This document shows, one piece after another, positions 1 through 64,000 of a stretch of 64,000 nucleotides of DNA (the first letter of the stretch is position 1; each line of letters begins with the position of its first letter). A program made the position numbers and the translations under genes. This DNA comes from Oceanibacterium hippocampi (GTDB lineage: Bacteria; Pseudomonadota; Alphaproteobacteria; Sneathiellales; Sneathiellaceae), in assembly GCF_900172325.1 (NCBI RefSeq), contig NZ_FWFR01000001.1:2124335-2188334 (forward strand), written 5' to 3'. The notes under the pieces are model-generated. The model was not told the origin of the DNA and made no database searches. It worked only from the letters and a program-made list of their open reading frames with translations.

Positions 1-537
1 GCGCCGGGCCGTTTCGGCAACGCGCATGCGACCGTCGCACCCTACCAGATCTTCCCGAGCGCGGACGGCAGCTTCGCGCTCGCCGTCGGCAACGACCGGC
101 AGTTCGCCATCCTGTGCGGCAAGGTGATCGGCCGGCCGGAACTGGCCGAGGATCCGCGCTTCCTCACCAACCGCAAGCGGGTCGACAACCGGGAGGCGCT
201 GATCCCGATCCTGCGCGAGCATTTCATGACCCGGCCGACCGCCCACTGGATCGCCGCGCTGAAGGCGGCCGGCGTGCCGTCCGGCCAGGTGCGGACGGTG
301 CCCGAGGTCTTCGCCGCGCCCGAGATCGCCGAGCGCGGCCTGACCGCCGAGGTCGCGGACAAGCGGCACGGGACGCTCAGGCTCATGCGGTCGCCGCTGC
401 AACTGCGCGGCACGCCGACGCGGGCGCCTTCCGCGCCGCCCCGCCTCGGCGAGCATACCGACGAGCTGTTGCGCGAGGTGCTGGGCGCCAGCGCGGACGA
501 GATCGCCGAGTGGCGGCGGAACGGCGCCGTTGCCTGA
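1..537 (+). CDS. CaiB/BaiF family CoA-transferase, 3' part (gene enters from the left)
   Basis: The reading frame is open from base 1 and ends at TGA 535-537, so only the last 178 residues are present. The visible part starts with GNAHATVAPYQIF and continues with PSADGSFALAVGNDRQF, a segment typical of family III CoA-transferases (CaiB/BaiF, formyl-CoA and succinyl-CoA transferases). The C-terminal LGEHTDELLREVLG also fits the family. These cytoplasmic enzymes move CoA from one acid to another through an aspartyl-CoA intermediate. The catalytic Asp would lie upstream of the window. It is convergent with mscL and close to a CoA-ester catabolic block, so it may supply an acyl-CoA to that pathway (inference). 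The substrate cannot be told from this fragment. Confidence 0.88.
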   Translation, partial: APGRFGNAHATVAPYQIFPSADGSFALAVGNDRQFAILCGKVIGRPELAEDPRFLTNRKRVDNREALIPILREHFMTRPTAHWIAALKAAGVPSGQVRTVPEVFAAPEIAERGLTAEVADKRHGTLRLMRSPLQLRGTPTRAPSAPPRLGEHTDELLREVLGASADEIAEWRRNGAVA

Positions 538-615
538 GGGCGCCGCCGCCTGATCCGGGCGGGTTCCGGGCGTCACCGCCGCCGGGAGCGCCCGTGGCGC
601 CCCCGGACGGGCGGA

Positions 616-1017
616 TCAGCGCTTGGCGAGAAGGTCGCGGATTTCCTCCAGCAGGACTTCCTGCTTCGGCGGGGCGGCCGGCTCCTTGGGCGCGGCCTCT
701 TCCTTCTTCTTCAGGGTGTTCATCGCCTTGATGATCAGGAACAGGGCCCAGGCGACGATCACGAAGCTGATGACATTGTTGATGAACAGCCCGTAACTGA
801 TTGCCACCTCGGCGATATCGGCGGCCTCGTTCCCCTCTTTCAGGACGATTTTCAGGTTGGAAAAGTCGACCCCGCCGAGCAGCAGGCCGATCGGCGGCAT
901 GAGGACATCGTTCACCAGCGACTTGACGATGGTGCCGAACGCACCGCCGAGAATGAAGCCGACAGCCAGATCGACCACGTTGCCACGCATGGCAAAGTCT
1001 TTGAATTCCTTGAGCAT
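616..1017 (-). CDS. mscL: large-conductance mechanosensitive channel
   Basis: A protein of 133 residues, the usual MscL length. The N-terminus [20 protein letters not shown] is the amphipathic helix followed by TM1. The [18 protein letters not shown] stretch and a second hydrophobic helix near residues 74-95 ([16 protein letters not shown]) complete the two-TM topology. The C-terminal bundle helix ([12 protein letters not shown]) is present after an Ala/Pro/Lys-rich linker. It forms a homopentameric inner-membrane pore that opens under membrane tension and protects the cell from hypo-osmotic shock. It appears monocistronic and has no functional link to its neighbours. Confidence 0.97.
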
Positions 1018-1186
1018 TCTTGTTTCCCTGTTATTGCGCCAGCCATTGTCGAGCGTCGTGACCGCCCTGTCTATGTCGATAGAAGCAGGTTGCGCCCAGG
1101 CCCGAGCGTAACGCCTTGGCGGGAATACGTCGATGCGCCATGCGCTATCGGTCCGGGCCGGCGTTCCGGGCGGCCGCCTCGCTGTG

Positions 1187-2608
1187 TCAGCGTGCCGGCA
1201 GCGCCCCGAGCACGCCCAGGATCTGGGTGTTGATGTGGGGGATCGCGACCAGGTCGCCGAAATGCCCGCGGGTCAGCGGGCCGATGACCCGGAGCCTGTC
1301 GGACGGCGTGCCCGAGCGGTCGACGGCCCGGCATTCGTCGTCGATATCGACGCCGGCGCCGGACGGATCGGGGCGGATCAGGCCGCGCGCGGCGAGCGCC
1401 GCGATCAGCGGGTTACCGCTGGCGCCGATGTCCGCGTTCGGGCCGGTGCAGTTGACCACGCCCCGGACCCGGAGCGACGAGGCGGCGTCCCCGCCGCGTG
1501 GACGATAGCGGATCGCCAGCTGCCCGCCCTCGGCGTTCACCGCCTCGACCCGGGCGCGCAGGAAGGCGAGCCGGCCGTCCGCCTCGGCGCGGCGCAGGAT
1601 GGCGGCGATCTGGGGCGCGATGCGGAAGCGGTGGACGTCGTAGAAGGCGCGCAGGTGGCGCAGCGTGCGCCGGCGCTCGTGATCGGACAGGTTGCGCCAG
1701 AGGAGCGGCGCGGCGTCCCGGAGGTCGTCGAAGGCCGACTGCCAGCCTTCGCCCCTGGCCTCGAGTTCGGCGATCTCCTCGCGGGCCCGCCGCAGGCTGA
1801 TCCGGGCCCGGTCGGGGATGCCGTGGCGGCGGATGAAGCCCGGCGGCTTGAGCGCCATTTTCGCCAGCCGTTCCGCCGCCGGCGGCAGCACGCCCTGTTC
1901 GCGGGGCCGGAGGCCGCGGCGGGAGATCACCGTGATCCGCGCCCGCCGACCGGAGCGGAGCAGGGTTGCCGCGACGTCCGCCGTGGTCAGCGCGGAGCCG
2001 AGGATCAGGACATCGCCGTCGTCCGGCAGCCGGGCGAGCGCTTCCGCGGCCCAGGGGTCGGCCACGAACCCATCGTGCCGGGCCAGGGCGCGGAACGGGC
2101 CGGGGATCGCCGGCTGCTCGTGCGCGACGGTGAGGAAAACCCGGTCGGCGGCGAAGGCACCGCCGCTCTCGAGGGCGACCCGGTAGCCGTCGCCGGCCGG
2201 GATCACGTCGACCGCCCGGTCGGCGACATGGGCGATCGTCGAACCGGAGGCGTTGCCGGCGGCATGGACGTCGACGAGGTCGCGCATGTAGCGGCCGAAG
2301 CTCGACCGCCGGCAATAGAGCTGGCCGGTTTGCGCGAGCGCATCGGGATCGCCGGCACGCTCGCCAGAGGCGTCGTACCAGCGTCCGAAATGCCCCGGGT
2401 CGTCGCCGAACAGCACCAGGATGTCGATCGGGCCGTTGACCCGGTGGTCCGGGTCGGCGGTCGAATAGGCGAGGCCGCCGCCGACCTGCGGGCGCGGCTC
2501 GACGATCCGGATGTCGAGCGGCACGGCGCTCAGCCGGGCCATGTGGACCGCCAGCGCCGCGCCGCTGAAACCGCCGCCGAGAATGGCGACCGTGGACAAC
2601 GCGCTCAT
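1187..2608 (-). CDS. FAD/NAD(P)-binding protein of the YdhS/NAD_binding_9 type
   Basis: The 473-residue product begins with a Rossmann dinucleotide fold ([20 protein letters not shown]) and has the family's [19 protein letters not shown] segment near residue 40, where FAD ribose and flavin contacts lie. A second GxGxxT/S-like element ([16 protein letters not shown]) sits near residue 200. This fits the FAD-NAD(P)-binding family that includes E. coli YdhS, whose reaction is unknown. It is last in the reverse-strand run CT1-biotin carboxylase-this gene, starting 24 bases after the carboxylase stop, so it is probably co-transcribed. A flavoprotein in a carboxylase operon may oxidise or hydroxylate a pathway intermediate (inference). 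No membrane segment or signal peptide is seen. Confidence 0.8.
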
Positions 2609-2632
2609 GGACGGATGGTCGTTGCCGGCCGG

Positions 2633-3997
2633 TCAGGCCGCCTTTGGTGCCAGCCGGTCGCGATGCTCGTCGACGAAGCCGGTCCAGACCCGCCCCTCCC
2701 GGAACTCGGGATGGTCGAGGGCGGCGATCAGGAAGTCGCGGTTGGTGACGATCCCCTCCACATGCGTCGCCTTCAGGGCCTCGAGCGCGCGCGCGATCGC
2801 CTCGTCCCGGGTCGCCCCCCAGACCACCAGCTTGGCGATCATCGGGTCGTAGAAGGGCGTGATGGCATCGCCCGCCCGGACGCCGGTATCGAAGCGGACA
2901 TGCTCGCCGGTCGGCGTGTCGAAACGGTCGAGCGTGCCGGGGGAGGGCAGGAACATCTTGCGCGGGTTCTCGGCATAGAGCCGGCATTCGATCGCCGCGC
3001 CCTTCTTGGAGACATTGCCGAGTTCGCCGGCCAGGTCCTCGCCCCGGGCGAGCCGGAGCTGGAGCGCCACCAGGTCGACGCCGGTCACCATCTCGGTCAC
3101 CGGATGCTCGACCTGGATGCGGGTGTTCATCTCGAGGAAGAAGAAGTCGCCGCTGTCGGCATCGACGATGAATTCGACCGTGCCGGCGCCCCGGTAGTTC
3201 TGGCTGGCGGCAAGGCTCCGCGCCGCCTCGGCCATCGCCGCGACCTTGTCCGCCGGAAGGCCGGGGGCAGGGCTTTCCTCGATGATCTTCTGGAAGCGCC
3301 GCTGGGTCGAGCAGTCGCGCTCGAACAGGTGGAAGGCCCGCCCGTCGCCGAGACCGAAGACCTGGATCTCGACATGGCGGGCGCGGGCGATGTAGCGCTC
3401 CAGGTAGACGGTGCCGTCGCCGAAGCTCCGGGCCGCCATCGACTGGGTCGATTCGACGACCTTGCGCAACTGCTCGACGCTGTCGACCCGGCGCATGCCG
3501 ATCCCGCCGCCGCCGGCCGAGGCCTTGACGAGCAGCGGATAGCCGGTCGCCTCGGCCTGCGCCTCGAGATCGTCGAGGTCTTCCGGGGCGAGCCGCCGCG
3601 AACCCTTGAGAACCGGCACGCCGGCCGCCTCGGCGAGCGACTTGGCGCGCTCCTTGTCGCCCATCGCCTCGATCGAGGCGGGCTCCGGCCCGACCCAGGT
3701 CAGGCCGCGCTCGGCGACCGCGCGGGCGAAACCGGCATTCTCGGCGAGGAAGCCGTAGCCCGGATGGACGGCATCGGCGCCGAGCTTCTCGGCGGCGTCG
3801 AGGATGGCGGCCTGGTCGAGATAGCTGGCCGCGGCCTGCGCCGGCCCGATGCGCAGCGACGCGTCGGCCGCCGCGACATGGGTGGCCGCTTCGTCGGCGT
3901 CGGAATAGACCGCCGCCGCCTCGATGCCCAGGGAATGTGCCGCGCGAATGACGCGGCAGGCGATTTCGCCACGATTGGCGATCAGTACCCGCTTCAT
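2633..3997 (-). CDS. biotin carboxylase subunit of an acyl-CoA carboxylase
   Basis: At 454 residues this is a biotin carboxylase alone, without the carrier domain that ends PccA/MccA-type alpha subunits. The N-terminal domain opens KRVLIANRGEIACRVIRAA. The ATP-grasp glycine loop ASAGGGGIGM is near residues 159-168. The active-site stretch EMNTRIQVEHPVTE is near 289-302, with its catalytic Glu and Arg, and a biotin-carboxylase C domain follows. It carboxylates the biotin carrier using ATP and bicarbonate. The natural partners are the separate 73-residue carrier at 7263-7484 and one or both carboxyltransferases. It starts 10 bases downstream of the CT1 stop. It could be called accC-like, but the context is catabolic, so no symbol is given. 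Confidence 0.95.
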   Translation of the reverse strand: MKRVLIANRGEIACRVIRAAHSLGIEAAAVYSDADEAATHVAAADASLRIGPAQAAASYLDQAAILDAAEKLGADAVHPGYGFLAENAGFARAVAERGLTWVGPEPASIEAMGDKERAKSLAEAAGVPVLKGSRRLAPEDLDDLEAQAEATGYPLLVKASAGGGGIGMRRVDSVEQLRKVVESTQSMAARSFGDGTVYLERYIARARHVEIQVFGLGDGRAFHLFERDCSTQRRFQKIIEESPAPGLPADKVAAMAEAARSLAASQNYRGAGTVEFIVDADSGDFFFLEMNTRIQVEHPVTEMVTGVDLVALQLRLARGEDLAGELGNVSKKGAAIECRLYAENPRKMFLPSPGTLDRFDTPTGEHVRFDTGVRAGDAITPFYDPMIAKLVVWGATRDEAIARALEALKATHVEGIVTNRDFLIAALDHPEFREGRVWTGFVDEHRDRLAPKAA

Positions 3998-4007
3998 GAT
4001 GTCCCCC

Positions 4008-5564
4008 TCAGAGCCGGATCGTACGGGCGCGGACGCCGAGCTGTTCGGGCAGGACCCGCCAGGCGTCGTCGAGCCAGTTGTTCAGGATCGTGCGCGTCTC
4101 GCGCGGATCGATGATGTCGGGCACGCGGAACCGCTCGGCGGTCAGGAACGGCGATTCGAGATGGTCGAAATGCTGCTCGATCTCGGCCAGCCGGACCTTG
4201 CGCTCCTCCGGCGGCAGATCCGCCAGTTCGGCCCGGAAGGCGGCCTCGACGCCGCCGCTGATCGGGATCGAACCCCAGCGCGCCGAGGGCCAGGCGAAAT
4301 GCAGGTTGATGTCCTGCAGCCGGCCGTAGGCGGAGCCGGCGAGGCCGTAGAGCCGGCGGATCACCACCGCGCACCACGGCACCGTGCTCTGCTCGATCGC
4401 CGAGACGACACGTACCGAGCCCTTCACCGTGCCCATCCGCTCGGCGTCGGGGCCGACGATGGTGCCCGGCTGGTCGACGAAGTTGATGATCGGCAGGTGG
4501 AAGGTGTCGCAGATGTCGATGAAGCTTTCCATCTTCTCCGCCGCCGCCCGCGTCAGGCCGCCGCCGTAATGCATCGGGTCGTTGGCGATCACGCCGACAG
4601 GCCGGCCGCCCATGCGGGCCAGGCAGGTCACGACCGAGCGGCCGTAAAGCGGCGCGATCTCGAAGACCGAGCCCTTGTCCATGACCAGTTCGAGAATGCG
4701 GCGGGACTTGTAGATCTTGCGCCGCTCGCGCGGGATGATCGACAGGAGTTCCTCCTCGCGGCGGTCCTTCGGGTCGTCGCATTCCACGACCGGCGGCATC
4801 TCGTAGACGCTCGACGGCATGTAGGAGAGGAAGCGCTTGACCTGCTCGATCGCATCCTCCTCGGTCGCGGCCTCGTTGTTGATGACGCCCGATTCGCGGG
4901 TGTGGATGCGCGAGCCGCCGAGCGCTTCCTTGTCGACCGGCTTGCCCATCGCGCGCTCGACCACCGGCGGGCCGCCGGCGAAGACCTGCGAGGTGCCCTT
5001 GACCATGACCGAGAAATGCGCGCAGGCCGCTTTCAGGGCGCCAAGACCGGCGCAGGGGCCCATCGCCATCGCGGCAATCGGGATATAGCCGAGCATGCCG
5101 GCCATCTTCCAGGTCGGGTAGCCGGGGATCTTGGTCGAGCCCTGCTGCTCGAGCAGCCGGACGCTGCCGCCGGCACTCTCGACCACGCGGACCAGCGGCA
5201 TGCGCATCTCGAGCGCGTAATTCTCCGCGTAGATCCATTTCTCCGAGATCGTCGCTTCCGACGAACCGCCGCGAATCGTGTAATCGTCGCCGCCGATCGA
5301 GACCTTGCGGCCGTTGATAAGGGCCGTGCCGATGACCGCGTTGGCCGGCCGAACGGATTTCAGTTTCTTGTTCTCGTCGTAGCTCGCCTTGCCCGACAGG
5401 ATGCCGAATTCGTTGAACGAACCGGGATCGGCCAGCTTGTCGATCCGTTCGCGTACGGTTTGCCGGCCATTGGCATGCTGGCGGGCGACGGCTTCCGGCC
5501 CGCCGAGCTGCATGGCGAATTCACGGCGGCGCGCGATCTCTTTGATTTCTTCCGACCAGCTCAC
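4008..5564 (-). CDS. acyl-CoA carboxylase carboxyltransferase (PccB-like) subunit, CT1
   Basis: The product has 518 residues, the usual PccB/MmdA length, with N- and C-terminal crotonase-like carboxyltransferase halves. The N-half oxyanion region reads VESAGGSVRL near residues 128-137. The C-half counterpart is DQPGTIVGPDAERMG. It transfers CO2 from carboxybiotin to an acyl-CoA. I chose the GTG at 5564 because AAGGAGG lies just upstream with good spacing. The frame stays open for 20 more codons, but that stretch covers the promoter/operator region and does not resemble the family. It is divergent from a second full-length CT gene at 5683; the two proteins are clearly different paralogues. Whether they form mixed hexamers or serve two substrates is unknown. 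Confidence 0.94.
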   Translation of the reverse strand: MSWSEEIKEIARRREFAMQLGGPEAVARQHANGRQTVRERIDKLADPGSFNEFGILSGKASYDENKKLKSVRPANAVIGTALINGRKVSIGGDDYTIRGGSSEATISEKWIYAENYALEMRMPLVRVVESAGGSVRLLEQQGSTKIPGYPTWKMAGMLGYIPIAAMAMGPCAGLGALKAACAHFSVMVKGTSQVFAGGPPVVERAMGKPVDKEALGGSRIHTRESGVINNEAATEEDAIEQVKRFLSYMPSSVYEMPPVVECDDPKDRREEELLSIIPRERRKIYKSRRILELVMDKGSVFEIAPLYGRSVVTCLARMGGRPVGVIANDPMHYGGGLTRAAAEKMESFIDICDTFHLPIINFVDQPGTIVGPDAERMGTVKGSVRVVSAIEQSTVPWCAVVIRRLYGLAGSAYGRLQDINLHFAWPSARWGSIPISGGVEAAFRAELADLPPEERKVRLAEIEQHFDHLESPFLTAERFRVPDIIDPRETRTILNNWLDDAWRVLPEQLGVRARTIRL

Positions 5565-5613
5565 AGGCGTCCTCCTTGGCGATTGCTTTGGATTCGGTTT
5601 AGCGAAAATGACG

Positions 5614-5625
5614 ATTGTTGACAAT
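5614..5625. promoter_or_regulatory. proposed GntR operator, site A (ATTGTTGACAAT)
   Basis: A perfect 12-base palindrome with arms ATTGT/ACAAT around a 2-base centre, between the divergent carboxyltransferase genes. The plus strand contains TTGACA and the minus strand TTGTCA, so the site could overlap -35 boxes in both directions. On the minus strand, TTGTCA is followed after 16 bases by CTAAAC. The 17-mer TGTTGACAATGTGAATG (5616-5632) recurs exactly at site C on the opposite strand. The TTGT-N2-ACAA form fits FCD-type GntR operators in general. Assignment to the GntR gene at 7516 is inference. Confidence 0.6.
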
Positions 5626-5682
5626 GTGAATGATGGTATAGCCTATGGGGACAGGAAAAAACGGAAATCGGGGAAACGAACC

Positions 5683-7218
5683 ATGTCGGCCTACGAAAAG
5701 ATTCTCGCCGAGCATGAGAAGCAGAAAGCCAAGGCGCTGGGGATGGGCGGCGAGAAGAAACTCGCGGCCCGTCGCGAGGCGGGGCGGCTGAACGCGCGGG
5801 AACGGATCGATGTGATCTTCGACGAAGGCACCTTCGTCGAGACCGGAATGTTCGTGACCTCGCACCGGCCGGAAGCCCGGGATCGCTCGCCGGCCGACGG
5901 CAAGGTCACCGGCTTCGGCAAGATCGACGGCCGGATGGCGGGAATCGTTTCCTGCGACCTGACGGTCCTTGGCGCCTCGTCGAGCCTCAACAACGTCAAG
6001 AAGATGGGGCATATGCGGCGGACCGCGATCCGCAACGGCATGCCGCTGATCTTCCTCAACGAGACCTCGGGCGCGCGCATCCCCGATACCATGGGCGCCC
6101 AGGGGACCGGTGCGCTCGGCCAGGATCCGACGCAGTTCCTGCGCGATCGCGAGATTCCCTACGTTTCCGCCTGCCTCGGGCCGAGCTTCGGGACCGGCAC
6201 CTGGTTCACCATGCTGTCGGACTTCGTGGTCATGCGGAAGGGCGCCTGCCTGGCGGTATCCAGCCCGCGGGTCACCTCGCTGGCGATCAAGGAATCGGTC
6301 GATCCGGAGGAACTCGGCGGCTGGCGCCTGCATACCGAGAAGACCGGCATCGTCGATTACGCGGTGGATACCGACGAGGAGGCGCTCGAACTCGTCCGCA
6401 AGTTCCTCTCCTACCTGCCGTCGCATTGCGACGAGCTGCCGCCCGAGGCCGAGCCCCGGGAAGCCGGCGCCGATCCGGAGAAGATCCTCGAGATCGTGCC
6501 GCCGGAGCGCCAGAAGGTCTACGACGTGCGCAAGCTGATCGCCGCGATCGCCGACAAGGACAGCGTCTTCGAACTCAAGCCCAAGTTCGGCAAGGTCGCG
6601 ACCACGGCCTTCGCCCGGATGAACGGCAAGGTGGTCGGCTTTGTCGCGACCAATCCGATGTTCAAGGCCGGCGCGCTGGACCCGGACGGCTGCGACAAGA
6701 TCATCAGCTTCCTGGTGATGTGCGACAGTTTCCACATCCCGGTGCTGATCCTGACCGACACCCCCGGCTTCCTGATCGGCATCGAGGGCGAGCGTCGCAA
6801 GGCGCCCGGCAAGATCATGAACTTCATGACCGCGCTGCAGATGTGCACGGTGCCGAAGATATCCATCGTGACGCGGAAATCGTACGGTCAGGCCTATCTG
6901 AACATGGGCGGCTCGCGCAATTCCGACGAGATGGGCGCCTGGCCGACCGCCGATGTCGGCTTCATGGACCCGAATATCGGCGTCAACGTCGTCTACGGCG
7001 TCACCGCCGAGAGCGATCCGCAGAAGTTCGAGGAACTGAAGGCGGAGATCACCCGCGATTCCTCCGCCTATGATCTGGCGGCCATCTACTCGGCGCAGAC
7101 GGTTCTCGATCCGCGTGAAACTCGCGACTGGCTTCTCGACATGCTTGAGGTACATTCTCGCGGCCGCAGCCGCGGCTTCTCTAAGCGGCGCCTCGCGTCG
7201 TGGCCGACCACCTTCTGA
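5683..7218 (+). CDS. acyl-CoA carboxylase carboxyltransferase (PccB-like) subunit, CT2
   Basis: The 511-residue product starts at MSAYEKILAEHEKQKAKALG. A longer upstream frame exists but runs through the promoter region and into CT1. The N-half active region is LNETSGARIPDTMGA near residues 125-139 and the C-half one is LTDTPGFLIGIEGERRKAPG, both typical of propionyl-/methylmalonyl-CoA carboxyltransferases. The ending, with WPTTF, is also family-like. It probably works with the biotin carboxylase encoded divergently and with the carrier that starts 44 bases downstream. Two distinct beta subunits in one carboxylase are known from mycobacterial long-chain acyl-CoA carboxylase, so a mixed complex is possible. 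The acyl-CoA substrate cannot be read from sequence. Confidence 0.94.
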   Translation: MSAYEKILAEHEKQKAKALGMGGEKKLAARREAGRLNARERIDVIFDEGTFVETGMFVTSHRPEARDRSPADGKVTGFGKIDGRMAGIVSCDLTVLGASSSLNNVKKMGHMRRTAIRNGMPLIFLNETSGARIPDTMGAQGTGALGQDPTQFLRDREIPYVSACLGPSFGTGTWFTMLSDFVVMRKGACLAVSSPRVTSLAIKESVDPEELGGWRLHTEKTGIVDYAVDTDEEALELVRKFLSYLPSHCDELPPEAEPREAGADPEKILEIVPPERQKVYDVRKLIAAIADKDSVFELKPKFGKVATTAFARMNGKVVGFVATNPMFKAGALDPDGCDKIISFLVMCDSFHIPVLILTDTPGFLIGIEGERRKAPGKIMNFMTALQMCTVPKISIVTRKSYGQAYLNMGGSRNSDEMGAWPTADVGFMDPNIGVNVVYGVTAESDPQKFEELKAEITRDSSAYDLAAIYSAQTVLDPRETRDWLLDMLEVHSRGRSRGFSKRRLASWPTTF

Positions 7219-7262
7219 TTATCACAACCGTAGCTTGAAGACTTGAAGAGGAATAGTTCACT

Positions 7263-7484
7263 ATGGCAGACATCAAGATTGAATCCGAGATCACCGGCAC
7301 CGTCTGGAAGATCGAGACCGCGGTCGGCAACCGCGTCGCCGAAGACGACGTTCTGATGATCCTCGAATCGATGAAGATGGAGATCCCGGTCCTGGCCACC
7401 GACGCAGGCGTCGTCAAGTCGATCGAAGTCGAGGAAGGGGCGAATATCGCCGAGGGTCAGAGCCTGGTCATACTGGAGGGGTAG
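7263..7484 (+). CDS. stand-alone biotin carboxyl carrier protein
   Basis: Only 73 residues: a single biotinyl domain without the Pro/Ala-rich N-terminus of AccB. The biotinylation motif is ESMKMEI with target Lys38, centred in the hammerhead fold. The partner glycine lies in SEITGTVWKIE near residue 12. GAGGAA lies about 12 bases before the ATG. It carries CO2 on biotin between the biotin carboxylase (2633-3997) and the carboxyltransferases. It follows CT2 by 44 bases and precedes the regulator gene, so the carboxylase core is split over two divergent transcripts. Free carriers of this size occur in some acyl-CoA carboxylases and in biotin-dependent decarboxylases. Confidence 0.93.
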   Translation: MADIKIESEITGTVWKIETAVGNRVAEDDVLMILESMKMEIPVLATDAGVVKSIEVEEGANIAEGQSLVILEG

Positions 7485-7503
7485 CGGCTCGAGGGAGCCG
7501 TTT
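7485..7503 (+). terminator. possible weak terminator or attenuator after the carrier gene
   Basis: CGGCTC and GAGCCG form a 6-bp stem around GAGG directly after the stop codon, followed by only three T. This is too weak for a firm call. It could lower read-through into the regulator gene. Confidence 0.28.
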
Positions 7504-7515
7504 CCGGGGTGCTGA

Positions 7516-8244
7516 ATGCCGATAACCGAAACGGAGCCCAGACGGAACTTCCTGGCTGCCATTCGCCCGCCGGGCGGAAGCGAGACCTGGTCGCTCGGCG
7601 AGCAGATCGCCTCGCAACTGGCCGACATGATCGTCAAGGGCGAGTACAAGCCGGGAGCCCGTGTTCACGAGGTAGCGGTGTCGTCGCGGTTCCAGGTGAG
7701 CCGCGGCCCCGTCCGCGAAGCCCTTCGTCTGCTCGAGAAGGAGGGCCTGATCACCATCCTGCCGCGGCGCGGCGCGGTGGTGACCAAGCTGTCCATCGAC
7801 GAGGTGCGCGACGTTTTCGCGATACGTTCGGTCCTGTTCGGCCTGGCGGCAAGCCGGGTGGCCGAACTGCAGGACCCGCAGGTGTTGCGTGAACTGAAGC
7901 AGGGGGTCGCGCGGGTCAACAAGCTGGCGAAGACGAAGAATGTCGACCTCGACGAATATGTCGGCGCGGTGCAGGAGCTGAGCTTCGTGTTCAGTGCCGG
8001 CTCGGGCAGTTCGCACCTGTCGAACATGGTCTATTCGCTGTTCCGCCAGACCTTGCGCTATTCCCGTCTCGGCCTGTCGTCTCGCGAACGCCGGCTGACG
8101 TCCGCCGCCAACTGGTCCCGCCTGCTCGATACGGTCCTTGCCGGCGATGTGGTCCAGGCCGAGATCCTCGGCCGGAAGCAGATCAGCGATTCCGGCGCGG
8201 AGGCCATGCGGCGGCTGCGCGAAGCGGAAGAAGAAAAGCCCTAG
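7516..8244 (+). CDS. GntR-family transcriptional regulator, FCD (FadR) type with an altered metal site
   Basis: A 242-residue protein with an N-terminal winged helix-turn-helix at about residues 25-95 (GEQIASQLADMIVKGEYKPG, then SRGPVREALRLLEKEGLI), followed by an all-helical FCD-like effector domain. Usual FCD domains bind a metal through one Asp and three His. Here the positions that normally carry FH and EH read LSFVF and NWSRLL, and the whole protein has only two His. Metal binding is therefore doubtful and effector sensing may differ. It lies between the carboxylase and biotin-transport genes. It is the only GntR gene in the window, so it is the best candidate to bind the four ATTGTTGACAAT-like palindromes nearby. 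Confidence 0.92.
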   Translation: MPITETEPRRNFLAAIRPPGGSETWSLGEQIASQLADMIVKGEYKPGARVHEVAVSSRFQVSRGPVREALRLLEKEGLITILPRRGAVVTKLSIDEVRDVFAIRSVLFGLAASRVAELQDPQVLRELKQGVARVNKLAKTKNVDLDEYVGAVQELSFVFSAGSGSSHLSNMVYSLFRQTLRYSRLGLSSRERRLTSAANWSRLLDTVLAGDVVQAEILGRKQISDSGAEAMRRLREAEEEKP

Positions 8245-8277
8245 CCCGTCTGTCCGACCTCATTGTTCAACCGATTT

Positions 8278-8298
8278 CGGGCGGCTGTCCGCCGCCCG
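8278..8298 (+). other. 8-bp perfect hairpin abutting the bioY ribosome-binding site
   Basis: CGGGCGGC and GCCGCCCG pair perfectly around a 5-base loop (TGTCC). The stem ends two bases before AGGA (8300-8303), the likely Shine-Dalgarno sequence of bioY. No T-run follows, so it is not a classic terminator. It could control access to the ribosome-binding site or protect the mRNA end. No BioR-type TTATmkATAA site was noticed here. Confidence 0.5.
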
Positions 8299-8310
8299 CA
8301 GGAAACCGCC

Positions 8311-8859
8311 ATGTCGATCAAGGATATCGTCCATATCGCCCTGTTCGCCGCGATCACCGCGGCGCTCGGCGTCTTCCCGCCCTTCGTGCTGCCGCTGATC
8401 GGCGTGCCGATCACCGCCCAGTCGATGGGACCGATGCTGGCGGGCTCCATTCTCGGCGCGCGCAAGGGCGCCCTGTCGATGGCGCTCTTCCTCCTGCTGG
8501 TGGCGATCGGCCTGCCGCTGCTTGCCGGCGGCAATGGCGGGCTCGCCGTCTTCCTCGGCCCGACGGCCGGATTCCTGTTCGGCTGGGTCCTGTCAGCCGC
8601 CGTGATCGGCTGGCTCTGCCAGACATACTGGTCGCGTGCCGGCGTCGGGCATTTCGCGCTGTTCAATTTCCTGGGCGGCGTCCTGCTGCTCTATCCGATC
8701 GGCATTGCCGGGATCAGCATCGTCGCCGGGATCCCGCTCCTGCAGGCGGCGATCGCCTCGCTGGCATTCGTGCCGGGCGACCTGGTCAAGGTTGCGGTGG
8801 CGGCGATAGTGGCGACGACGGTGCGCCGGTCCTACCCGGTGATGGCCGGGGCCCATTGA
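8311..8859 (+). CDS. bioY: biotin transporter substrate-binding component BioY
   Basis: Starting at the ATG at 8311, the product is a 182-residue membrane protein. A TTG start 48 bases upstream would force translation through the hairpin and lacks a good ribosome-binding site. It contains BioY hallmarks: the LIGVPITAQSMGPMLAG segment near residue 30, GARKGALS near 50, and GLAVFLGPTAGFLFGW near 77-92. About six membrane helices are visible. BioY is the S component that binds biotin in the inner membrane. The ATPase and T component follow in the order bioY-bioM-bioN. Its place beside a biotin-dependent carboxylase suggests that cofactor supply is coupled to enzyme production. Confidence 0.95.
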   Translation: MSIKDIVHIALFAAITAALGVFPPFVLPLIGVPITAQSMGPMLAGSILGARKGALSMALFLLLVAIGLPLLAGGNGGLAVFLGPTAGFLFGWVLSAAVIGWLCQTYWSRAGVGHFALFNFLGGVLLLYPIGIAGISIVAGIPLLQAAIASLAFVPGDLVKVAVAAIVATTVRRSYPVMAGAH

Positions 8860-8889
8860 ACCGGGTCGCGACCGGCCCGGATCACGCCC

Positions 8890-9564
8890 ATGATCAGTCT
8901 GGATGACGTCACGGTTCGTTTCGGCGACCGCACCGTGCTGCAGTCCGTCAGTCTCGCGATCCCGGAATTCCGGGTCGCCGTTCTCGGGCCGAACGGCTCG
9001 GGCAAGAGCACCTTCGCGAGGCTGCTCAACGGCCTGCTGCTGCCGACCGAGGGGGCGGTGCGCGTCGACGGCCTGGATACCAGGACCGACGGCCGGCGGG
9101 TGCGTCGGCAGGTCGGCTTCGTCTTCCAGAATCCCGACAACCAGATCGTCTTCCCGATCGTCGACGAGGATGTCCGCTTCGGCCTCAAGAATCTCGGTTA
9201 CGGCGCGGCGGAAACCGAACGGACGGTCGCCGAAGTGCTGGAGCGGTTCGACCTCACCGCCTGTCGCCACGAGCGGACCCATACGCTGAGCGGCGGGCAG
9301 AAGCAGTTGCTGGCACTGGCGGGCGTGCTGGCGATGCGGCCCGGATACATCGTCTTCGACGAGCCCACGACGCTGCTCGACCTGCGCAACCGCAACCGTG
9401 TGATCGCGGCGATCGGCGCGCTCGAGACGCCGGCGATCGTCGTCACCCACGACCTCGACTTCGCCGCCGGCTTCGAGCGGGTGATCGTTTTCGACGAGGG
9501 CCAGATTGTCTGCGACGGGCCCGCCGGCATCGCCATCGAACATTATCGCGAGCGGATGCGTTGA
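8890..9564 (+). CDS. bioM: energy-coupling factor ATPase of the biotin transporter
   Basis: A 224-residue ABC ATPase. The Walker A motif is GPNGSGKST (near residue 34), the Q-loop region FQNPDNQIVFP is typical of ECF ATPases, the signature is LSGGQ, Walker B is YIVFDEP, and the switch His is in VVTHDLDFA. It powers biotin uptake with BioN and BioY at the inner membrane. A single ATPase gene suggests a homodimer, as in bioMNY systems. It follows bioY by 30 bases, and its stop overlaps the bioN start. Confidence 0.95.
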   Translation: MISLDDVTVRFGDRTVLQSVSLAIPEFRVAVLGPNGSGKSTFARLLNGLLLPTEGAVRVDGLDTRTDGRRVRRQVGFVFQNPDNQIVFPIVDEDVRFGLKNLGYGAAETERTVAEVLERFDLTACRHERTHTLSGGQKQLLALAGVLAMRPGYIVFDEPTTLLDLRNRNRVIAAIGALETPAIVVTHDLDFAAGFERVIVFDEGQIVCDGPAGIAIEHYRERMR

Positions 9565-10148
9565 GCGGGCAGGGGGCGCGGCGCCGGATCGGCGCCGGCT
9601 GGAAGATCGCCATGCTGGCCGTCTTCGCGACGGCGATCTATTTCGTCGCCTCGTTGCCCGTTCAACTCGCGCTGATCGGCGCCGTCGTCGCCCTGCACCG
9701 GCTGTCCGGGGTTCCGGCCCGACAGATGCTGGCGCCGCTCGTCTCCCTGAAATGGATTCTGCTCGTTATCGGTGTGGCGCTGCTGTTCTACGACGGCCCG
9801 CATGGCGCCGCGCGGGTCGTTCTGCGCCTGATCCTGCTGGTCCTCGCCGCCCAGCTGGTGACCGCGACGACGACCAGTTCCGAACTGGTCGATGCCTTCG
9901 TCGCCTGGCTCGAGCCGCTGCGGCGGTTCGGCGTGCGGCCGGAACGGGTCGGCCTGGCGCTCGCCATGGCACTCCGCTTCGCGCCGATGCTGGTGGAGAT
10001 CGGCCGCGAGGTTGCCGACGCCCAGAAGGCGCGCGGTTGCGGACGCAGCATGGTCGCCACGGCGGTGCCGATGATCGTCCGCACGCTCAAGAGTGCCGAC
10101 GAGATTGCCGATGCCATCCAGGCGCGCGGCTTCGATTCACGCGACTAG
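9561..10148 (+). CDS. bioN: energy-coupling factor transmembrane (T) component of the biotin transporter
   Basis: A 195-residue hydrophobic protein with four to five helices. The two Ala-Arg-Gly coupling motifs of EcfT proteins are present as DAQKARGCG and DAIQARGF in the C-terminal half; they touch the ATPase. I take the TTG at 9561, which overlaps the bioM stop in TTGA and implies translational coupling. An ATG at 9612 is an alternative that would remove part of the N-terminus. It completes the bioYMN importer. Downstream lie proposed operator B and a new transcription unit. Confidence 0.9.
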   Translation: MSGQGARRRIGAGWKIAMLAVFATAIYFVASLPVQLALIGAVVALHRLSGVPARQMLAPLVSLKWILLVIGVALLFYDGPHGAARVVLRLILLVLAAQLVTATTTSSELVDAFVAWLEPLRRFGVRPERVGLALAMALRFAPMLVEIGREVADAQKARGCGRSMVATAVPMIVRTLKSADEIADAIQARGFDSRD

Positions 10149-10186
10149 CAAGCCGGGCCGCCGCTGTTCGCGCTTTCGTCAAACAG

Positions 10187-10198
10187 ATTGTTGACAAT
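10187..10198. promoter_or_regulatory. proposed GntR operator, site B (ATTGTTGACAAT)
   Basis: The same 12 bases as site A, 48 bases before the MFS gene start. The plus-strand TTGACA inside it is followed after 16 bases by TACCGT, a possible weak -10, so regulator binding would block the -35 region. The bases just downstream (GCGATTG) differ from sites A and C at two positions. Confidence 0.6.
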
Positions 10199-10246
10199 GC
10201 GATTGTCTCGGGTACCGTGAGACGTCGGTTTGGGAGGATTCCTGGC

Positions 10247-11482
10247 GTGTCGCCATTGATCGTCAACGGAGTGGTCGGCGTCGGCTTCGTGCTGGTGTTC
10301 CAGATGGCGATCATCGCAGCGGCGCAGGCCTTCCCGGTTCTTGCCCCGATCGCCGCCGGCGCGCTCGGCTTCGATCCCGACCATGTCGGCTATTTCACCA
10401 TGATCGTGTTCGTCGCGGCGCTGCTCTCGTCGAACGGGACCGCCGGCCTGCTGCGCCGCTGGGGCTCGATCCGGAGCGCCGCGGTCACGCTCGTCCTGTC
10501 GGGTCTCGGACTGGCGATCCTGGCGGTCGCGGGGTCGGTGACCGGGCTCATTCTCGGCGCCCTGGTGATGGGTATCGCCTACGGCCCGGTCAATCCGGCC
10601 GGCTCGCGCCTGCTGCTGCGCGTGTCGCACGGATTCCGCCGCAACCTCGTCTTCTCGATCAAGCAGACCAGCGTCGCGATCGGCGGCGCGGCGACCGGCG
10701 TGCTGCTGCCGCTGGCGGCAATCGCCTTCGGCTGGCGCGGCGCCATGGTCGCTCTCGCGCTCGTCTGTCTCGGCGTGGCGCTGACCGCCCTGGCGGTGCG
10801 GAGCCGGCTCGGCGACGACGGCGACCCGCGCGCCTCGATCCGCTTCGAGGGGCCGATCGGGCCGGCCCGCCGGCTGCTCGCGGATCGCTCGCTGCGTTCG
10901 CTGGCGATCGCCATCCTCGCCTTCTCCTCGGCACAGTTCGGGCTGATGTCGGTTTACGTGACCTTCCTGTGGAGCCGGGCCGGCCTGTCGCCCGGCGGGG
11001 CCGCAGCGATGCTCTCGCTGATGCTCGGGATGAGCGTGATCGGCCGGCTGGTCTGGGGCTGGCTTGCCGATCTCGGCAAGCCGATCGCGATCCTTGCCGG
11101 TCTCGCGGCCAGCGGCGGCATCGGTTTCCTCGCGCTCCTGACGCTCGGGCCCGGCCAGACGCCGCTGCTCAGTGCGACGATCAGCATCCTGCTCGGCCTC
11201 GGACCGTTGAGCTGGAGCGGCGTCTTCCTGGCGGAGATCGCCCAGGAAGGGGTCTCGCGCGGCGGCGAACAGGTGGTCGTGACGATCACCGCCGGGATGA
11301 TGGTCTTCGGCTACCTGGGCGGCATGATCGGACCGGGCTGTCTCAGCCTGTCGGCGGTCGCCTTCGGCTCCTACGGGCCGGGCATCGCCCTGATCGGGGC
11401 GGCGCTGGCGCTGACCGCGATCCTGCTGTTCAGACGAGGCCAGTCGATGTCGAAACAGCCACCGGAAGGACCCGCCGCATGA
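10247..11482 (+). CDS. major facilitator superfamily transporter
   Basis: The product has 411 residues from the GTG at 10247, which has GGGAGGA eight bases upstream. The frame is open much further upstream, but that part covers bioN and the operator and is not protein-like. About 12 membrane helices are visible, with a basic loop (LLRRWGSIRS) after helix 2 as in many MFS carriers. It resembles the NNP/CynX-like or OPA-like importers of organic anions, but the substrate is unknown. Its stop overlaps the start of the next SDR gene (ATGA). Operator B is in its promoter, so it is probably induced with the carboxylase genes and may import or export a pathway compound. Confidence 0.88.
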   Translation: MSPLIVNGVVGVGFVLVFQMAIIAAAQAFPVLAPIAAGALGFDPDHVGYFTMIVFVAALLSSNGTAGLLRRWGSIRSAAVTLVLSGLGLAILAVAGSVTGLILGALVMGIAYGPVNPAGSRLLLRVSHGFRRNLVFSIKQTSVAIGGAATGVLLPLAAIAFGWRGAMVALALVCLGVALTALAVRSRLGDDGDPRASIRFEGPIGPARRLLADRSLRSLAIAILAFSSAQFGLMSVYVTFLWSRAGLSPGGAAAMLSLMLGMSVIGRLVWGWLADLGKPIAILAGLAASGGIGFLALLTLGPGQTPLLSATISILLGLGPLSWSGVFLAEIAQEGVSRGGEQVVVTITAGMMVFGYLGGMIGPGCLSLSAVAFGSYGPGIALIGAALALTAILLFRRGQSMSKQPPEGPAA

Positions 11483-12234
11483 CCGAACGCCGAACGATGA
11501 TCGTGACAGGGGCCTCGCGCGGAATAGGCGCTGCGGTGGCGCTGGGCGCCGCCCGGCGGGGATGGGCCGTCGGCGTCAACTACCGGACCCAGCCGGACGA
11601 GGCGGAAGCGGTCGTCCGGTCGATCCGGAACGATGGGGGCGAGGCCGTGGCCCTGGCCGCCGATCTCGGCGATGAGGCGGCGATCGTCGCCATGTTCGAG
11701 GCGGCGGACCGGCAACTGCCGCCGCTCGGCTGCCTGGTCAACAACGCGGCCGGTGTCGCGCCGCGGCGGCTGCGGCTGACCGACCTCGACGCGGCCGCGA
11801 TCAACGCGCTGCTGGCGGTCAACGTGACCGGCGCCATGGTCGCCGCGCGCGAGGCGGTGCGACGGATGGCGACGGCCGGCGGCGGTGCCGGCGGCAGCAT
11901 CGTCAACGTGTCATCGCTGGCGGCCCGGCACGGCGCGCCGAATCTCTATATCCATTACGCCGCGTCGAAGGCGGCGGTCGACACCTTCACCCATGGCCTG
12001 GCGCTGGAAGTCGCGGCCGACGGGATCCGGGTGAACGCTGTCAGGCCGGGGCTGATCGACACCGAGATCCACGAGCGGGCAGGAATGGCGAGCCGGGTCG
12101 AGAAGGTCGCGCCGCGGCTGCCGATGAAGCGCGCGGGGCGGCCGGACGAGGTCGCCGACGCGATCCTCTGGCTGGCCTCGGAAGAGGCGTCCTATGTCAC
12201 CGGCGCGATACTCGACGTCGGCGGCGGCGCCTAG
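11479..12234 (+). CDS. short-chain dehydrogenase/reductase (3-oxoacyl reductase-like)
   Basis: A 251-residue classical SDR. The nucleotide-binding motif is TGASRGIG (residues 10-17), NNAAG follows near residue 90, and the catalytic Ser (NVSSLAARHG) and YAASK are in place. The ATG overlaps the MFS stop by four bases, so the two genes are translationally coupled. An NNYRTQPDE-like region after the second strand (GVNYRTQPDEAE) is typical of FabG-like or sugar/alcohol dehydrogenases that use NADP or NAD. It is likely to act on a hydroxy or keto intermediate of the local pathway. Its stop shares the sequence CTAG with the stop of the convergent SDR gene. Confidence 0.92.
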   Translation: MTERRTMIVTGASRGIGAAVALGAARRGWAVGVNYRTQPDEAEAVVRSIRNDGGEAVALAADLGDEAAIVAMFEAADRQLPPLGCLVNNAAGVAPRRLRLTDLDAAAINALLAVNVTGAMVAAREAVRRMATAGGGAGGSIVNVSSLAARHGAPNLYIHYAASKAAVDTFTHGLALEVAADGIRVNAVRPGLIDTEIHERAGMASRVEKVAPRLPMKRAGRPDEVADAILWLASEEASYVTGAILDVGGGA

Positions 12235-13010
12235 GTCCCGCGATGGAAGATGCGCGGACCGAAACCCTGTCCCTGCGACATCAACTCGAGCTCGGTCACA
12301 TCGACATGGGCGGGCATCGAGAGCGCGAACAGGATCGCCTCGGCGATGTCGTCGCCGGTGAGCGGCTCGGCGATCGGCAGCGCCCCGTCGGCCTTTGCCC
12401 GGTCGCCGTCCCAGCGCACCAGCCAGAACTCGGACTCGGTCGCGCCCGGTGCGATATAGGTCGCCCGGACGCCGGTCCCGATGAGATCCGACTTCAGATT
12501 CTTGGTGAAATTCAGCACGAAGCCCTTGGTCGCGCCATAGACGGCGCTGCCCGGCCCGTTCGCCCTTCCTGCGACCGATCCGAGATTGACGATATGGCCC
12601 TTGCGGCGCCGGACCATCGGCCCGAGGACGCGGTGCGTGCAGTAGAGCAGCCCCGAAATGTTGGTGTCTATCATCGCCTGCCAGTCGTCGAGGCTGGCGG
12701 CCTGGGACGGCCCGCGGTCGGTGCCGAGACCGGCGTTGTTGACCAGGATCGAAACCTCGCTGAACGGGGCGGGCAGTGCGTCGAAGGCGGCCTCGACCGC
12801 GGCCCGGTCGCGGATGTCCAGTTCGATCGGCAGCAGCCGTTCGCCCAGTTCCTCGCGAAGCTCCCGGAGGCGGTCGGCGCGGCGGCCGGCCGCGACGACA
12901 TGCGCGCCTTCGCCCACGAGACGACGGGCGGTGGCAAGACCGATGCCCGATGTGGCGCCGGTGACGAAGGCGATTTCTCCGCGAATGGTTCTTCTCCCGG
13001 GGGAAGGCAT
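12231..13010 (-). CDS. SDR similar to YdfG (3-hydroxy acid dehydrogenase / malonic semialdehyde reductase)
   Basis: The 259-residue product follows YdfG closely along its length: VTGATSGIGLATARRLVGEG, AAGRRADRLRELREELG, LVNNAGLG, DTNISGLLYCTHRVLGPMV and VYGATKGFV, with Ser-Tyr-Lys intact (GSVAGRANGPGSAVYGATK). YdfG-type enzymes oxidise 3-hydroxy acids such as L-serine or 3-hydroxypropionate, or reduce the matching semialdehydes. The related SDR IsfD reduces sulfoacetaldehyde. It is transcribed away from the TRAP genes, with operator C in the shared control region only 37 bases before its start. No clear Shine-Dalgarno is seen before the ATG. Confidence 0.85.
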   Translation of the reverse strand: MPSPGRRTIRGEIAFVTGATSGIGLATARRLVGEGAHVVAAGRRADRLRELREELGERLLPIELDIRDRAAVEAAFDALPAPFSEVSILVNNAGLGTDRGPSQAASLDDWQAMIDTNISGLLYCTHRVLGPMVRRRKGHIVNLGSVAGRANGPGSAVYGATKGFVLNFTKNLKSDLIGTGVRATYIAPGATESEFWLVRWDGDRAKADGALPIAEPLTGDDIAEAILFALSMPAHVDVTELELMSQGQGFGPRIFHRGT

Positions 13011-13046
13011 GGAGGGTTAAACAGAGGTTGACACCGAGACATTCAC

Positions 13047-13058
13047 ATTGTCAACATT
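13047..13058. promoter_or_regulatory. proposed GntR operator, site C (ATTGTCAACATT)
   Basis: One mismatch from the ATTGTCAACAAT palindrome, between the divergent YdfG-like and dctP genes. The minus-strand 17-mer TGTTGACAATGTGAATG (13040-13056) is identical to site A. A further inverted pair, GTTGACA at 13027-13033 and TGTCAAC at 13049-13055, may be an additional half-site arrangement. Confidence 0.55.
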
Positions 13059-13153
13059 GCAACGAAATTGAGTGCAGCGCGCGCGGGCCGGACAACCGGC
13101 ATGCAGGCGTAAGCCGGGTGAATCAAACACCATAATCATGGGAGGAAGATAGT

Positions 13154-14173
13154 ATGCGTAGCGACCTTACGCGTTTTGTCAGAAATACACTCGGTGCGGT
13201 TGCCGCGGTGGCCGTACTGACGCCCTTCTCGGCGGGTGCCGAGGAGATCGTGGCGCGGCTCAGCTATCACTGGGCGCCGGCGCATCACAGCGCGATCTAT
13301 TGCCAGAAATTCGCCGACCGTGTGAACGAGCGCGGCGCCGGCAAGATCCGCATCGAGACCTATCCCTCGGGACAGCTCTTCGGCATCCGCGAGATCATGG
13401 GGGCGCTGACCTCCGGCGCGGTCGAACTCGGCGGTGTCGTGGGCACGGTGAGCTTCCCGCCGGTCAACAAGAACTACAATGCCGAGGGCCTGCCGGGCGT
13501 CTTCCAGAGCTTCGATCACCTGCGCGGATTCTTCCGCGATGATCCGGCGGGCAAGGCGGTCTGGGACAATATCCTGAAGCGGACCCTGACCACTTTCGTC
13601 GCCTACAACCCGACCGGTCCGTACATGTCCTTCTCGGCGGTTCGTCCGCTCGATTCGGTGGAGGCCTTCCAGGGCCTGAAGCCGCGTTACCTGGCCGGCC
13701 TCGAGCGGCCGCGCTGGGAAGCACTCGGCGCCAGCGCGATCTCGCTGCCGACCCGCGAGGTCTATACCTCTCTGCAGAACGGCATGATCGACACGCTGTC
13801 GACTGTCCCCTCGGCGATCAAGGCCTATAGCTGGTGGGAATATCTGAAGTTCGGCCAGAAGCCGTACCAGTTCTTCGCCGACGCCTTCATCCTCGGCAAT
13901 CAGCGCTGGTGGGACGGTCTGCCGGACGACGTCAAGCAGATCCTGCTCGAGGTCGGCGAGGAGATTTCCAAGGAATCGACCGAGTCGATCATGCGGTTCT
14001 CCGACGAAGTCCTTGAGGAATTCGTGAAGGAGCAAGGCGGTCGCGTCGACGAGCTGTCCGGCGAGGAACTCGCCAAGCTCGAGGCGATCGACCGCGAGAA
14101 GGTCCTGCCGGCGATCAAGGACCTCATCGACGCCGACGTCCTGAAAGCTGTCCAGGACTACGCAGCGAAGTAA
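13154..14173 (+). CDS. dctP: TRAP transporter substrate-binding protein, DctP family
   Basis: A 339-residue periplasmic binding protein with an N-terminal signal peptide (about residues 1-29, ending SAGAEE). GGAGGAAG precedes the ATG. Family features are the ETYPSGQLFG segment near residue 70, and QGLKPRYLAG near residue 172, where the conserved Arg contacts the carboxylate of the ligand. The region REVYTSLQNGMIDTL is also typical. It binds an organic acid and delivers it to the DctQM membrane unit encoded downstream. Operator C lies about 95 bases upstream. The ligand is unknown, but carboxylates and sulfonates are the usual TRAP substrates. Confidence 0.95.
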   Translation: MRSDLTRFVRNTLGAVAAVAVLTPFSAGAEEIVARLSYHWAPAHHSAIYCQKFADRVNERGAGKIRIETYPSGQLFGIREIMGALTSGAVELGGVVGTVSFPPVNKNYNAEGLPGVFQSFDHLRGFFRDDPAGKAVWDNILKRTLTTFVAYNPTGPYMSFSAVRPLDSVEAFQGLKPRYLAGLERPRWEALGASAISLPTREVYTSLQNGMIDTLSTVPSAIKAYSWWEYLKFGQKPYQFFADAFILGNQRWWDGLPDDVKQILLEVGEEISKESTESIMRFSDEVLEEFVKEQGGRVDELSGEELAKLEAIDREKVLPAIKDLIDADVLKAVQDYAAK

Positions 14174-14183
14174 CGAAGATCCG

Positions 14184-14211
14184 GCCCTCGCCTTCGGGCG
14201 AGGGCTTTTTT
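14184..14211 (+). terminator. strong intrinsic terminator between dctP and dctQ
   Basis: GCCCTCGCC and GGCGAGGGC form a perfect 9-bp stem closed by a TTCG tetraloop and followed by six T. It lies 10 bases after the dctP stop and 29 bases before dctQ. It should end most transcripts after dctP and let some through, giving more periplasmic binding protein than membrane subunits. Confidence 0.92.
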
Positions 14212-14239
14212 CGTCGTTCGAGACGGGAGAATCCGCCTC

Positions 14240-14776
14240 ATGCACGCCGCTCTCAACATCCTGTCGGCCGTCAACAACCGGCTGGCGCAGGTCATCGTCA
14301 TCGTTGCCGCGCTGATCGTCCTTGTCATCGTCGCGGTCGTCTTCGGCGGCGTCGCGATCCGGACCGTTACCGGACACGGCTCGGCCATGGTCCAGGAACT
14401 CCCGCCGCTGCTTGTGCCCTGGCTGGTCTTTCCGCTTCTCGGCCTGCTGCTACGTTCCGATTCCCATATCGCGATCGATTTCCTGCCAGCAATCCTGCCT
14501 GACCGGTCGAAACGGATGCTGCGGATTGCGGTGGCGCTGGTATCGCTGATCGCCGGCGCGATCTTCTGCCAGGCCGGGCTCGAGGCGGTGTCGCTGTTCC
14601 AGATGACCGGGCAGGTCACCGAGATGGAGCTCGAATTCCCGATCTGGTGGATCTACCTGTCGTTTCCGGTCGGCTTCGCGATTCTCATGAGCTTTGCGCT
14701 GGAGGTGGCCCTGGCCGCTTTCCTCGGCAAGCCGGGCACCGGCGATGCCGCGCCGGCTCACAATCCAGAACTCTGA
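14240..14776 (+). CDS. dctQ: TRAP transporter small permease, DctQ family
   Basis: A 178-residue membrane protein with four predicted helices. The segment PWLVFPLLGLLLRSDSHIAID around residues 57-77 corresponds to the family's helix-2/helix-3 region, where a conserved Arg-x-x-x-His-Ile occurs. GGGAGA lies upstream of the ATG. It pairs with DctM (12 bases downstream) and uses an ion gradient to take up the DctP-bound solute. Expression probably depends on read-through of the terminator after dctP. Confidence 0.9.
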   Translation: MHAALNILSAVNNRLAQVIVIVAALIVLVIVAVVFGGVAIRTVTGHGSAMVQELPPLLVPWLVFPLLGLLLRSDSHIAIDFLPAILPDRSKRMLRIAVALVSLIAGAIFCQAGLEAVSLFQMTGQVTEMELEFPIWWIYLSFPVGFAILMSFALEVALAAFLGKPGTGDAAPAHNPEL

Positions 14777-14788
14777 GGGGGCGGTTCG

Positions 14789-16057
14789 ATGGTTGGTACG
14801 GCACTCGGACTCTCTCTCGTCCTGCTGTTTCTTTCCGTTCCGGTCTTCCTGGTCTTCGGGCTGGGATCCGGTCTGGTGGCGATCTTCGGGCTGAACCTGC
14901 CCTGGTCGACACTGATCCAGGTTTCGTTCGGCGCCGTCACCAAGCATGTCCTGCTGGCGATCCCGCTGTTCATCTTCGCCGGCCTGATCATGCTGAGGGC
15001 CGGCGTCGCGCGCCGTCTGGTCGCCCTGGCGATGGCCATGGTCGGCCACTGGCCGGGCGGGCTCGGCGTCGCGATGGTCCTGACCATGGGCTTCTTCGCC
15101 GCCTTCTGCGGCTCGATCCTCGCCGCGATCACCGCGGTCGGCTCGATCATGCTTCCCGAGATGAAGAAGAGCGGCTATCCGCCTGCCTTCTCGGTCGTTC
15201 TGGCCGCCTCGGCCGGACTACTCGAAGCGCTGATCCCGCCCTCCAACGCGGCGATCATCTTCTCCTCGCTGACCAACGTCCCGGTCTCCCAGACGTTCTC
15301 GGCAGGCATCCTGCCCGGCCTCGTCCTGATGGTCCTGCTGATCGTCGTCGTGATGATCCGGGGCCGCGCCTTCTCGCGCAACGAACGGGCCGGATGGGGC
15401 GCGCGTCTCGTCGCCGTCCGCCGGGCGGTGCCGAGCCTGCTCACGCCGGTGATCATTCTGGGCGGCATCTATGCCGGGCTCCTGACGCCGTCGGAAAGCG
15501 CCGCCGTCGCCGTGGTATGGGCGGCGTTTGTCGGCTTCTTCATCCATCGCGAACTCACCTTCGAGGGCGTCTGGTCGGCGCTCAAGGCGACCGCCGTGAC
15601 GACCACGGTGATCTTCTCGATCATCGCGATGGCGACCTTCCTGGCCGTCGTCCTGACCTACACCCAGGCGCCGCAGCATCTGACCGCCTACCTGCTGCAA
15701 TACGGGATCGGGCCGATCACCTTCCTGATCATGGTCGGGGTGATCTGTCTGGTCCTCGGGACCTTCATCGAGATCGTGCCGGTGTTTTACCTGACCGTCC
15801 CGATCTTCATGGGCATCGCGCTCACGATGGACGTCTCGATGCTGCATCTCTATGTCGTCTTCACCGCCTTTGCCGGGATCGGCCTGCTGACGCCGCCGGT
15901 CTGCGTCGGGATCTACACCGCCGCCAGCGTGGCGAATATCTCGGCCGACAAGGCGTTCCCGCAGGTGCCGCTGTTCGTCGGTGTCGGCGTGATCTACGGC
16001 GTGCTGATGATCTTCACGCCGTGGCTGGCCGAATGGCTGCCCTCCGCGCTGCACTGA
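14789..16057 (+). CDS. dctM: TRAP transporter large permease, DctM family
   Basis: A 422-residue protein with about 12 helices, the normal DctM size. Conserved stretches include AIPLFIFAGLIM near residue 58, GFFAAFCGSILAAITAVGSIMLP, a LIPPSNAAIIF loop, and the C-terminal GLLTPPVCVGIYTAA. It is the ion-coupled transport subunit of the importer. Its stop codon overlaps the start of the enoyl-CoA hydratase gene by one base (TGATG), linking uptake to the first CoA-ester enzyme. Confidence 0.95.
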   Translation: MVGTALGLSLVLLFLSVPVFLVFGLGSGLVAIFGLNLPWSTLIQVSFGAVTKHVLLAIPLFIFAGLIMLRAGVARRLVALAMAMVGHWPGGLGVAMVLTMGFFAAFCGSILAAITAVGSIMLPEMKKSGYPPAFSVVLAASAGLLEALIPPSNAAIIFSSLTNVPVSQTFSAGILPGLVLMVLLIVVVMIRGRAFSRNERAGWGARLVAVRRAVPSLLTPVIILGGIYAGLLTPSESAAVAVVWAAFVGFFIHRELTFEGVWSALKATAVTTTVIFSIIAMATFLAVVLTYTQAPQHLTAYLLQYGIGPITFLIMVGVICLVLGTFIEIVPVFYLTVPIFMGIALTMDVSMLHLYVVFTAFAGIGLLTPPVCVGIYTAASVANISADKAFPQVPLFVGVGVIYGVLMIFTPWLAEWLPSALH

Positions 16058-16839
16058 TGGCGCGTCTGACAAGCACCGAGGAGGGTGGCGGCATCGTCGT
16101 CGTCACCCTCGATCGCGCCGAGGCGATGAACGCCTTCGACACGCAGATGGCGCGCGAGATGCTGGAGCTGTTCGGCAATGTCCGGCGGCGGCGTGACGAC
16201 CTGCGCTGCGTGGTCCTCGCCGCGGCCGGCGGCAAGGCCTTCTCGGTCGGCGCCGACCTGAAGGAGCGGGACGGCATGAGCGTCGAGGACTGGCGCCGCC
16301 AGCATGCCCTGTTCCGTGACGCCTACGATACGCTCTGGCGCTTTCCCTGGCCGATCGTCGCCGCCGTCGAAGGCTACGCGCTCGGCGGCGGCTGCGAACT
16401 CGCGCTCGCCTGCGATTTCATCATCGCCTCCGAGACGGCCTCCTTCGCGCTGCCGGAAATTCGCCTCGGGATCATGCCGGGTTGCGGCGGCACGCAACTG
16501 CTGCCCCGCGCCATGCCTGAACGCGTGGCCCGCGAACTGATCTTTACCGGCAGACGCTTCGGGGCCGCCGAGGCGCAGGCCTGGGGTATGGTCAACCGCG
16601 TCGTCGCGCCGGGCGGCGCGCTCGCCGAGGCGCTTGAATCGGCGCGGGCCATCGCCGCCAACGCGCCGCTTGCCATCCAGGGGGCGAAGCGGGCGATCGA
16701 CCACGGCCTGCAGACCGATCTTTCCACGGCACTTGCCCTGGAGGTGTCGATCCACCAGCGGCTGTCGGCCAGCGACGACCGCATGGAAGGCATTGCGGCC
16801 TTCAACGGAAAACGCGCGCCACGATGGCGCAATCAATGA
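16057..16839 (+). CDS. enoyl-CoA hydratase/isomerase (crotonase) family protein
   Basis: 260 residues from the ATG at 16057 that overlaps the dctM stop. The crotonase oxyanion-hole region FSVGADLKE and the second one GYALGGGCELALACD are present. Both acidic residues of true hydratases can be matched: the Glu of GGGCE and the Glu of LPEIRLG, equivalent to Glu144 and Glu164 of rat crotonase. Water addition to a 2-enoyl-CoA is therefore the likely reaction, but the acyl group is unknown. It sits between the TRAP importer and the acyl-CoA synthetase, 16 bases before the latter. Confidence 0.9.
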   Translation: MARLTSTEEGGGIVVVTLDRAEAMNAFDTQMAREMLELFGNVRRRRDDLRCVVLAAAGGKAFSVGADLKERDGMSVEDWRRQHALFRDAYDTLWRFPWPIVAAVEGYALGGGCELALACDFIIASETASFALPEIRLGIMPGCGGTQLLPRAMPERVARELIFTGRRFGAAEAQAWGMVNRVVAPGGALAEALESARAIAANAPLAIQGAKRAIDHGLQTDLSTALALEVSIHQRLSASDDRMEGIAAFNGKRAPRWRNQ

Positions 16840-16855
16840 GAACGGGAGTTCACGG

Positions 16856-19030
16856 GTGAACGAGATCGTTTCCGGCGCCGGCGCAGAGGGCGCGGCACTG
16901 ACCGAATGGGACGCCAAGGCACTGCTCGCCGAGTACGGCATCAGGGTGCCGGGCGGGATCCGGCTGAGCGGCCCGGACGAGGTCGACGAGGCGGCCCTCT
17001 CGGCGCTCAAACCGCCCTTCGTCTGCAAGGTTCTGAACCGCGAGGGCGCGCACAAGAGCGATTTCGGCGGCTTGCGGCTCGGCCTGTCGACGGTGGCCGA
17101 GGTCCGCGCCGCGGCCGAGGCGGTGACGCAGGCGGCTCGCAAGGCCGGACTCGCCGTCGACGGCGTGCTGGTCGAGGAGCAGGCCGATCGCGGCACCGAG
17201 CTGGTGATCGGCGGCCTGGTCGATTCCCGTTTCGGTCCCTGCGTGATGGTCGGGCTCGGCGGCATCTTCGTCGAGATCTTCCAGGACGTCGCCTTTCGCG
17301 TCGCGCCGATCACCGAGGCCGATGCCCGGGCCATGCTGTCGGAACTGAAGGCGAGCGCCATCCTCGGCGGCGCCCGGGGCGGCAAGGCGGTCGATATCGA
17401 ACCCGCCGTGGCGGCCCTTCTCGCGATCGGCGGCGCCGACGGGCTGATGCTCTCGCAGGAAGGCCGGATCGCCGAGATCGACATCAATCCGCTTATCCTG
17501 AACGACGCCGGCGCCTTCGCGGCGGATGCCCGCATCATCCTGACAGGGGCCGAGGCCACGCCGCTGCCGGCGCCCGTGCCGCTCGACGAGGCGGCCACTG
17601 TGACGCGTTACGAAGCCCTGTTCCGGCCGCGCTCGATCGCCATTCTGGGCGCGTCGGCGACCGGCACCAGTTTCGGCAACGAGGTGATCCGCCACAGCCG
17701 CGCCTTCGGCTACAAGGGCAAGATCATTCCGATCCACCCCAAGGCCGACGAGGTCGAGGGACTGCCGGCCTGCCGTTCGCTCGCCGACCTGCCCGAGCCG
17801 GTCGATTTCGCCTATGTCGCGATCGGCGCCGAGGCCGCCGTCGCGGCGCTCGAGGCGGCGCCGGGCAAGGCCCGCTTCGTGCAGGTCATGTCGTCGGGCT
17901 TCGGCGAGGCGGCGGACGGCGTCGAGAACGAGCGCCGTCTGAAGCTGGCGGCCGAGAAGGGCGGGATGCGCGTGCTCGGGCCGAACTGCCTCGGCGTGCA
18001 TTCGCCCCGTGGCGGCCTCACGTTCGTCGGCAACGCCTTGCCCGGCGCCGGCCCCGTCGGGATCGTCTCGCAGTCCGGCGGCCTCGCCGTCGACATGATC
18101 CTGCGCGGCCAGAACATGGGCCTGCGCTTCGCCGCCGTGTCGACGCTCGGCAACAGCGTCGACCTGAAGCCGGCCGACCTGCTGGAATTCCATCTCGCCG
18201 ATCCCGAGACGAAGGTGATCGGCCTCTATCTCGAGGATGTCCGTGACGGCCGGCGCTTCGTCCAGCGGCTGGTCGAGGCGCGGGCGCGCAAGCCCGTCGT
18301 TCTCCTGGTCGGTGGACGGACCGACGCCGGGCGGCGCGCCGCCGCCTCGCATACCGGTTCGCTCGCCGCCGACAGCCGGCTCTGGGACGGCGTCGCCCGG
18401 CAGACCGGGGTGATCCTCACCGATACCCTCGACGGCTTCCTGAATGCGCTGCTCGGCTTCCAGATGCTGGTCGACGACGCGCGCGCGCCGGTCCAGCGCG
18501 TCGCCCTGTTCGGCAATGGCGGCGGGACCAGCGTGCTGGCCGCCGACGCGCTCGCCCGTGGCGGCCTGAGCGTGCCGAACGTTTCGCCGGAAACCCGCGC
18601 GCGCCTCGATGCCCTTGGCCTGCCGCCCGGGACCGGCCTCGACAATCCGATCGACACCCCGGCCGGCACCATGCGCCATCGCGATGGCGAGGTCGTCGGC
18701 GAGATCCTCGACATCCTTGTCGAGGGCGGCGAGTTCGACGCCATCGTCGTGCACGTGAACCTCACGGTCTTCGCCACGTCGAGCAACCAGAAGGTCGACG
18801 TCATCGGGAATATCGTCCGCGAGGCGGTGCGAATTCGCACGACCGTGCCGGAGGCCCCGCGACTGGCACTGGTCCTGCGTTCGGATGGCAGCGAGGTGAC
18901 CGAGAATCGCAAGCGGTCGGATCGCCGGACGGCGCTCGACGCCGGTCTGGCGGTCTATGATGAACTGGTCGACGCGGCTGCCGCGCTATCGGCGCTCGCC
19001 GCCTGGGAACGCTTCCGCGCGAGCCGCTGA
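16856..19030 (+). CDS. fused ADP-forming acyl-CoA synthetase (beta-alpha order)
   Basis: A 724-residue fusion from GTG 16856 (GGGAG seven bases upstream). The N-terminal 240 residues are an ATP-grasp domain (PPFVCKVLNREGAHKSDFGG, EIDINPLILND). They are followed by a CoA-binding domain (FRPRSIAILGASATGTSFGN, IPIHPKADEVEG) and a succinyl-CoA-ligase-like domain with the phosphohistidine segment AASHTGSLAA near residue 499. It converts acid + CoA + ATP to acyl-CoA + ADP + phosphate. The more familiar fused enzymes, such as Pat-type proteins, have the CoA-binding part first. It lies downstream of the importer and hydratase, so it probably activates the imported acid. Confidence 0.93.
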   Translation: MNEIVSGAGAEGAALTEWDAKALLAEYGIRVPGGIRLSGPDEVDEAALSALKPPFVCKVLNREGAHKSDFGGLRLGLSTVAEVRAAAEAVTQAARKAGLAVDGVLVEEQADRGTELVIGGLVDSRFGPCVMVGLGGIFVEIFQDVAFRVAPITEADARAMLSELKASAILGGARGGKAVDIEPAVAALLAIGGADGLMLSQEGRIAEIDINPLILNDAGAFAADARIILTGAEATPLPAPVPLDEAATVTRYEALFRPRSIAILGASATGTSFGNEVIRHSRAFGYKGKIIPIHPKADEVEGLPACRSLADLPEPVDFAYVAIGAEAAVAALEAAPGKARFVQVMSSGFGEAADGVENERRLKLAAEKGGMRVLGPNCLGVHSPRGGLTFVGNALPGAGPVGIVSQSGGLAVDMILRGQNMGLRFAAVSTLGNSVDLKPADLLEFHLADPETKVIGLYLEDVRDGRRFVQRLVEARARKPVVLLVGGRTDAGRRAAASHTGSLAADSRLWDGVARQTGVILTDTLDGFLNALLGFQMLVDDARAPVQRVALFGNGGGTSVLAADALARGGLSVPNVSPETRARLDALGLPPGTGLDNPIDTPAGTMRHRDGEVVGEILDILVEGGEFDAIVVHVNLTVFATSSNQKVDVIGNIVREAVRIRTTVPEAPRLALVLRSDGSEVTENRKRSDRRTALDAGLAVYDELVDAAAALSALAAWERFRASR

Positions 19031-19115
19031 AATCTCCTCCCGACGGCATCCGGAAGGCAAACGCCGGACCCCGCGGGACAAGGACGGCAGCGTCTCAGCA
19101 ACGTAAGACATTAGC

Positions 19116-19127
19116 TTTGTCAACAAT
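19116..19127. promoter_or_regulatory. proposed GntR operator, site D (TTTGTCAACAAT)
   Basis: One mismatch from the reverse form of the site A palindrome, 95 bases upstream of the SucC-like gene. TTGTCA at 19117-19122 is followed after 16 bases by TGTATC, so the site overlaps a plausible -35 box. On the minus strand GATTGTTGACAA is followed by AGCTAATGTC, which keeps part of the flank shared by sites A and C. Confidence 0.55.
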
Positions 19128-19221
19128 CTCTATTTGTGTGTATCCTGCCAGTTGAGTTCGCGGATCGCCGACGAGGCGTAACAGCCTCCCGGTCCGCAAG
19201 GCAGGGAAGACCGGAGGGGTC

Positions 19222-20430
19222 ATGAAGCTTGTCGAAGACAGCACCAAGCAATTGCTGAGGAGCAGGGGCCTGCCGGTGCCGGCCGGCGGGGTCGCGACCA
19301 CGGCGGCGGAATGCGCCGAACTGGCGCGCGAGCTCGGCGGCGCCGTGGCGGTCAAGGCGCTGGTCGCCGCCGGGCGCCGGGGCAAGGCCGGGCTGGTGAA
19401 GCTCGCCGCCTCGCCGGACGAGGCGAAAGCTGCCGCCACCGACATTCTCGGCAAGGAGATCGCCGGCCGGCCGGTCGAACGGCTCTACGTCGAGAAGCGT
19501 CTCGATATCGCGGAGGAATTCTACGTCAGCTTCGCCTTTTCCGACCGGGCGCCGAAGATCGTCCTGTCATCCAAGGGCGGGGTCGACATCGAACATGTCT
19601 TCGAGACCGAGCCCGGGTCGGTCCTGCAGGCCGACATCGACGCCGCCCGCGGTTTGCGTCCGTGGGACGCGACCGAACTCTGGTCGCAGGCCGGCCTGAC
19701 CGGCCGCACCCTGCCGACGGTCGCGCGGCTCACGGCCGAGCTGTATGCGGCCTTCGTCGCCCTCGATGCCCAGATGCTCGAAATCAATCCACTGGCCATC
19801 GACCCGGACGGCAAGCCCTGTCTGGTCGGCGCGATGATGGAGATCGACGACGACGCGCTGTTCCGCCATCCGGAGCTCGCCCACGGGCCGTCGCGGCATG
19901 CTTCGGAAAATCCGCGCGAGCGTGCCGTGCTCGAGGCGAACCGGGCCTATCCGGGCGGCGATTCCCGTTACACCGAACTCGAAGGCGATATCGGCCTGCT
20001 GGTGGCCGGCGGCGGCGCGGGACTGCTTCAGCACGACCTGATCGTCGGCATGGGCGGCAGGCCGGCAAATCACTCGGACATGAGCCCGGCGCCCGGCACC
20101 GAGAAGATGGAGGCCGTCCTCGACGCGGTGTTCACCAACCCGCGCGCCCGCAGCCTGCTCATCGGTTACAACTATCTGCAGATGGCGCCCTGCGATCATG
20201 TCGTGAAGGCGCTGGTCAAGTCGGTCGCCCGCAACAAGGTCGACGCGACCCGCTTTCCCATCGTGCTCCGGCTGTTCGGCCCGCGCGAGGCGGAGGCGCG
20301 GGCGCTCGCGGCGACGATACCCGGCATCCGCTACCTGCCGCCCGGATCGAGCCTCGAGGACGGGGCACGGACCATCGTCACCCTGACCGAGCAGGTCCGG
20401 GAGAATTCCAAGCAGGTGGCAGGACAATGA
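19222..20430 (+). CDS. succinate/malate-CoA ligase beta-like subunit (ATP-grasp)
   Basis: 402 residues, as in SucC or MtkA, with GGAGGGG before the ATG. The N-terminus (KQLLRSRGLPVPAGG) and DAQMLEINPLAIDPDGKPCLVG match the ATP-grasp part. The sequence GDIGLLVAGGGAGLLQHDLI matches the second domain. The usual LDxK motif after EINPL reads VGAMMEIDDDALFRHPEL, so the protein is diverged from housekeeping SucC. Its stop overlaps the alpha-subunit start. It is not next to TCA-cycle genes, and with its partner it is more likely a pathway-specific acid-CoA ligase. Confidence 0.88.
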   Translation: MKLVEDSTKQLLRSRGLPVPAGGVATTAAECAELARELGGAVAVKALVAAGRRGKAGLVKLAASPDEAKAAATDILGKEIAGRPVERLYVEKRLDIAEEFYVSFAFSDRAPKIVLSSKGGVDIEHVFETEPGSVLQADIDAARGLRPWDATELWSQAGLTGRTLPTVARLTAELYAAFVALDAQMLEINPLAIDPDGKPCLVGAMMEIDDDALFRHPELAHGPSRHASENPRERAVLEANRAYPGGDSRYTELEGDIGLLVAGGGAGLLQHDLIVGMGGRPANHSDMSPAPGTEKMEAVLDAVFTNPRARSLLIGYNYLQMAPCDHVVKALVKSVARNKVDATRFPIVLRLFGPREAEARALAATIPGIRYLPPGSSLEDGARTIVTLTEQVRENSKQVAGQ

Positions 20431-21341
20431 GCATTCTCATCGATGAGGAAACCCGGGTCGTGGTCCAGGGGATCACCGGGAACCAGGGGCGTTTCGACAC
20501 CAAGCTCTCGCTTGCCTACGGGGTCAATATCGTCGCCGGCGTGACCCCCGGCCGCGGCGGCGAGGCGGTCGAGGGCGTGCCGGTCTTCAACACGGTGCGC
20601 CAGGCGGTCGAAAGCACCGGGGCCAACGCGGCGGTGCTCTACGTGCCGCTGCTCGGCGTCCGAGACGCGGTCATCGAATCGGTCGAGGCGGGCTGCAAGG
20701 TCCTGCTGGCGACCACCGAGAATGTCCCGCGCCACGACGCGGTCGCGGCGGTTGCCGCCGCCCGCAATGCCGGCGCCTGGCTGGTCGGCTTTAACACCAA
20801 CGGCATCATCTCGCCCGGCAAGTGCAAGCTCGGCGGCATCGGCGGCGACGATCCGGACGCGGTCTATCCGGCCGGCCGCATCGGTGTCGTTTCCCGCTCG
20901 GGCGGCATGTCGGCCGAGATCTCATGGGCCCTGGCGCGCGGCGGCTACGGTGTCTCGACCGCCGTCTCCATGGGCGGCGACCGGACGACCGGGCGCTCGA
21001 TGAGCGAGTATCTGGAACTCTTCGAGGCCGACCCGGACACCGACGCCATGGTGATCTATGGCGAGCCCGGGACGAGCAACGAATCGCAGGTCGGCGAGGC
21101 GATCCGCGCCGGCCGCCTGAGCAAGCCGGTGGTGGCGCTGGTTGCCGGTGCGTTCCAGGAGAACTATCCCGCCGGCGTGAGCTTCGGCCATGTCGCGGCG
21201 ATGATCGGTGACAGCGCCGATACCGCCACCGCCAAGCGCCGGATGCTGCGCGACGCCGGCGCCCATGTGGTGGAGTCGCTTGACGAGATCCCGGTCCTGC
21301 TGAAAGGACTCGTTCCGCAGACGGCGGCGCCGCGCCCGTAA
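20427..21341 (+). CDS. succinate/malate-CoA ligase alpha-like subunit
   Basis: 304 residues, starting in the ATGA overlap with the beta subunit. The CoA-binding motif (VVVQGITGNQGRFDTKLSL), VEGVPVFNTVRQAV, and the second domain (GRIGVVSRSGGMSAEISWAL) follow SucD order. The His that is phosphorylated in SucD can be placed in SFGHVAAMI near residue 255, though the usual GHAGA context is changed. It forms the CoA-side subunit of a heteromeric ADP- or GDP-forming ligase. Seven bases separate it from the exporter gene, so all four genes from 19222 to 23248 look like one transcript. Confidence 0.88.
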   Translation: MSILIDEETRVVVQGITGNQGRFDTKLSLAYGVNIVAGVTPGRGGEAVEGVPVFNTVRQAVESTGANAAVLYVPLLGVRDAVIESVEAGCKVLLATTENVPRHDAVAAVAAARNAGAWLVGFNTNGIISPGKCKLGGIGGDDPDAVYPAGRIGVVSRSGGMSAEISWALARGGYGVSTAVSMGGDRTTGRSMSEYLELFEADPDTDAMVIYGEPGTSNESQVGEAIRAGRLSKPVVALVAGAFQENYPAGVSFGHVAAMIGDSADTATAKRRMLRDAGAHVVESLDEIPVLLKGLVPQTAAPRP

Positions 21342-21348
21342 GGCCCTC

Positions 21349-22377
21349 ATGTCCCGTTTCGTCAACGCCGTGGCGGGCAGCGGCCCGCGCCGTATCCGCG
21401 CCGCCCTGGTCGAGATCGCCCCGGGGCTGGCACTCACCTGCATGATCGCGGCGGCCGCGGCCTTCGTTTCGGCGACCTATGGCGGCCCGGTCATGCTGCT
21501 CGCGCTGCTGATGGGCATGGCGCTCAACTTCACCGCCGAGCAGCCGCGGGCGGCGCCCGGCATCCGCTTCGCCTCGAAGCGGGTCCTGCGCTTCGGCGTC
21601 GCCCTGCTCGGGCTTCGCATCACCTTCGGCGACGTCATGGCGCTCGGCCTCGGGACGATCGAGCTGGTCGTCGCCGGCGTGCTCCTGACCATCGCCGCCG
21701 GGATCGCCACCGCGGCCCTGCTGGGCAGCAGCCGGACCTTCGGCGTTCTGGTCGGCGGGGCGACGGCGATCTGCGGCGCCTCGGCCGCACTTGCGATCGC
21801 CTCGGTGCTGCCACAACGGAGCAGCGGCGAGAAGGAGGTGATCTTCACCGTCGTCTCGGTGACGGCGCTATCGACGCTTGCGATGATCATCTATCCGGCG
21901 CTGTTCTCGGTGCTCGGCTTCTCCCATCACGAGATCGGCATCCTGCTCGGCGCCACCATTCACGATGTCGCCCAGGTGGTCGGCGCCGGATACGCCGTGT
22001 CGGACGAGGCCGGCGATACCGCGACGATCGTCAAGCTGTTCCGGGTCGCGCTGCTGCTGCCGACCGTCTTCGTCATCTCCCTGGTCGTCGCCCGTCGCGG
22101 CCGGCGGAACGGCGGCGGCGCCTCGCTGATCCCGTTCTTCGCGCTCGGCTTCGCCGCGCTGGTGGTCGTGCGCTCGAGCGGCGTGTTGCCGGACGCGGTA
22201 TTGCAGCCGCTGAGCGACCTGTCGCGCGGCTGCCTGGTTGCGGCGGTCGCGGCGATCGGTCTTTCGACGTCGATGCGCGATATCGTGAAGGTCGGCTACC
22301 GGCCGGTGGTCATGGCCGGCACGTCGACCCTGGTGCTTCTCGTCTTTTCCATGCTGGCGGTGGCCTATGCCCTCTGA
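21349..22377 (+). CDS. YeiH-family (UPF0324) membrane protein, putative sulfate/sulfite exporter
   Basis: 342 residues with about ten hydrophobic helices. Family signatures are VRFGVALLGLRITFGD-like RFGVALLGLRITFGD near residue 82, GATAICGASAALAIASVL near 136, and GATIHDVAQVVGAGYAVSD near 202. Some members of this family are encoded with sulfonate-degradation genes and are thought to export sulfite or sulfate; others have no known role. It is encoded in the same run as the SucCD-like ligase, which is unusual. Ten of its last codons overlap the start of the hydrolase gene. Confidence 0.9.
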   Translation: MSRFVNAVAGSGPRRIRAALVEIAPGLALTCMIAAAAAFVSATYGGPVMLLALLMGMALNFTAEQPRAAPGIRFASKRVLRFGVALLGLRITFGDVMALGLGTIELVVAGVLLTIAAGIATAALLGSSRTFGVLVGGATAICGASAALAIASVLPQRSSGEKEVIFTVVSVTALSTLAMIIYPALFSVLGFSHHEIGILLGATIHDVAQVVGAGYAVSDEAGDTATIVKLFRVALLLPTVFVISLVVARRGRRNGGGASLIPFFALGFAALVVVRSSGVLPDAVLQPLSDLSRGCLVAAVAAIGLSTSMRDIVKVGYRPVVMAGTSTLVLLVFSMLAVAYAL

Positions 22378-23248
22378 CGAAACGCCGGACTGGTTCCGAC
22401 AGGCCCTGGCCGATAAGCCGGAGGAAATCGACCTCGCGGTCGATGGCGGCACGGTCCATGTCCTTCTGTGGGGGACGGGGCCGGGACGGCCGCTGATCCT
22501 GGTCCATGGCAACGGCGCGCACGCGCGCTGGTGGAGCTTCATCGCTCCCTCGCTGGCGAGCGGGCGGCGGGTGGCGGCGCTCGACCTCGGCGGAATGGGC
22601 GACAGCGGCGGGCGGGCGAACTATTCGCCCGACAGCTTCGCCGCCGAGCTCGAAACGCTCGCCCGCCGGCTGTGCGCCGACAGCGGGCATGACGCGGTCG
22701 ATATCGCCGCCCACAGTTTCGGCGGCCTGGTCTCGACCTGGTTCACCTATCACCACCCGGCGCTGGTAAACCGCCTGGTGCTTCTCGACGTCCCGTTCCC
22801 GGTGGAACGCGGCTTCCGTCCCAATTGGCGGCGCCAGGACGGCCGCCGGTCGATCTTCCCGAGCCGGGAAGCGGCGCTCGACCGGTTCCGGCTGCTGCCC
22901 GCCCAGCCCTGCGAGAACGGCTACCTGGTCGATTACATCGCCGGCCATTCGATACGCGAGACGGCCGAAGGCTGGACCTGGAAATTCACCGCCAATCCCT
23001 GGGATTACGAGCCCTTCCAGGGGGACTTCTGGCCCCGTCTCGGCGAGGCGGCGGGCGGCCTCGCGCGGCCCCCGGTCCTGGTCCGGGGGGCGGCAAGCGC
23101 GCTTTGCACGGCGGAGATGGAGGATCGCTGGCGGGTGCTATTCGGGGACAGTGTCGAGATCGACGTCATCGAGGGCGCCCATCACCATCTCATGCTCGAC
23201 CAGCCCTTGCGGCTGGCGGCCGTGCTGGCGCACCGGACCGGCCCCTGA
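22367..23248 (+). CDS. alpha/beta hydrolase
   Basis: A 293-residue protein starting inside the last codons of the YeiH gene (11-base overlap, ATG 22367). The oxyanion HGNGAHARWW is near residues 47-56, the nucleophile elbow is AHSFGG with Ser117, and the C-terminal catalytic His lies in EGAHHHLMLDQP. No signal peptide is seen, so it acts in the cytoplasm. It may hydrolyse an ester, lactone or thioester of the pathway. The last 111 bases overlap, on the opposite strand, the DUF6306 gene. Confidence 0.9.
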   Translation: MPSDETPDWFRQALADKPEEIDLAVDGGTVHVLLWGTGPGRPLILVHGNGAHARWWSFIAPSLASGRRVAALDLGGMGDSGGRANYSPDSFAAELETLARRLCADSGHDAVDIAAHSFGGLVSTWFTYHHPALVNRLVLLDVPFPVERGFRPNWRRQDGRRSIFPSREAALDRFRLLPAQPCENGYLVDYIAGHSIRETAEGWTWKFTANPWDYEPFQGDFWPRLGEAAGGLARPPVLVRGAASALCTAEMEDRWRVLFGDSVEIDVIEGAHHHLMLDQPLRLAAVLAHRTGP

Positions 23249-23797
23249 CCCGGCGACCCCGCGGACCATTTCCGAGGCGAGCTTCCGGCCGAGAACGATA
23301 GTCCGTTCATGGCTTTCCAGCATCATCCTGAGATCCCGGTGGAGCACATCGTCGGCGATCCGCGCGAGGTTTTTCCGGAGTGTCTCGACAACCGCCGACT
23401 GTCCGCGTTCGAGCAGGTCCATCCGGCGCCTTGCCGTCGTTGCCGCGACCAGCCTGTCGTGGAAATCGCCCGTCCGCCCGGTCGGGCGGCCGCCCAGGCG
23501 GATGATGTGATCGGACAACATGGCGCAGAAGCGGGCCTGGTCGTCGGCGATCGCGCGCAGGAACCGCCGCTCCCCGGGGCGGCCCGCGGCCTCGACGATG
23601 CGGACGATCCCGCGCGCACCGGCGCGCGCGCCCTCCAGCAGGCGGTTGAGCAGCGCGACGGTTTCGACCGGACCCAGGTAGCCGAGATAGGCGGGGTCGA
23701 GTTCGGGCAGGAAACAGGGCGGGGACGCGAAGGGGCGCGGTTCCTCTGAACTGTCCGGTTCGGTCTGCCGGCCTGCGGTTTCGTTTCTCTCGGTCAT
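23138..23797 (-). CDS. DUF6306 (ferritin-like helical) protein
   Basis: 219 residues from the ATG at 23797. A longer frame upstream has a composition unlike the family. The core (about residues 30-170) matches what I recall of DUF6306: NRLLEGARAGARGIVRIVEA, DDQARFCAMLSDHIIRLGG, TGDFHDRLVAA, RGQSAVVETL and a final helix with MLESHERTIVLGRK. It is predicted all-helical. The function of the domain is unknown. It follows a small membrane-anchored protein by 11 bases and appears to be in the same operon. The 3' 111 bases are antisense to the alpha/beta hydrolase gene and encode a less conserved tail. Confidence 0.8.
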   Translation of the reverse strand: MTERNETAGRQTEPDSSEEPRPFASPPCFLPELDPAYLGYLGPVETVALLNRLLEGARAGARGIVRIVEAAGRPGERRFLRAIADDQARFCAMLSDHIIRLGGRPTGRTGDFHDRLVAATTARRRMDLLERGQSAVVETLRKNLARIADDVLHRDLRMMLESHERTIVLGRKLASEMVRGVAGSGAGPVRQHGRQPQGLVEHEMVMGALDDVDLDTVPE

Positions 23798-23808
23798 GCG
23801 CCGCGTTG

Positions 23809-24093
23809 CTACAGCCCGAGCCAGCCGAGCAGCGTCGCGAGCGCGAAGGCGAGGAGGAGGGCGGCGGCGAGTTGCCGGCGATGCTGCGTCGGACCGGCCG
23901 ATGGGCGCCAGAGATCGCGCATCAGGCCGCGGCGCTGTCGCTGTACCGAGGCGCGGAGCGGGAGCGGCTGCCGGATTTGCAGGGCGCGGTCTTCCGGACG
24001 ATAGCCCTGCAGGGCGAGCCGGGCCAGCCGCGCCACCGCTTCGTTGTCGCCATCGCTGCGCATGCAGCATCTGAAATGCAGGTCGGAGTGCAT
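23809..24093 (-). CDS. small protein with a C-terminal membrane anchor
   Basis: A 94-residue product from ATG 24093, preceded by GGAGAACGAG. The first 70 residues are polar and Arg-rich (CCMRSDGDNEAVARLARLA, GYRPEDRALQ). The last 20 (LAAALLLAFALATLLGWLGL) form one hydrophobic helix that ends the protein, a tail-anchor layout. I do not recognise a family. It is first in a two-gene reverse operon with the DUF6306 protein and is divergent from a LysR regulator, which may control it. Confidence 0.72.
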   Translation of the reverse strand: MHSDLHFRCCMRSDGDNEAVARLARLALQGYRPEDRALQIRQPLPLRASVQRQRRGLMRDLWRPSAGPTQHRRQLAAALLLAFALATLLGWLGL

Positions 24094-24157
24094 GTCTCGT
24101 TCTCCGCGGCCGGGGCCGCGCGGCAGTCCCGCGACATCGGAATGGCCGCTTCCTGGC

Positions 24158-24186
24158 ACGTTATGGGGTGGCTTTACTTTAGACAA
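24158..24186 (-). promoter_or_regulatory. candidate sigma-70 promoter of the small-protein/DUF6306 operon
   Basis: On the minus strand TTGTCT is followed after 17 bases by TAACGT, which would start a transcript about 55-60 bases before the ATG at 24093. The AT-rich surroundings contrast with the GC-rich genes. Confidence 0.45.
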
Positions 24187-24203
24187 ACGATAAAAAATGG
24201 ATG

Positions 24204-24225
24204 TTGATATCGGTCTCATTGATAT
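24204..24225. promoter_or_regulatory. paired TTGATAT direct repeats upstream of the LysR gene
   Basis: TTGATAT occurs at 24204-24210 and 24219-24225, start to start 15 bases, inside the AT-rich divergent spacer. The second copy is within 31 bases of the LysR start. This could be a LysR autoregulatory site. The link rests on position only. Confidence 0.35.
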
Positions 24226-24255
24226 TAAATCAGGGACAACGTCGAGGAGCAGATT

Positions 24256-25119
24256 GTGGATACCGAGCTCGCGCGGACTTTCCTGAGCGTGGTGGCGAGC
24301 GGCAACTTCAGCAATGCCGCGAACGGGCTGAACGTGACGCAGTCGACGGTCAGCGCCCGCATCCATGCGCTTGAAGAACTTCTCGGCTGCCGGCTGTTCG
24401 TTCGCAACAAGGCGGGGACGACGCTGACCCATGCCGGCCGGCAGTTCCAGAAACATGCCTCGATCCTCGTCCGCACCGTCGAGCAGGCGCGCCACGACAT
24501 CGGCGTGGCCAGGGGATTCCAGGCGACGCTGACAGTCGGGGGCCGGTTCGGCCTCTGGGATCATCTGCTGCTCAACTGGCTGCCGCTGATGCGCGAGCGG
24601 GCCCCCGACGTCTCGGTCCGTGCCGAGGTCGGATTCGAGGCCGAGCTGATGCAGGGGCTGGTCGAGGGGCGGATCGATATCGGCGTCATGTACACGCCGC
24701 AGAGCCGGCCGGGGCTCACGGTCGAGCCCCTGCTGGAAGAGACCCTTGTGCTGGCAGCAACGCCAGAGGGCGAGCGCGGCGGCATGGGGCCGGGTTATGT
24801 CTTCATCGACTGGGGGCCGGAATTCTATGCCCGCCACAGCGTCCTGTTTCCGGATCATCCCGGACCGGCGATCGCGGCGAATATCGGCTGGCTCGGCCTG
24901 CAGCATATTCTTTCGGCCGGCGGCTCGGGCTATTTTCCGCTGCGGGTCGTGCGCGGCCTGCTGGCCGAGGGAACCCTCGTCCGGGTCGCCGGCGCGCCCG
25001 AATTCGCCTTGCTCGCCTACATGGTCTATCCGGCCGATCCGGGCTCGGACATCATCGCGGCGGCGATCGGCGCGATGCGGGACGTGGCCGGCGCCGAAGG
25101 CGGCCGGCGAACGGACTGA
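24256..25119 (+). CDS. LysR-family transcriptional regulator
   Basis: 287 residues from GTG 24256, with GAGGAGC upstream. The N-terminal helix-turn-helix is clear (LARTFLSVVASGNFSNAANG, then VTQSTVSARIHALEELLGCR). A two-lobed periplasmic-binding-like effector domain occupies residues 90-280. It contains DIGVMYTPQSRPGLTVEPLL, typical of the substrate cleft region. It is divergent from the small-protein/DUF6306 operon, the usual arrangement for a LysR target. The effector is unknown. Confidence 0.93.
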   Translation: MDTELARTFLSVVASGNFSNAANGLNVTQSTVSARIHALEELLGCRLFVRNKAGTTLTHAGRQFQKHASILVRTVEQARHDIGVARGFQATLTVGGRFGLWDHLLLNWLPLMRERAPDVSVRAEVGFEAELMQGLVEGRIDIGVMYTPQSRPGLTVEPLLEETLVLAATPEGERGGMGPGYVFIDWGPEFYARHSVLFPDHPGPAIAANIGWLGLQHILSAGGSGYFPLRVVRGLLAEGTLVRVAGAPEFALLAYMVYPADPGSDIIAAAIGAMRDVAGAEGGRRTD

Positions 25120-25169
25120 ATGAGGAACGGCGCGAAAGGCGCGCCGTGATCGCAAGACCTGGAGGAACC

Positions 25170-26009
25170 GTGTCTTTACGAGTGGGCGTGATGTCGGATC
25201 TTCACCTGGAGATCGACCGGAAACATGGCATCGCAACGGGGATCGACGCCCCCGGCCATCCGCAGATTGGGCCCGACCTGCGGCCCCTGCCGGGGCAGGT
25301 CGATCTCTGCATCCTGGCCGGGGACATCGACCGCGGCGTGGCGGCAATCGACTATGCCGACGCGGTGGCCCGGTTTCTCGCGGTGCCGACGGTCTTCATC
25401 GCTGGCAATCACGAATTCTATCACTACCGCTATCGCGAATTGCTGGCGGCCTTTCGCGAGGCGGCAGCGGCGACCGACGGTCGCGTGCGCTTCCTCGAGA
25501 ACGACGAGGCGGTCTTCGATCTCGACGGCCGCCCGGTCCGGGTCCTCGGCTGCACGCTGTGGACCGATCTCGCGCTGTATGGCGCCGACGCCGCCGAGCG
25601 GCTGGTGCAGTCGGGCGATCTCCTGCGGATATACGATTACCAGCGGATCCGCCACGAAGACGACACGACGATCGGCGTGCTCGATCCGGTCGCCTGGCAT
25701 CGGGACAGCGTCCACTGGCTCGAGACCCGGCTTGCCGAGCGGCCGGACGGGGGTGTGACCGTCGTCGTCACCCATCACGGCATCTCGCCGCGTTCGGTCG
25801 CGCCGCAGTTCGAGGGCAGCCCGCTCAACGCCGCCTTTACCAGCGACCTCGACGCGCTCGTGGAGCGCTCGGGCGCGGCGCTCTGGATCCACGGCCATAC
25901 CCACCACGGTGTCGACTATGTTGCCGGGGCGACCAGGGTCGTGTCCTGTCCGCGCGGCTACCCGGCGGAGCGGGCGGACGATTACAGCCCCGGCCTGATC
26001 GATCTCTGA
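25170..26009 (+). CDS. metallophosphoesterase
   Basis: A 279-residue calcineurin-like phosphoesterase. All metal motifs are visible in order: SDLHLE (residues 9-14), AGDIDRG, GNHEFYHYRY, VTHHGISP and HGHTHHGVDY. I take the GTG at 25170, which has GGAGGAA just upstream; an in-frame GTG 24 bases earlier has no ribosome-binding site. The binuclear centre hydrolyses phosphate mono- or diesters, but the substrate is not predictable. It follows the LysR gene by 50 bases. No signal peptide is seen. Confidence 0.92.
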   Translation: MSLRVGVMSDLHLEIDRKHGIATGIDAPGHPQIGPDLRPLPGQVDLCILAGDIDRGVAAIDYADAVARFLAVPTVFIAGNHEFYHYRYRELLAAFREAAAATDGRVRFLENDEAVFDLDGRPVRVLGCTLWTDLALYGADAAERLVQSGDLLRIYDYQRIRHEDDTTIGVLDPVAWHRDSVHWLETRLAERPDGGVTVVVTHHGISPRSVAPQFEGSPLNAAFTSDLDALVERSGAALWIHGHTHHGVDYVAGATRVVSCPRGYPAERADDYSPGLIDL

Positions 26010-26649
26010 TATCACCTTGCCGCCGGAAGAGTCCGTTTACGGTCAGGGTGTTGGTCGAATTGTCTCAGATGCGATATCGACTGTGCGCTGCAAGACGGCT
26101 GAACAAATTCGCCATTTCCACCCGATCAATTCGAAGAGGTTCCGGAAGTGACCGGAGCCGGATTCCGTCTTGTCAGGAAGTCGTCATATTGCTAATATCC
26201 TGTTGCCTGGATCGAAGACGTCGTGCGTCCGCGACGTGGACAGAAACGCCGGCTTGAGGAAGTCGATGTGGTCTATCCGGGTACGATAGTGACGGCAATA
26301 TAGGAAGGACAGCTTCGGATCGATTACTTGGACGCCTGCTTGATGTCCTTGGAGATATCATCCAATTCGGCGCCACGCAAAAAATGCCGATCCGAAAATT
26401 CCTCTGAGAGGCGAGCCGTCACGCAGAACTGTCTCGGCTGGTGCAACAGGCGCCGGCGTGCAGAACGCACCGAGACGCCCTAGGCAAGATGGCCTCGGAC
26501 GAGATTTTTTCGCGTCCCCCTGAACAACTCCTGGTAGAACATCGCGGCGCGCATCGCGAACGTGGGTCTTCCGCTGCCTGGACCCATGCCGGCGGTCGGG
26601 CGCGTACGATCGGTTCCGCTAAGGATTTTGCGGCTTGCCGCCGCCGGCG
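26010..26649. other. gene-poor stretch with no recognised gene
   Basis: About 640 bases with visibly lower GC than the flanks and no frame with convincing codon use. I see no tRNA, repeat, transposase or attachment site. The only protein-like signal is a reverse frame at 26324-26587 broken by a TAG. The stretch may be a decayed gene region. Confidence 0.6.
26324..26587 (-). pseudogene. possible small decayed gene with an in-frame TAG
   Basis: On the minus strand a frame from ATG 26587 encodes 35 residues (including FAMRAAMFYQELFRGTRKN) to a TAG at 26480-26482. It then stays open in the same frame for 51 more residues ending FLRGAELDDISKDIKQASK before TAA. The amphipathic, charged ending looks protein-like and faintly recalls the short DUF1127 domain. 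It could be a nonsense-mutated small gene, or chance. Confidence 0.22.
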
Positions 26650-26823
26650 TCAGGTGATCGGCAGGTAACGCCAGACCAGCGCGAGGACGACGGCCAGCGT
26701 CAGCCAGATGGCCGCGTGGCGGAGCGCCTGGTTCATCCGGCCGCGATAGCGGTAGAGCCCCGGCAGCACCAGAATGAGGATCAGGGCGAGGGCGAGAAGC
26801 CTTGCCCAGTCATGGCCTTCCAT
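26650..26823 (-). CDS. 57-residue two-helix membrane protein
   Basis: The frame starts MEGHDWARLLALALILILVL and ends with a second helix (HAAIWLTLAVVLALVWRYLP) after the basic loop YRYRGRMNQALR. The helix-loop-helix layout resembles the membrane anchor that precedes the protease domain in some alphaproteobacterial retropepsin-like (TIGR02281) proteins, but no protease domain follows here. Its start overlaps the end of the upstream 85-residue membrane protein by 14 bases in another frame, which suggests translational coupling. Confidence 0.65.
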   Translation of the reverse strand: MEGHDWARLLALALILILVLPGLYRYRGRMNQALRHAAIWLTLAVVLALVWRYLPIT

Positions 26824-27067
26824 CGCCCGGTCCTTCCTCGCCCGGGCCGTCGCCCGGCACGCCGGCGCGGTCCGGCGCCGTGCGGTCGATCACCTGCTTG
26901 ATGATGACAACGCCGATCCAGAGCGCGAGCGGAACGATGAAGACATAGTCGAACAGCGGGTGATGCAGGTCGCCGCCCGTCTCCATGGTGACATAGGTCA
27001 GCCAGAGGACCGTCCCGATCAGGGCGACCCGGCTCCACGTCGTCTTGTCGCGTATGTCCCACTTCAT
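26810..27067 (-). CDS. 85-residue small membrane protein
   Basis: Begins MKWDIRDKTTWSRVALIGTV. Two hydrophobic helices (about residues 14-28 and 40-60, VFIVPLALWIGVVIIKQVI) are followed by a Pro/Gly/Glu-rich tail. The family is not recognised. It is divergent from the thioredoxin-like gene and overlaps the next small membrane protein. The start is supported by the hydrophobic pattern and an AGG about 11 bases upstream. A longer upstream frame is antisense to the thioredoxin-like gene and is not protein-like. Confidence 0.6.
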   Translation of the reverse strand: MKWDIRDKTTWSRVALIGTVLWLTYVTMETGGDLHHPLFDYVFIVPLALWIGVVIIKQVIDRTAPDRAGVPGDGPGEEGPGDGRP

Positions 27068-27160
27068 GCTAGATATACCTAGCGCAATTCCGGATCGGAT
27101 TGAAGCGGTGCCGGCCCGTCCGGCCGCCGGCCGTGCCGTGAGACGGCGAGGAGATGCAGG

Positions 27161-27715
27161 ATGAGCCTGAAACAGACATCGGTTGTCGAAGCGGGCTGGA
27201 CGGCCCGGGATTTCGACCTGCGGGGCGTCGACGGCAAGCGCTACCGGCTCGCCGATGTGCGGGGCAGGAACGGGACGCTGGTGATGTTCATCTGCAACCA
27301 CTGTCCCTACGTGCTGGCGCTGCTCGACGATATCGTCCGCGATGTCGCCGAACTTGCTCCGCTCGGTATCGGCGCGATCGCGATGATGCCGAACGACACC
27401 GACGCCTATCCGCAGGATTCCTTCGAGCGGATGCAGTTGCTGTCGGCCGAGCGGAAGTTCGGCTTTCCCTATGTGATCGACGAGACCCAGGACGTGGCGC
27501 GCGCCTACGGCGCCGTCTGCACGCCGGATTTCTTCGGTTTCGGCGCCGACCTGGGCCTCCGTTATCGCGGGCGGCTGACAGAGGTCCGTCATCTCGAGCC
27601 GGTCCCGGACGCCCGCCGCGAGCTGTTCGAGGCCATGCGGATGATCGCCGAATGCGGAGAGGGGCCGGCGGTGCAGCATCCCTCCATGGGCTGCTCGATC
27701 AAGTGGCGCGACTGA
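27161..27715 (+). CDS. thioredoxin-fold (AhpC/TSA-like) family protein
   Basis: 184 residues with a peroxiredoxin/ResA-like fold: DFDLRGVDGKRYRLADVRG, then strand LVMFICNHCPYVLALL with a CNHC motif near residues 46-49, then AYGAVCTPDFFGFG and a closing PSMGCSIKWRD. These features define a widespread family annotated as thioredoxin family protein, probably a cytoplasmic thiol oxidoreductase or peroxidase. No signal peptide is seen. It is monocistronic between small membrane genes and the bamB operon. Confidence 0.9.
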   Translation: MSLKQTSVVEAGWTARDFDLRGVDGKRYRLADVRGRNGTLVMFICNHCPYVLALLDDIVRDVAELAPLGIGAIAMMPNDTDAYPQDSFERMQLLSAERKFGFPYVIDETQDVARAYGAVCTPDFFGFGADLGLRYRGRLTEVRHLEPVPDARRELFEAMRMIAECGEGPAVQHPSMGCSIKWRD

Positions 27716-27752
27716 GCGGGATCGACGGCCGGGATTTTCGGTGACGCTGAGT

Positions 27753-27781
27753 TTGCCTTGGCCCCTTGCCCCGGCTATGTT
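27753..27781 (+). promoter_or_regulatory. candidate sigma-70 promoter of the yfgM-like-bamB-der operon
   Basis: TTGCCT (27753-27758) and TATGTT (27776-27781) are separated by 17 bases, about 50 bases before the GTG of the first gene. Confidence 0.45.
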
Positions 27782-27831
27782 ACCGCGGCTTTTCGGGACG
27801 GCGGATCGGCCGCTGACATGTGGAGTGACGT

Positions 27832-28482
27832 GTGTCCGACATATTCAAGGAAGTTGAGGAGGATCTGCGCCGCGAGCAGAGCCTCGAACTCTGGAAGAAA
27901 TACGGCAAGTACGTCCTGGCGCTGGCCGTCGTGATTGTCGCGACCGCTGCCGGCATCGTCAGCTGGAAGGAATATCGCGAGCGCGCGATGAACGAGCAAG
28001 GCGCCGAATATGCCAGCGCGATGGCGCTGATCGGCGAAGAGGATCAGCAGCGCGTGGCCGATGCCTTCGGCGCGCTCGCCAGCCACGCCGACGGCGGCTA
28101 CCAGGCGCTTGCCCGCCTGCAGGAGGCGGCCGCGCTGATCGCCGCCGAGGACGATCAGGCCGCCTTCGCCGTCTACGACCAGCTGATCGACGAGGCCGGC
28201 ACGCCCGACAATCTCCGCCGCGTGGCACGCTACCTGCGCGGCATGCACCAGATCGGCAAGCTGCCGGCGTCGGATATCCGGGCGTCCCTCGCGCCGCTGA
28301 TGGAAGGCAACGACCCGTGGCGCTTCCTGGCGCAGGAACTGGTCGCCATGGCCGAACTGGACGGCGGCAATCTGGACGGCGCCCGGCAGATCTTCCGCGA
28401 ACTCAGCGACGATGCGGCCGCACCGGCCGGCGTTCGCGCGCGCGCGGCCCGGCTTCTCCAGGCCATTGGCGGGAACGGCTAG
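27832..28482 (+). CDS. YfgM-like tetratricopeptide membrane protein
   Basis: 216 residues from GTG 27832, with GGAGTGA upstream. A short cytoplasmic N-terminus (SDIFKEVEEDLRREQSLELW) precedes one membrane helix (YVLALAVVIVATAAGIVSW, near residues 28-46). A periplasmic helical repeat domain follows (GALASHADGGYQALARLQEA, then further TPR-like pairs). YfgM is an ancillary SecYEG-associated factor linked to periplasmic chaperones. The gene order yfgM-bamB-der is conserved in proteobacteria and supports the call. Four bases separate it from bamB. Confidence 0.87.
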   Translation: MSDIFKEVEEDLRREQSLELWKKYGKYVLALAVVIVATAAGIVSWKEYRERAMNEQGAEYASAMALIGEEDQQRVADAFGALASHADGGYQALARLQEAAALIAAEDDQAAFAVYDQLIDEAGTPDNLRRVARYLRGMHQIGKLPASDIRASLAPLMEGNDPWRFLAQELVAMAELDGGNLDGARQIFRELSDDAAAPAGVRARAARLLQAIGGNG

Positions 28483-28485
28483 ACG

Positions 28486-29841
28486 ATGAACGACGGCACC
28501 CGTCGCCGCGTCGCCGCCCTCGCCCGGTCGGCTGTCCTCGGCGCATTGTTCCTCGCGCCGACCGCCTGTTCGCTGCCCGACTGGCTCGGCGGCTACGAGA
28601 CCGACAAGCCGCTGCCCGGCGAGCGGATCTCCGTGCTCGCGCTCGAAAGCAAGATCGAGCCGGACCCGCGTGTCGCCGATGTCGAGGTGCGCTTGCCGAG
28701 GCCCTACGTGAACACCTTCTGGCCGCAGGCCGGCGGGGTGGCGAGCCACGCGATGTATCATCTCGAGCTCGGCGCCGCGCCGCGCGAGATCTGGCGCGCC
28801 GACATCGGTTCCGGCAGCGATCGCGATTCCCGCCTGATGGCGCAGCCGGTGGTCGCCGCCGGCCGGGTCTTCACGATGGATTCGGAGAGCCGCGTCACCG
28901 CCTTCGGGGTTGCCGACGGCAAGCGGCTATGGCGCGTCGACCTGACTCCCGATTACGAGGAGGAGGGCACGATCGGCGGCGGGCTGGCCTACTGGAACGG
29001 CACACTCTACGCGGCGACCGCCTATGGCGAGGTCTTCGCGCTCGCCGAGGCCGACGGTGCCATCGCCTGGCATCATTCGATCGGCGTGCCGGTGCGGGCG
29101 GCGCCGACGGTCGCCGACGGCCGGGTCTTCGCGATCAGCTTCGACAACCAGATGCACGCCCTCTCGACCGCCACGGGCGAGGAGGAATGGACCCATATCG
29201 GCCTCGAGGAACAGGCCGGCCTGCTCGGCGCCGCCTCGGCGGCGGCCGACGGCGGGATCGTCATCGCGCCCTATTCGTCGGGCGAGATCTATGCCCTTCG
29301 CGCCGACAACGGCCGCGCCGTCTGGTCCGACCAGCTGACCCGGACGCGGCCGCTCACCAATCTCGGCGCGCTCAGCGATATCAACGGCCGCCCGGTGATC
29401 GACCGCGGCGTCGTCTTCGCGGTCAGCAATGCCGGCCGCATGGTGGCGATCAGCCTGCGCTCGGGCGAGCGGCTGTGGGAGCAGGATATCGCCAGCCTGC
29501 AGGGCCCGTGGGTGGCCGGCGACTTCGTCTACCTGGTGACCAGCGACGCCGAGGTCGTGTGCCTGTCGCGCCGCGACGGCCGCATCCGCTGGGTCCGCCA
29601 GTTGCAGCGTTACGAGGACGAGGAGGATCGCGAGGACCCGGTCTTCTGGTCCGGACCGGTACTTGCCGGCGACCGGCTCATCCTGGTCTCCTCGCACGGC
29701 CAGGCGCTCGCCGTCTCGCCCTACAGCGGGCGGCTGCTCGGCTGGCTGCCGCTTTCGGACAACAGTTCGATTGCCCCGGTCGTTGCCGACGGCACGCTCT
29801 TCATTCTCACCGACGACGCCAAGCTCGTCGCACTCCGGTAG
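28486..29841 (+). CDS. bamB: outer membrane protein assembly factor BamB (beta-propeller lipoprotein)
   Basis: 451 residues. The signal sequence runs to Cys28 in FLAPTACSL; the lipobox is unusual (PTAC rather than LxAC), but the Cys is well placed. The body is a PQQ-like beta-propeller with repeated blades such as [40 protein letters not shown] and [20 protein letters not shown], each ending in the typical Ala-x-x-x-x-Gly turn. It is the scaffold lipoprotein of the BAM complex on the inner face of the outer membrane. It lies between the yfgM-like gene and der, as expected. Confidence 0.93.
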
Positions 29842-29845
29842 TATC

Positions 29846-31219
29846 ATGACCTTCACGGTCGCCATCATCGGCCGCCCCAACGTGGGCAAGTCCACGCTCT
29901 TCAACCGTCTGGTCGGCAAGCGGCTGGCGCTGGTCGACGACCAGCCCGGCGTCACACGCGACCGCCGCGAGGGCCAGGGCCGGCTCGCCGACCTCACCTT
30001 CCGCATCATCGACACCGCCGGTCTCGAGGAAGCCTTCGACGACAGCCTGGCCGGGCGGATGCGCAGCCAGACCGAGCGCGCGCTGGCCGATGCCGACGCC
30101 GTGCTCCTGCTGGTCGACGCCCGGACCGGCACGACGCCGCTCGACAATCACTTCGCCAACTGGCTGCGGAGCACCGACAAGCCGGTGATCCTGGTTGCCA
30201 ACAAGGCCGAGGGCAAGGCCGCCCAGGGCGGCCTGATGGACGCCTACGCGCTCGGCCTCGGCAGCCCGGTGCCGCTCTCGGCCGAGCATGGCGAGGGCAT
30301 GGAAATGCTCTATGACGCCCTGCGTCCGCTGGTCGACGCCGCCGAGGCGGCCGAGAAGGCGGCAAGGGAGGCGGCGGAAGGGGACGGCGACGGGAAGGGC
30401 GAACGCCCGCTCGCGCTCGCCATCGTCGGCCGCCCGAATGTCGGCAAGTCGACCCTGGTCAATCGCATGCTCGGCGAGGAGCGGATGCTGACCGGGCCGG
30501 AGGCCGGTGTGACCCGCGACGCGATCGCCAGCGACTGGGCCTGGAAGGGCCGGCCGGTGCGCCTCGTCGACACCGCGGGGCTGCGGCGGAAGTCCCGGGT
30601 CAGCGAGAAGCTGGAAAAGCTCTCGGTCGCGGAATCGCTGCGCACCATCCGCCTGGCCGAGGTCGTGGTCCTGCTGCTCGACGCCGCCGAGGGACTGGAC
30701 AAGCAGGATCTCACCATCGCCTCGCACGTGGTCGAGGAAGGCCGGGCGCTGATCATCGCCGTCAACAAGTGGGACCTGGCGCGGGATCGCGACGCGACGC
30801 TGAAGGCGTTCCGCGACCGGCTCGCCACCTCCTTCGCCCAGGTCGGCCACAACATCCCCGTTGTCACTTTCTCGGCGATGACCGGGCAGGGCGTCGACAA
30901 GCTGATGCCGGCCGTCTTCAAGGCGCACGAGGCCTGGAACCGGCGCGTGCCCACCGCCGCGCTCAACCGCTGGCTCTCGGACATGACCGAGCGCCATCCG
31001 CCGCCGATGGTCAAGGGCCGCAGGCTCCGGCTCCGCTACATGACGCAGATCAAGTCGCGGCCGCCGACCTTCGCGGTCTTCCAGTCCTCCCGCGGCGAGC
31101 TTCCCGACAGCTACGGGCGCTACCTGCAGAACGGCCTGCGCGACGATTTCGGCTTCGGCGCCGTCCCGATCCGGATCTATTTCCGCTCGGGCAAGAATCC
31201 CTACGCCGACGACAAGTAG
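29846..31219 (+). CDS. der: ribosome-assembly GTPase Der (EngA)
   Basis: 457 residues with two G domains in tandem, the hallmark of Der. The first has [12 protein letters not shown] at residues 9-20 with DTAGLEE. The second has [14 protein letters not shown] near residue 193 with [11 protein letters not shown] and [11 protein letters not shown]-like C-terminal domain ends GKNPYADDK. In the first domain the usual NKxD motif reads NKAEGK. Der works in 50S subunit maturation. It is five bases downstream of bamB and one base upstream of the next SDR gene. Confidence 0.97.
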
Positions 31220-31220
31220 C

Positions 31221-31925
31221 ATGACCGGGCGCGACGATCTGGCGGGCCGTCACCTGGTGATCACCGGGGCCGCCGGCGCGCTCGGCAACGCGGTGGCGCG
31301 GCTGGCGCTCGACGCGGGCGCGACCTGCCACCTGCCGCTCCGGGGCGCGGCACCGCCTGCCGACGCCGCCTGGCGCGATCATCCGAAGGCGCAGGTGACG
31401 GGCGGGATCGACCTCGCCGACGAGGCCGCGCTTGCCGGCTATTTCAGGGAACTTCCCGAACTCTGGGGGCTGTTCGCCTGCGCCGGCGGTTTCGCCATGG
31501 CGCCGCTGGCGAAGACCTCGCTGGCGGATTTCCGGGGCCAGCTCGACCGCAACCTCGTCTCGGCCTTCCTCTGCATCCGCGAGGCGGCGGCGAAGATGCC
31601 GTCGGGCGGACGGATCGTTGCCGTTGCCGCGCGCCCGGCGCTGGAACCGCGCCAGGGCAAGGGGATGACCGCCTATACCGCGTCCAAGGCGGCGCTCGCC
31701 GCGCTGGTCGAGGCGGCGGCTGAGGAACTGGCGCCGGCCGGGATCTGGGTCAATGGCGTCGCGCCGTCGATCATCGACACGGCGGCCAACCGGCAGGCGA
31801 TGCCGAAGGCCGACCATTCCAATTGGCCTACGCCGGCGGAAATCGCCCGCACCATGCTGTTCCTGGCATCCCCCGGCAACGCCGTCACCCGCGGCGCGAT
31901 CGTCCCGGTTTACGGCCGGACCTGA
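31221..31925 (+). CDS. SDR-fold protein lacking the catalytic serine
   Basis: 234 residues. The nucleotide-binding motif is TGAAGALG near residue 16, and CAGG replaces NNAG. YTASK is intact, but the strand that normally carries the active Ser reads RIVAVAARPALEP, with no Ser at or beside the position 13 residues before the Tyr. The Asn of the SDR tetrad appears present (LDRNLVSAF). It may be an atypical reductase or a non-catalytic NAD(P)-binding protein. It starts one base after the der stop, so it is probably co-transcribed. It is convergent with another SDR gene 33 bases away. Confidence 0.88.
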   Translation: MTGRDDLAGRHLVITGAAGALGNAVARLALDAGATCHLPLRGAAPPADAAWRDHPKAQVTGGIDLADEAALAGYFRELPELWGLFACAGGFAMAPLAKTSLADFRGQLDRNLVSAFLCIREAAAKMPSGGRIVAVAARPALEPRQGKGMTAYTASKAALAALVEAAAEELAPAGIWVNGVAPSIIDTAANRQAMPKADHSNWPTPAEIARTMLFLASPGNAVTRGAIVPVYGRT

Positions 31926-31958
31926 CGCCGCTGCCGACGCCGGCGCAGGATCGACGTC

Positions 31959-32690
31959 CTAGTGAACCTCGGCGCCGCCCCACTGGTCGGCTGCGATCCA
32001 TTCCCCGGTATGCTGGAAGGCCGGGTCGACGGCGGCGACGAAGGCGGCCATCAGGTCGTCCGGCGCCGGCACGTTCTCCGGCGGCTCGCCCGGGAAGGCT
32101 AGTGCCCGTAGCTTGGTCCGGGCCGGGCCCGGGTTGATCAGGTTGACCCGGATCGGCGTCTTCATCACTTCCGCCGCATAGGTCAGGGCCATCGCCTCCA
32201 GCGCCGCCTTGGAGGCCGCGTAGGGGCCCCAGTAGGGCTGCAAGCTGCGGGTGATGCCCGAGGTGACGAACAGCACCCTGCCGGCGTCGCTCTGGCGGAG
32301 CAGCGGGTCGAGGGCACGGATTAGCCGCCAGTTGGCGTGGACGTTGAGGCGGAAGACCTTGTCCCACATGTCGGGCGGGTAATGGCCCATCGGCGAGAGC
32401 CGGCCGAGCATCGCGGCATTGCCGACGAAGATGTCGAGCTTGCCCCAGCGTTCGAGCAGCGGCGCCGCGAGGCCGTCGATATTGTCCCATTCCAGCAGGT
32501 CGAGCGGAACCAGCGTGGCCGAGCCGCCGAGCGCCTGGACCTCGTCGTCGATCTCCTCCAGCGCGCCGCTGGTCCGGGCGACCAGGATCAGGTGGGCGCC
32601 TTCCCGGGCATAGGCCCGGGCGATCGCGGCGCCGATCCCGCGCGAGGCGCCGGTGATCAGCGCGATGCGTCCTGCAAGCCGTCCGGCCAT
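31959..32690 (-). CDS. short-chain dehydrogenase/reductase
   Basis: 243 residues from ATG 32690 (MAGRLAGRIALITGASRGIG), with AGGGAAAAG upstream. It has the full Ser-Tyr-Lys triad (TSGITRSLQPYWGPYAASK). The NNAG motif reads GNAAM. The ending AADQWGGAEVH is close to a group of alphaproteobacterial SDRs encoded downstream of purF, which supports its place as the last gene of the dnaB-to-purF run (28 bases after purF). The substrate is unknown. A longer frame upstream is antisense to nothing conserved and runs into purF. Confidence 0.92.
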   Translation of the reverse strand: MAGRLAGRIALITGASRGIGAAIARAYAREGAHLILVARTSGALEEIDDEVQALGGSATLVPLDLLEWDNIDGLAAPLLERWGKLDIFVGNAAMLGRLSPMGHYPPDMWDKVFRLNVHANWRLIRALDPLLRQSDAGRVLFVTSGITRSLQPYWGPYAASKAALEAMALTYAAEVMKTPIRVNLINPGPARTKLRALAFPGEPPENVPAPDDLMAAFVAAVDPAFQHTGEWIAADQWGGAEVH

Positions 32691-32718
32691 CGGTCTTTTC
32701 CCTGGTATTGCGGTTTCG

Positions 32719-34191
32719 TCAGCGCCGCTCGTTGAGCAGCGAAAGCTGGGTTTCCTGGCCGCCGTCGCGGTCGACGAGGGCGAGCGGATAGTCGCCGGTG
32801 AAGCAGGCGTCGCAATATTGCGGCTGCCCCTCGTTCCGCGAGGTCTCGCCCATCGCCCGGTAGAGCCCGTCGATGGAGACGAAGGCGAGCGTGTCGACAC
32901 CGATCAGCCGGGCCATCTCGGCGAGGTCGTAGCGCGCCGCGAGCAGCTTGCTGCGCTCCGGCGTGTCGACGCCGTAATAGCAGGAATGTGCCGTTGGCGG
33001 GCTGGCGATCCGCATGTGGACCTCGCTGGCGCCGGCTTCCCGCATCATCGTGACGATCTTGGTCGAGGTCGTGCCGCGGACGATCGAATCGTCGACCAGC
33101 ACGATCCGCTTGCCCTTGACCAGCGGCGCGTTGGCGCTGTGCTTCAGGCGCACGCCGAGATGGCGGATCTGGTCGGTCGGCTCGATGAAGGTGCGGCCGA
33201 TATAGTGGTTGCGGATGATGCCGAGCTCGAACGGCAGGCCGACCTGCTGGGCATAGCCGAGCGCCGCCGGGGTACCGGAATCGGGGATCGGGATCACCAG
33301 GTCGGCGGGCGCGTGGCTTTCCTTGGCGAGCTCGGCGCCGATCCGCTTGCGCGCCTCGTAGACCGATCGGTCGTCGAAGATCGAATCGGGCCGGGCGAAA
33401 TAGACATGCTCGAAGATGCAGAAGCGGCGCGGATGCGTCGGGAAGGGACGGTGGCTGGTGATCCCGTCCTCGTCGACCACCACCATCTCGCCGGGGTCGA
33501 TCTCGCGCACGAACTCGGCGCCGATGATTTCCAGCGCACAGGTCTCGGAGGCGAGGATGTAGGCCTCGTCGAGACGGCCGAGGACGAGCGGGCGGATGCC
33601 CATCGGGTCGCGCACGCCGATCAGCTTCTTCGAGGTCAGGACGACCAGCGAGTAGGCGCCCACCACCTGCCGGAGCGCATCGGTCAGGCGATCGACGATG
33701 CGCGCCTGCCGGCTGGTCGCGGTCAGGTGGATGATGACTTCCGAATCCATCGTCGACTGGAAGATCGAGCCGCGCGAGACGAGCTCGTTGCGCAGCGTCT
33801 GGGCATTCGTCAGGTTGCCGTTGTGCGCGATGGCAAGGCCGCCGTGGCCGAGGTCGGCGAACAGCGGCTGGACGTTGCGCAGCGCCGGTTCGCCCGAGGT
33901 CGAATAACGGTTGTGGCCGATCGCGCAATGGCCGGCGAGGCCGGCGATCACCGCCTCGTCGCCGAAATTGTCGCCGACCCGGCCGATGCTGCGATGGCTG
34001 TGGAACTGGGTATTGTCGAAGGAGACGATCCCGCAGGCTTCCTGGCCGCGATGCTGGAGGGCATGCAGGCCGAGCGCGGTCAGCGCCGCCGCCTCGACAT
34101 TGCCGAAGACGCCGAAGACGCCGCATTCCTCATGCAGCTTGTCGTCGTCGAACGGATGCTGGAATGCGATGTCGGTCACGCTGACGGTCAC
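32719..34191 (-). CDS. purF: amidophosphoribosyltransferase
   Basis: 490 residues. The first step of purine synthesis is catalysed by an N-terminal glutamine amidotransferase domain whose nucleophile is Cys23 in HEECGVFGVFG, exposed after removal of a 22-residue propeptide. The phosphoribosyltransferase domain carries the PRPP loop VLVDDSIVRGTTSTKI. GHNRYSTSG and IAHNGNLTN are typical glutaminase segments. Cys residues near the C-terminus (HSCYYGVD, YCDACFTGDYP) match the Fe-S-type PurF group. Its start overlaps the cvpA stop by four bases. Confidence 0.97.
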   Translation of the reverse strand: MTVSVTDIAFQHPFDDDKLHEECGVFGVFGNVEAAALTALGLHALQHRGQEACGIVSFDNTQFHSHRSIGRVGDNFGDEAVIAGLAGHCAIGHNRYSTSGEPALRNVQPLFADLGHGGLAIAHNGNLTNAQTLRNELVSRGSIFQSTMDSEVIIHLTATSRQARIVDRLTDALRQVVGAYSLVVLTSKKLIGVRDPMGIRPLVLGRLDEAYILASETCALEIIGAEFVREIDPGEMVVVDEDGITSHRPFPTHPRRFCIFEHVYFARPDSIFDDRSVYEARKRIGAELAKESHAPADLVIPIPDSGTPAALGYAQQVGLPFELGIIRNHYIGRTFIEPTDQIRHLGVRLKHSANAPLVKGKRIVLVDDSIVRGTTSTKIVTMMREAGASEVHMRIASPPTAHSCYYGVDTPERSKLLAARYDLAEMARLIGVDTLAFVSIDGLYRAMGETSRNEGQPQYCDACFTGDYPLALVDRDGGQETQLSLLNERR

Positions 34192-34841
34192 TCCTTGTCG
34201 CGCAGGCTGTCGGTCAGGCGCTCCATGATCCGACGCTCGCTGAGGCCATAGCCCTGTTCGCCGTTCTGTCCGGCTTCCGCGCCGCCCGGCGGCACGGCGA
34301 TATCGCGGACCTTTTCCTCGACTTCGGCGGTTGCCGCCAGCACCCGGTCGCGGGCTTCCGGCGGCAGCAGCGCCACGAGTGTCTCGGAGAAGCTGCCGAC
34401 CACCGGCATCAGGCGCGCTTCACGAATCCAGTCCGGCCGATCCCTGGGTGGAAAGATCTGCACGAAGACGAGCCAGGCGATACTGACCAGGACCGCGCCG
34501 CGGAGCAGACCAAACAGGAAACCGAGCGAACGGTCAAGCGCACCGATCCCGGAATCGCGGACCCTGGACGAGATCATGTTGGCAAGCAGTGAAATCACCA
34601 CCAGCGTGACGATGAAGATGCCGACCGCGGTCAGCGCGTCGGCAAGCAGCTGGCTCGGGATATAGGCGCGCAGATAGGGCTGCAGCGGCAGGAACAGGTA
34701 GAGCGTCGCGAAGGCCGCGCCGACCCAGGCGGCGACCGCCAGAACTTCCTTGGTGAAGCCGCGCATGAAGGCGAGCAGGGCCGACAGCGCCAGCACCACG
34801 AAGATCGCCAGGTCGGCCGGGTTGATCGGGAAGTCCTGCAT
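34188..34841 (-). CDS. cvpA: CvpA family membrane protein
   Basis: 217 residues with four N-terminal helices (NPADLAIFVVLALSALLAFM, VAAWVGAAFATLYLFLPL, a third near residues 68-88, and GLLRGAVLVSIAWLVFVQIF). An acidic and Pro/Gly-rich cytoplasmic tail follows. The motif FMRGFTKEVLAVAAWVGA is typical. In E. coli CvpA is needed for colicin V production and affects envelope homeostasis. Its position just before purF is conserved. Confidence 0.92.
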   Translation of the reverse strand: MQDFPINPADLAIFVVLALSALLAFMRGFTKEVLAVAAWVGAAFATLYLFLPLQPYLRAYIPSQLLADALTAVGIFIVTLVVISLLANMISSRVRDSGIGALDRSLGFLFGLLRGAVLVSIAWLVFVQIFPPRDRPDWIREARLMPVVGSFSETLVALLPPEARDRVLAATAEVEEKVRDIAVPPGGAEAGQNGEQGYGLSERRIMERLTDSLRDKE

Positions 34842-34866
34842 CGTCGGCGTCTTTCCTCAGGGCGTC

Positions 34867-36258
34867 TCAGCGGCGACCGAACGCCGCCCGGGCGTCGCTC
34901 TCGTCGACGCGGAAAAGCTGCACCAGTTCGTCAAGCCGCCGGAGCTCCCTGAGTTTCAGGCCGACGGGCTTCAGTTTCAGTCCCGCCGGCACCACCGCCT
35001 CGTCGAAGCCCAGCTTGGCCGCTTCCCGGCAGCGCGATTCGGCCTGGCCGACCGGGCGGATCTCGCCGGACAGCCCGACCTCGCCGAAGAAGAATGTCCT
35101 GGCCGGCGTCGGCTGGTCGCTCATGGAGGAGAGCAGCGCGGCGACAACCGCGAGGTCGGCGCCGGGTTCCTGCACGCGCAATCCGCCGGCGACGTTGAGA
35201 TAGACGTCCATGCCGCCGAGCGCAAGCCCGCAGCGGGTGTCGAGCACGGCAAGCAGCATGGCGAGACGGGCGCTGTCCCAGCCGACCACGGCGCGGCGCG
35301 GGGTGGCCAGCGGCGAGCTTGCGACCAGTGCCTGGATCTCGACCAGCAGCGGGCGCGAGCCCTCGATCCCGGAAAACACCGCGGCCCCGCTGACCGGGTT
35401 CTCGCGGTTGCCGAGAAACAGGGCGGAAGGATTGGAGACCTCGGCGAGGCCGCGGTCGGTCATCTCGAAGACGCCGATCTCGTCGGCCGCGCCGAAGCGG
35501 TTCTTGACGGCGCGCAGGATGCGGAACTGGTGGCCGCGCTCGCCCTCGAAATAGAGCACCGTGTCGACCATGTGCTCGACCACGCGCGGGCCGGCGATTT
35601 GGCCGTCCTTGGTGACATGGCCGACCAGGAACAGCGTCACTCCGCGGCGCTTGGCGAAGCGCACCAGCTCGTGCGAGCAGGTCCGCACCTGGGAGACCGT
35701 TCCCGGCGCCGAATCCAGGTTGTCGGCATAGATCGTCTGGATCGAATCGATGACCACGGCGCGCGGTGGCTCGCCCTCCTCGAGGGTCGCCAGGATATCG
35801 CGCAGCGAGGTCGCCGTGGCGAGCTTCAGCGGCGCGTTCTCGAGCCCGAGACGGCGGGCCCGGCCGACGATCTGCGCGGTCGCCTCCTCGCCGGAGATAT
35901 AGGCGCAGGACTGGCCGGCGGCGGCCAGCCTGGCCAGCGCCTGCAGCAGGATCGTCGACTTGCCGATACCCGGATCGCCGCCCAGCAGCACGGCCGAGCC
36001 GGCGACCAGGCCGCCGCCCAGCACCCGGTCGAACTCGCCGACGCCGGACGGAATGCGGGGGGCTTCCTCGACCGATGCGTCAAGCGTGGTGAAGGCGATC
36101 GTCCGGCCCTTGCCCTGGTTCAGGCCCTTGGGCACGGCCTCGGGCGCGGTTTCCTCGGTCAGGCTGTTCCAGGCGTCGCAGGCGTCGCACTTGCCCTGCC
36201 ACTTGGGGTAGCGGGCGCCGCAGGCCTGGCACTGGTAACCGTCGCTTCGTTTCGCCAT
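34867..36258 (-). CDS. radA: DNA repair protein RadA (branch-migration ATPase)
   Basis: 463 residues. The N-terminal C4 zinc finger (CQACGARYPKWQGKCDAC) is followed by a RecA-like ATPase with Walker A LGGDPGIGKSTILLQ near residue 90 and the RadA-specific KNRFG motif (AVKNRFGAADEIG). The C-terminal Lon-like domain (GLALGGMDVYLNVAGGLR) is complete. RadA speeds branch migration in recombinational repair. It lies between mlaF and cvpA with 25-base gaps on each side. Confidence 0.97.
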   Translation of the reverse strand: MAKRSDGYQCQACGARYPKWQGKCDACDAWNSLTEETAPEAVPKGLNQGKGRTIAFTTLDASVEEAPRIPSGVGEFDRVLGGGLVAGSAVLLGGDPGIGKSTILLQALARLAAAGQSCAYISGEEATAQIVGRARRLGLENAPLKLATATSLRDILATLEEGEPPRAVVIDSIQTIYADNLDSAPGTVSQVRTCSHELVRFAKRRGVTLFLVGHVTKDGQIAGPRVVEHMVDTVLYFEGERGHQFRILRAVKNRFGAADEIGVFEMTDRGLAEVSNPSALFLGNRENPVSGAAVFSGIEGSRPLLVEIQALVASSPLATPRRAVVGWDSARLAMLLAVLDTRCGLALGGMDVYLNVAGGLRVQEPGADLAVVAALLSSMSDQPTPARTFFFGEVGLSGEIRPVGQAESRCREAAKLGFDEAVVPAGLKLKPVGLKLRELRRLDELVQLFRVDESDARAAFGRR

Positions 36259-36283
36259 CAGGCGCTCCCCGGCGGGCGGCCGG

Positions 36284-37057
36284 TCATGGCTTCAGGATAT
36301 CCAGCTTGATCGGCCCCTCGACCTCGCCGTGGATGAACTGGTCGACGTAGGCGTTGCCGCTTTCCTCGATCTCCGACGTCGGCCCGGCCCAGATGATCCG
36401 GCCCTCGTAGATCATGGCGATGCGGTGGGCGATCTTGCGGGCGCTCGCCATGTCGTGGGTGATCGTCAGCGTGGTCGCGCCCGACCGCTTCACGCAATCG
36501 ACGATCAGCTCGTCGATGATGTCCGACATGATCGGGTCGAGCCCGGTCGTCGGCTCGTCGAAGAAGATGATCTCCGGATCGGTGGCGATCGCACGGGCGA
36601 GCCCGACGCGCTTCTGCATGCCGCCGGAAAGTTCCCCCGGCCAGAGGTTCATCACGTCGCTGCCGAGTCCGACCTCGGCCAGCTTCTCGACCGCGACCTC
36701 GCGGGCCTCGGCACGTTTCATCGCCCCGGTCGAGGTCAGTCCGAAAGCGACATTCTCCCAGACCCGAAGGCTGTCGAAGAGCGCGGCCCCCTGGAACAGC
36801 ATGCCGAGGCGGCGGAGGATCGGCTCGCGTTCCTCGAACTTGCGACCGACAAGCTCCTCGCCGTCGATCCGGATGCTGCCCGCATCGGGCTCCAGCAGCC
36901 CGAGGATGCATTTCAGCATGACCGACTTGCCGGTGCCCGAGCCGCCGATGACGACGACCGACTCGCCGGCCGCGATATCGAGGTCGAGGCCGCGCAGGAC
37001 GTGCTTCGGCCCGAACGACCTGGTGACGCCCGTCAGGCTGATCTTCGGTTCCGCCAT
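36284..37057 (-). CDS. mlaF: ABC transporter ATPase of the Mla (phospholipid transport) type
   Basis: 257 residues. Walker A is IGGSGTGKSVMLK near residue 37, the Q-loop follows in GMLFQGAALFDSL, the signature is LSGGMQKRVGLARA and Walker B is EIIFFDEPTTGLDP. The FQGAALFDSLxVWENVAF stretch is diagnostic of MlaF rather than other ABC ATPases. It energises lipid movement between the inner and outer membranes with the MlaE permease encoded five bases upstream. The mlaD, mlaC and mlaB genes are not in this window. Confidence 0.93.
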   Translation of the reverse strand: MAEPKISLTGVTRSFGPKHVLRGLDLDIAAGESVVVIGGSGTGKSVMLKCILGLLEPDAGSIRIDGEELVGRKFEEREPILRRLGMLFQGAALFDSLRVWENVAFGLTSTGAMKRAEAREVAVEKLAEVGLGSDVMNLWPGELSGGMQKRVGLARAIATDPEIIFFDEPTTGLDPIMSDIIDELIVDCVKRSGATTLTITHDMASARKIAHRIAMIYEGRIIWAGPTSEIEESGNAYVDQFIHGEVEGPIKLDILKP

Positions 37058-37062
37058 CCCGC

Positions 37063-37845
37063 TCAGCGGCCGGCGAAGAAGATTTCCGTCACCAGGTAGT
37101 TGGCGACGAGGATCAGGATCGAGGCGGAAACCACCGCATTCGTCGTCGCCCGGCCGACGCCCTGGGCGCCGCCGGTGGAGTTGAAGCCGTGATAGCAGCC
37201 CATCAGCGCGATGATGAAGCCGAAGACCGCCGCCTTGACGAGGCCGGATACGACGTCGATCACCTCGAGGAACTCGAAGGTGTTGGTCAGGTAGCTGCCG
37301 GCGTTGAAGCCGAGCTTCTGGGTGCCGACGAGGTAACCGCCGTAGACGCCGATGATGTCGGCGATGATGACCAGCAGCGGCATCATCGTCACGCCGGCGA
37401 TCAGGCGCGGCGCGACCAGGTACTTGAACGGATTGGTCGAGAGCGTGGTCAGGGCGTCGATCTGCTCGGTCACCCGCATGGTGCCGATCTCGGCGGCCAT
37501 CGCCGAGGAAACCCGGCCGGCGACCATCAGCCCGCCGAGCACCGGCCCGAGTTCGCGGGTGATGCCGATGACGACGATGGTGGCGACCGCGTTCTCGGCG
37601 TTGAAGCGCTCGGAACCAATGAAGATCTGCAGCGCGAGAACCATGCCGGTGAACAGCGCCGTCAGGCCGACAACCGGCAGCGAGTAATAGCCGATGAACA
37701 GCATCTGCCGGCCGATCAGCCGGAAATAGAAGGGCGGCAGCACGCTGTTGCGGACGCCGTTGCCGGTGAAGATGGCGAGCCGGCCGGTCGTCGCCATGAA
37801 GGCGAGCACCACGTGGCCGATGAGCTGCAGGGGATTCCAGGGCAT
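37063..37845 (-). CDS. mlaE: Mla-type ABC transporter permease
   Basis: 260 residues. The conserved MlaE core is clear: TALFTGMVLALQIFIG, GITRELGPVLGGLMVAGRV, AAEIGTMRVTEQIDAL and PRLIAGVTMMPLLVIIAD. The ATG overlaps the alr stop by one base (TGATG). A longer upstream frame in alr sequence was not used. It is the inner-membrane part of a phospholipid transporter that keeps outer-membrane asymmetry. The insertion of mlaEF between alr and radA is, as far as I recall, common in Rhodospirillales. Confidence 0.94.
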   Translation of the reverse strand: MPWNPLQLIGHVVLAFMATTGRLAIFTGNGVRNSVLPPFYFRLIGRQMLFIGYYSLPVVGLTALFTGMVLALQIFIGSERFNAENAVATIVVIGITRELGPVLGGLMVAGRVSSAMAAEIGTMRVTEQIDALTTLSTNPFKYLVAPRLIAGVTMMPLLVIIADIIGVYGGYLVGTQKLGFNAGSYLTNTFEFLEVIDVVSGLVKAAVFGFIIALMGCYHGFNSTGGAQGVGRATTNAVVSASILILVANYLVTEIFFAGR

Positions 37846-39002
37846 CAGACAGCCTCCGACCGGGTCCGGTAGACGCGATGATAGCGCCGGCCGAGGCCGG
37901 TCAGGATCTCGTATCCGATGGTGCCGGCGTTGCCGGCCAGTTCGTCGAGCGACACGGTCGGCCCGATCAGCTCGACCGGGGTGCCGATCGGCGTCGCAGC
38001 TTCCGGCAATGCGCTCACGTCGAGTGTCGTAAGGTCCATGGATATGCGGCCGACGATCGGTACCCTTACGCCGTTGACGGCACAATGTCCCTGGCCACCC
38101 AAGGCGCGCAGATAGCCGTCGGCATAACCGACCGGGACGGTGGCGATCCGCGCCTTGCGGGTCACCGGATGGGCCGCACCATAGCCAACGGTCCGACCCC
38201 TGTCAATCTCGTGGACCTGGACGATTTTGCCTTGTAATTGAACGACTTGCGCCATCGGATTGGGCCGGCTCGGAGTCGGGTTGACGCCGTAGAGCGCGAC
38301 CCCCGGCCGGACCATCTCGCCATGGAAGGCGGGCCCGAGGAAGATTCCGGAGGAATTGGCGAAGGAGGCGGGCAGGGCGCGCAGCGGCGCCGGAAGGCGG
38401 TCGCGCATCGCCGAGAAAAGCCGCCGCTGTTCCTCGTTCAGCGGATGTTCGGGCAGGTCGGCGCAGGCCAGGTGGGTCATCACGAAGCGGATGTCGAGCG
38501 CCCCGGCCAGTTCCGGCTTTTCCGAGAGCATGTCGAGTTCGCTCTCGATGAAGCCGAGCCGGGTCATCCCGGTATCGAGATGTAGCGCCGCCGGCAGGCG
38601 GCCGTGGCGGGCCGTGGCGGCGGCCCAGAGCGCGAGCTCGGCCGGGTTGTTGAGCACCGGGATCAGGTCGTGCGCGACGAGGTCCGCCTCGATTCCGCGG
38701 ATCATGGGGCAGAGGACGTGGATCCGCGGCGCCTCGGCGCCGCCGTCCGGGCCCGCGGGCGGGTAACGGCGGAAATGACGGCGCAGCCGGATGCCCTCCT
38801 CCGGCAGGGCGACGAAGAAGTCGCGGCAGCCGGCCTTCCAGAGCCGGCTGGCGACCCGATCGGCGCCGAGCCCGTAGCCGTTCGCCTTGACGACACCGGC
38901 GACTCGCGCCGGCGTGGCCCGGTCGCACAGCGTGGCGTAGTTCCGGGCAATGGCGTCGAGGTCGATGGTCAGCGTGGCGCCGGCTCGATCCGTGGCGCTC
39001 AA
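37845..39002 (-). CDS. alr: alanine racemase
   Basis: 385 residues from the TTG at 39002, which overlaps the dnaB stop (TTGA) and has GGAGG six bases upstream; no nearer ATG fits the N-terminus. The PLP-binding Lys is in VVKANGYGLGA near residue 40. The C-terminal catalytic Tyr region is TVGYGAAHPV and the conserved GRISMDLTTLD is present. It makes D-alanine for peptidoglycan. dnaB-alr-mlaE overlap one another by 1-4 bases, so they form one tightly coupled operon. Confidence 0.94.
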   Translation of the reverse strand: MSATDRAGATLTIDLDAIARNYATLCDRATPARVAGVVKANGYGLGADRVASRLWKAGCRDFFVALPEEGIRLRRHFRRYPPAGPDGGAEAPRIHVLCPMIRGIEADLVAHDLIPVLNNPAELALWAAATARHGRLPAALHLDTGMTRLGFIESELDMLSEKPELAGALDIRFVMTHLACADLPEHPLNEEQRRLFSAMRDRLPAPLRALPASFANSSGIFLGPAFHGEMVRPGVALYGVNPTPSRPNPMAQVVQLQGKIVQVHEIDRGRTVGYGAAHPVTRKARIATVPVGYADGYLRALGGQGHCAVNGVRVPIVGRISMDLTTLDVSALPEAATPIGTPVELIGPTVSLDELAGNAGTIGYEILTGLGRRYHRVYRTRSEAV

Positions 39003-40492
39003 AGCCCGCCTCCGGACGAGTAATCGTTCCGGTCGAGGTCGCCGAACTTGGTGATTTCCGGGTTGAAGTAGAGCTCGACCCGTCCGATCGGGCCGTGCCG
39101 CTGCTTGTCGATGATGACCTCGGCGAGATTGTGGATCTCCGCCATCCGCTCCTGCCACTGCTGGTGCTCGGGCGTGTTCTCGCGCGGTTCCTTGCGGGCC
39201 TCGTAATATTCCTCGCGGAAGACGAACATGACGACGTCGGAATCCTGCTCGATCGAGCCGGATTCGCGGAGATCGCTGAGCTGCGGGCGCTTGTCCTCGC
39301 GGTTCTCGACCTGGCGGCTGAGCTGGGAGAGCGCCAGCACCGGCACGTTGACCTCCTTGGCGATCGCCTTGAGGCCCATCGTGATCTCGGAGATCTCCTG
39401 CACCCGGCTGTCGATCCGGTTGCCCGAGCCGGCCCGCATGAGCTGCAGATAGTCGACGACGATGAGGCCGAGGTTGTCGTTCCGCTTGAGGCGCCGGGCG
39501 CGGGTGCGGAGCGCGGCGACCGAAAGCGCCGGGGTGTCGTCGATATAGAGCGGCAGTTCGGCCAGTTCGATGCTCGCGGGGACTACCCGGTTGACGAAAT
39601 CGTCCTGGGATATCTCGCCGCTGCGAAGCTTGACCGAGGAGATCTCGGTCGCTTCCGCGAGGATGCGGGTGGTGAGCTGTTCGGCCGACATTTCCAGCGA
39701 GAAGACGGCCACGACCGCGCCCTCGGTGCCGCCGCTGCGGCGGTGCGCCTTGGCGGCGTTGTAGGCGATGTTGGTCGCCAGCGAGGTCTTGCCCATGGAT
39801 GGCCGGCCGGCAAGGATCACGAGGTCCGAGCGGTGCAGGCCGCCGAGCTTCTTGTCCATGTCGCGGAGCCCGGTGGTGACCCCGGTCAGGTTGCCGTCGC
39901 GGTTGAAGGCGGTATCGATGACCTCGATCGAGGTCTTGACCGTGTTCCGGATATGCTGCGGCCCGGTTTCGCCGGCGCCGCGCTCGGCCAGTTCGAAGAG
40001 CTGGCGCTCGGCGAGTTCGAGCTGCTGGGCGGCGCCCTCGTCGACCTGGGCGTCGTAGGCCCGGTTGACGACTTCCTCGCCGAGCCGGATCAGCTCCCGC
40101 CGAATCGCCAGGTCGTAGACCGTGCGGCCGTAATCGCCGGCATTGATGACGGTCGTCGCCCCGGCCGCGAGGCGGGCGAGATACTGCGTGCCGCCGATGT
40201 CGGCGAGCCCCTCGTCATGCTCGAAGAAGGCCTTGAGCGTGACCGGATTGGCGATCTCGCCGCGTTCGATCAGGCGTTGCGCGGCGGCATAGATGCGGGC
40301 GTGCACGCCCTCGTGGAAATGCTGCGCCTCGAGGAAGTCCGAAACCTTCGAATAGGCCTCGTTGTTGACCAGGATGGCGCCGAGCAGGTCCTGCTCGGCC
40401 TCGACGTTCGACGGCGCGGTGCGGTAAAGCGCCGGGCCATCGCCCGCCTCGCTCCCGGGGCTGCTTTTCGTGCGGAGGTCGATCGTGTTCAT
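38999..40492 (-). CDS. dnaB: replicative DNA helicase
   Basis: 497 residues. The N-terminal primase-interacting helical domain begins PSNVEAEQDLLGAILVNNEA. The RecA-like domain has Walker A AGRPSMGKTSLATN near residue 232, FSLEMSAEQL, and Walker B LIVVDYLQLM. The arginine-finger region and the QLSRQVENREDKRP loop are intact. No intein interrupts the Walker A or other insertion hot spots. It unwinds DNA at the replication fork as a hexamer. Confidence 0.97.
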   Translation of the reverse strand: MNTIDLRTKSSPGSEAGDGPALYRTAPSNVEAEQDLLGAILVNNEAYSKVSDFLEAQHFHEGVHARIYAAAQRLIERGEIANPVTLKAFFEHDEGLADIGGTQYLARLAAGATTVINAGDYGRTVYDLAIRRELIRLGEEVVNRAYDAQVDEGAAQQLELAERQLFELAERGAGETGPQHIRNTVKTSIEVIDTAFNRDGNLTGVTTGLRDMDKKLGGLHRSDLVILAGRPSMGKTSLATNIAYNAAKAHRRSGGTEGAVVAVFSLEMSAEQLTTRILAEATEISSVKLRSGEISQDDFVNRVVPASIELAELPLYIDDTPALSVAALRTRARRLKRNDNLGLIVVDYLQLMRAGSGNRIDSRVQEISEITMGLKAIAKEVNVPVLALSQLSRQVENREDKRPQLSDLRESGSIEQDSDVVMFVFREEYYEARKEPRENTPEHQQWQERMAEIHNLAEVIIDKQRHGPIGRVELYFNPEITKFGDLDRNDYSSGGGL

Positions 40493-40573
40493 GATCCGCG
40501 GAGACTAGCACAGGAGATCGTTCGCGCGGTGTCCGAAGTCGCGTCCATCCACCGCAATTAAAAGCGGGGATAG

Positions 40574-41818
40574 TTACTCGGCCGCCGCCGCCGCGGAATC
40601 GGGAACGTCGATCGGATGGGCCCGTTCCCACTCGCCCATATAGTCCCGTGTTCTCGGCACCGCTTCCTGGTGGCGGGCGAACTGGAGCTGGAAATTCATG
40701 TGGCCGCCGTGGCGGAAGGCCATCTCGGAACCTACCAGGTAGAATTCCCACATCCGGCAGAAACGCTCGTCATAGATCTCCGCGACGCGGTCCCGGTTGG
40801 CGGCGAAACGCTGTTGCCAGCGCTCCAGCGTCTGCGCGTAGTGCAGGCGGAGGATCTCGATGTCGGTGGCGATCAGCGCCTCCCGCTCGACCACCGGGAT
40901 GACTTCGCTCAGGGCCGGCGAATAGCCGCCGGGAAAGATGTACTTGCGGATCCAGGCGTTGGTGTGGCCGGGACCGTCGGCGCGGCCGATCGAATGGACC
41001 AGGCCGACGCCGTCGGGCTTCAGCAGCGAGCGGCATTTCCGGAAGAAGGCCGGATAGTGGTTGACCCCGACATGCTCGAACATGCCGACCGAGACGATGC
41101 GGTCGAACTGCTCCTCCACCAGCCGGAAATCGCGGAACTCGAAGCGGACCCGGTCGGCAAGGCCGAGCGCCTGGGCCCGCTCGTTGGAGTATTTGTGCTG
41201 CTCGCGCGACAGGGTGACACCGGTGACCTCGACGTCGGCGACCTGGGCGAGGTATATCGCGAGCCCGCCCCAGCCCGAGCCGATATCGATCACCCGCTGG
41301 CCGGGCTGGAGCAGCAGCTTGGCCGCGATATGGCGCTTCTTCTGCGCCTGGGCGCGCTCCAGCGAGTCTTCCGGATGTTCGAAATAGGCGCAGGAATACT
41401 GCCGGTCCGGATCGAGGAAGAGGTCGTAGAGCTGGTCCGACAGGTCGTAATGGTGGGCGACGTTGCGAACGGCCCGCTGGATCGGGTTGAACTGCGCCAG
41501 GCGGCGGCCGAACTGGCGGATCGCTGCGATCGCGCGCATGAAGGGCTCGCCGTCGGTCCAGCCGAGGTTAAGCGTGATCAGGTCCATGAAGGCGCGCAGC
41601 CCGGGGTCGCCGAAATCGATCCGGCCATCCATGTAGCTCTCGCCGAGGCGAAGCGCCGGATCCAGCGCGATGTCGCGGGCGACGGTGCGGTCGTGCAGCC
41701 TGAGGATCGCGGTCGGTTCGCCGCCCGGGCCGAAGCGATGCGTTCGGCCGTCCGCGTCGATGACGTCGAGCGTTCCGACTTTCATAAGTCTGCTGAGCAA
41801 TCGCGACAGCAGAAACAT
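40574..41818 (-). CDS. cfa: cyclopropane-fatty-acyl-phospholipid synthase
   Basis: 414 residues from ATG 41818, with GGGGA four bases upstream. A GTG 18 bases earlier is possible but poorly placed for ribosome binding. The AdoMet-binding motif is VIDIGSGWGGLAIYLA near residue 176, and NVAHHYDLSDQLYDLFLD, YSCAYFEHPEDSLERAQ and FRKCRSLLKPDGVGLVHSIG are characteristic. It adds a methylene group to unsaturated acyl chains of membrane phospholipids. It lies between the ribosomal L9 operon and dnaB, with a terminator upstream, and is likely transcribed on its own. Confidence 0.94.
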   Translation of the reverse strand: MFLLSRLLSRLMKVGTLDVIDADGRTHRFGPGGEPTAILRLHDRTVARDIALDPALRLGESYMDGRIDFGDPGLRAFMDLITLNLGWTDGEPFMRAIAAIRQFGRRLAQFNPIQRAVRNVAHHYDLSDQLYDLFLDPDRQYSCAYFEHPEDSLERAQAQKKRHIAAKLLLQPGQRVIDIGSGWGGLAIYLAQVADVEVTGVTLSREQHKYSNERAQALGLADRVRFEFRDFRLVEEQFDRIVSVGMFEHVGVNHYPAFFRKCRSLLKPDGVGLVHSIGRADGPGHTNAWIRKYIFPGGYSPALSEVIPVVEREALIATDIEILRLHYAQTLERWQQRFAANRDRVAEIYDERFCRMWEFYLVGSEMAFRHGGHMNFQLQFARHQEAVPRTRDYMGEWERAHPIDVPDSAAAAAE

Positions 41819-41958
41819 GTTCCCCGCCTCACTCACTCCGATGGACTGTCGATACTCTAATCAAACGAAACTCAGTTCGGCAAGAGATTGACCGGAATGA
41901 CAAAACACCTGTTCGACGGGAACCAGACGGGTTCTGGCGCCAAGCACGGCCGAAAGCA

Positions 41959-41986
41959 AAACGGCGCGGATTGCCCCGCGCCGTTT
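41959..41986 (-). terminator. intrinsic terminator of the rpsF-rpsR-rplI operon
   Basis: AAACGGCGCGG and CCGCGCCGTTT form a perfect 11-bp stem around a 6-base loop. On the minus strand the stem ends in TTT followed by TGCTTT, about 50 bases after the rplI stop. A second GC-rich stem (GGCCGCCC/GGGCGGCC) precedes it at about 42012-42030. Confidence 0.8.
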
Positions 41987-42035
41987 GCCGTCGTCCGGTT
42001 GATCGCCGCGGGCCGCCCGAGGGGCGGCCGCCGGA

Positions 42036-42626
42036 TCAGTTCGCGGCGTCGTCCGCTTCCTCGGCGAAATCCGTTTCCTCTTCGCCGGCGGCTTCCATCG
42101 CCACTTCATCGTTCTCGTCGTCGTCGTCGAAGAAGTCGCGCTCGCCCGGCTTCTCGCCGCGCGCCTGCATTCCGGCTTCTTCTTCCGAACGGGCGATATT
42201 GATCGTCACCATGACGTCGACTTCCGAATGCAGCCGCACCCGGATCTCGGTCAGCCCGAGGGTCTTCAGCGCGCGGTCGAGAATGACCTGGCGCCGGTCG
42301 ACGGAAAAGCCGGCGGCGGTGATCGCGTCGGCGATGTCGCGGGCGGTGACCGAACCGTAGAGCTGCGCCGAATCGCTCGCCTGGCGGATCAGCACGACCG
42401 ACAGGCCGGTCATCCGGCCGGCGATGTCCTGGGCTTCCGACTTGCGCTGCAGGTTGTCGGCTTCGAGCTGCGTGCGGCGCTGCTGGAACTCCGCCATGTT
42501 CGCCTTGGTGGCGCGCTGCGCGACATTGCGCGGCAGCAGGTAGTTGCGGGCATAGCCGTCCTTGACCTTGACGACATCGCCCATCTGGCCGAGCTTTTCG
42601 ACCCTCTCCAGCAAGATGACTTCCAT
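42036..42626 (-). CDS. rplI: 50S ribosomal protein L9, with a long acidic tail
   Basis: 196 residues from ATG 42626, with GGAGGA upstream; a TTG one codon earlier is less likely. The N-domain [20 protein letters not shown] and [17 protein letters not shown] are diagnostic. L9 is usually near 150 residues. The extra C-terminal 40 or so are very acidic ([20 protein letters not shown]). Such tails occur in alphaproteobacterial L9. It binds 23S rRNA and stabilises the ribosome. The start overlaps the stop of the DUF2232 gene by one base. Confidence 0.97.
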
Positions 42627-43555
42627 CAATCGTCCTCCTCACTGCCGCCGGGCATCAGGCGCCGGCGGAGTTTCAACCAGGTTTCCAGGAAGCCCGCCAA
42701 GGTTATGAGCGGGCCCAGGATATTGAAAAAAAGAACCAGCACGACATAGCTTCCGACCAGGAAGAACGCCGGCTGCGGAATGCGTGCCGCGACCGTATGC
42801 AGGAGCGCGAGACCCTGCAGCAGGAAGGCGAACGAGAGCACGATTGCCAGCGATGCGCCGAGAACGCCGATTTCGCCGCCGAACAGGGCAAGCGCCACCC
42901 CGGCGATGAGGAGCCAGGCCATGGCCGGCGGCAGGGCGAGCCGCCGGAAGACCGGACTCGGCCGCCGGTTGCGGTTGAATTGCGCCAGCAATCCCTGCGC
43001 CAGAACACCGTTCATCGCCGCCACCAGCATCCACAGGAAGGCCCCGACCGCCGGCAGCAGGCGTATCGTCGCCGCCGCCGTCCGCTGGGCCAGGTCCGGC
43101 GAGGTATTGCCGAACTGGGCCAGCATGTAGGACACCATGTCGGTGACATGTGCCTGCAGTTCCTCGCTGCCCTGGAGCTGCCAGTTGATGCGAAGACCCA
43201 CCAGGATCCCGATTGCCGTCAGCCAGGCGACCAGCCTGCCCGCGGGGTACCAGTGGATCGTGCCGTCCGCCGTTTGCCGCCAGAGCATCGCCTGTCGACA
43301 GATGACCAGCGTCACCGCCCCGTTCTCGAGCGCGAAGATCGACGCCGAGAACAGTCCGGTGGCCAGCAGGCTGACCAGCGAACCGGCGATCAGCGAAACG
43401 ATCAATGCCTGCAGCCCGTAGCCGAGCCCCACCGCGAACAGCGGCAACAGCACCAGCAACCGGAACAGGGCGGCCTGAGGGCCGAGCGAGAGCGCGATGT
43501 AGAACATCCCGCTCAGAAGCCCGAGCCCCGCGGCAATCAGAAGATCGTTGCGCAT
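42626..43555 (-). CDS. DUF2232 (YybS-like) membrane protein
   Basis: 309 residues with about eight hydrophobic helices, including [20 protein letters not shown] at the N-terminus and a closing [20 protein letters not shown] that is typical of DUF2232. The function is unknown; B. subtilis YybS is a relative, also next to rplI. It lies between rpsR and rplI, an alphaproteobacterial pattern, and is translationally coupled to rplI. Confidence 0.88.
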
Positions 43556-43602
43556 CCACCTGCAATCCTGCCCCCGGATTCCGGGTCGCGAACCGTCGCG
43601 AC

Positions 43603-43845
43603 CTAGCTCAAGAGATACGGCAGAAGGGCGAGATGCCGGGCGCGCTTGATGGCGCGCGCGAGTTCACGCTGCTTCTTCGCCGAGACGGCCGTGATGCGGC
43701 TCGGCACGATCTTGCCGCGCTCGGACACGAAGCGCTGCAGCAGCTTCACGTCCTTGTAGTCGATCACCGGCGCGTTCGCGCCGGAGAACGGGCAGCTCTT
43801 GCGGCGGCGGAAGAACGGACGGCGCTGTGCTCCGGGGGCGGCCAT
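43603..43845 (-). CDS. rpsR: 30S ribosomal protein S18
   Basis: 80 residues. The S18 core [40 protein letters not shown] and the basic [20 protein letters not shown] are intact. Its start overlaps the rpsF stop by one base (TAATG), so S6 and S18, which bind 16S rRNA as a pair, are translated together. A 47-base gap precedes the DUF2232 gene. Confidence 0.98.
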
Positions 43846-44315
43846 TATGCTTTCTCCTCGGTCGGAGTGGGCTCACTGCGGGTTTCGCTGCTCTCGCCGC
43901 GCGGCGCGGAATCCCGGTCGCGCCGGGGCCCCCGGTCGCCGCGATCGCCACGGCCGCCGCGATCGCCACGATCTCCGCGGTCGCTGCGTGCATACTTGTT
44001 CTGCATCATGATCGACGGCGTCTCTTCGAGTTCGTCGACCTTGATCGTCATGAAACGCAGGATGTCTTCGTTGATCTTGTACTGCCGCTCCAGCTCCTGC
44101 ATCGCGGCCGCGGGTGCGTCCAGATTGATGAGCGTGTAGTGGCCCTTGCGGTTCTTCTTGATCTTGTAGGACAGGGTGCGCAGGCCCCAGTATTCGGTCT
44201 TGCCGACCGTCCCGCCATTGTCCTTGATGAGGGTGCTGAACTGCTCGGTCAGGCTCTCGGCCTGCTGGGCAGAAATATCCTGTCGAGCGATGAATACGCT
44301 CTCGTAAAGCGGCAT
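43845..44315 (-). CDS. rpsF: 30S ribosomal protein S6 with an Arg/Asp/Gly-rich tail
   Basis: 156 residues, with AAGGAG before the ATG. The S6 fold is in residues 1-95 ([35 protein letters not shown]). After that comes a repetitive low-complexity tail of RGD/DRG units (near residues 110-135), followed by an acidic Ser/Thr/Glu end. E. coli S6 also has a modified acidic tail, but the DRG repeats are different. The encoding DNA is an imperfect repeat at about 43905-43985. It is the first gene of the operon. Confidence 0.97.
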
Positions 44316-44415
44316 CCGCTTCTCCTTCTGGCTGATCGATGTCGAGGGCCCGGCACATGTCCGAACGATCCCGACTAAGCCGGCTGGGCCGGCAAGGAGC
44401 TATGTGAAGCGCGGC

Positions 44416-44443
44416 AATATAGCGATACCGCGTCAAACTGCAA
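44416..44443 (-). promoter_or_regulatory. candidate promoter of the rpsF operon
   Basis: On the minus strand TTGCAG is followed after 16 bases by TATATT, about 100 bases before rpsF. Confidence 0.45.
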
Positions 44444-44449
44444 GCGCGC

Positions 44450-44477
44450 TTGACAGGGCCTCGGCTGGGCTTATGAA
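44450..44477 (+). promoter_or_regulatory. candidate promoter of fabD
   Basis: TTGACA (44450-44455) and TATGAA (44472-44477) are separated by 16 bases, about 50 bases before the fabD ATG. Only six bases separate its -35 box from that of the divergent rpsF promoter. Confidence 0.55.
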
Positions 44478-44527
44478 CTCGGGCCCCTGAAGTGTGACAT
44501 CCAACGAGCAGCGGCGGACATAACGAG

Positions 44528-45472
44528 ATGACAAAGCGCGCATTCGTCTTTCCCGGTCAGGGCAGCCAGGCGGTCGGCATGGGGCAGGCCCTCGCCGAGG
44601 CGTTCCCGGTCGCCCGCCAGGTTTTCGAAGAGGTCGACGACGCGCTCGGCCTTGCCCTCAGCCGGCTGATGGCGGAGGGGCCGGAGGATACGCTTCGCCT
44701 CACCGAGAATGCGCAGCCGGCGCTGATGGCCTCGAGCCTCGCGGTGCTTCGCGTGCTCGAGACCGAGGGCGGTGTCAGCCTCGGCCAGATCGCGTCCTTC
44801 GTCGCAGGCCATTCGCTCGGCGAGTATTCGGCGCTGACCGCCGCCGGCAGCCTGACGCTGGGCGACGCGGCCCGGCTGCTGCAGATCCGCGGCCGCGCCA
44901 TGCAGCAGGCGGTGCCGGTCGGTGAGGGGGCGATGGCGGCGCTTCTCGGCCTCGATTTCGATGTCGCGGTCGAGGTGGCCGCGGCCGCCGCCGACGACGA
45001 GATCTGCGTTGCCGCCAACGACAACGCGCCGGGCCAGGTGGTGATCTCGGGCCATGCGGCGGCGGTCGACCGGGCGATCGAACTGGCCAAGGAGAAGGGT
45101 GGCCGCCGTTCGATCAAGTTGCCGGTCAGCGCGCCGTTCCACTGCCCGCTGATGGCGCCGGCCGCCGAGGCCATGGCCGCGGCGCTGGAGGGTGTCATGC
45201 TGGCGCCGCCGGTCGTGCCGCTGATCGCCAACGTGACGGCAAGCCCGATCAGCGATCCGGAGACGATCAAGGCGCGCCTGGTCGACCAGGTGACGGCGCT
45301 TGTGCGCTGGCGCGAAAGCGTGCTCTGCATGCGGGCATACGAGGTCGAGCAGCAGGTCGAGATCGGCACCGGCAAGGTCCTGAGCGGCATGGTCAAGCGG
45401 ATCGACCGCGAACTCGCGACCGTCTCGGTCGAGAGCCCGGCCGATGTCGAGGCGTTCCTCAAGACGCTGTAG
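44528..45472 (+). CDS. fabD: malonyl-CoA:ACP transacylase
   Basis: 314 residues. The N-terminal FVFPGQGSQAVGMG and the nucleophile motif AGHSLGEYSAL (Ser near 95) are canonical. The His partner lies in SAPFHCPLM and the carboxylate-binding Arg in LQIRGRAMQ. It loads malonyl units onto ACP in fatty-acid synthesis. It heads the run fabD-fabG-acpP-fabF. The neighbouring plsX-fabH genes often found in other bacteria are absent; the divergent neighbour is the S6 operon. Confidence 0.97.
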   Translation: MTKRAFVFPGQGSQAVGMGQALAEAFPVARQVFEEVDDALGLALSRLMAEGPEDTLRLTENAQPALMASSLAVLRVLETEGGVSLGQIASFVAGHSLGEYSALTAAGSLTLGDAARLLQIRGRAMQQAVPVGEGAMAALLGLDFDVAVEVAAAAADDEICVAANDNAPGQVVISGHAAAVDRAIELAKEKGGRRSIKLPVSAPFHCPLMAPAAEAMAAALEGVMLAPPVVPLIANVTASPISDPETIKARLVDQVTALVRWRESVLCMRAYEVEQQVEIGTGKVLSGMVKRIDRELATVSVESPADVEAFLKTL

Positions 45473-45495
45473 GGAAGGATAAAGAGGGGATGGCA

Positions 45496-46233
45496 ATGTT
45501 CGATCTGACGGGCAGGACGGCGCTGGTGACCGGCGCCAGCGGCGGTATCGGCGGCGCGATCGCCCGCGCGCTGCATGCGCAGGGCGCCCGGGTGGCGCTG
45601 ACCGGCACCCGGCAGGACGCCCTCGACGCGCTCGCCGGCGAACTCGGCGAGGGCGCCGTTGCGCTGGCCTGCGACCTGTCAGACCGGGCGGCGGCCGAGG
45701 CTCTGCCCGGCCGGGCGGAGGAAGCGCTGGGCGGCCTCGACATCCTCGTCAACAACGCCGGCCTGACACGCGACGGCCTGGCGATGCGGATGAAGGAGGA
45801 CGACTGGCAGACCGTGCTCGAGGTCAATCTGTCGGCCGGCTTTCGCCTCGCGCGCGCCTCGCTGCGCGGCATGATGAAGCGCCGTCATGGCCGCATCATC
45901 GGAATAACCTCGATCGTCGGCGTGACCGGCAACGCGGGCCAGGCCAATTACGCGGCCTCGAAGGCCGGCATGATCGGCATGTCGAAATCATTGGCCCAGG
46001 AGGTCGCGAGCCGCGGAATCACCGTGAATTGCGTGGCGCCGGGCTTCATCGAAACGGCAATGACGGACGCGCTTCCAGAGGCCCAGCGCGAGAAGTTGCT
46101 GCAGCAGATTCCGGCCGGCCGTCTGGGCGCCGGCGGGGATATCGCGGCCGCGGTGGTCTACCTGTCCAGCGCGGAAGCGGCCTACGTCACCGGCCAGACC
46201 TTGCACGTCAACGGCGGAATGGCCATGATCTAA
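45496..46233 (+). CDS. fabG: 3-oxoacyl-ACP reductase
   Basis: 245 residues from the second ATG (MFDLTGRTALVTGASGGIGG). This start has AGAGGGG at proper spacing; the ATG six bases earlier lies directly against it. NNAGLTRDGLAMRM, the Ser-Tyr-Lys set (GITSIVGVTGNAGQANYAASK) and the ending AYVTGQTLHVNGGMAMI are those of true FabG. It reduces 3-oxoacyl-ACP with NADPH. It is 23 bases after fabD. Confidence 0.96.
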   Translation: MFDLTGRTALVTGASGGIGGAIARALHAQGARVALTGTRQDALDALAGELGEGAVALACDLSDRAAAEALPGRAEEALGGLDILVNNAGLTRDGLAMRMKEDDWQTVLEVNLSAGFRLARASLRGMMKRRHGRIIGITSIVGVTGNAGQANYAASKAGMIGMSKSLAQEVASRGITVNCVAPGFIETAMTDALPEAQREKLLQQIPAGRLGAGGDIAAAVVYLSSAEAAYVTGQTLHVNGGMAMI

Positions 46234-46393
46234 AGGGAAACCGGGGCTTTCCGGGCGGAATGGGGCGCGCTTTGCAAGGTCCGGAAAGTATGCTAGGTAC
46301 GAGCACTTTTTTGCAGGTCCGGCGCAACTTCGCGCCGCAAAGCGCTGCCAATCCACCCCTCTGTTCACGAACGTTTAAATCAAGGACCTAGCC

Positions 46394-46630
46394 ATGAGTG
46401 ATGTCGCCGAAAAGGTGAAGAAGATCGTCATCGAACATCTTGGTGTCGAAGCCGACAAGGTGACGGAAACGGCGAGCTTCATCGACGATCTTGGCGCCGA
46501 CAGTCTCGACACCGTCGAGTTGGTAATGGCGTTCGAGGAAGAGTTCGGTTGCGAGATTCCGGACGAGATCGCTGAGAAGATTCTCACCGTCAAGGACGCG
46601 ATCGACTATATCGAGGCGCATCAGTCCTAA
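46394..46630 (+). CDS. acpP: acyl carrier protein
   Basis: 78 residues, highly acidic. The phosphopantetheine site is [19 protein letters not shown] with Ser37. The N-terminal helix ([15 protein letters not shown]) and [19 protein letters not shown] are canonical. The 160-base gap before it may carry its own promoter, because ACP is needed in large amounts: TTGCAA is followed after 16 bases by TAGGTA near 46275-46305, a weak match. Confidence 0.98.
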
Positions 46631-46691
46631 ACCTCAGTCGGGCAAAGCGGCCGCGTCGGGTCGGCGCGCGCCGGTTGAGCGAGGAAATCAG

Positions 46692-47951
46692 ATGCGACGT
46701 GTTGTCGTCACAGGCTTGGGTTGCGTGACTCCGCTGGCCAGCGGAGTCGAGCAAACCTGGAAAAGGCTTCTCAACAGCGAATCCGGCGCCGGACCGATTA
46801 CCCGGTTCGACGCCTCGGACCTCTCGGTCCGCTACGGCTGTGAGGTGCCGATCGATACCGATGCCGAGGATTGCTTCCGGCCCGCCGAGTACATGGAGCC
46901 GAAGGAGATCCGCAAGGTCGATCACTTCATCCTGTTCGGTGTCGCGGCCGCCCAGCAGGCGGTCGAGGATTCGGGCTGGATGCCCGAGGACGAGGAGGAT
47001 CGCTGCCGGACCGGCGTGATGATCGGCTCGGGTATCGGGGGTCTTCCGGGCATCGAGGAGGGGGCGGTCACGCTCCATGAGAAGGGCCCGAGGCGGATCA
47101 GTCCGTTCTTCATCCCCGGTCGCCTGATCAATCTCGTCTCCGGCCATGTCTCCATCAAGTACGGTTTCAAGGGCCCGAACCACGCGGTCGTCACCGCCTG
47201 TTCGACGGGTGCGCATGCGATCGGCGATGCCGCCCGCATGATCGCCCTCGACGATGCGGACGTGATGGTCGCCGGTGGCACCGAAGGGGCCATGTGCCGC
47301 CTCGGCATCGCCGGCTTCGCCGCCTGCAAGGCGCTTTCCGCCGGCTTCCACGATGCGCCCGAGCGCGCCTCGCGGCCGTGGGACAAGGATCGTGACGGCT
47401 TCGTCATGGGCGAGGGTGCCGGCATCGTCGTGCTCGAGGAGTACGAGCATGCGAAGGCCCGCGGCGCGAACATCTACGCCGAGGTCGTGGGTTACGGGCT
47501 GTCCGGCGATGCCTATCACATCACCGCCCCGTCGCCGACCGGCGACGGCGCCTTCCGCTCCATGCGGATGGCGATGAAGAAGGCCGGCCTGAATGCCGAC
47601 GACATCGATTACATCAACGCCCACGGCACCTCGACGCCGCTCGGCGACGAGATCGAGGTCGGCGCGGTGAAGCGGCTGTTCGGCAATTCGGCGAAGTCCC
47701 TCACCATGTCGTCGACGAAATCGTCGGTCGGCCACCTGCTCGGCGCTGCCGGCGGGGTCGAGGCGATCTTCTCGATCCTGGCCCTGCGGGACCAGGTCGC
47801 GCCGCCGACGCTCAATCTCGACGAGCCGTCCGAGGCCTGCGACCTGGACTTCGCTCCGCATCAGCCGAAGGAGCGCAAGATTGACGCGGTCCTGACCAAT
47901 TCGTTCGGCTTCGGTGGCACCAACGCCACCCTCGTGATGACGCGAGTCTGA
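46692..47951 (+). CDS. fabF: 3-oxoacyl-ACP synthase II
   Basis: 419 residues, with GAGGAAA before the ATG. MRRVVVTGLGCVTPLASGVE is the standard start. The catalytic Cys is in VTACSTGAHAIGDAARM, with His in NAHGTSTPLGD and KSSVGHLLGAAG. The closing NSFGFGGTNATLVM is intact. It elongates acyl chains with malonyl-ACP. It follows acpP by 61 bases and precedes mltG by 19. Confidence 0.98.
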   Translation: MRRVVVTGLGCVTPLASGVEQTWKRLLNSESGAGPITRFDASDLSVRYGCEVPIDTDAEDCFRPAEYMEPKEIRKVDHFILFGVAAAQQAVEDSGWMPEDEEDRCRTGVMIGSGIGGLPGIEEGAVTLHEKGPRRISPFFIPGRLINLVSGHVSIKYGFKGPNHAVVTACSTGAHAIGDAARMIALDDADVMVAGGTEGAMCRLGIAGFAACKALSAGFHDAPERASRPWDKDRDGFVMGEGAGIVVLEEYEHAKARGANIYAEVVGYGLSGDAYHITAPSPTGDGAFRSMRMAMKKAGLNADDIDYINAHGTSTPLGDEIEVGAVKRLFGNSAKSLTMSSTKSSVGHLLGAAGGVEAIFSILALRDQVAPPTLNLDEPSEACDLDFAPHQPKERKIDAVLTNSFGFGGTNATLVMTRV

Positions 47952-47970
47952 CCGGGGTCGAGGCCGGACC

Positions 47971-48954
47971 ATGCGCCGCCTGCTTGCGCAGCTTGGCGTT
48001 GCCGTAGTCGCCTTCGCCGCCTTCTTCGCGGCGTTGGCGGGCTATGGCTGGCATCTCTATCAGCAACCGCGTGACGGTGCCGGTGACGATATTCGCATCG
48101 TCGTCGGGGCCGGCGGCGGGGTGCGCTCCGTCGCCGCGGAACTGGAAGCGGTCGGCGCGATCGGCAGCCGCTGGGTATTCCTGCTCGGCAGCCGCCTGGA
48201 AGGTTTCGACCGGCGCCTGAGGGCCGGCGAATACCTGCTGCCGGCGAATGCGAGCCCGGCCGAGATCGCCACCATGATGGTCGAGGGCCGAACCGTGGTG
48301 CGCAAGCTCACGGTCGCCGAGGGGCTTCTCTCGTCGCAGATCCTCGACGTACTCGCCAATGCCGAGGGCCTGCAGGGCGAGATCGCGGAGATCCCGCCCG
48401 AGGGCAGCCTGTTGCCCGAAACCTATCATTACAGCTGGGGCGACCGGCGCGCCGATATCGTCGCCCGCATGCAGCAATCGATGCAGGAAACGCTCGCCTC
48501 GCTCTGGCCGACCCGGGCCGCCGAACTTCCCTTCGCGACGCCGGAGGAGGCCGTGATCCTCGCCTCGATCGTCGAGAAGGAAACCGGGGTCGCGGCGGAA
48601 CGGCCGGAAATCGCGGGCGTCTTCGTCAACCGGCTGCGAAAGGGGATGCGGCTGCAGTCCGATCCGACCGTCGCCTACGGCATCACCGAAGGCAAGGCGC
48701 CGCTCGGCCGGCCGCTCAGCCGCGCCGACCTGCGCGATGCGAACGCTTACAATACCTACGTCATCGACGGTCTGCCGCCGGGACCGATCGCCAACCCGGG
48801 GCGCGCCAGCATCGCTGCCGTGCTCAACCCGGCGACGACCAGCAACTTCTATTTCGTGGCCGATGGCAGCGGTGGGCACGCCTTCTCGGAAACCCTCAAC
48901 GGACATCTCAGGAATGTCCGCGAGTGGCGGAAGCTGCAACGACAATCCCAATAG
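47971..48954 (+). CDS. mltG: endolytic murein transglycosylase MltG
   Basis: 327 residues with one N-terminal membrane helix (about residues 8-28). The YceG/LysM-like part includes GEYLLPANASPAEIATMMVE. The catalytic Glu is in ASIVEKETGV, followed by VFVNRLRKGMRLQSDPTVAYG and YNTYVIDGLPPGPIANPG, all diagnostic. It cuts nascent glycan strands and may end peptidoglycan polymerisation. Its place after fabF is common in proteobacteria. Confidence 0.97.
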   Translation: MRRLLAQLGVAVVAFAAFFAALAGYGWHLYQQPRDGAGDDIRIVVGAGGGVRSVAAELEAVGAIGSRWVFLLGSRLEGFDRRLRAGEYLLPANASPAEIATMMVEGRTVVRKLTVAEGLLSSQILDVLANAEGLQGEIAEIPPEGSLLPETYHYSWGDRRADIVARMQQSMQETLASLWPTRAAELPFATPEEAVILASIVEKETGVAAERPEIAGVFVNRLRKGMRLQSDPTVAYGITEGKAPLGRPLSRADLRDANAYNTYVIDGLPPGPIANPGRASIAAVLNPATTSNFYFVADGSGGHAFSETLNGHLRNVREWRKLQRQSQ

Positions 48955-49040
48955 CGGCTTTCGCCGCCTGAAGCGTTCGTGACGGGCCCGTTTCACGAAC
49001 TGCCGTCGGCAACCGTCTTTCCTTCGCAAGCGAGGGAACG

Positions 49041-50279
49041 ATGGCGGCAACGATGAACCCAGCAGACAGCATGACGACCGGTGGACGATTCGCGGGAAGC
49101 CGCGAAACGGCGGTACTGCTGCCCGCCCTGTTGCGCGAGGCGGCGCGGGTCGCGGCGATCCGGAACGCGGCCGACACAGCTCCTGCCGTGCCGAGGGATT
49201 CGGACGCGGATGAGGCGTCGGGCGCGGCGAGCCCGCCGCCGACTGCCGGCGGGCTGCCCTTCGAGATCCCGGCCCGGTATGTGAGCGCCGCCCCGCCCGA
49301 GCAGGGGCAGCAGGAGAAACCCCAACCGGCTCCCGAGGCCGCCAGCGAGACGCCGGGCGTGGCCCCGCTGCAGCCGTTCGCGCCCCCGCCCGAGGCACCG
49401 GGGCCGGATGCGACGGCGGACCCCGGTCGCGCGGCGGCGGGCCCGGTCGCGATCGAGCAGGTGGGGTCGGGTGCGGATCTGACCCTCAGGCGGGCGCGGG
49501 CGCTGCTTTCCTTCGCGACCGAGCGGGCGCTGATGCCGGACGATGCGCTGCTGCGGCGCCTGGCGGCGGCGGTCGGCGCCTTCGAGGCGGCACCCGGCAC
49601 CGCATCGCTGACCGAATTGCGGGCCGCCTACGGCGCCTTCGTCAGGTACACCTACGCGACCTACGGCGTCAGCGGCAAGACGCTGCTCGATTCGTCGCCG
49701 GGCGCGAGCCCGGGCCGCCGGCTGGCCTTCTGGCTGGTCGCGCTGTTCGCCTTCGCGGTCCTGTTGCAGGCGGTCAACTGGCCGGGCCTGGAAAGCCTCG
49801 CGCCCTCGCTCGGCGACAGCGGCTTCAAGTCCATGGCGCGCGACCTCTCGCTGTTCGTCTGGGGGGCGCTCGGGGCGCTGGTTTTCGTTGCCAAGCGGGT
49901 CGGCGACGCGCTCGCCCAGTCGCGTTTCGACGAGGCCCGCTTCCGCGGCATCGCCGTTCGCGTCACCCTCGGCGCGGTGCTCGGCGCGGTCACGGTGATC
50001 CTTTTCGGCACCCTCGTCGACGGGGCGCTGTCCCACCCGCTGTCGGAGAACGGGATCGCCTTCCTCGCCGGGATCGGCGTCAAGGTGGTCTACGGCCTGA
50101 TCGAGAAGGCGATCGAGCAGGTTTCCTCGCGGCTCGGGCTGGACGGGGGCGGCGACGCCGTTGCCGCGCCCACGGCGCCGGCACCGGCGTCAGTCCTTGG
50201 CCGGCGCACGCTGGAAAAGCCGGCTGCGGAGCCCGACGGGCAGGGCGGCGATGGCGAGCGTCAGGGCCGCCATCCGTAG
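49041..50279 (+). CDS. hypothetical membrane protein with a Pro/Ala-rich N-terminal half
   Basis: 412 residues, with GAGGGAA before the ATG. Residues 1-150 are low-complexity and rich in Pro, Ala and Glu. A helical segment follows (TLRRARALLSFATERALMPD). Four predicted membrane helices lie between about 228 and 360 (LAFWLVALFAFAVLLQAVNW, SLFVWGALGALVFVAKRVG, a Val/Leu-rich one, and IAFLAGIGVKVVYGLIEKAI). I do not recognise a family. The last 90 bases are antisense to the convergent SDR gene, so the true 3' end may be less constrained. It lies between mltG and yicC, where core genes are expected, and looks like a lineage-specific insertion. Confidence 0.75.
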   Translation: MAATMNPADSMTTGGRFAGSRETAVLLPALLREAARVAAIRNAADTAPAVPRDSDADEASGAASPPPTAGGLPFEIPARYVSAAPPEQGQQEKPQPAPEAASETPGVAPLQPFAPPPEAPGPDATADPGRAAAGPVAIEQVGSGADLTLRRARALLSFATERALMPDDALLRRLAAAVGAFEAAPGTASLTELRAAYGAFVRYTYATYGVSGKTLLDSSPGASPGRRLAFWLVALFAFAVLLQAVNWPGLESLAPSLGDSGFKSMARDLSLFVWGALGALVFVAKRVGDALAQSRFDEARFRGIAVRVTLGAVLGAVTVILFGTLVDGALSHPLSENGIAFLAGIGVKVVYGLIEKAIEQVSSRLGLDGGGDAVAAPTAPAPASVLGRRTLEKPAAEPDGQGGDGERQGRHP

Positions 50280-50951
50280 CGGGAAGATGATCGTCGCCCG
50301 GTTCCGCGCGAGGCCCCGGCGGATGATCCCGGCGGCCCGGTCGGCGTCCATCAGGAACGGCATGGGGAACCTGTTGCGCGCCGTCAGGCGGCTGCGCACG
50401 AAGCCCGGCGAGATCACCGACACGCCGACCCCGTGGCGGGCCATGTAGCCGCGCAGGCCCTCGCCGTAGTTCCTGACGGCGGCCTTGCTCGCGGTATAGG
50501 CGAGGTTGCCCGGGATCCCGAAATAGCCGGCGATCGAACTGACGATGGCGATCTGGCCGGATCGCCGTTCGGCCATGCGCGGGACCAGCGGATGGACGGT
50601 GTCGAAGACCCCCTGGACATTGATCGCGAAGACCGCCTCGGTATGCTCGCCGAGTTCCGCCGGTTTCGGCAGGCCGAGCCCGGTCCCGGCGTTGGCGATC
50701 ACCAGGTCGACCGGCGCGCGGTGGTCGACCGCCTCGATCCAGGCTTTCAGCGCCGCGCCGTCACGGACGTCGAGGGTCACCGTCTCGGCTTCCGCGCCGC
50801 GCGCCCGGCAGGCTTCCGCGACCTCGTTCAGGCGCGCCTCGTCGCGGCCCTGCAGGGCGAGCCGGCGGCCGGGCGCGGCATAGGCATGGGCCAGCGCGGC
50901 GCCGATGCCGCTGCTCGCGCCGGTGATCAGGATCGTTCGGGGATCTTGCAT
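50190..50951 (-). CDS. short-chain dehydrogenase/reductase (DltE/YqjQ-like)
   Basis: 253 residues from ATG 50951. TGASSGIGAALAHAYAAPG, ANAGTG, SSIAGYFGIPGNLAYTASK with full Ser-Tyr-Lys, and a C-terminal extension with a basic, partly hydrophobic tail (FPLRMAALTLAIAALPVG) that may associate with the membrane. This layout resembles DltE/YqjQ-type and other membrane-associated SDRs. The substrate is unknown. Its 3' end overlaps that of the hypothetical membrane protein by 90 bases on the opposite strand. It is divergent from yicC. Confidence 0.9.
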   Translation of the reverse strand: MQDPRTILITGASSGIGAALAHAYAAPGRRLALQGRDEARLNEVAEACRARGAEAETVTLDVRDGAALKAWIEAVDHRAPVDLVIANAGTGLGLPKPAELGEHTEAVFAINVQGVFDTVHPLVPRMAERRSGQIAIVSSIAGYFGIPGNLAYTASKAAVRNYGEGLRGYMARHGVGVSVISPGFVRSRLTARNRFPMPFLMDADRAAGIIRRGLARNRATIIFPLRMAALTLAIAALPVGLRSRLFQRAPAKD

Positions 50952-51050
50952 CTCTCGCCTCGTCGCCGCCTTGCGGCCGGATTGCTTGTTGCCGTCGGGA
51001 GCAGCCGCTATAAAGGCCGCCGTTTCACCTCTCATCCAAGGTTATTCGAT

Positions 51051-51953
51051 TTGGCCATCAGCAGCATGACCGGCTTTGCCCGGGTCGAAGGGGCGCTTGC
51101 CGGCGATAGCTGGTGCTGGGAGCTGAAGAGCGTCAACGGGCGCGGGCTCGAGGTCCGCATGCGTCTGCCGTCCGGGTTCGAGCGACTGGAGCGGGACATC
51201 CGGGCCAGCGCCAGCGGGCGATTCGCGCGCGGCTCGATCAACATCCAGTTGCAGTACCAGCCGGCGGCGACGGAAACCGGTTACCGGATCAACCGGGCCC
51301 TGCTGCAAACCCTGCTCGACCTCGTCGCCGAACATGAAAGCGCGCCCAACCTGGCGCCGGCCCGGCTTGACGGGCTGCTCGCCGTGCGCGGCGTCGTCGA
51401 GGCGGCCGAGAACGATGCCGGTGACAGCGACGCCGGGGTGGAAGCGGGCGAAGCGCGTCTCGCGGCCATGCTTGCCGATTTCAACGTCGCCCTCGACCGG
51501 CTCGCCGAGGCCCGCCGCGAGGAGGGTGCCAGGCTTGCCGAGGCGCTCGGCCAGCATGTCGACGAGATCGCCCTGCTGGTGGCCCAGGTTCGCAACCACG
51601 CCTCGCGGACGCCCGAGGCGCTCCGCCAGCGGCTTCGCGACCAGATCGCCGCGCTGCTCGACGCCAACGCGGCGCTGCCCGAGGAACGGCTCGCCCAGGA
51701 ACTGGCGATGCTCGCCACCAAGGCCGACATCGCCGAGGAGCTCGACCGGCTCGATACCCATATCGCCGCGGCCCGGGACCTGCTGGGCAAGGATGGCCCG
51801 AACGGCCGCCGTCTCGATTTCCTGTGCCAGGAGTTCAATCGCGAGGCCAACACCGTCTGCTCGAAGGCGTTCGACGGCGAGGTCACCCGCATCGGCCTCG
51901 AGCTGAAGGTGACGATCGACCGGTTCCGCGAGCAGATCCAGAACATCGAGTGA
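51051..51953 (+). CDS. yicC: YicC family endoribonuclease
   Basis: 300 residues from a TTG start giving MAISSMTGFARVEG; AAGG lies about nine bases upstream. An ATG five codons later is the alternative. The conserved opening (SMTGFAR, WELKSVNGRGLEVRMRLP) and the C-terminal NGRRLDFLCQEFNREANTVC segment are diagnostic. E. coli YicC has been described as an endoribonuclease. It is seven bases upstream of gmk, a conserved pairing. Confidence 0.92.
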   Translation: MAISSMTGFARVEGALAGDSWCWELKSVNGRGLEVRMRLPSGFERLERDIRASASGRFARGSINIQLQYQPAATETGYRINRALLQTLLDLVAEHESAPNLAPARLDGLLAVRGVVEAAENDAGDSDAGVEAGEARLAAMLADFNVALDRLAEARREEGARLAEALGQHVDEIALLVAQVRNHASRTPEALRQRLRDQIAALLDANAALPEERLAQELAMLATKADIAEELDRLDTHIAAARDLLGKDGPNGRRLDFLCQEFNREANTVCSKAFDGEVTRIGLELKVTIDRFREQIQNIE

Positions 51954-51960
51954 GGTCGGC

Positions 51961-52614
51961 GTGAGCGGGAACGAGTTCGAACCGGTGGCGATCGCGCGGC
52001 GCGGCCTGATGCTGGTGCTGTCGTCGCCGTCCGGCGCCGGCAAGACGACGATCTCGCGGGCGTTGCTGGCCGACGACGACGGGCTGACCATGTCGATCTC
52101 GGCGACCACCCGGCGGCCACGCCCGGCCGAGGCGCATGGCCGCGACTATTATTTCGTCGACCCGGAGGAATTCGGGCTGATGATCAACCGGCGCGAGCTG
52201 CTGGAGCATGCCAAGGTCTTCGACCATTACTACGGCACGCCGAGGGAGCCGGTCGAACAGGCCCTGAGCGACGGCCGCGACGTGTTGTTCGACATCGACT
52301 GGCAGGGCACCCAGCAGCTCAAGCAGCAGGCCCGCGAGGACCTGGTCTCGATCTTCATTCTGCCGCCGTCGACGCTGGAACTGGAGCGACGGCTCACCCA
52401 GCGCGCCCAGGACCCGGCCGATGTGGTCGCCCGGCGCATGTCGAAGGCGGCCGACGAGATCAGTCACTGGGCCGAGTACGACTATGTCCTGGTGAACGAG
52501 GATGTCGGGCGTTGCCTCGCCCAGGTGAAGGCGATCCTGACCGCCGAGCGCCTCAAGCGCGAGCGTCAGCCCGGCCTGCTCGACTTCGTGAAGGCGCTCC
52601 GCGAAGGTTATTGA
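51961..52614 (+). CDS. gmk: guanylate kinase
   Basis: 217 residues from GTG 51961, with GAGGT upstream. The P-loop is [14 protein letters not shown] near residue 22, followed by [20 protein letters not shown] and [12 protein letters not shown]. It converts GMP to GDP with ATP. Its last seven bases overlap the end of the convergent rsmA gene, so there is no room for a terminator between them. Confidence 0.97.
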
Positions 52615-53453
52615 CGGGCCGCGTCATAGGCCCGCGCGAGCGCGCAGAAACCTTCCACGTCGATTTCCTCCGCCCGCTTCTCCGGCGCGATCCCGGCCGC
52701 CTCGAGAAGCGGTTCAGGGGCAAGGCCGAGCGTCTTCAGGCTGGAACGGAGCATCTTCCGGCGCTGGCCGAAGGCGGCCGCGACGACCATTTGCAGGCTT
52801 TCCGCCGTCGCCGGGAAGAGCGGCGCCGGCCGCGGCGTCAGCCGGACCACGGTCGAGGTCACCTTGGGCGGCGGTGTGAAGGCCTGCGGCGAGACATCGA
52901 ACAGCTTCTCGACGGTGCAGAGCCACTGGCAGAAGACCGACAGCCGGCCGTAGCTCTTGGAGCGCGGCGCCGCAACGAGGCGATCGGCAACCTCGCGCTG
53001 GAACATCAGCACCAGCATGGCGATGTCGGCCGGCCGGCCAAGCCATTTCAGCAGCAGCACGGTCGAGATGTTGTAGGGCAGGTTGGCGACGATGGTGTGC
53101 GGCGGCGGCGCGAGATCCCGTTCGGCGATCGCCAGGGCATCGCCGGGGACGATCCGCAGGCGCCCGGGAAAGGCGTCTGCCAGTTCGCCGAGCGCGGCAA
53201 GGCAACGCTCGTCCTTCTCGATGGCCACGACCTCGGCGGCGCCTTCCAGCAGCAGCGCCCGGGTCAGGCCGCCAGGTCCCGGACCGACCTCGATCACCGT
53301 CCGCCCGGCGAGGGTCCCGGCGCCGCGGGCGATCCGCCGGGTCAGGTTGAGATCGAGCAGGAAATTCTGGCCGAGGCTGCGCCGCGCGGCGAGCTGGTGG
53401 CGGGCGATGACGTCGCGAAGCGGCGGCAGATCGGGCGAATCATCCTCAGCCAT
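52608..53453 (-). CDS. rsmA: 16S rRNA (adenine1518/1519-N6)-dimethyltransferase (KsgA)
   Basis: 281 residues from ATG 53453; an in-frame GTG eight codons earlier is less likely. [20 protein letters not shown] and the AdoMet motif [16 protein letters not shown] are canonical. The catalytic motif is ANLPYNIST, and [14 protein letters not shown] completes the family pattern. It dimethylates two adenines near the 3' end of 16S rRNA. It overlaps the end of pdxA by eight bases, in the conserved order surA-pdxA-rsmA. Confidence 0.96.
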
Positions 53454-54471
53454 TGTCGGTCCGGCCGGGACGGGCACGGTTGCGGGCGATCCCGGCGGCG
53501 CTCTGCAGGGCGGCGATCAGGCTGGCTGCCGAGGCCGTGCCCCTGCCGGCGATATCGAAGGCGGTGCCGTGGTCGGGCGAGGTGCGGATGACGGGCAGGC
53601 CGAGGGTGATGTTGACACCATTGTCGAAATCGATGGTCTTGAGCGGGATCAGCGCCTGGTCGTGATACATGCAGAGCACCGCGTCGTAGCGTGCGCGGGC
53701 CGCCGGGTGGAACAGCGAATCGGCCGGCGCCGGATCGCCGATACGGACGCCGCGTTTGCGAAGGGCGGCGATCGCCGGGGCGATGATCTCGATTTCCTCG
53801 CGACCGAGCGCGCCGCCTTCGCCGGCATGGGGGTTGAGCCCGGCAATCGCGATGCGTGGCCGGGAAATCGCGAAATCCCGGACCAGCGCGTCGGCGAGGA
53901 TCGTGCCGGTTTCGACGATCAGCCCGGCGCTGAGCGCCGCGGCCGCCTCGATGAGCGCCATGTGCACGGTCACCGGCACGACCCGGAGACCCGGGCAGGC
54001 CAGCATCATCACCGGGCGGGCGCCGCCGGTCAGTTCGGCGAGATACTCGGTATGGCCCGGATGCCGGAAGCCGGCCGCGTAAAGCGCCGCCTTGTTGATC
54101 GGGTTGGTGACGATTCCGGCAACCGCGCTGCGTTCGGCGAGCGCCACGGCGCGACGGATCGATTCGAGCACCAGTGCCGCGTCGGCCGGGTCAGGGCGGC
54201 CGGGGCGGGCGGCCACCGGTCGTTCGAGGGCCAGGACAGGGAGGGCGCCGTCGAAGAGGGCGGCGGCCTCGGCCGGATCGCCGATGGCGGCGATGGGGAT
54301 GTCGAGGCCGAGCCCGGCCGCGAGACGGCCGAGCTGATCGGGATCGGCAAGCGCGACGAACGGCGGCAAGGCCCGCTCACGCCGCGCTTGCCACGCCTTG
54401 AGGGTGATTTCCGGCCCGATTCCGGCCGGTTCGCCCATCGTCAGGGCGAGCGGGCGCGCCCCGTCCTGCAT
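53446..54471 (-). CDS. pdxA: 4-hydroxythreonine-4-phosphate dehydrogenase
   Basis: 341 residues. [17 protein letters not shown] starts the protein and [36 protein letters not shown] and [10 protein letters not shown] cover the substrate and metal-binding segments, including the three His ligands of the family. The closing [20 protein letters not shown] is canonical. It acts in pyridoxal-phosphate synthesis. Five bases separate it from surA. Confidence 0.97.
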
Positions 54472-54476
54472 GGCGG

Positions 54477-55760
54477 TCAGCGGAACTCGATGGTCGCGTT
54501 GCGCCGCAGGTCGCGCATGTAGCCGCGCGACAGCATGGCCATCCGGCGCTGGCGGAGCGATTTCGCGATATCGTCGCGGCTCGGCAGGTCGACCTCCTGG
54601 TCCTTGCGGTCGCAGACGACCAGGACATGCAGGCCGAGCGGCGTGCGAACCGGCTCGCTCGTCTCGCCGGGCTGGAGGTCGCGCACCGCGTCGCGCAGCG
54701 ATTCCGGCAGCTCGCCGAGACGGACCGTGCCGAGATCGCCGGAACTGTCGGACTTGATCTCGGCGGCCAGCGGGGCGACATCGTCGCAGCTCGTGATCGA
54801 CCCCCGGGCCTTCACGGCGGCGGTCCTGGCCGCCGTGACGTCGGCCTCGGCGGCGTCCTGGGCGAGCGTGACGACAAGCTGCTTGAGCGTGAACTGGGTC
54901 GCCATCGGGTCGGCCGCGAGGATCTTGCGGCGATCGTTCAGCCGGTAGATCTGGAAGCCGCCCGGGACCCGGATCGGGTCGGTGATCTGGCCGAGGCCGA
55001 GATCGGCGAGGGCGTTCGCGGCGTCGGGGTCGAGCTGGTCCGGCTGGGTCCAGCCGACGAGTCCGCCGTTGGCGGCCGTTGGGCCCTGGCTGAACTGCGC
55101 GGCGATGGCTTCGAAGCTTGCGCCCTGGCGGATGTCGGAAACCAGCCGCCGGGCATTCTCGGCGACCTGCATCTCGCCCACTGTCGGATCGATATCGAGG
55201 AAGATCTCGGCGATCAGGTATTCGGTCTTGCCGGCATTGGCCTTGAGTTTCTCCAGGACGCTGTCGATCTCCTCCTCGTCGACCGAGCTGTTGCGCGAGA
55301 ACTGCCGCTGCACGAGCTTGCTCCAGGCGATTTCGGCGGTGATCTGGCGGATCATCGTTTCCGGCGGCACGCCGCGGCGGCGCAGGAATTCCTCGAAGCG
55401 ACCCTCGGGTATCTGGTTGCGGGTCTCCAGCAGGCCGATCGCATAGTCGATGTCGGCGTCGGTGACCCGGACATTGACCCGCTTCGCCTCCTGCAGCTGG
55501 ATCACCTCGTCGATGACCGCGCGCAACGCCTGGCCCTGGACCCGCTGGCGGTTCTCCTTGCTGTCGGTAATGCCCGACAGCACCATGATCGCCTTCATGC
55601 GCTGCGCCAGATCGTAGGCGGAGACGACCTCGTCATTGACGACGGCGGCGATGCGCTGGACCTCCTGGGCGGCGACGCGCCCGGGCAGCAGGCTGAGTGC
55701 CAGCAGCAACAGACAGGCGAGGCGGCCGAGACCGGCCCTGTTTAACGATATGCGGCTCAT
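54477..55760 (-). CDS. surA: periplasmic chaperone SurA (peptidyl-prolyl isomerase)
   Basis: 427 residues with a signal peptide (hydrophobic core LACLLLLALSLLPG, cleavage after RVAAQ). The N-terminal chaperone region begins IAAVVNDEVVSAYDLAQRM. Two parvulin domains follow, the first with YLIAEIFLDIDPT and GASFEAIAAQFSQGPTAANG, the second shorter and diverged. It escorts outer-membrane proteins such as LptD to the BAM complex, so its place just after lptD fits. The gap to lptD is 63 bases. Confidence 0.94.
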   Translation of the reverse strand: MSRISLNRAGLGRLACLLLLALSLLPGRVAAQEVQRIAAVVNDEVVSAYDLAQRMKAIMVLSGITDSKENRQRVQGQALRAVIDEVIQLQEAKRVNVRVTDADIDYAIGLLETRNQIPEGRFEEFLRRRGVPPETMIRQITAEIAWSKLVQRQFSRNSSVDEEEIDSVLEKLKANAGKTEYLIAEIFLDIDPTVGEMQVAENARRLVSDIRQGASFEAIAAQFSQGPTAANGGLVGWTQPDQLDPDAANALADLGLGQITDPIRVPGGFQIYRLNDRRKILAADPMATQFTLKQLVVTLAQDAAEADVTAARTAAVKARGSITSCDDVAPLAAEIKSDSSGDLGTVRLGELPESLRDAVRDLQPGETSEPVRTPLGLHVLVVCDRKDQEVDLPSRDDIAKSLRQRRMAMLSRGYMRDLRRNATIEFR

Positions 55761-55823
55761 CGCCCTGACCTAGTTGATGTGGCTGCGCATTGAAAGGGGC
55801 ATGATCGCGTTCCGTCAATGCAT

Positions 55824-57974
55824 TCAGTTGAAGGGAAGCAGGCGGATCTGGAGTTTGAAGCTCTTCGCCGGCTCCAGATCGCGGTCGCGGGTAAAGGATT
55901 CCTCGTAGACGAGCGAGAGATCGAAGCACTCGTCAAGATACTGCAGGCCGAGCGAACGGTTGATCGATTGCTCGCCCTCGATATCGTAGCGATAGCGTCC
56001 GAAGAGCCGCCAGTAATCGGTGATCTTGGCGGTCGCCGTGACCTGGATCTCCTGCTCGTCGCTCTTCCCCAGGATCGTCGATTCCTGGCTGTCGAGCGCC
56101 ACGTAATTCACCCCGACCCGGTAGCCCGGCGGGCCCGCCTGGAGATAGATCTCGTGCCGGTTGATCGACAGGTCGTCCTTGTCGAGGCGCACGCGGTCGG
56201 TGAAGGAGAGATAGTTGTTCGGCTGGATGCTGAACTGCGCGACATAGTCGGAGAAGCTGTCCTGCATGCCGCTGCCGCGCCCGAAGGTGCCCTCGTCGAG
56301 CCGGTAGACCTGGCCGAAGGTGAGATTGGTGTAGCCGCCGCTCTGGCCGTAGGCGCCGAGCTTGACGCCATAATTGACGCGCAGGCCGTCCTCGATCCGG
56401 TCGCGGCCGGCAAAGCGGTTGAGGCTGAAGAGGTTGGTGTCGTCGAGCTCGGCCGCCTGACTGTCCTCGTTCGGGACATCGTTGTTGCCGACCGAGTCCG
56501 GTGTCCAGACGACCTGCGCGATCGGCTCGACGACCTGGCGGACGGTGCCGGTCGAGCGGACGAAGGGATAGCGCCATTCGCCGGCCAGCAGCGGCACCAT
56601 GCGGGCCTGGAACTCGGTGTCCGAGGGCGACCCGATGTCGGTCTGGTCGGAAAGGAAATAGGCGTCGCCGCGGAGCGCCGCGGTGAGCGTGTAGACGTCG
56701 CCGGCGGGCGCGATATGGGGCAACTGCCACATGACATCGCCGGAGACCCGGTTGCTGTCCGCCCCGCCGGTCCGCTGCAGCACCAGCATGTCGCCGTTCA
56801 GGTGGAAGCGGCCGCCGTACTTGCCGGGCTCGGTCGTGTAGCTGTAATCGACCAGCGGCAGCACATAGGGTGTCGTGCCGGCATCGTCGCGGACCTGCAG
56901 GCCCTGGAAGGCATAGGTGTCGACCGCGAGATATTCCCGGCCCTTCTGGTAGTTCACGAAGGCATTGCTGGTCAGCGTGTTCTCGTTCGAGATGTTGTAG
57001 CGGCGCAGGTAGGTGTCGTCGGTGGTGCGGAAGACATCGAAGCCGGAGCGCCAGCCGTTGCCGATCTGGTAGCGTCCGGAGCTCCGGACATGGCCGCGGA
57101 ACTCCTTGTCGCCGGTCTTCACGCCATCGTTGTCGAACTCGTCCACGTAGGTTCCGGAGCCGTCGATCTCGAAGCGGCCCCGTTCGAAGGCCTGGCGGTA
57201 TTCGAGGGCCAGCGCGACGCCGGCCTGAGTGGTGAACAGCGGCGTGATCGTCGCGTCCTTGTCGTCGGAGATGGCCCAGAAGTAGGGCGTGTCGATGGTG
57301 AAGCCGAGATTCTCGTCCGACGAGTAGGAGGGCGCGAGGAAGCCGCTCTTGCGCTTCACCGTCGGGTCGGGATGGGAGAAATAGGGCGTATAGAAGACCG
57401 GAACGCCGTAGAACTCCAGGAAGGCGTCCTTGTACTCGATCTCCTGTTCCCGCTTGTCGTGGATCACCGTGACGGCCCGAATCTGCCAGAGCGGCGGTCG
57501 GGCGCCTTCCTCGTTGCAGACCTTGCACGGGCTGTAGACGGCCTTCTTCATCACCGTTGTTTCATCGCCGAAGCGCCGGCCACCGGCAGCGGCGAAGCGG
57601 GAATCGTCCTTCAGCAGGACCTTCAGGTCGCGCACGAGGCCCTGCTTGAGCTGGTCGGTGAGTTCCACGTAGTCGGCGAACAGGACGTCGCCGGAGGGCT
57701 CCAGCAGGACCACGTCGCCAACCGCCGTCACCCGGTCGTTGGGCTCGTCATAGATCACCTTCCGGGCCCGCAGCACGCGCTCGCCCTGGCTGATCTCGAC
57801 ATTGCCGCGCGCCGTCGTGATCCGGTTGTCCTTGTCGTAGATCACCTCGTCGGCGGTCAGCAGCACCGGTTCGCCGCTGTTGGCCTGATCGAGCGACTGG
57901 GCATGGGCCCCGATGCCGCCGAGCAGGTGGATCAGGATCAGGACGATGGCGACGCGAATTACGGATCTCGGCAC
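55824..57974 (-). CDS. lptD: LPS-assembly outer membrane protein LptD
   Basis: 716 residues with a signal peptide ending AHAQ. The N-terminal periplasmic OstA/LptA-like domain (LTADEVIYDKDNRITTARGN, then VLRARKVIYDEPNDRVTAVG) precedes a beta-barrel made of alternating aromatic strands. Only three Cys are seen in the mature part: a SPCKVC pair near residues 149-153 and one in DECFDLS near the end, against four in E. coli, so the disulfide pattern must differ. It inserts LPS in the outer leaflet. It starts only three bases after lptG. Confidence 0.95.
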   Translation of the reverse strand: MPRSVIRVAIVLILIHLLGGIGAHAQSLDQANSGEPVLLTADEVIYDKDNRITTARGNVEISQGERVLRARKVIYDEPNDRVTAVGDVVLLEPSGDVLFADYVELTDQLKQGLVRDLKVLLKDDSRFAAAGGRRFGDETTVMKKAVYSPCKVCNEEGARPPLWQIRAVTVIHDKREQEIEYKDAFLEFYGVPVFYTPYFSHPDPTVKRKSGFLAPSYSSDENLGFTIDTPYFWAISDDKDATITPLFTTQAGVALALEYRQAFERGRFEIDGSGTYVDEFDNDGVKTGDKEFRGHVRSSGRYQIGNGWRSGFDVFRTTDDTYLRRYNISNENTLTSNAFVNYQKGREYLAVDTYAFQGLQVRDDAGTTPYVLPLVDYSYTTEPGKYGGRFHLNGDMLVLQRTGGADSNRVSGDVMWQLPHIAPAGDVYTLTAALRGDAYFLSDQTDIGSPSDTEFQARMVPLLAGEWRYPFVRSTGTVRQVVEPIAQVVWTPDSVGNNDVPNEDSQAAELDDTNLFSLNRFAGRDRIEDGLRVNYGVKLGAYGQSGGYTNLTFGQVYRLDEGTFGRGSGMQDSFSDYVAQFSIQPNNYLSFTDRVRLDKDDLSINRHEIYLQAGPPGYRVGVNYVALDSQESTILGKSDEQEIQVTATAKITDYWRLFGRYRYDIEGEQSINRSLGLQYLDECFDLSLVYEESFTRDRDLEPAKSFKLQIRLLPFN

Positions 57975-57977
57975 GGC

Positions 57978-59072
57978 TCAGCCATCTTCGAGTTGAAACA
58001 CAAACCAGGTTCCCGCCATGAGGCCCACCAGACCGGGCGCCCAGGCGGCGAGATAGATCGGCACGTCTCCGGTGACACCGAAGGCCGAGGCAACGTCCGA
58101 CATGAAGAAGAGCAGGAAGCCCGACAGCACGCCACCCAGCAGGAATAGCGCATTGCCCCCGCGCCGGACCAGTCGAAGTGTCGAGGCGGCGGCAAGAAAG
58201 ACCATGGCGACGAACAGCAGTGGCGTCGCCAGCAGCGAATGCAGGTAGAGCCGCTGGCGGGTCGCGACGAAGCCGTTGTCCTGCAGGGTCTGGATGAAGG
58301 CCGGCAATTCCCAGAACGACAGCGTCTCCGGCGGCGCGAAGCTCTCCTGGATCTGCAGGAAGGTCAGTGTCGTCGGCAGCTTGAACCGCTTGTACACCTC
58401 GATCGGCTGGTTCGGCAGGGCGACATAGGCGTCGCGCATTTCCCAGTAGCCATCGCGCAGGACGGCGCGCTGGGCGTCGATGCGCATGGTGAAGCGATCG
58501 AGATCGACGAAGCGGAAGAAGATCACGTCGCGGAGGTCGACACCCTGCTGGCGGGCCCGGTCGGCATGGACGACGATCTGGCCGTCGCCGTCGGCCTGGC
58601 GCATCCAGAGCCCGTCGGAGGTGACCTTGAGCATGCTTGCCCGGCCGCGCAGATACTGCCCCTCGACCAGCTCGAATCGGCTCGCCATCGCCGCGGCGAG
58701 GGGATTGATGATGGTGACGACGACGATGCCGAAGACCAGCGAGACGGCGAGCGCTGGGGCCAGGAACTGCCAGGCCGAGATGCCGGCGGCGCGCGCCACC
58801 ACCAGTTCGCTGGACCGGTTCAGGCGGTAGAAGGCGAGCATGGCGCCGAACAGCATCACGAAGGGCAGCAGTTCCAGCGTCTTGGTCGGCAGGTCGAGGA
58901 AGGTGAGTTGCAGAATGACGCCGAACGTCACGTCGACCTTGTCGGCGGTGCGGCGCAGGAATTCGAGGATCTGGATGATCGCCGTCAGGGCGACCAGGAC
59001 GAACAGCACGATCGCGACGCTCTGCAGGAACTGCCGCCCGAGATAGAGCGCGAGCTTGCCGCGCAGCATCAT
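57978..59072 (-). CDS. lptG: LPS export ABC transporter permease LptG
   Basis: 364 residues of the YjgP/YjgQ family: helices at each end and a central periplasmic beta-jellyroll (about residues 130-250, with SDGLWMRQADGDGQIVVHAD). YRLNRSSELVVARAAGISAW is the characteristic coupling region. The ATG overlaps the lptF stop (ATGA). With LptF and the ATPase LptB (not in the window) it lifts LPS out of the inner membrane. Confidence 0.94.
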   Translation of the reverse strand: MMLRGKLALYLGRQFLQSVAIVLFVLVALTAIIQILEFLRRTADKVDVTFGVILQLTFLDLPTKTLELLPFVMLFGAMLAFYRLNRSSELVVARAAGISAWQFLAPALAVSLVFGIVVVTIINPLAAAMASRFELVEGQYLRGRASMLKVTSDGLWMRQADGDGQIVVHADRARQQGVDLRDVIFFRFVDLDRFTMRIDAQRAVLRDGYWEMRDAYVALPNQPIEVYKRFKLPTTLTFLQIQESFAPPETLSFWELPAFIQTLQDNGFVATRQRLYLHSLLATPLLFVAMVFLAAASTLRLVRRGGNALFLLGGVLSGFLLFFMSDVASAFGVTGDVPIYLAAWAPGLVGLMAGTWFVFQLEDG

Positions 59073-60190
59073 CGGGCGAGGCCGGCGGCGAGGTCCGCCG
59101 ACGCATGGCGGCGCAGGTAGTTCCGCCGCATCAGCCAGGCGGCGACGAGGGCGGGAATGGCGACGTTGGCGTAAATGAGCGGAATCGCCCGGGCGTCGCT
59201 CGCGGCCAGGTAGGTGAAGCCCATCGCGGCGAGCAGCACCCCGACCCCGCAGGCCCCGGTGACGATCAGCCGCCAGGCCCGGCGGCGGCGGTCGTATTCG
59301 CCGGACAGAACGCCGGTCATGGCGATCAGGGTGAGCGTCAGGGCGTAGAGCGGGAAGGCGAGCCGGTGATGACCCTCGGCGATCAGCCGGCCCTGCTTGC
59401 GCAGGTCGCGGTCGCCGTCGGGAGCGGCGAAAAGCTCGCCCAGGTAGCGCTCCTTGGCACCGAACCACAGGTCGTCGGATTCCTCCGAGCGATCGGAGAT
59501 GTCGACCAGATTGCGGTCGAAGAACAGGAACTGCGGCGTCCGCCCGTCGCTGCCGAAGACCTGCCGGTTGCCCTTGACCAGCAGCAGGCGCGGCCCGTCT
59601 TTCGTGTCGACCAGGGCGCCGCGCTCGGCCATGAAGGTCACCGGCGACTCGGGGTCGGACTGGTCATGCACCAGCAGTCCGGCCAGTTCGCCGTTGGCCA
59701 GCCGCTCGCGGACATAGACCGTCAGGCCGTCGCCGACGCTGTTGAAACGTCCCTCCTGCAGGGCGACCGAGAGGAACGATCCCTGGAACTCGTGCTGCAA
59801 GTCCTTGACGCTGCGCAGGCCCCAGGGCGACAGCCAGAGGCCCAGCCCGTAGAGCACGAGGCAGAACAGCGCGGCGAGGGTGAGGGCCGGCCGGCCGAGA
59901 CCGCCGGTGCTCCAGCCGCAGGCCCACATCACCAGCAGCTCGGATTCGGCGTAAAGCCGATGGAAGGCGTAGATCGTGCCGAAGAACAGCGCGAGGACCA
60001 GGGTCATGCCGAGGACCGAGGGCAGCAGCAGCATGGTGATCTTCAGGAAGCTTGTCGCCGGCATGCCGCGCACCACTTCATCGACGAAGCGCAGCGACTG
60101 GGTCAGCCAGGCGACACCGGTCAGCGCGAGCGCGATGAACGAGATCGGAGCCAGCATCTCCCGCATGATGTAGAGCGACAATCCACGCAT
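59069..60190 (-). CDS. lptF: LPS export ABC transporter permease LptF
   Basis: 373 residues. FHRLYAESELLVMWACGWST is the coupling region, and a periplasmic domain lies between helices 3 and 4 (KDLQHEFQGSFLSVALQEGR, VYVRERLANGELAGLLVHD). It is first in the operon lptF-lptG-lptD-surA-pdxA-rsmA. There is no Shine-Dalgarno before the ATG; a good -10 (TATACT) sits only six bases upstream, which hints at a leaderless message. Confidence 0.94.
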   Translation of the reverse strand: MRGLSLYIMREMLAPISFIALALTGVAWLTQSLRFVDEVVRGMPATSFLKITMLLLPSVLGMTLVLALFFGTIYAFHRLYAESELLVMWACGWSTGGLGRPALTLAALFCLVLYGLGLWLSPWGLRSVKDLQHEFQGSFLSVALQEGRFNSVGDGLTVYVRERLANGELAGLLVHDQSDPESPVTFMAERGALVDTKDGPRLLLVKGNRQVFGSDGRTPQFLFFDRNLVDISDRSEESDDLWFGAKERYLGELFAAPDGDRDLRKQGRLIAEGHHRLAFPLYALTLTLIAMTGVLSGEYDRRRRAWRLIVTGACGVGVLLAAMGFTYLAASDARAIPLIYANVAIPALVAAWLMRRNYLRRHASADLAAGLAR

Positions 60191-60196
60191 GGCCGG

Positions 60197-60202
60197 AGTA
60201 TA
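60197..60202 (-). promoter_or_regulatory. candidate -10 element (TATACT) of the lptF operon
   Basis: TATACT lies six bases before the lptF ATG on the minus strand. No clear -35 box is seen at 16-18 bases. If used, transcription would start at or beside the start codon. Confidence 0.3.
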
Positions 60203-60366
60203 GGAAACCAGCGCAGGGGCGCCAGACGCTTCTTGGCCCGCATCGTCGATTTCGGGCTGCCGGAAACGCGCCGCTTTTCAAAGTGCCACGGGAGGCTAAG
60301 ATACCCGCCGGGCTCGTCGGCGCCGGGAGGGGCTCCCTCCCCGGCCGAATATGACACGAGGACAAG

Positions 60367-61866
60367 ATGAAGATTGCGTTTTCCGAGATTTCAATGCCGA
60401 AACGGGGCTCGCTGGCCGTCGGCGTCTACGCCGGCTCGAAGCTGAGCGCGAGCGCCGAGAGCGCCGATGAAGCCAGCGGCGGCCAGATCCGCCGCGCCAT
60501 CGCCGCCAGCCGCTTCACCGGCGCCCGGCGCCAGTGGCTCGAGATCTTCGCGCCCAGTGGCCTCGATGTCCGCACGGTGTTCCTGTTCGGCCTCGGCGAC
60601 GAGGGCAAGCTCGACGAACTGACCCTCGAGGCGGTCGGCGGCGAACTGGTCCGGCGCGCCAATGCCGCCGGCGAGACCGGTGTCACCGTGCTGCTCGACG
60701 ATCTCGACAACCCGGACGTCAAGCCGGGCGAGGGCGCGGCCCGGATCGCCTATGGCGCGGTGCTCGGTGCCTACCGCTTCGATCGCTACCGGACGCGCGA
60801 GAGCGACGACAAGAAGCCGACGCTGACCCGGGTCACCGTGGCCTCGAAGAGTTCGGCCTCGGCCCGGCGCCGCTTCGGCGCCCTCGAGATGATCGCCGAC
60901 GGCGTGAAGCTGACCCGTGACCTGGTCAGCGAGCCGGCCAACAAGCTCTATCCGGAAAGCTTCGCCGCCCAATGCGAGGAACTGCGCTCGCTCGGCGTCG
61001 ATGTCGAGGTGCTGGACGAGGCGGCGATGCGCTCGCTCGGGATGCATGCGCTGCTCGGTGTCGGCCAGGGTTCGGCCCGCGAAAGCCGTCTCGTGGTCAT
61101 GCAGTGGAAGGGCTCCCATCGCAAGAATGCCGCGCCGCTCGCCTTCGTCGGCAAGGGCGTCTGCTTCGATACCGGCGGCATCTCGCTGAAGCCCGCGCCG
61201 GGCATGGAAGAGATGAAATGGGACATGGGCGGCGCCGGCACGGTGACCGGCCTGATGAAGGCGCTGGCCGGGCGCAAGGCGAAGATCGACGCGGTCGGCG
61301 TCGTCGGCCTGGTCGAGAACATGCCCGACGGCAACGCGCAGCGGCCGGGCGACGTCGTGACCTCGATGTCGGGCCAGACCATCGAGATCCTGAATACCGA
61401 CGCCGAGGGCCGGCTCGTGCTGGCGGATGCGCTCTGGTACACGCAGGACCGTTTCAAGCCGGAGCTGATGATCGACCTGGCGACGCTCACCGGGGCGATC
61501 ATCATCACGCTCGGCGCCGAGAAGGCGGGCCTGTTCTCGAACGACGACACGCTTGCCGACCGTCTGCTGGCCGCCGGCAAGGCCGAGGACGAGGGGCTCT
61601 GGCGGCTGCCGGTCGGCGAGCCCTATGACAAGACGCTGGAATCGCCGATTGCCGACATGGGCAATATCTCGGCCAACGGACGCGGCGCCGGTTCGATCGT
61701 CGCGGCGGAATTCCTGCGCCGTTTCGTCAACGACGTGCCGTGGGCGCATCTCGACATCGCCGGGGTCGCCTGGTCGAAGAAGGACAAGCCGACCGTGCCG
61801 AAGGGCGGTACCGGCTTCGGCGTGCGCCTGCTCGACCGCTTCGTCCAAGACAATTACGAAGCCTGA
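60367..61866 (+). CDS. pepA: leucyl aminopeptidase (cytosol, M17)
   Basis: 499 residues, with GAGGAC before the ATG. The M17 metal and catalytic residues are in GKGVCFDTGGISLKP near residue 260, MKWDMGGAGTV and NTDAEGRLVLADAL near 345. The closing HLDIAGVAWSKKDKPTVPKG is typical. It removes N-terminal residues from peptides as a hexamer with two metals per subunit. It is divergent from lptF and 17 bases before holC, a conserved pair. Confidence 0.97.
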   Translation: MKIAFSEISMPKRGSLAVGVYAGSKLSASAESADEASGGQIRRAIAASRFTGARRQWLEIFAPSGLDVRTVFLFGLGDEGKLDELTLEAVGGELVRRANAAGETGVTVLLDDLDNPDVKPGEGAARIAYGAVLGAYRFDRYRTRESDDKKPTLTRVTVASKSSASARRRFGALEMIADGVKLTRDLVSEPANKLYPESFAAQCEELRSLGVDVEVLDEAAMRSLGMHALLGVGQGSARESRLVVMQWKGSHRKNAAPLAFVGKGVCFDTGGISLKPAPGMEEMKWDMGGAGTVTGLMKALAGRKAKIDAVGVVGLVENMPDGNAQRPGDVVTSMSGQTIEILNTDAEGRLVLADALWYTQDRFKPELMIDLATLTGAIIITLGAEKAGLFSNDDTLADRLLAAGKAEDEGLWRLPVGEPYDKTLESPIADMGNISANGRGAGSIVAAEFLRRFVNDVPWAHLDIAGVAWSKKDKPTVPKGGTGFGVRLLDRFVQDNYEA

Positions 61867-61883
61867 GCGGCGCGCGGACGGCG

Positions 61884-62330
61884 ATGGCCGAAGTCTCGTT
61901 CTACCATCTGGTCCGCGACCCGCTCGAGACGGCTTTGCCGAAACTGCTGGAGAAGGCTCGGGAGCGCGACTTCCGGATCCTTGTCCGGGCCGCTTCGGCC
62001 GAGCGTGTCGCCCATCTCGACGGGGTGCTCTGGACCTATAGCCGCGAGAGTTTCCTGGCGCATGGCCGGGCCGGGCAGGCACGGGCGGCGGAACAGCCGA
62101 TCCTGCTTTGCGACAGCGGCGGAAACCCGAACGCGGCGAACCTGCTGGTCGTGGTCGACGGCGCCGAAACGGACGATGCGGGTGCGTTCGAGCGCTGTCT
62201 CTACCTATTCGACGGCAAGTCGGAAGAAGGGGTCGCGGAAGCGCGCGCGCGGTGGCGCGGCTTCCGCGAGGCCGGGATCGCCGTGACCTATTGGCAGCAG
62301 GGCGAACGCGGCTGGGAGAAGAAGACCTGA
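61884..62330 (+). CDS. holC: DNA polymerase III chi subunit
   Basis: 148 residues. VSFYHLVRDPLETALPKLLE is the standard start and VDGAETDDAGAFERCLYLFDG matches the conserved HolC core. Chi links the clamp loader to SSB during replication. Its place directly after pepA is common in proteobacteria. It is convergent with the cytochrome gene, four bases apart. Confidence 0.93.
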   Translation: MAEVSFYHLVRDPLETALPKLLEKARERDFRILVRAASAERVAHLDGVLWTYSRESFLAHGRAGQARAAEQPILLCDSGGNPNAANLLVVVDGAETDDAGAFERCLYLFDGKSEEGVAEARARWRGFREAGIAVTYWQQGERGWEKKT

Positions 62331-62334
62331 GGCC

Positions 62335-62760
62335 CTATTCGCAGGGCGGCAGGGCCAGCAGCCAGTCGACCAGGGCGGCCCGTTCGGACTCCTTCTTGAC
62401 CCCGGCATAGGCCATGATCGTGCCGGGAACGGCGGCACGCGGATTGGCGAGGAACGCGTCGAGCGTCTCCTTGTTCCAGACGATGTGCGAATTCCGCATC
62501 GCCTTCGAATAGTTGTATCCCTCGACGCTGCCGGCGGCCCGGCCGTTCAGCCCGCAATGGCGCGGTCCGGTCCGGTTGCGCTCGACCGAATGGCAGGCGA
62601 AACAGCGCTGGTAGATTTTCTCGCCGTCGGGCTCGGCCCCGGCGGAGGCGCTGCCGGCGCCGGTGAGAAGCAGGGCAAGGACGGCGGCCGCGCCGGCCTG
62701 ACGGAGACCCCCGCCCCGAAGACGGGACGGGGGCCTGCGCGCGATCACGCGGTCACGCAT
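62335..62760 (-). CDS. class I c-type cytochrome
   Basis: 141 residues from ATG 62760. A signal peptide (hydrophobic AGAAAVLALLLTGAGSASAG) is followed by a single haem site CFACH near residue 56 and the distal Met ligand in GTIMAYAG near residue 120. The NYSKAMRNSHIVWNKETLDA segment is typical of cytochrome c2/c550-like proteins of alphaproteobacteria. It acts in the periplasm as an electron carrier. It starts seven bases after the ferritin-like gene, so the two are probably co-transcribed. Confidence 0.92.
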   Translation of the reverse strand: MRDRVIARRPPSRLRGGGLRQAGAAAVLALLLTGAGSASAGAEPDGEKIYQRCFACHSVERNRTGPRHCGLNGRAAGSVEGYNYSKAMRNSHIVWNKETLDAFLANPRAAVPGTIMAYAGVKKESERAALVDWLLALPPCE

Positions 62761-62767
62761 CGGATCG

Positions 62768-63358
62768 TCAGGAGACGAAGGCGCTCGGAACCGGGGCAAG
62801 CCCGAGAGCCTGCCGCAGCACGGCCCAATGCATGGCCTCGTCGCCGAGGATGCTGGCGGCGGCGGTGGCGAGATCGCGATTGTCGAACAGCGGGACGGCG
62901 CCGAGGTAGGCACTGACCGCGCCCTTCTCCAGGCCGGCGGCGAATTCCAGCACGTCGCGCTGGGACTTCAGCTTCTCGACCGGGAAGTCGTAGGACGACT
63001 TGGCCTTGGCCGGCTTGCCGCCGAGCTTCGAGATGGTGCTCGCGAGCACGTCGGCATGTTCCTTGTGATGACCCTGGAAGGTCACCGCGAGGTCGAGGAC
63101 CGGCTTCTGCAGCAGGCCGCTCTCGGCGCCGAGCTGGTAGGCGGCGATCGCTTCCTGCTCGGCCGCGAGCGCACCGGCCAGGATGTTGACGTCGGCTTCC
63201 GCGTTGCCGCTGGTGCCGGCGGCGAGGCTCTCCTTGCCGGCCAGCATGGCGACCGCGGCGGCGGACAGGGTCAGGCCGCCGAGGCCGGTCAGGAAGCTGC
63301 GGCGACGGAGGGTCGGGATCTCGGCGGATGCCGGGACGATGATCTGGCTTTCGGACAT
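62768..63358 (-). CDS. Tat-exported ferritin-like domain protein
   Basis: 196 residues, with AGGAGAG before the ATG. A twin-arginine type signal is present (TLRRRSFLTGLGG, then a hydrophobic stretch to about residue 47). The mature part is a four-helix ferritin-like domain with paired acidic and His positions: AAEQEAIAAYQLG, QGHHKEHADVL, and ILGDEAMHWAVLR. A di-metal centre is plausible, and Tat export would fit a cofactor loaded in the cytoplasm. The function is not known. It is probably in one operon with the cytochrome gene and may be controlled by the sigma factor upstream. Confidence 0.88.
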   Translation of the reverse strand: MSESQIIVPASAEIPTLRRRSFLTGLGGLTLSAAAVAMLAGKESLAAGTSGNAEADVNILAGALAAEQEAIAAYQLGAESGLLQKPVLDLAVTFQGHHKEHADVLASTISKLGGKPAKAKSSYDFPVEKLKSQRDVLEFAAGLEKGAVSAYLGAVPLFDNRDLATAAASILGDEAMHWAVLRQALGLAPVPSAFVS

Positions 63359-63491
63359 GTTGGTCTCTCCTGGGGTTGCAGACAGGGTGGTAACGAACAG
63401 AGGGGATGCCCGGCGCGAGGGCGCAGGCGGTGGTTGCCGCCGGGCGATGCCCGACGGAATGGCGTTGCTGGTCGAAAGGTCTGGCGTGGCG

Positions 63492-64000
63492 CTAGCGGTC
63501 GTCCGCCAGGCCGAGACGGGCGAGGGTGGCCGCGACGACCCGGTCGCAGGTCCGTCCGCCGAACGGGAAGGCTTCCTTCAGCGACTGATGGATCTCTTCA
63601 TCGATCGCGCTCTGAAGCAGCGCCTTGGCCCGGTGGTAGCGGGTCTTGACCGCTTCCGGACGGATCCCGAGCAGCTCGGCGACCTCTTGCACCGAATATT
63701 CCTCGAGCGCGCGGAGCGCGAAGACATCCCGCATGCCGGCCGGCAGGTTGCCGATGGCGCGTTCGAGGCAACGGCGGATCTGCGCCCGGGCGACCGCCGC
63801 CTCCGGACTGGCCTGTCCGGCACCGCAGGTCGAGTCGCCGCGCAGGATGTCCATCGGCCGCACGTTGCTGATCTCGTCCAGTTCGACGGTCGGCCGGGAA
63901 CGGCGCCGACGGTCATGGGTCTCGTTGATGGCGATCCGGACCAGCCAGGACGACAGGCTGGCCTCGCCGCGGAAATCCATGATGTGCTGGTAGGCACGCA
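63492..64000 (-). CDS. ECF-type RNA polymerase sigma factor, 5' end beyond the window
   Basis: The frame is open to base 64000, so the N-terminus is missing. The visible 168 residues contain the end of region 2 (DFRGEASLSSWLVRIAINET) and a full region 4 (LPAGMRDVFALRALEEYSVQ, then VAELLGIRPEAVKTRYHRAK). The linker and helix-turn-helix are typical of group 4 (ECF) sigma factors. It is encoded in the same direction and 133 bases upstream of the ferritin-like and cytochrome genes, which could be its targets. An anti-sigma factor is not seen on this side. Confidence 0.92.
   Translation of the reverse strand, partial: RAYQHIMDFRGEASLSSWLVRIAINETHDRRRRSRPTVELDEISNVRPMDILRGDSTCGAGQASPEAAVARAQIRRCLERAIGNLPAGMRDVFALRALEEYSVQEVAELLGIRPEAVKTRYHRAKALLQSAIDEEIHQSLKEAFPFGGRTCDRVVAATLARLGLADDR

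Follow-up and report, generated by a model that had tools for sequence, protein, structure and literature searches.

A GntR-type regulon of Oceanibacterium hippocampi with a two-carboxyltransferase cassette, an unusual SucCD-like ligase and an embedded YeiH-type exporter

In this study, a block of about 2.6-23.2 kb within a 64-kb stretch of Oceanibacterium hippocampi DNA was found to be one GntR-type regulon, since all four copies of the motif TGTTGACAAWS in that stretch lie inside the block. The numbering used here is that of the whole 64-kb stretch (the window), and matches elsewhere in the genome are cited by contig (C6, C16). The best explanation, in which we place middling confidence, is that the block carries a sulfur-independent core that takes up an organic acid, activates it with CoA and carboxylates it, to which an exporter of an anion, probably sulfite, has been added. 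The genes and operators of the block are given below, with identities to the corresponding block of G068, the nearest relative, which belongs to another family of the same class.

2633-3997, minus strand: biotin carboxylase (BC) of the AccC type, 454 aa, without a carrier domain (PF02786, PF00289, PF02785)
4008-5564, minus strand: carboxyltransferase 1 (CT1; translation, and PDB matches to PCC/ACC beta subunits)
5614-5626, plus strand: operator ATTGTTGACAATG, between CT1 and CT2
5683-7218, plus strand: carboxyltransferase 2 (CT2; PF01039, 331 bits)
7263-7484, plus strand: small biotin carboxyl carrier, 73 aa, with the motif ESMKM (translation)
7516-8244, plus strand: GntR/FCD regulator (PF00392 and PF07729)
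8263-8859, plus strand: BioY (PF02632)
8890-9564, plus strand: ABC ATPase (PF00005)
9561-10148, plus strand: putative EcfT-like biotin importer gene (position and translation only)
10187-10199, plus strand: operator ATTGTTGACAATG, before the MFS transporter and SDR1
10247-11482, plus strand: MFS transporter (PF07690; start inferred from sequence)
11479-12234, plus strand: SDR1, PRK06123-like (58% to the G068 gene)
12231-13010, minus strand: SDR2, YdfG-like (profile match below the YdfG cut-off)
13046-13058, minus strand: operator, between SDR2 and dctP
13154-14173, plus strand: DctP, a divergent TRAP solute-binding protein (PF03480, 137 bits)
14240-14776, plus strand: DctQ (profile match)
14789-16057, plus strand: DctM (profile match; 58% to G068)
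16057-16839, plus strand: crotonase/enoyl-CoA hydratase with both catalytic Glu motifs (GGCEL and LPEIRLG)
16856-19030, plus strand: NDP-forming acyl-CoA ligase, acetate--CoA ligase family (PF13549, PF13607, PF13380)
19115-19127, minus strand: operator, before the SucC-like gene
19222-20430, plus strand: SucC-like ligase beta subunit (loop GYNYLQMAPCD; ordinary homologues have GGI(V/M)xCD)
20427-21341, plus strand: SucD-like ligase alpha subunit (SRSGGMSAE; ordinary homologues have SRSGTLTYE)
21349-22377, plus strand: PF03601 (YeiH) transporter (230 bits against a cut-off of 24.5)
22367-23248, plus strand: alpha/beta hydrolase (47% to the G068 gene)

The TRAP importer, the acid-CoA ligases, an SDR and the YeiH-family putative exporter, which an earlier note on this DNA had described as encoded together, were all recovered in profile searches. 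The SDR in question, SDR2, lies just outside the range covered by that note and is YdfG-like in a loose sense, as it scores 253 bits against the 411 bits of the YdfG equivalog. The biotin carrier also falls outside that range, and the crotonase, whose ATG overlaps the DctM stop, lies within it and had not been mentioned.

The pattern search placed TGTTGACAAWS at 5616, 10189, 13046 and 19115, each site standing at the head of one transcription unit of the block; 0.03 matches would be expected by chance in 64 kb and none of 100 shuffles gave four. The minus-strand pair of CT1 and BC diverges from CT2, the carrier, the GntR/FCD regulator and the biotin importer, and the genes for the SucC-like and SucD-like subunits, YeiH and the hydrolase overlap or nearly touch. 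The GntR/FCD regulator is the presumed reader of the operator (TGTTGACAATG). Eight matches are present in the whole genome, and the four outside the block look like chance: the genes in or close to which they lie, among them a PGK gene and an integrase, have no evident link to the block, and an extension of the regulon beyond it was rejected. A similar operator is found between CT1 and CT2 in G068 (L055:10660) and before BC in a Rhodoferax MAG (L002, position 7358).

The core of the block is conserved in G068 and partly in the Rhodoferax MAG, a comparison of few genomes (n=3). In G068 it occupies about 14 kb, with identities of 69% for CT1, 63% for CT2, 47% for GntR, 69% for SucD, 57% for SucC, 52-57% for the NDP-forming ligase (in two pieces) and 39-58% for DctPQM, and a homologous small carrier gene is present at the same place. 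No counterpart of SDR2 or of the crotonase was found in the G068 block, and YeiH is absent from it; the only PF03601 gene of G068 lies on another contig and is 27% identical. The Rhodoferax MAG has kept GntR, BC, SucC, SucD, CT1 and the operator, and possesses two TctC-type binding proteins instead of the TRAP importer, as well as an AMP-binding ligase. As the core exists elsewhere without the exporter, it would need no sulfur chemistry. The earlier note had proposed that the regulon degrades an organosulfur acid and had named the same block in relatives without YeiH as a finding against this idea, and G068 is such a relative, although it may dispose of sulfite by means other than YeiH. The organosulfur idea is supported in part, as a sulfur substrate is possible in O. 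hippocampi but does not characterise the conserved core. The sulfur-free hydroxy or dicarboxylic acid that the earlier note had given as an alternative may still be the substrate.

The SucCD-like ligase belongs to a rare subfamily, found in three genomes, whose motif recalls citrate lyase. SRSGGMSAE is found in the alpha subunit of all three members (O. hippocampi, G068 and the Rhodoferax MAG) and GYN(Y/F)LQMAPCD in the beta subunits of O. hippocampi and G068, the two in which the loops were compared; the three members form one clade (support 0.974), and G077 is the outgroup closest to it. The SucC-like subunit shares 49% identity with that of the Rhodoferax MAG and about 35% with SCS/malate-CoA ligase, and the cut-offs of the succinate--CoA ligase beta (251 against 370 bits), succinate--CoA ligase alpha (268 against 336 bits) and malate--CoA ligase (207 against 604 bits) equivalogs were all missed. 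The ligase resembles succinyl-CoA synthetase, malate-CoA ligase and citryl-CoA synthetase in its two-subunit ATP-grasp architecture and phospho-His motif region, whereas the substrate loops carrying SRSGGMSAE and GYNYLQMAPCD are altered. No further close carrier was found at E 1e-80 in overlapping samples of 143, 385, 398 and 401 genomes and one genome-contig scan, and a plasmid collection gave matches of only about 30-38%. The beta subunit shows weak citrate-lyase domain matches, and SRSGGMS of the alpha subunit resembles ATP-citrate lyase. The motif suggests a hydroxy acid or a di- or tricarboxylic acid, and a polar di- or tricarboxylic acid would be the predicted substrate.

The components of a biotin-dependent acyl-CoA carboxylase, i.e. 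BC, a carrier protein with MKM and the CT genes, are all encoded in the block. Several related carboxyltransferases are found in the O. hippocampi genome, which gave 12 carboxyltransferase matches, one of them of the canonical PCC type (C16:1796082, 661 bits). The position of Asp422 in S. coelicolor PccB is occupied by Ser in CT1, by Leu in CT2 and by Asp in the canonical PCC beta subunit of the same genome; the column was read off the PccB mutant structures in the PDB alignment and is taken, by the printed numbering, to be residue 422. Since both CT1 and CT2 are devoid of this Asp, the block carboxylase is probably no propionyl-CoA carboxylase, and with a canonical beta gene elsewhere it is not needed for propionyl-CoA. 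Propionyl-CoA carboxylation, which the earlier note had considered as a use for the carboxylase, is hence disfavoured as its job.

The substrate-binding protein of the importer was aligned with the isethionate-binding IseP. Arg177 is kept and Arg156, Trp200 and Asn217 are replaced by Tyr, Thr and Thr, so that DctP retains one of the three residues by which IseP holds its anion, and the set associated with sulfonate binding of the IseP type (Arg156, Arg177, Asn217 and Trp200) is incomplete. The DctP of G068 (43% identical) shows the same pattern at these positions, so the two proteins are likely to have ligands of one kind, which the IseP rules do not predict.

The YeiH gene, the only PF03601 gene of the O. 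hippocampi genome, begins 7 bp after the SucD-like gene and overlaps the hydrolase gene by 11 bp; it scores 142 bits against the 232.6 bits of the YeiH subfamily TIGR00698. Its neighbourhoods were compared in 12 plasmid homologues, 46-55% identical to the window protein, by considering the genes within 6 kb. A clear desulfonation gene is present in six of them: genes annotated as D-cysteine desulfhydrase, the family of the cysteate sulfo-lyase CuyA, in L108, L111, L114 and L119, Xsc-Pta in L116, and a pair of CaiB and 3-sulfinopropanoyl-CoA desulfinase in L118. The other six contain TauE in two cases (one with a sulfolactaldehyde reductase in addition), possible desulfonating oxygenases in two, and nothing of this kind in two. 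Moreover, Xsc or CuyA/HpsN adjoin YeiH in 4 of 20 alphaproteobacterial relatives. The link between YeiH and desulfonation genes is frequent, not universal. In the tree, the window YeiH falls inside the group of exporters that adjoin desulfonation genes, and those of G068 and the Rhodoferax MAG fall outside it. From neighbourhood and tree, the cargo is probably sulfite. YeiH also adjoins carboxylase genes in two other lineages, a Sulfitobacter plasmid and G015, a genome of the same family in which it stands beside BC and DctM. The embedding of YeiH in the SucCD operon, its desulfonation-rich group and its carboxylase neighbours elsewhere count against a sulfur-independent reading, as they suggest a role for sulfur chemistry in O. 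hippocampi.

Such chemistry could be accommodated by a full organosulfur pathway, in which a sulfonate or sulfinate is imported, sulfite is split from its CoA ester in a step not yet recognised, such as a beta-elimination by the crotonase, YeiH exports the sulfite and the carboxylase takes the desulfonated acyl-CoA. This pathway is possible, though we consider it somewhat unlikely. The YeiH neighbourhoods described above speak for it, as do the recurrence of YeiH with BC and the NDP-forming ligase or a TRAP importer in L065 and L176, and the finding that YeiH is the main sulfite-resistance factor in Salmonella (PMC12880088). Further, the genome encodes Xsc, accompanied by genes for an aminotransferase and an acetate kinase, and a true 3-sulfinopropanoyl-CoA desulfinase (C6:484677-485858; NF042439, 681 against 600 bits). 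However, no desulfinase or C-S lyase was found by the markers used in the block, the rest of the window or the 20 kb on either side of it, which confirms the absence noted earlier and gives no candidate to the left of base 1, where the earlier note had advised to look. The core is kept without YeiH in G068, and DctP, besides its loss of most IseP residues, is only 19-25% identical to the DctPs associated with sulfonates. The literature on sulfosuccinate and sulfopropionate contained nothing bearing on the block. A new organosulfonate route, with activation by the citrate-lyase-like SucCD, desulfonation coupled to the crotonase and the two-CT carboxylase, and release of sulfite via YeiH, all without a known desulfonating enzyme, is in our view improbable.

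The specific scheme of the earlier note, within the organosulfur pathway, would have the SucCD-like ligase form 3-sulfinopropionyl-CoA, which the C6 desulfinase splits into propionyl-CoA and sulfite for export by YeiH. The desulfinase is 74% identical to that of Mesorhizobium, and none of the genes annotated around it encodes a CoA ligase or transferase. The CaiB encoded at the left edge of the window shares 46% identity with the Mesorhizobium partner CaiB. On the other hand, the desulfinase gene is not on the contig of the block, the 32 kb taken around it contain no operator, the same ligase subfamily occurs in G068 and the Rhodoferax MAG, where the best desulfinase homologues reach only 36-38% and 33%, and propionyl-CoA would go to the separate canonical PCC; we regard this scheme as very unlikely. 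It is just as doubtful that the PF03601 protein carries another anion than sulfite, e.g. a carboxylate product, or bicarbonate to supply the carboxylase. Its occurrence near biotin carboxylase genes in three lineages (the block, L065 and L176) with no recognised desulfonating enzyme, together with the missed TIGR00698 cut-off, would fit such a role, but the window YeiH branches among exporters adjoining desulfonation genes, and we know of no bicarbonate transporter in PF03601.

In the preferred reading, of a sulfur-independent core with an added exporter, the TRAP importer would take up a small organic anion, and its CoA thioester would be made by the SucCD-like ligase, perhaps also by the NDP-forming ligase. 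The two-CT biotin-dependent carboxylase (BC, carrier, CT1 and CT2), supplied with biotin by the dedicated importer, would carboxylate an acyl-CoA of the pathway, and the remaining steps may be carried out by the SDR and the hydrolase, in O. hippocampi also by the crotonase. The YeiH-type exporter, probably for sulfite, would have joined the ligase operon in O. hippocampi.

Several known cassettes come close to the block. The plasmid cassette of Sulfitobacter sp. LC.270.F.C4 (NZ_CP136685, L065) shares the small carrier, BC (56.6%), BioY, CT2 (49%), the NDP-forming ligase (48%), YeiH and a tripartite importer, whereas it has TctABC for TRAP, a CoA ester lyase and MaoC for the crotonase, and no SucCD-like pair. 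The two-CT cassettes of Cupriavidus (L063, L064) and Variovorax (L062) have CT1, CT2, BC and the 73-aa carrier, with GntR in Cupriavidus, but CaiB replaces the SucCD and NDP-forming ligases, TctC replaces TRAP and YeiH is absent. In the 3-sulfinopropionate cassette of Mesorhizobium loti NZP2037 (L118), a YeiH of the same group is found with GntR and CaiB nearby, although there the desulfinase adjoins YeiH, and TRAP, SucCD and the carboxylase are absent. Acyl-CoA carboxylase cassettes with two CTs and dedicated importers are recurrent in Burkholderiales plasmids, and no paper describing such cassettes with TRAP/TctC and CaiB was found in the literature.

In this block, a two-CT cassette comes with a clearly recognisable regulon, an operator common to three lineages and an unusual ligase, which makes its substrate testable. 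If sulfite is released, the block would add an unrecognised route of desulfonation.

In the window and on other contigs of the Oceanibacterium hippocampi genome (G000), the following genes were identified:

window 1-537 (+), extending left into L057:19338-20000: CaiB-family CoA-transferase, crossing the left window edge
window 23138-24070 (-): DUF6306 gene, on the opposite strand and overlapping the end of the alpha/beta hydrolase gene of the GntR-type regulon
G000:C6:484677-485858 (L158): genuine 3-sulfinopropanoyl-CoA desulfinase
G000:C12:298428-300110 (L160): Xsc, accompanied by class-III aminotransferase and acetate kinase genes

The desulfinase gene adjoins a TPP-dependent acetolactate-synthase-like gene, DUF2177 and an MFS gene, and no CoA ligase or transferase was found among the neighbours scanned. 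The left-edge CaiB shares 46% identity with the CaiB of the Mesorhizobium loti NZP2037 3-sulfinopropionate cassette (L118), which itself adjoins 3-sulfinopropanoyl-CoA desulfinase and YeiH. The Xsc locus is likely to represent a taurine-type sulfonate pathway.

In other genomes, YeiH, TauE, NIPSNAP, two fumarase genes and succinate-dehydrogenase-like genes are grouped on the NT-25 plasmid (L109) and on a Paracoccus ferrooxidans plasmid (L110), which possibly reflects a sulfosuccinate-type pathway. In the same-family genome G015, DctM, biotin carboxylase and YeiH are co-oriented at the end of a contig (L176:11735-14842), and this biotin carboxylase is 55% identical to that of the regulon. In G068, the nearest relative having the core block without YeiH, the NDP-forming ligase gene is split into two adjoining pieces (L055:13347-15460), perhaps through a frameshift or as two genes.

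Further carboxyltransferases of O. hippocampi, in L162, L163 and L164, resemble CT1 or CT2 of the regulon (47%, 54% and 43%, respectively); several carboxylases of this kind are thus present in its genome.
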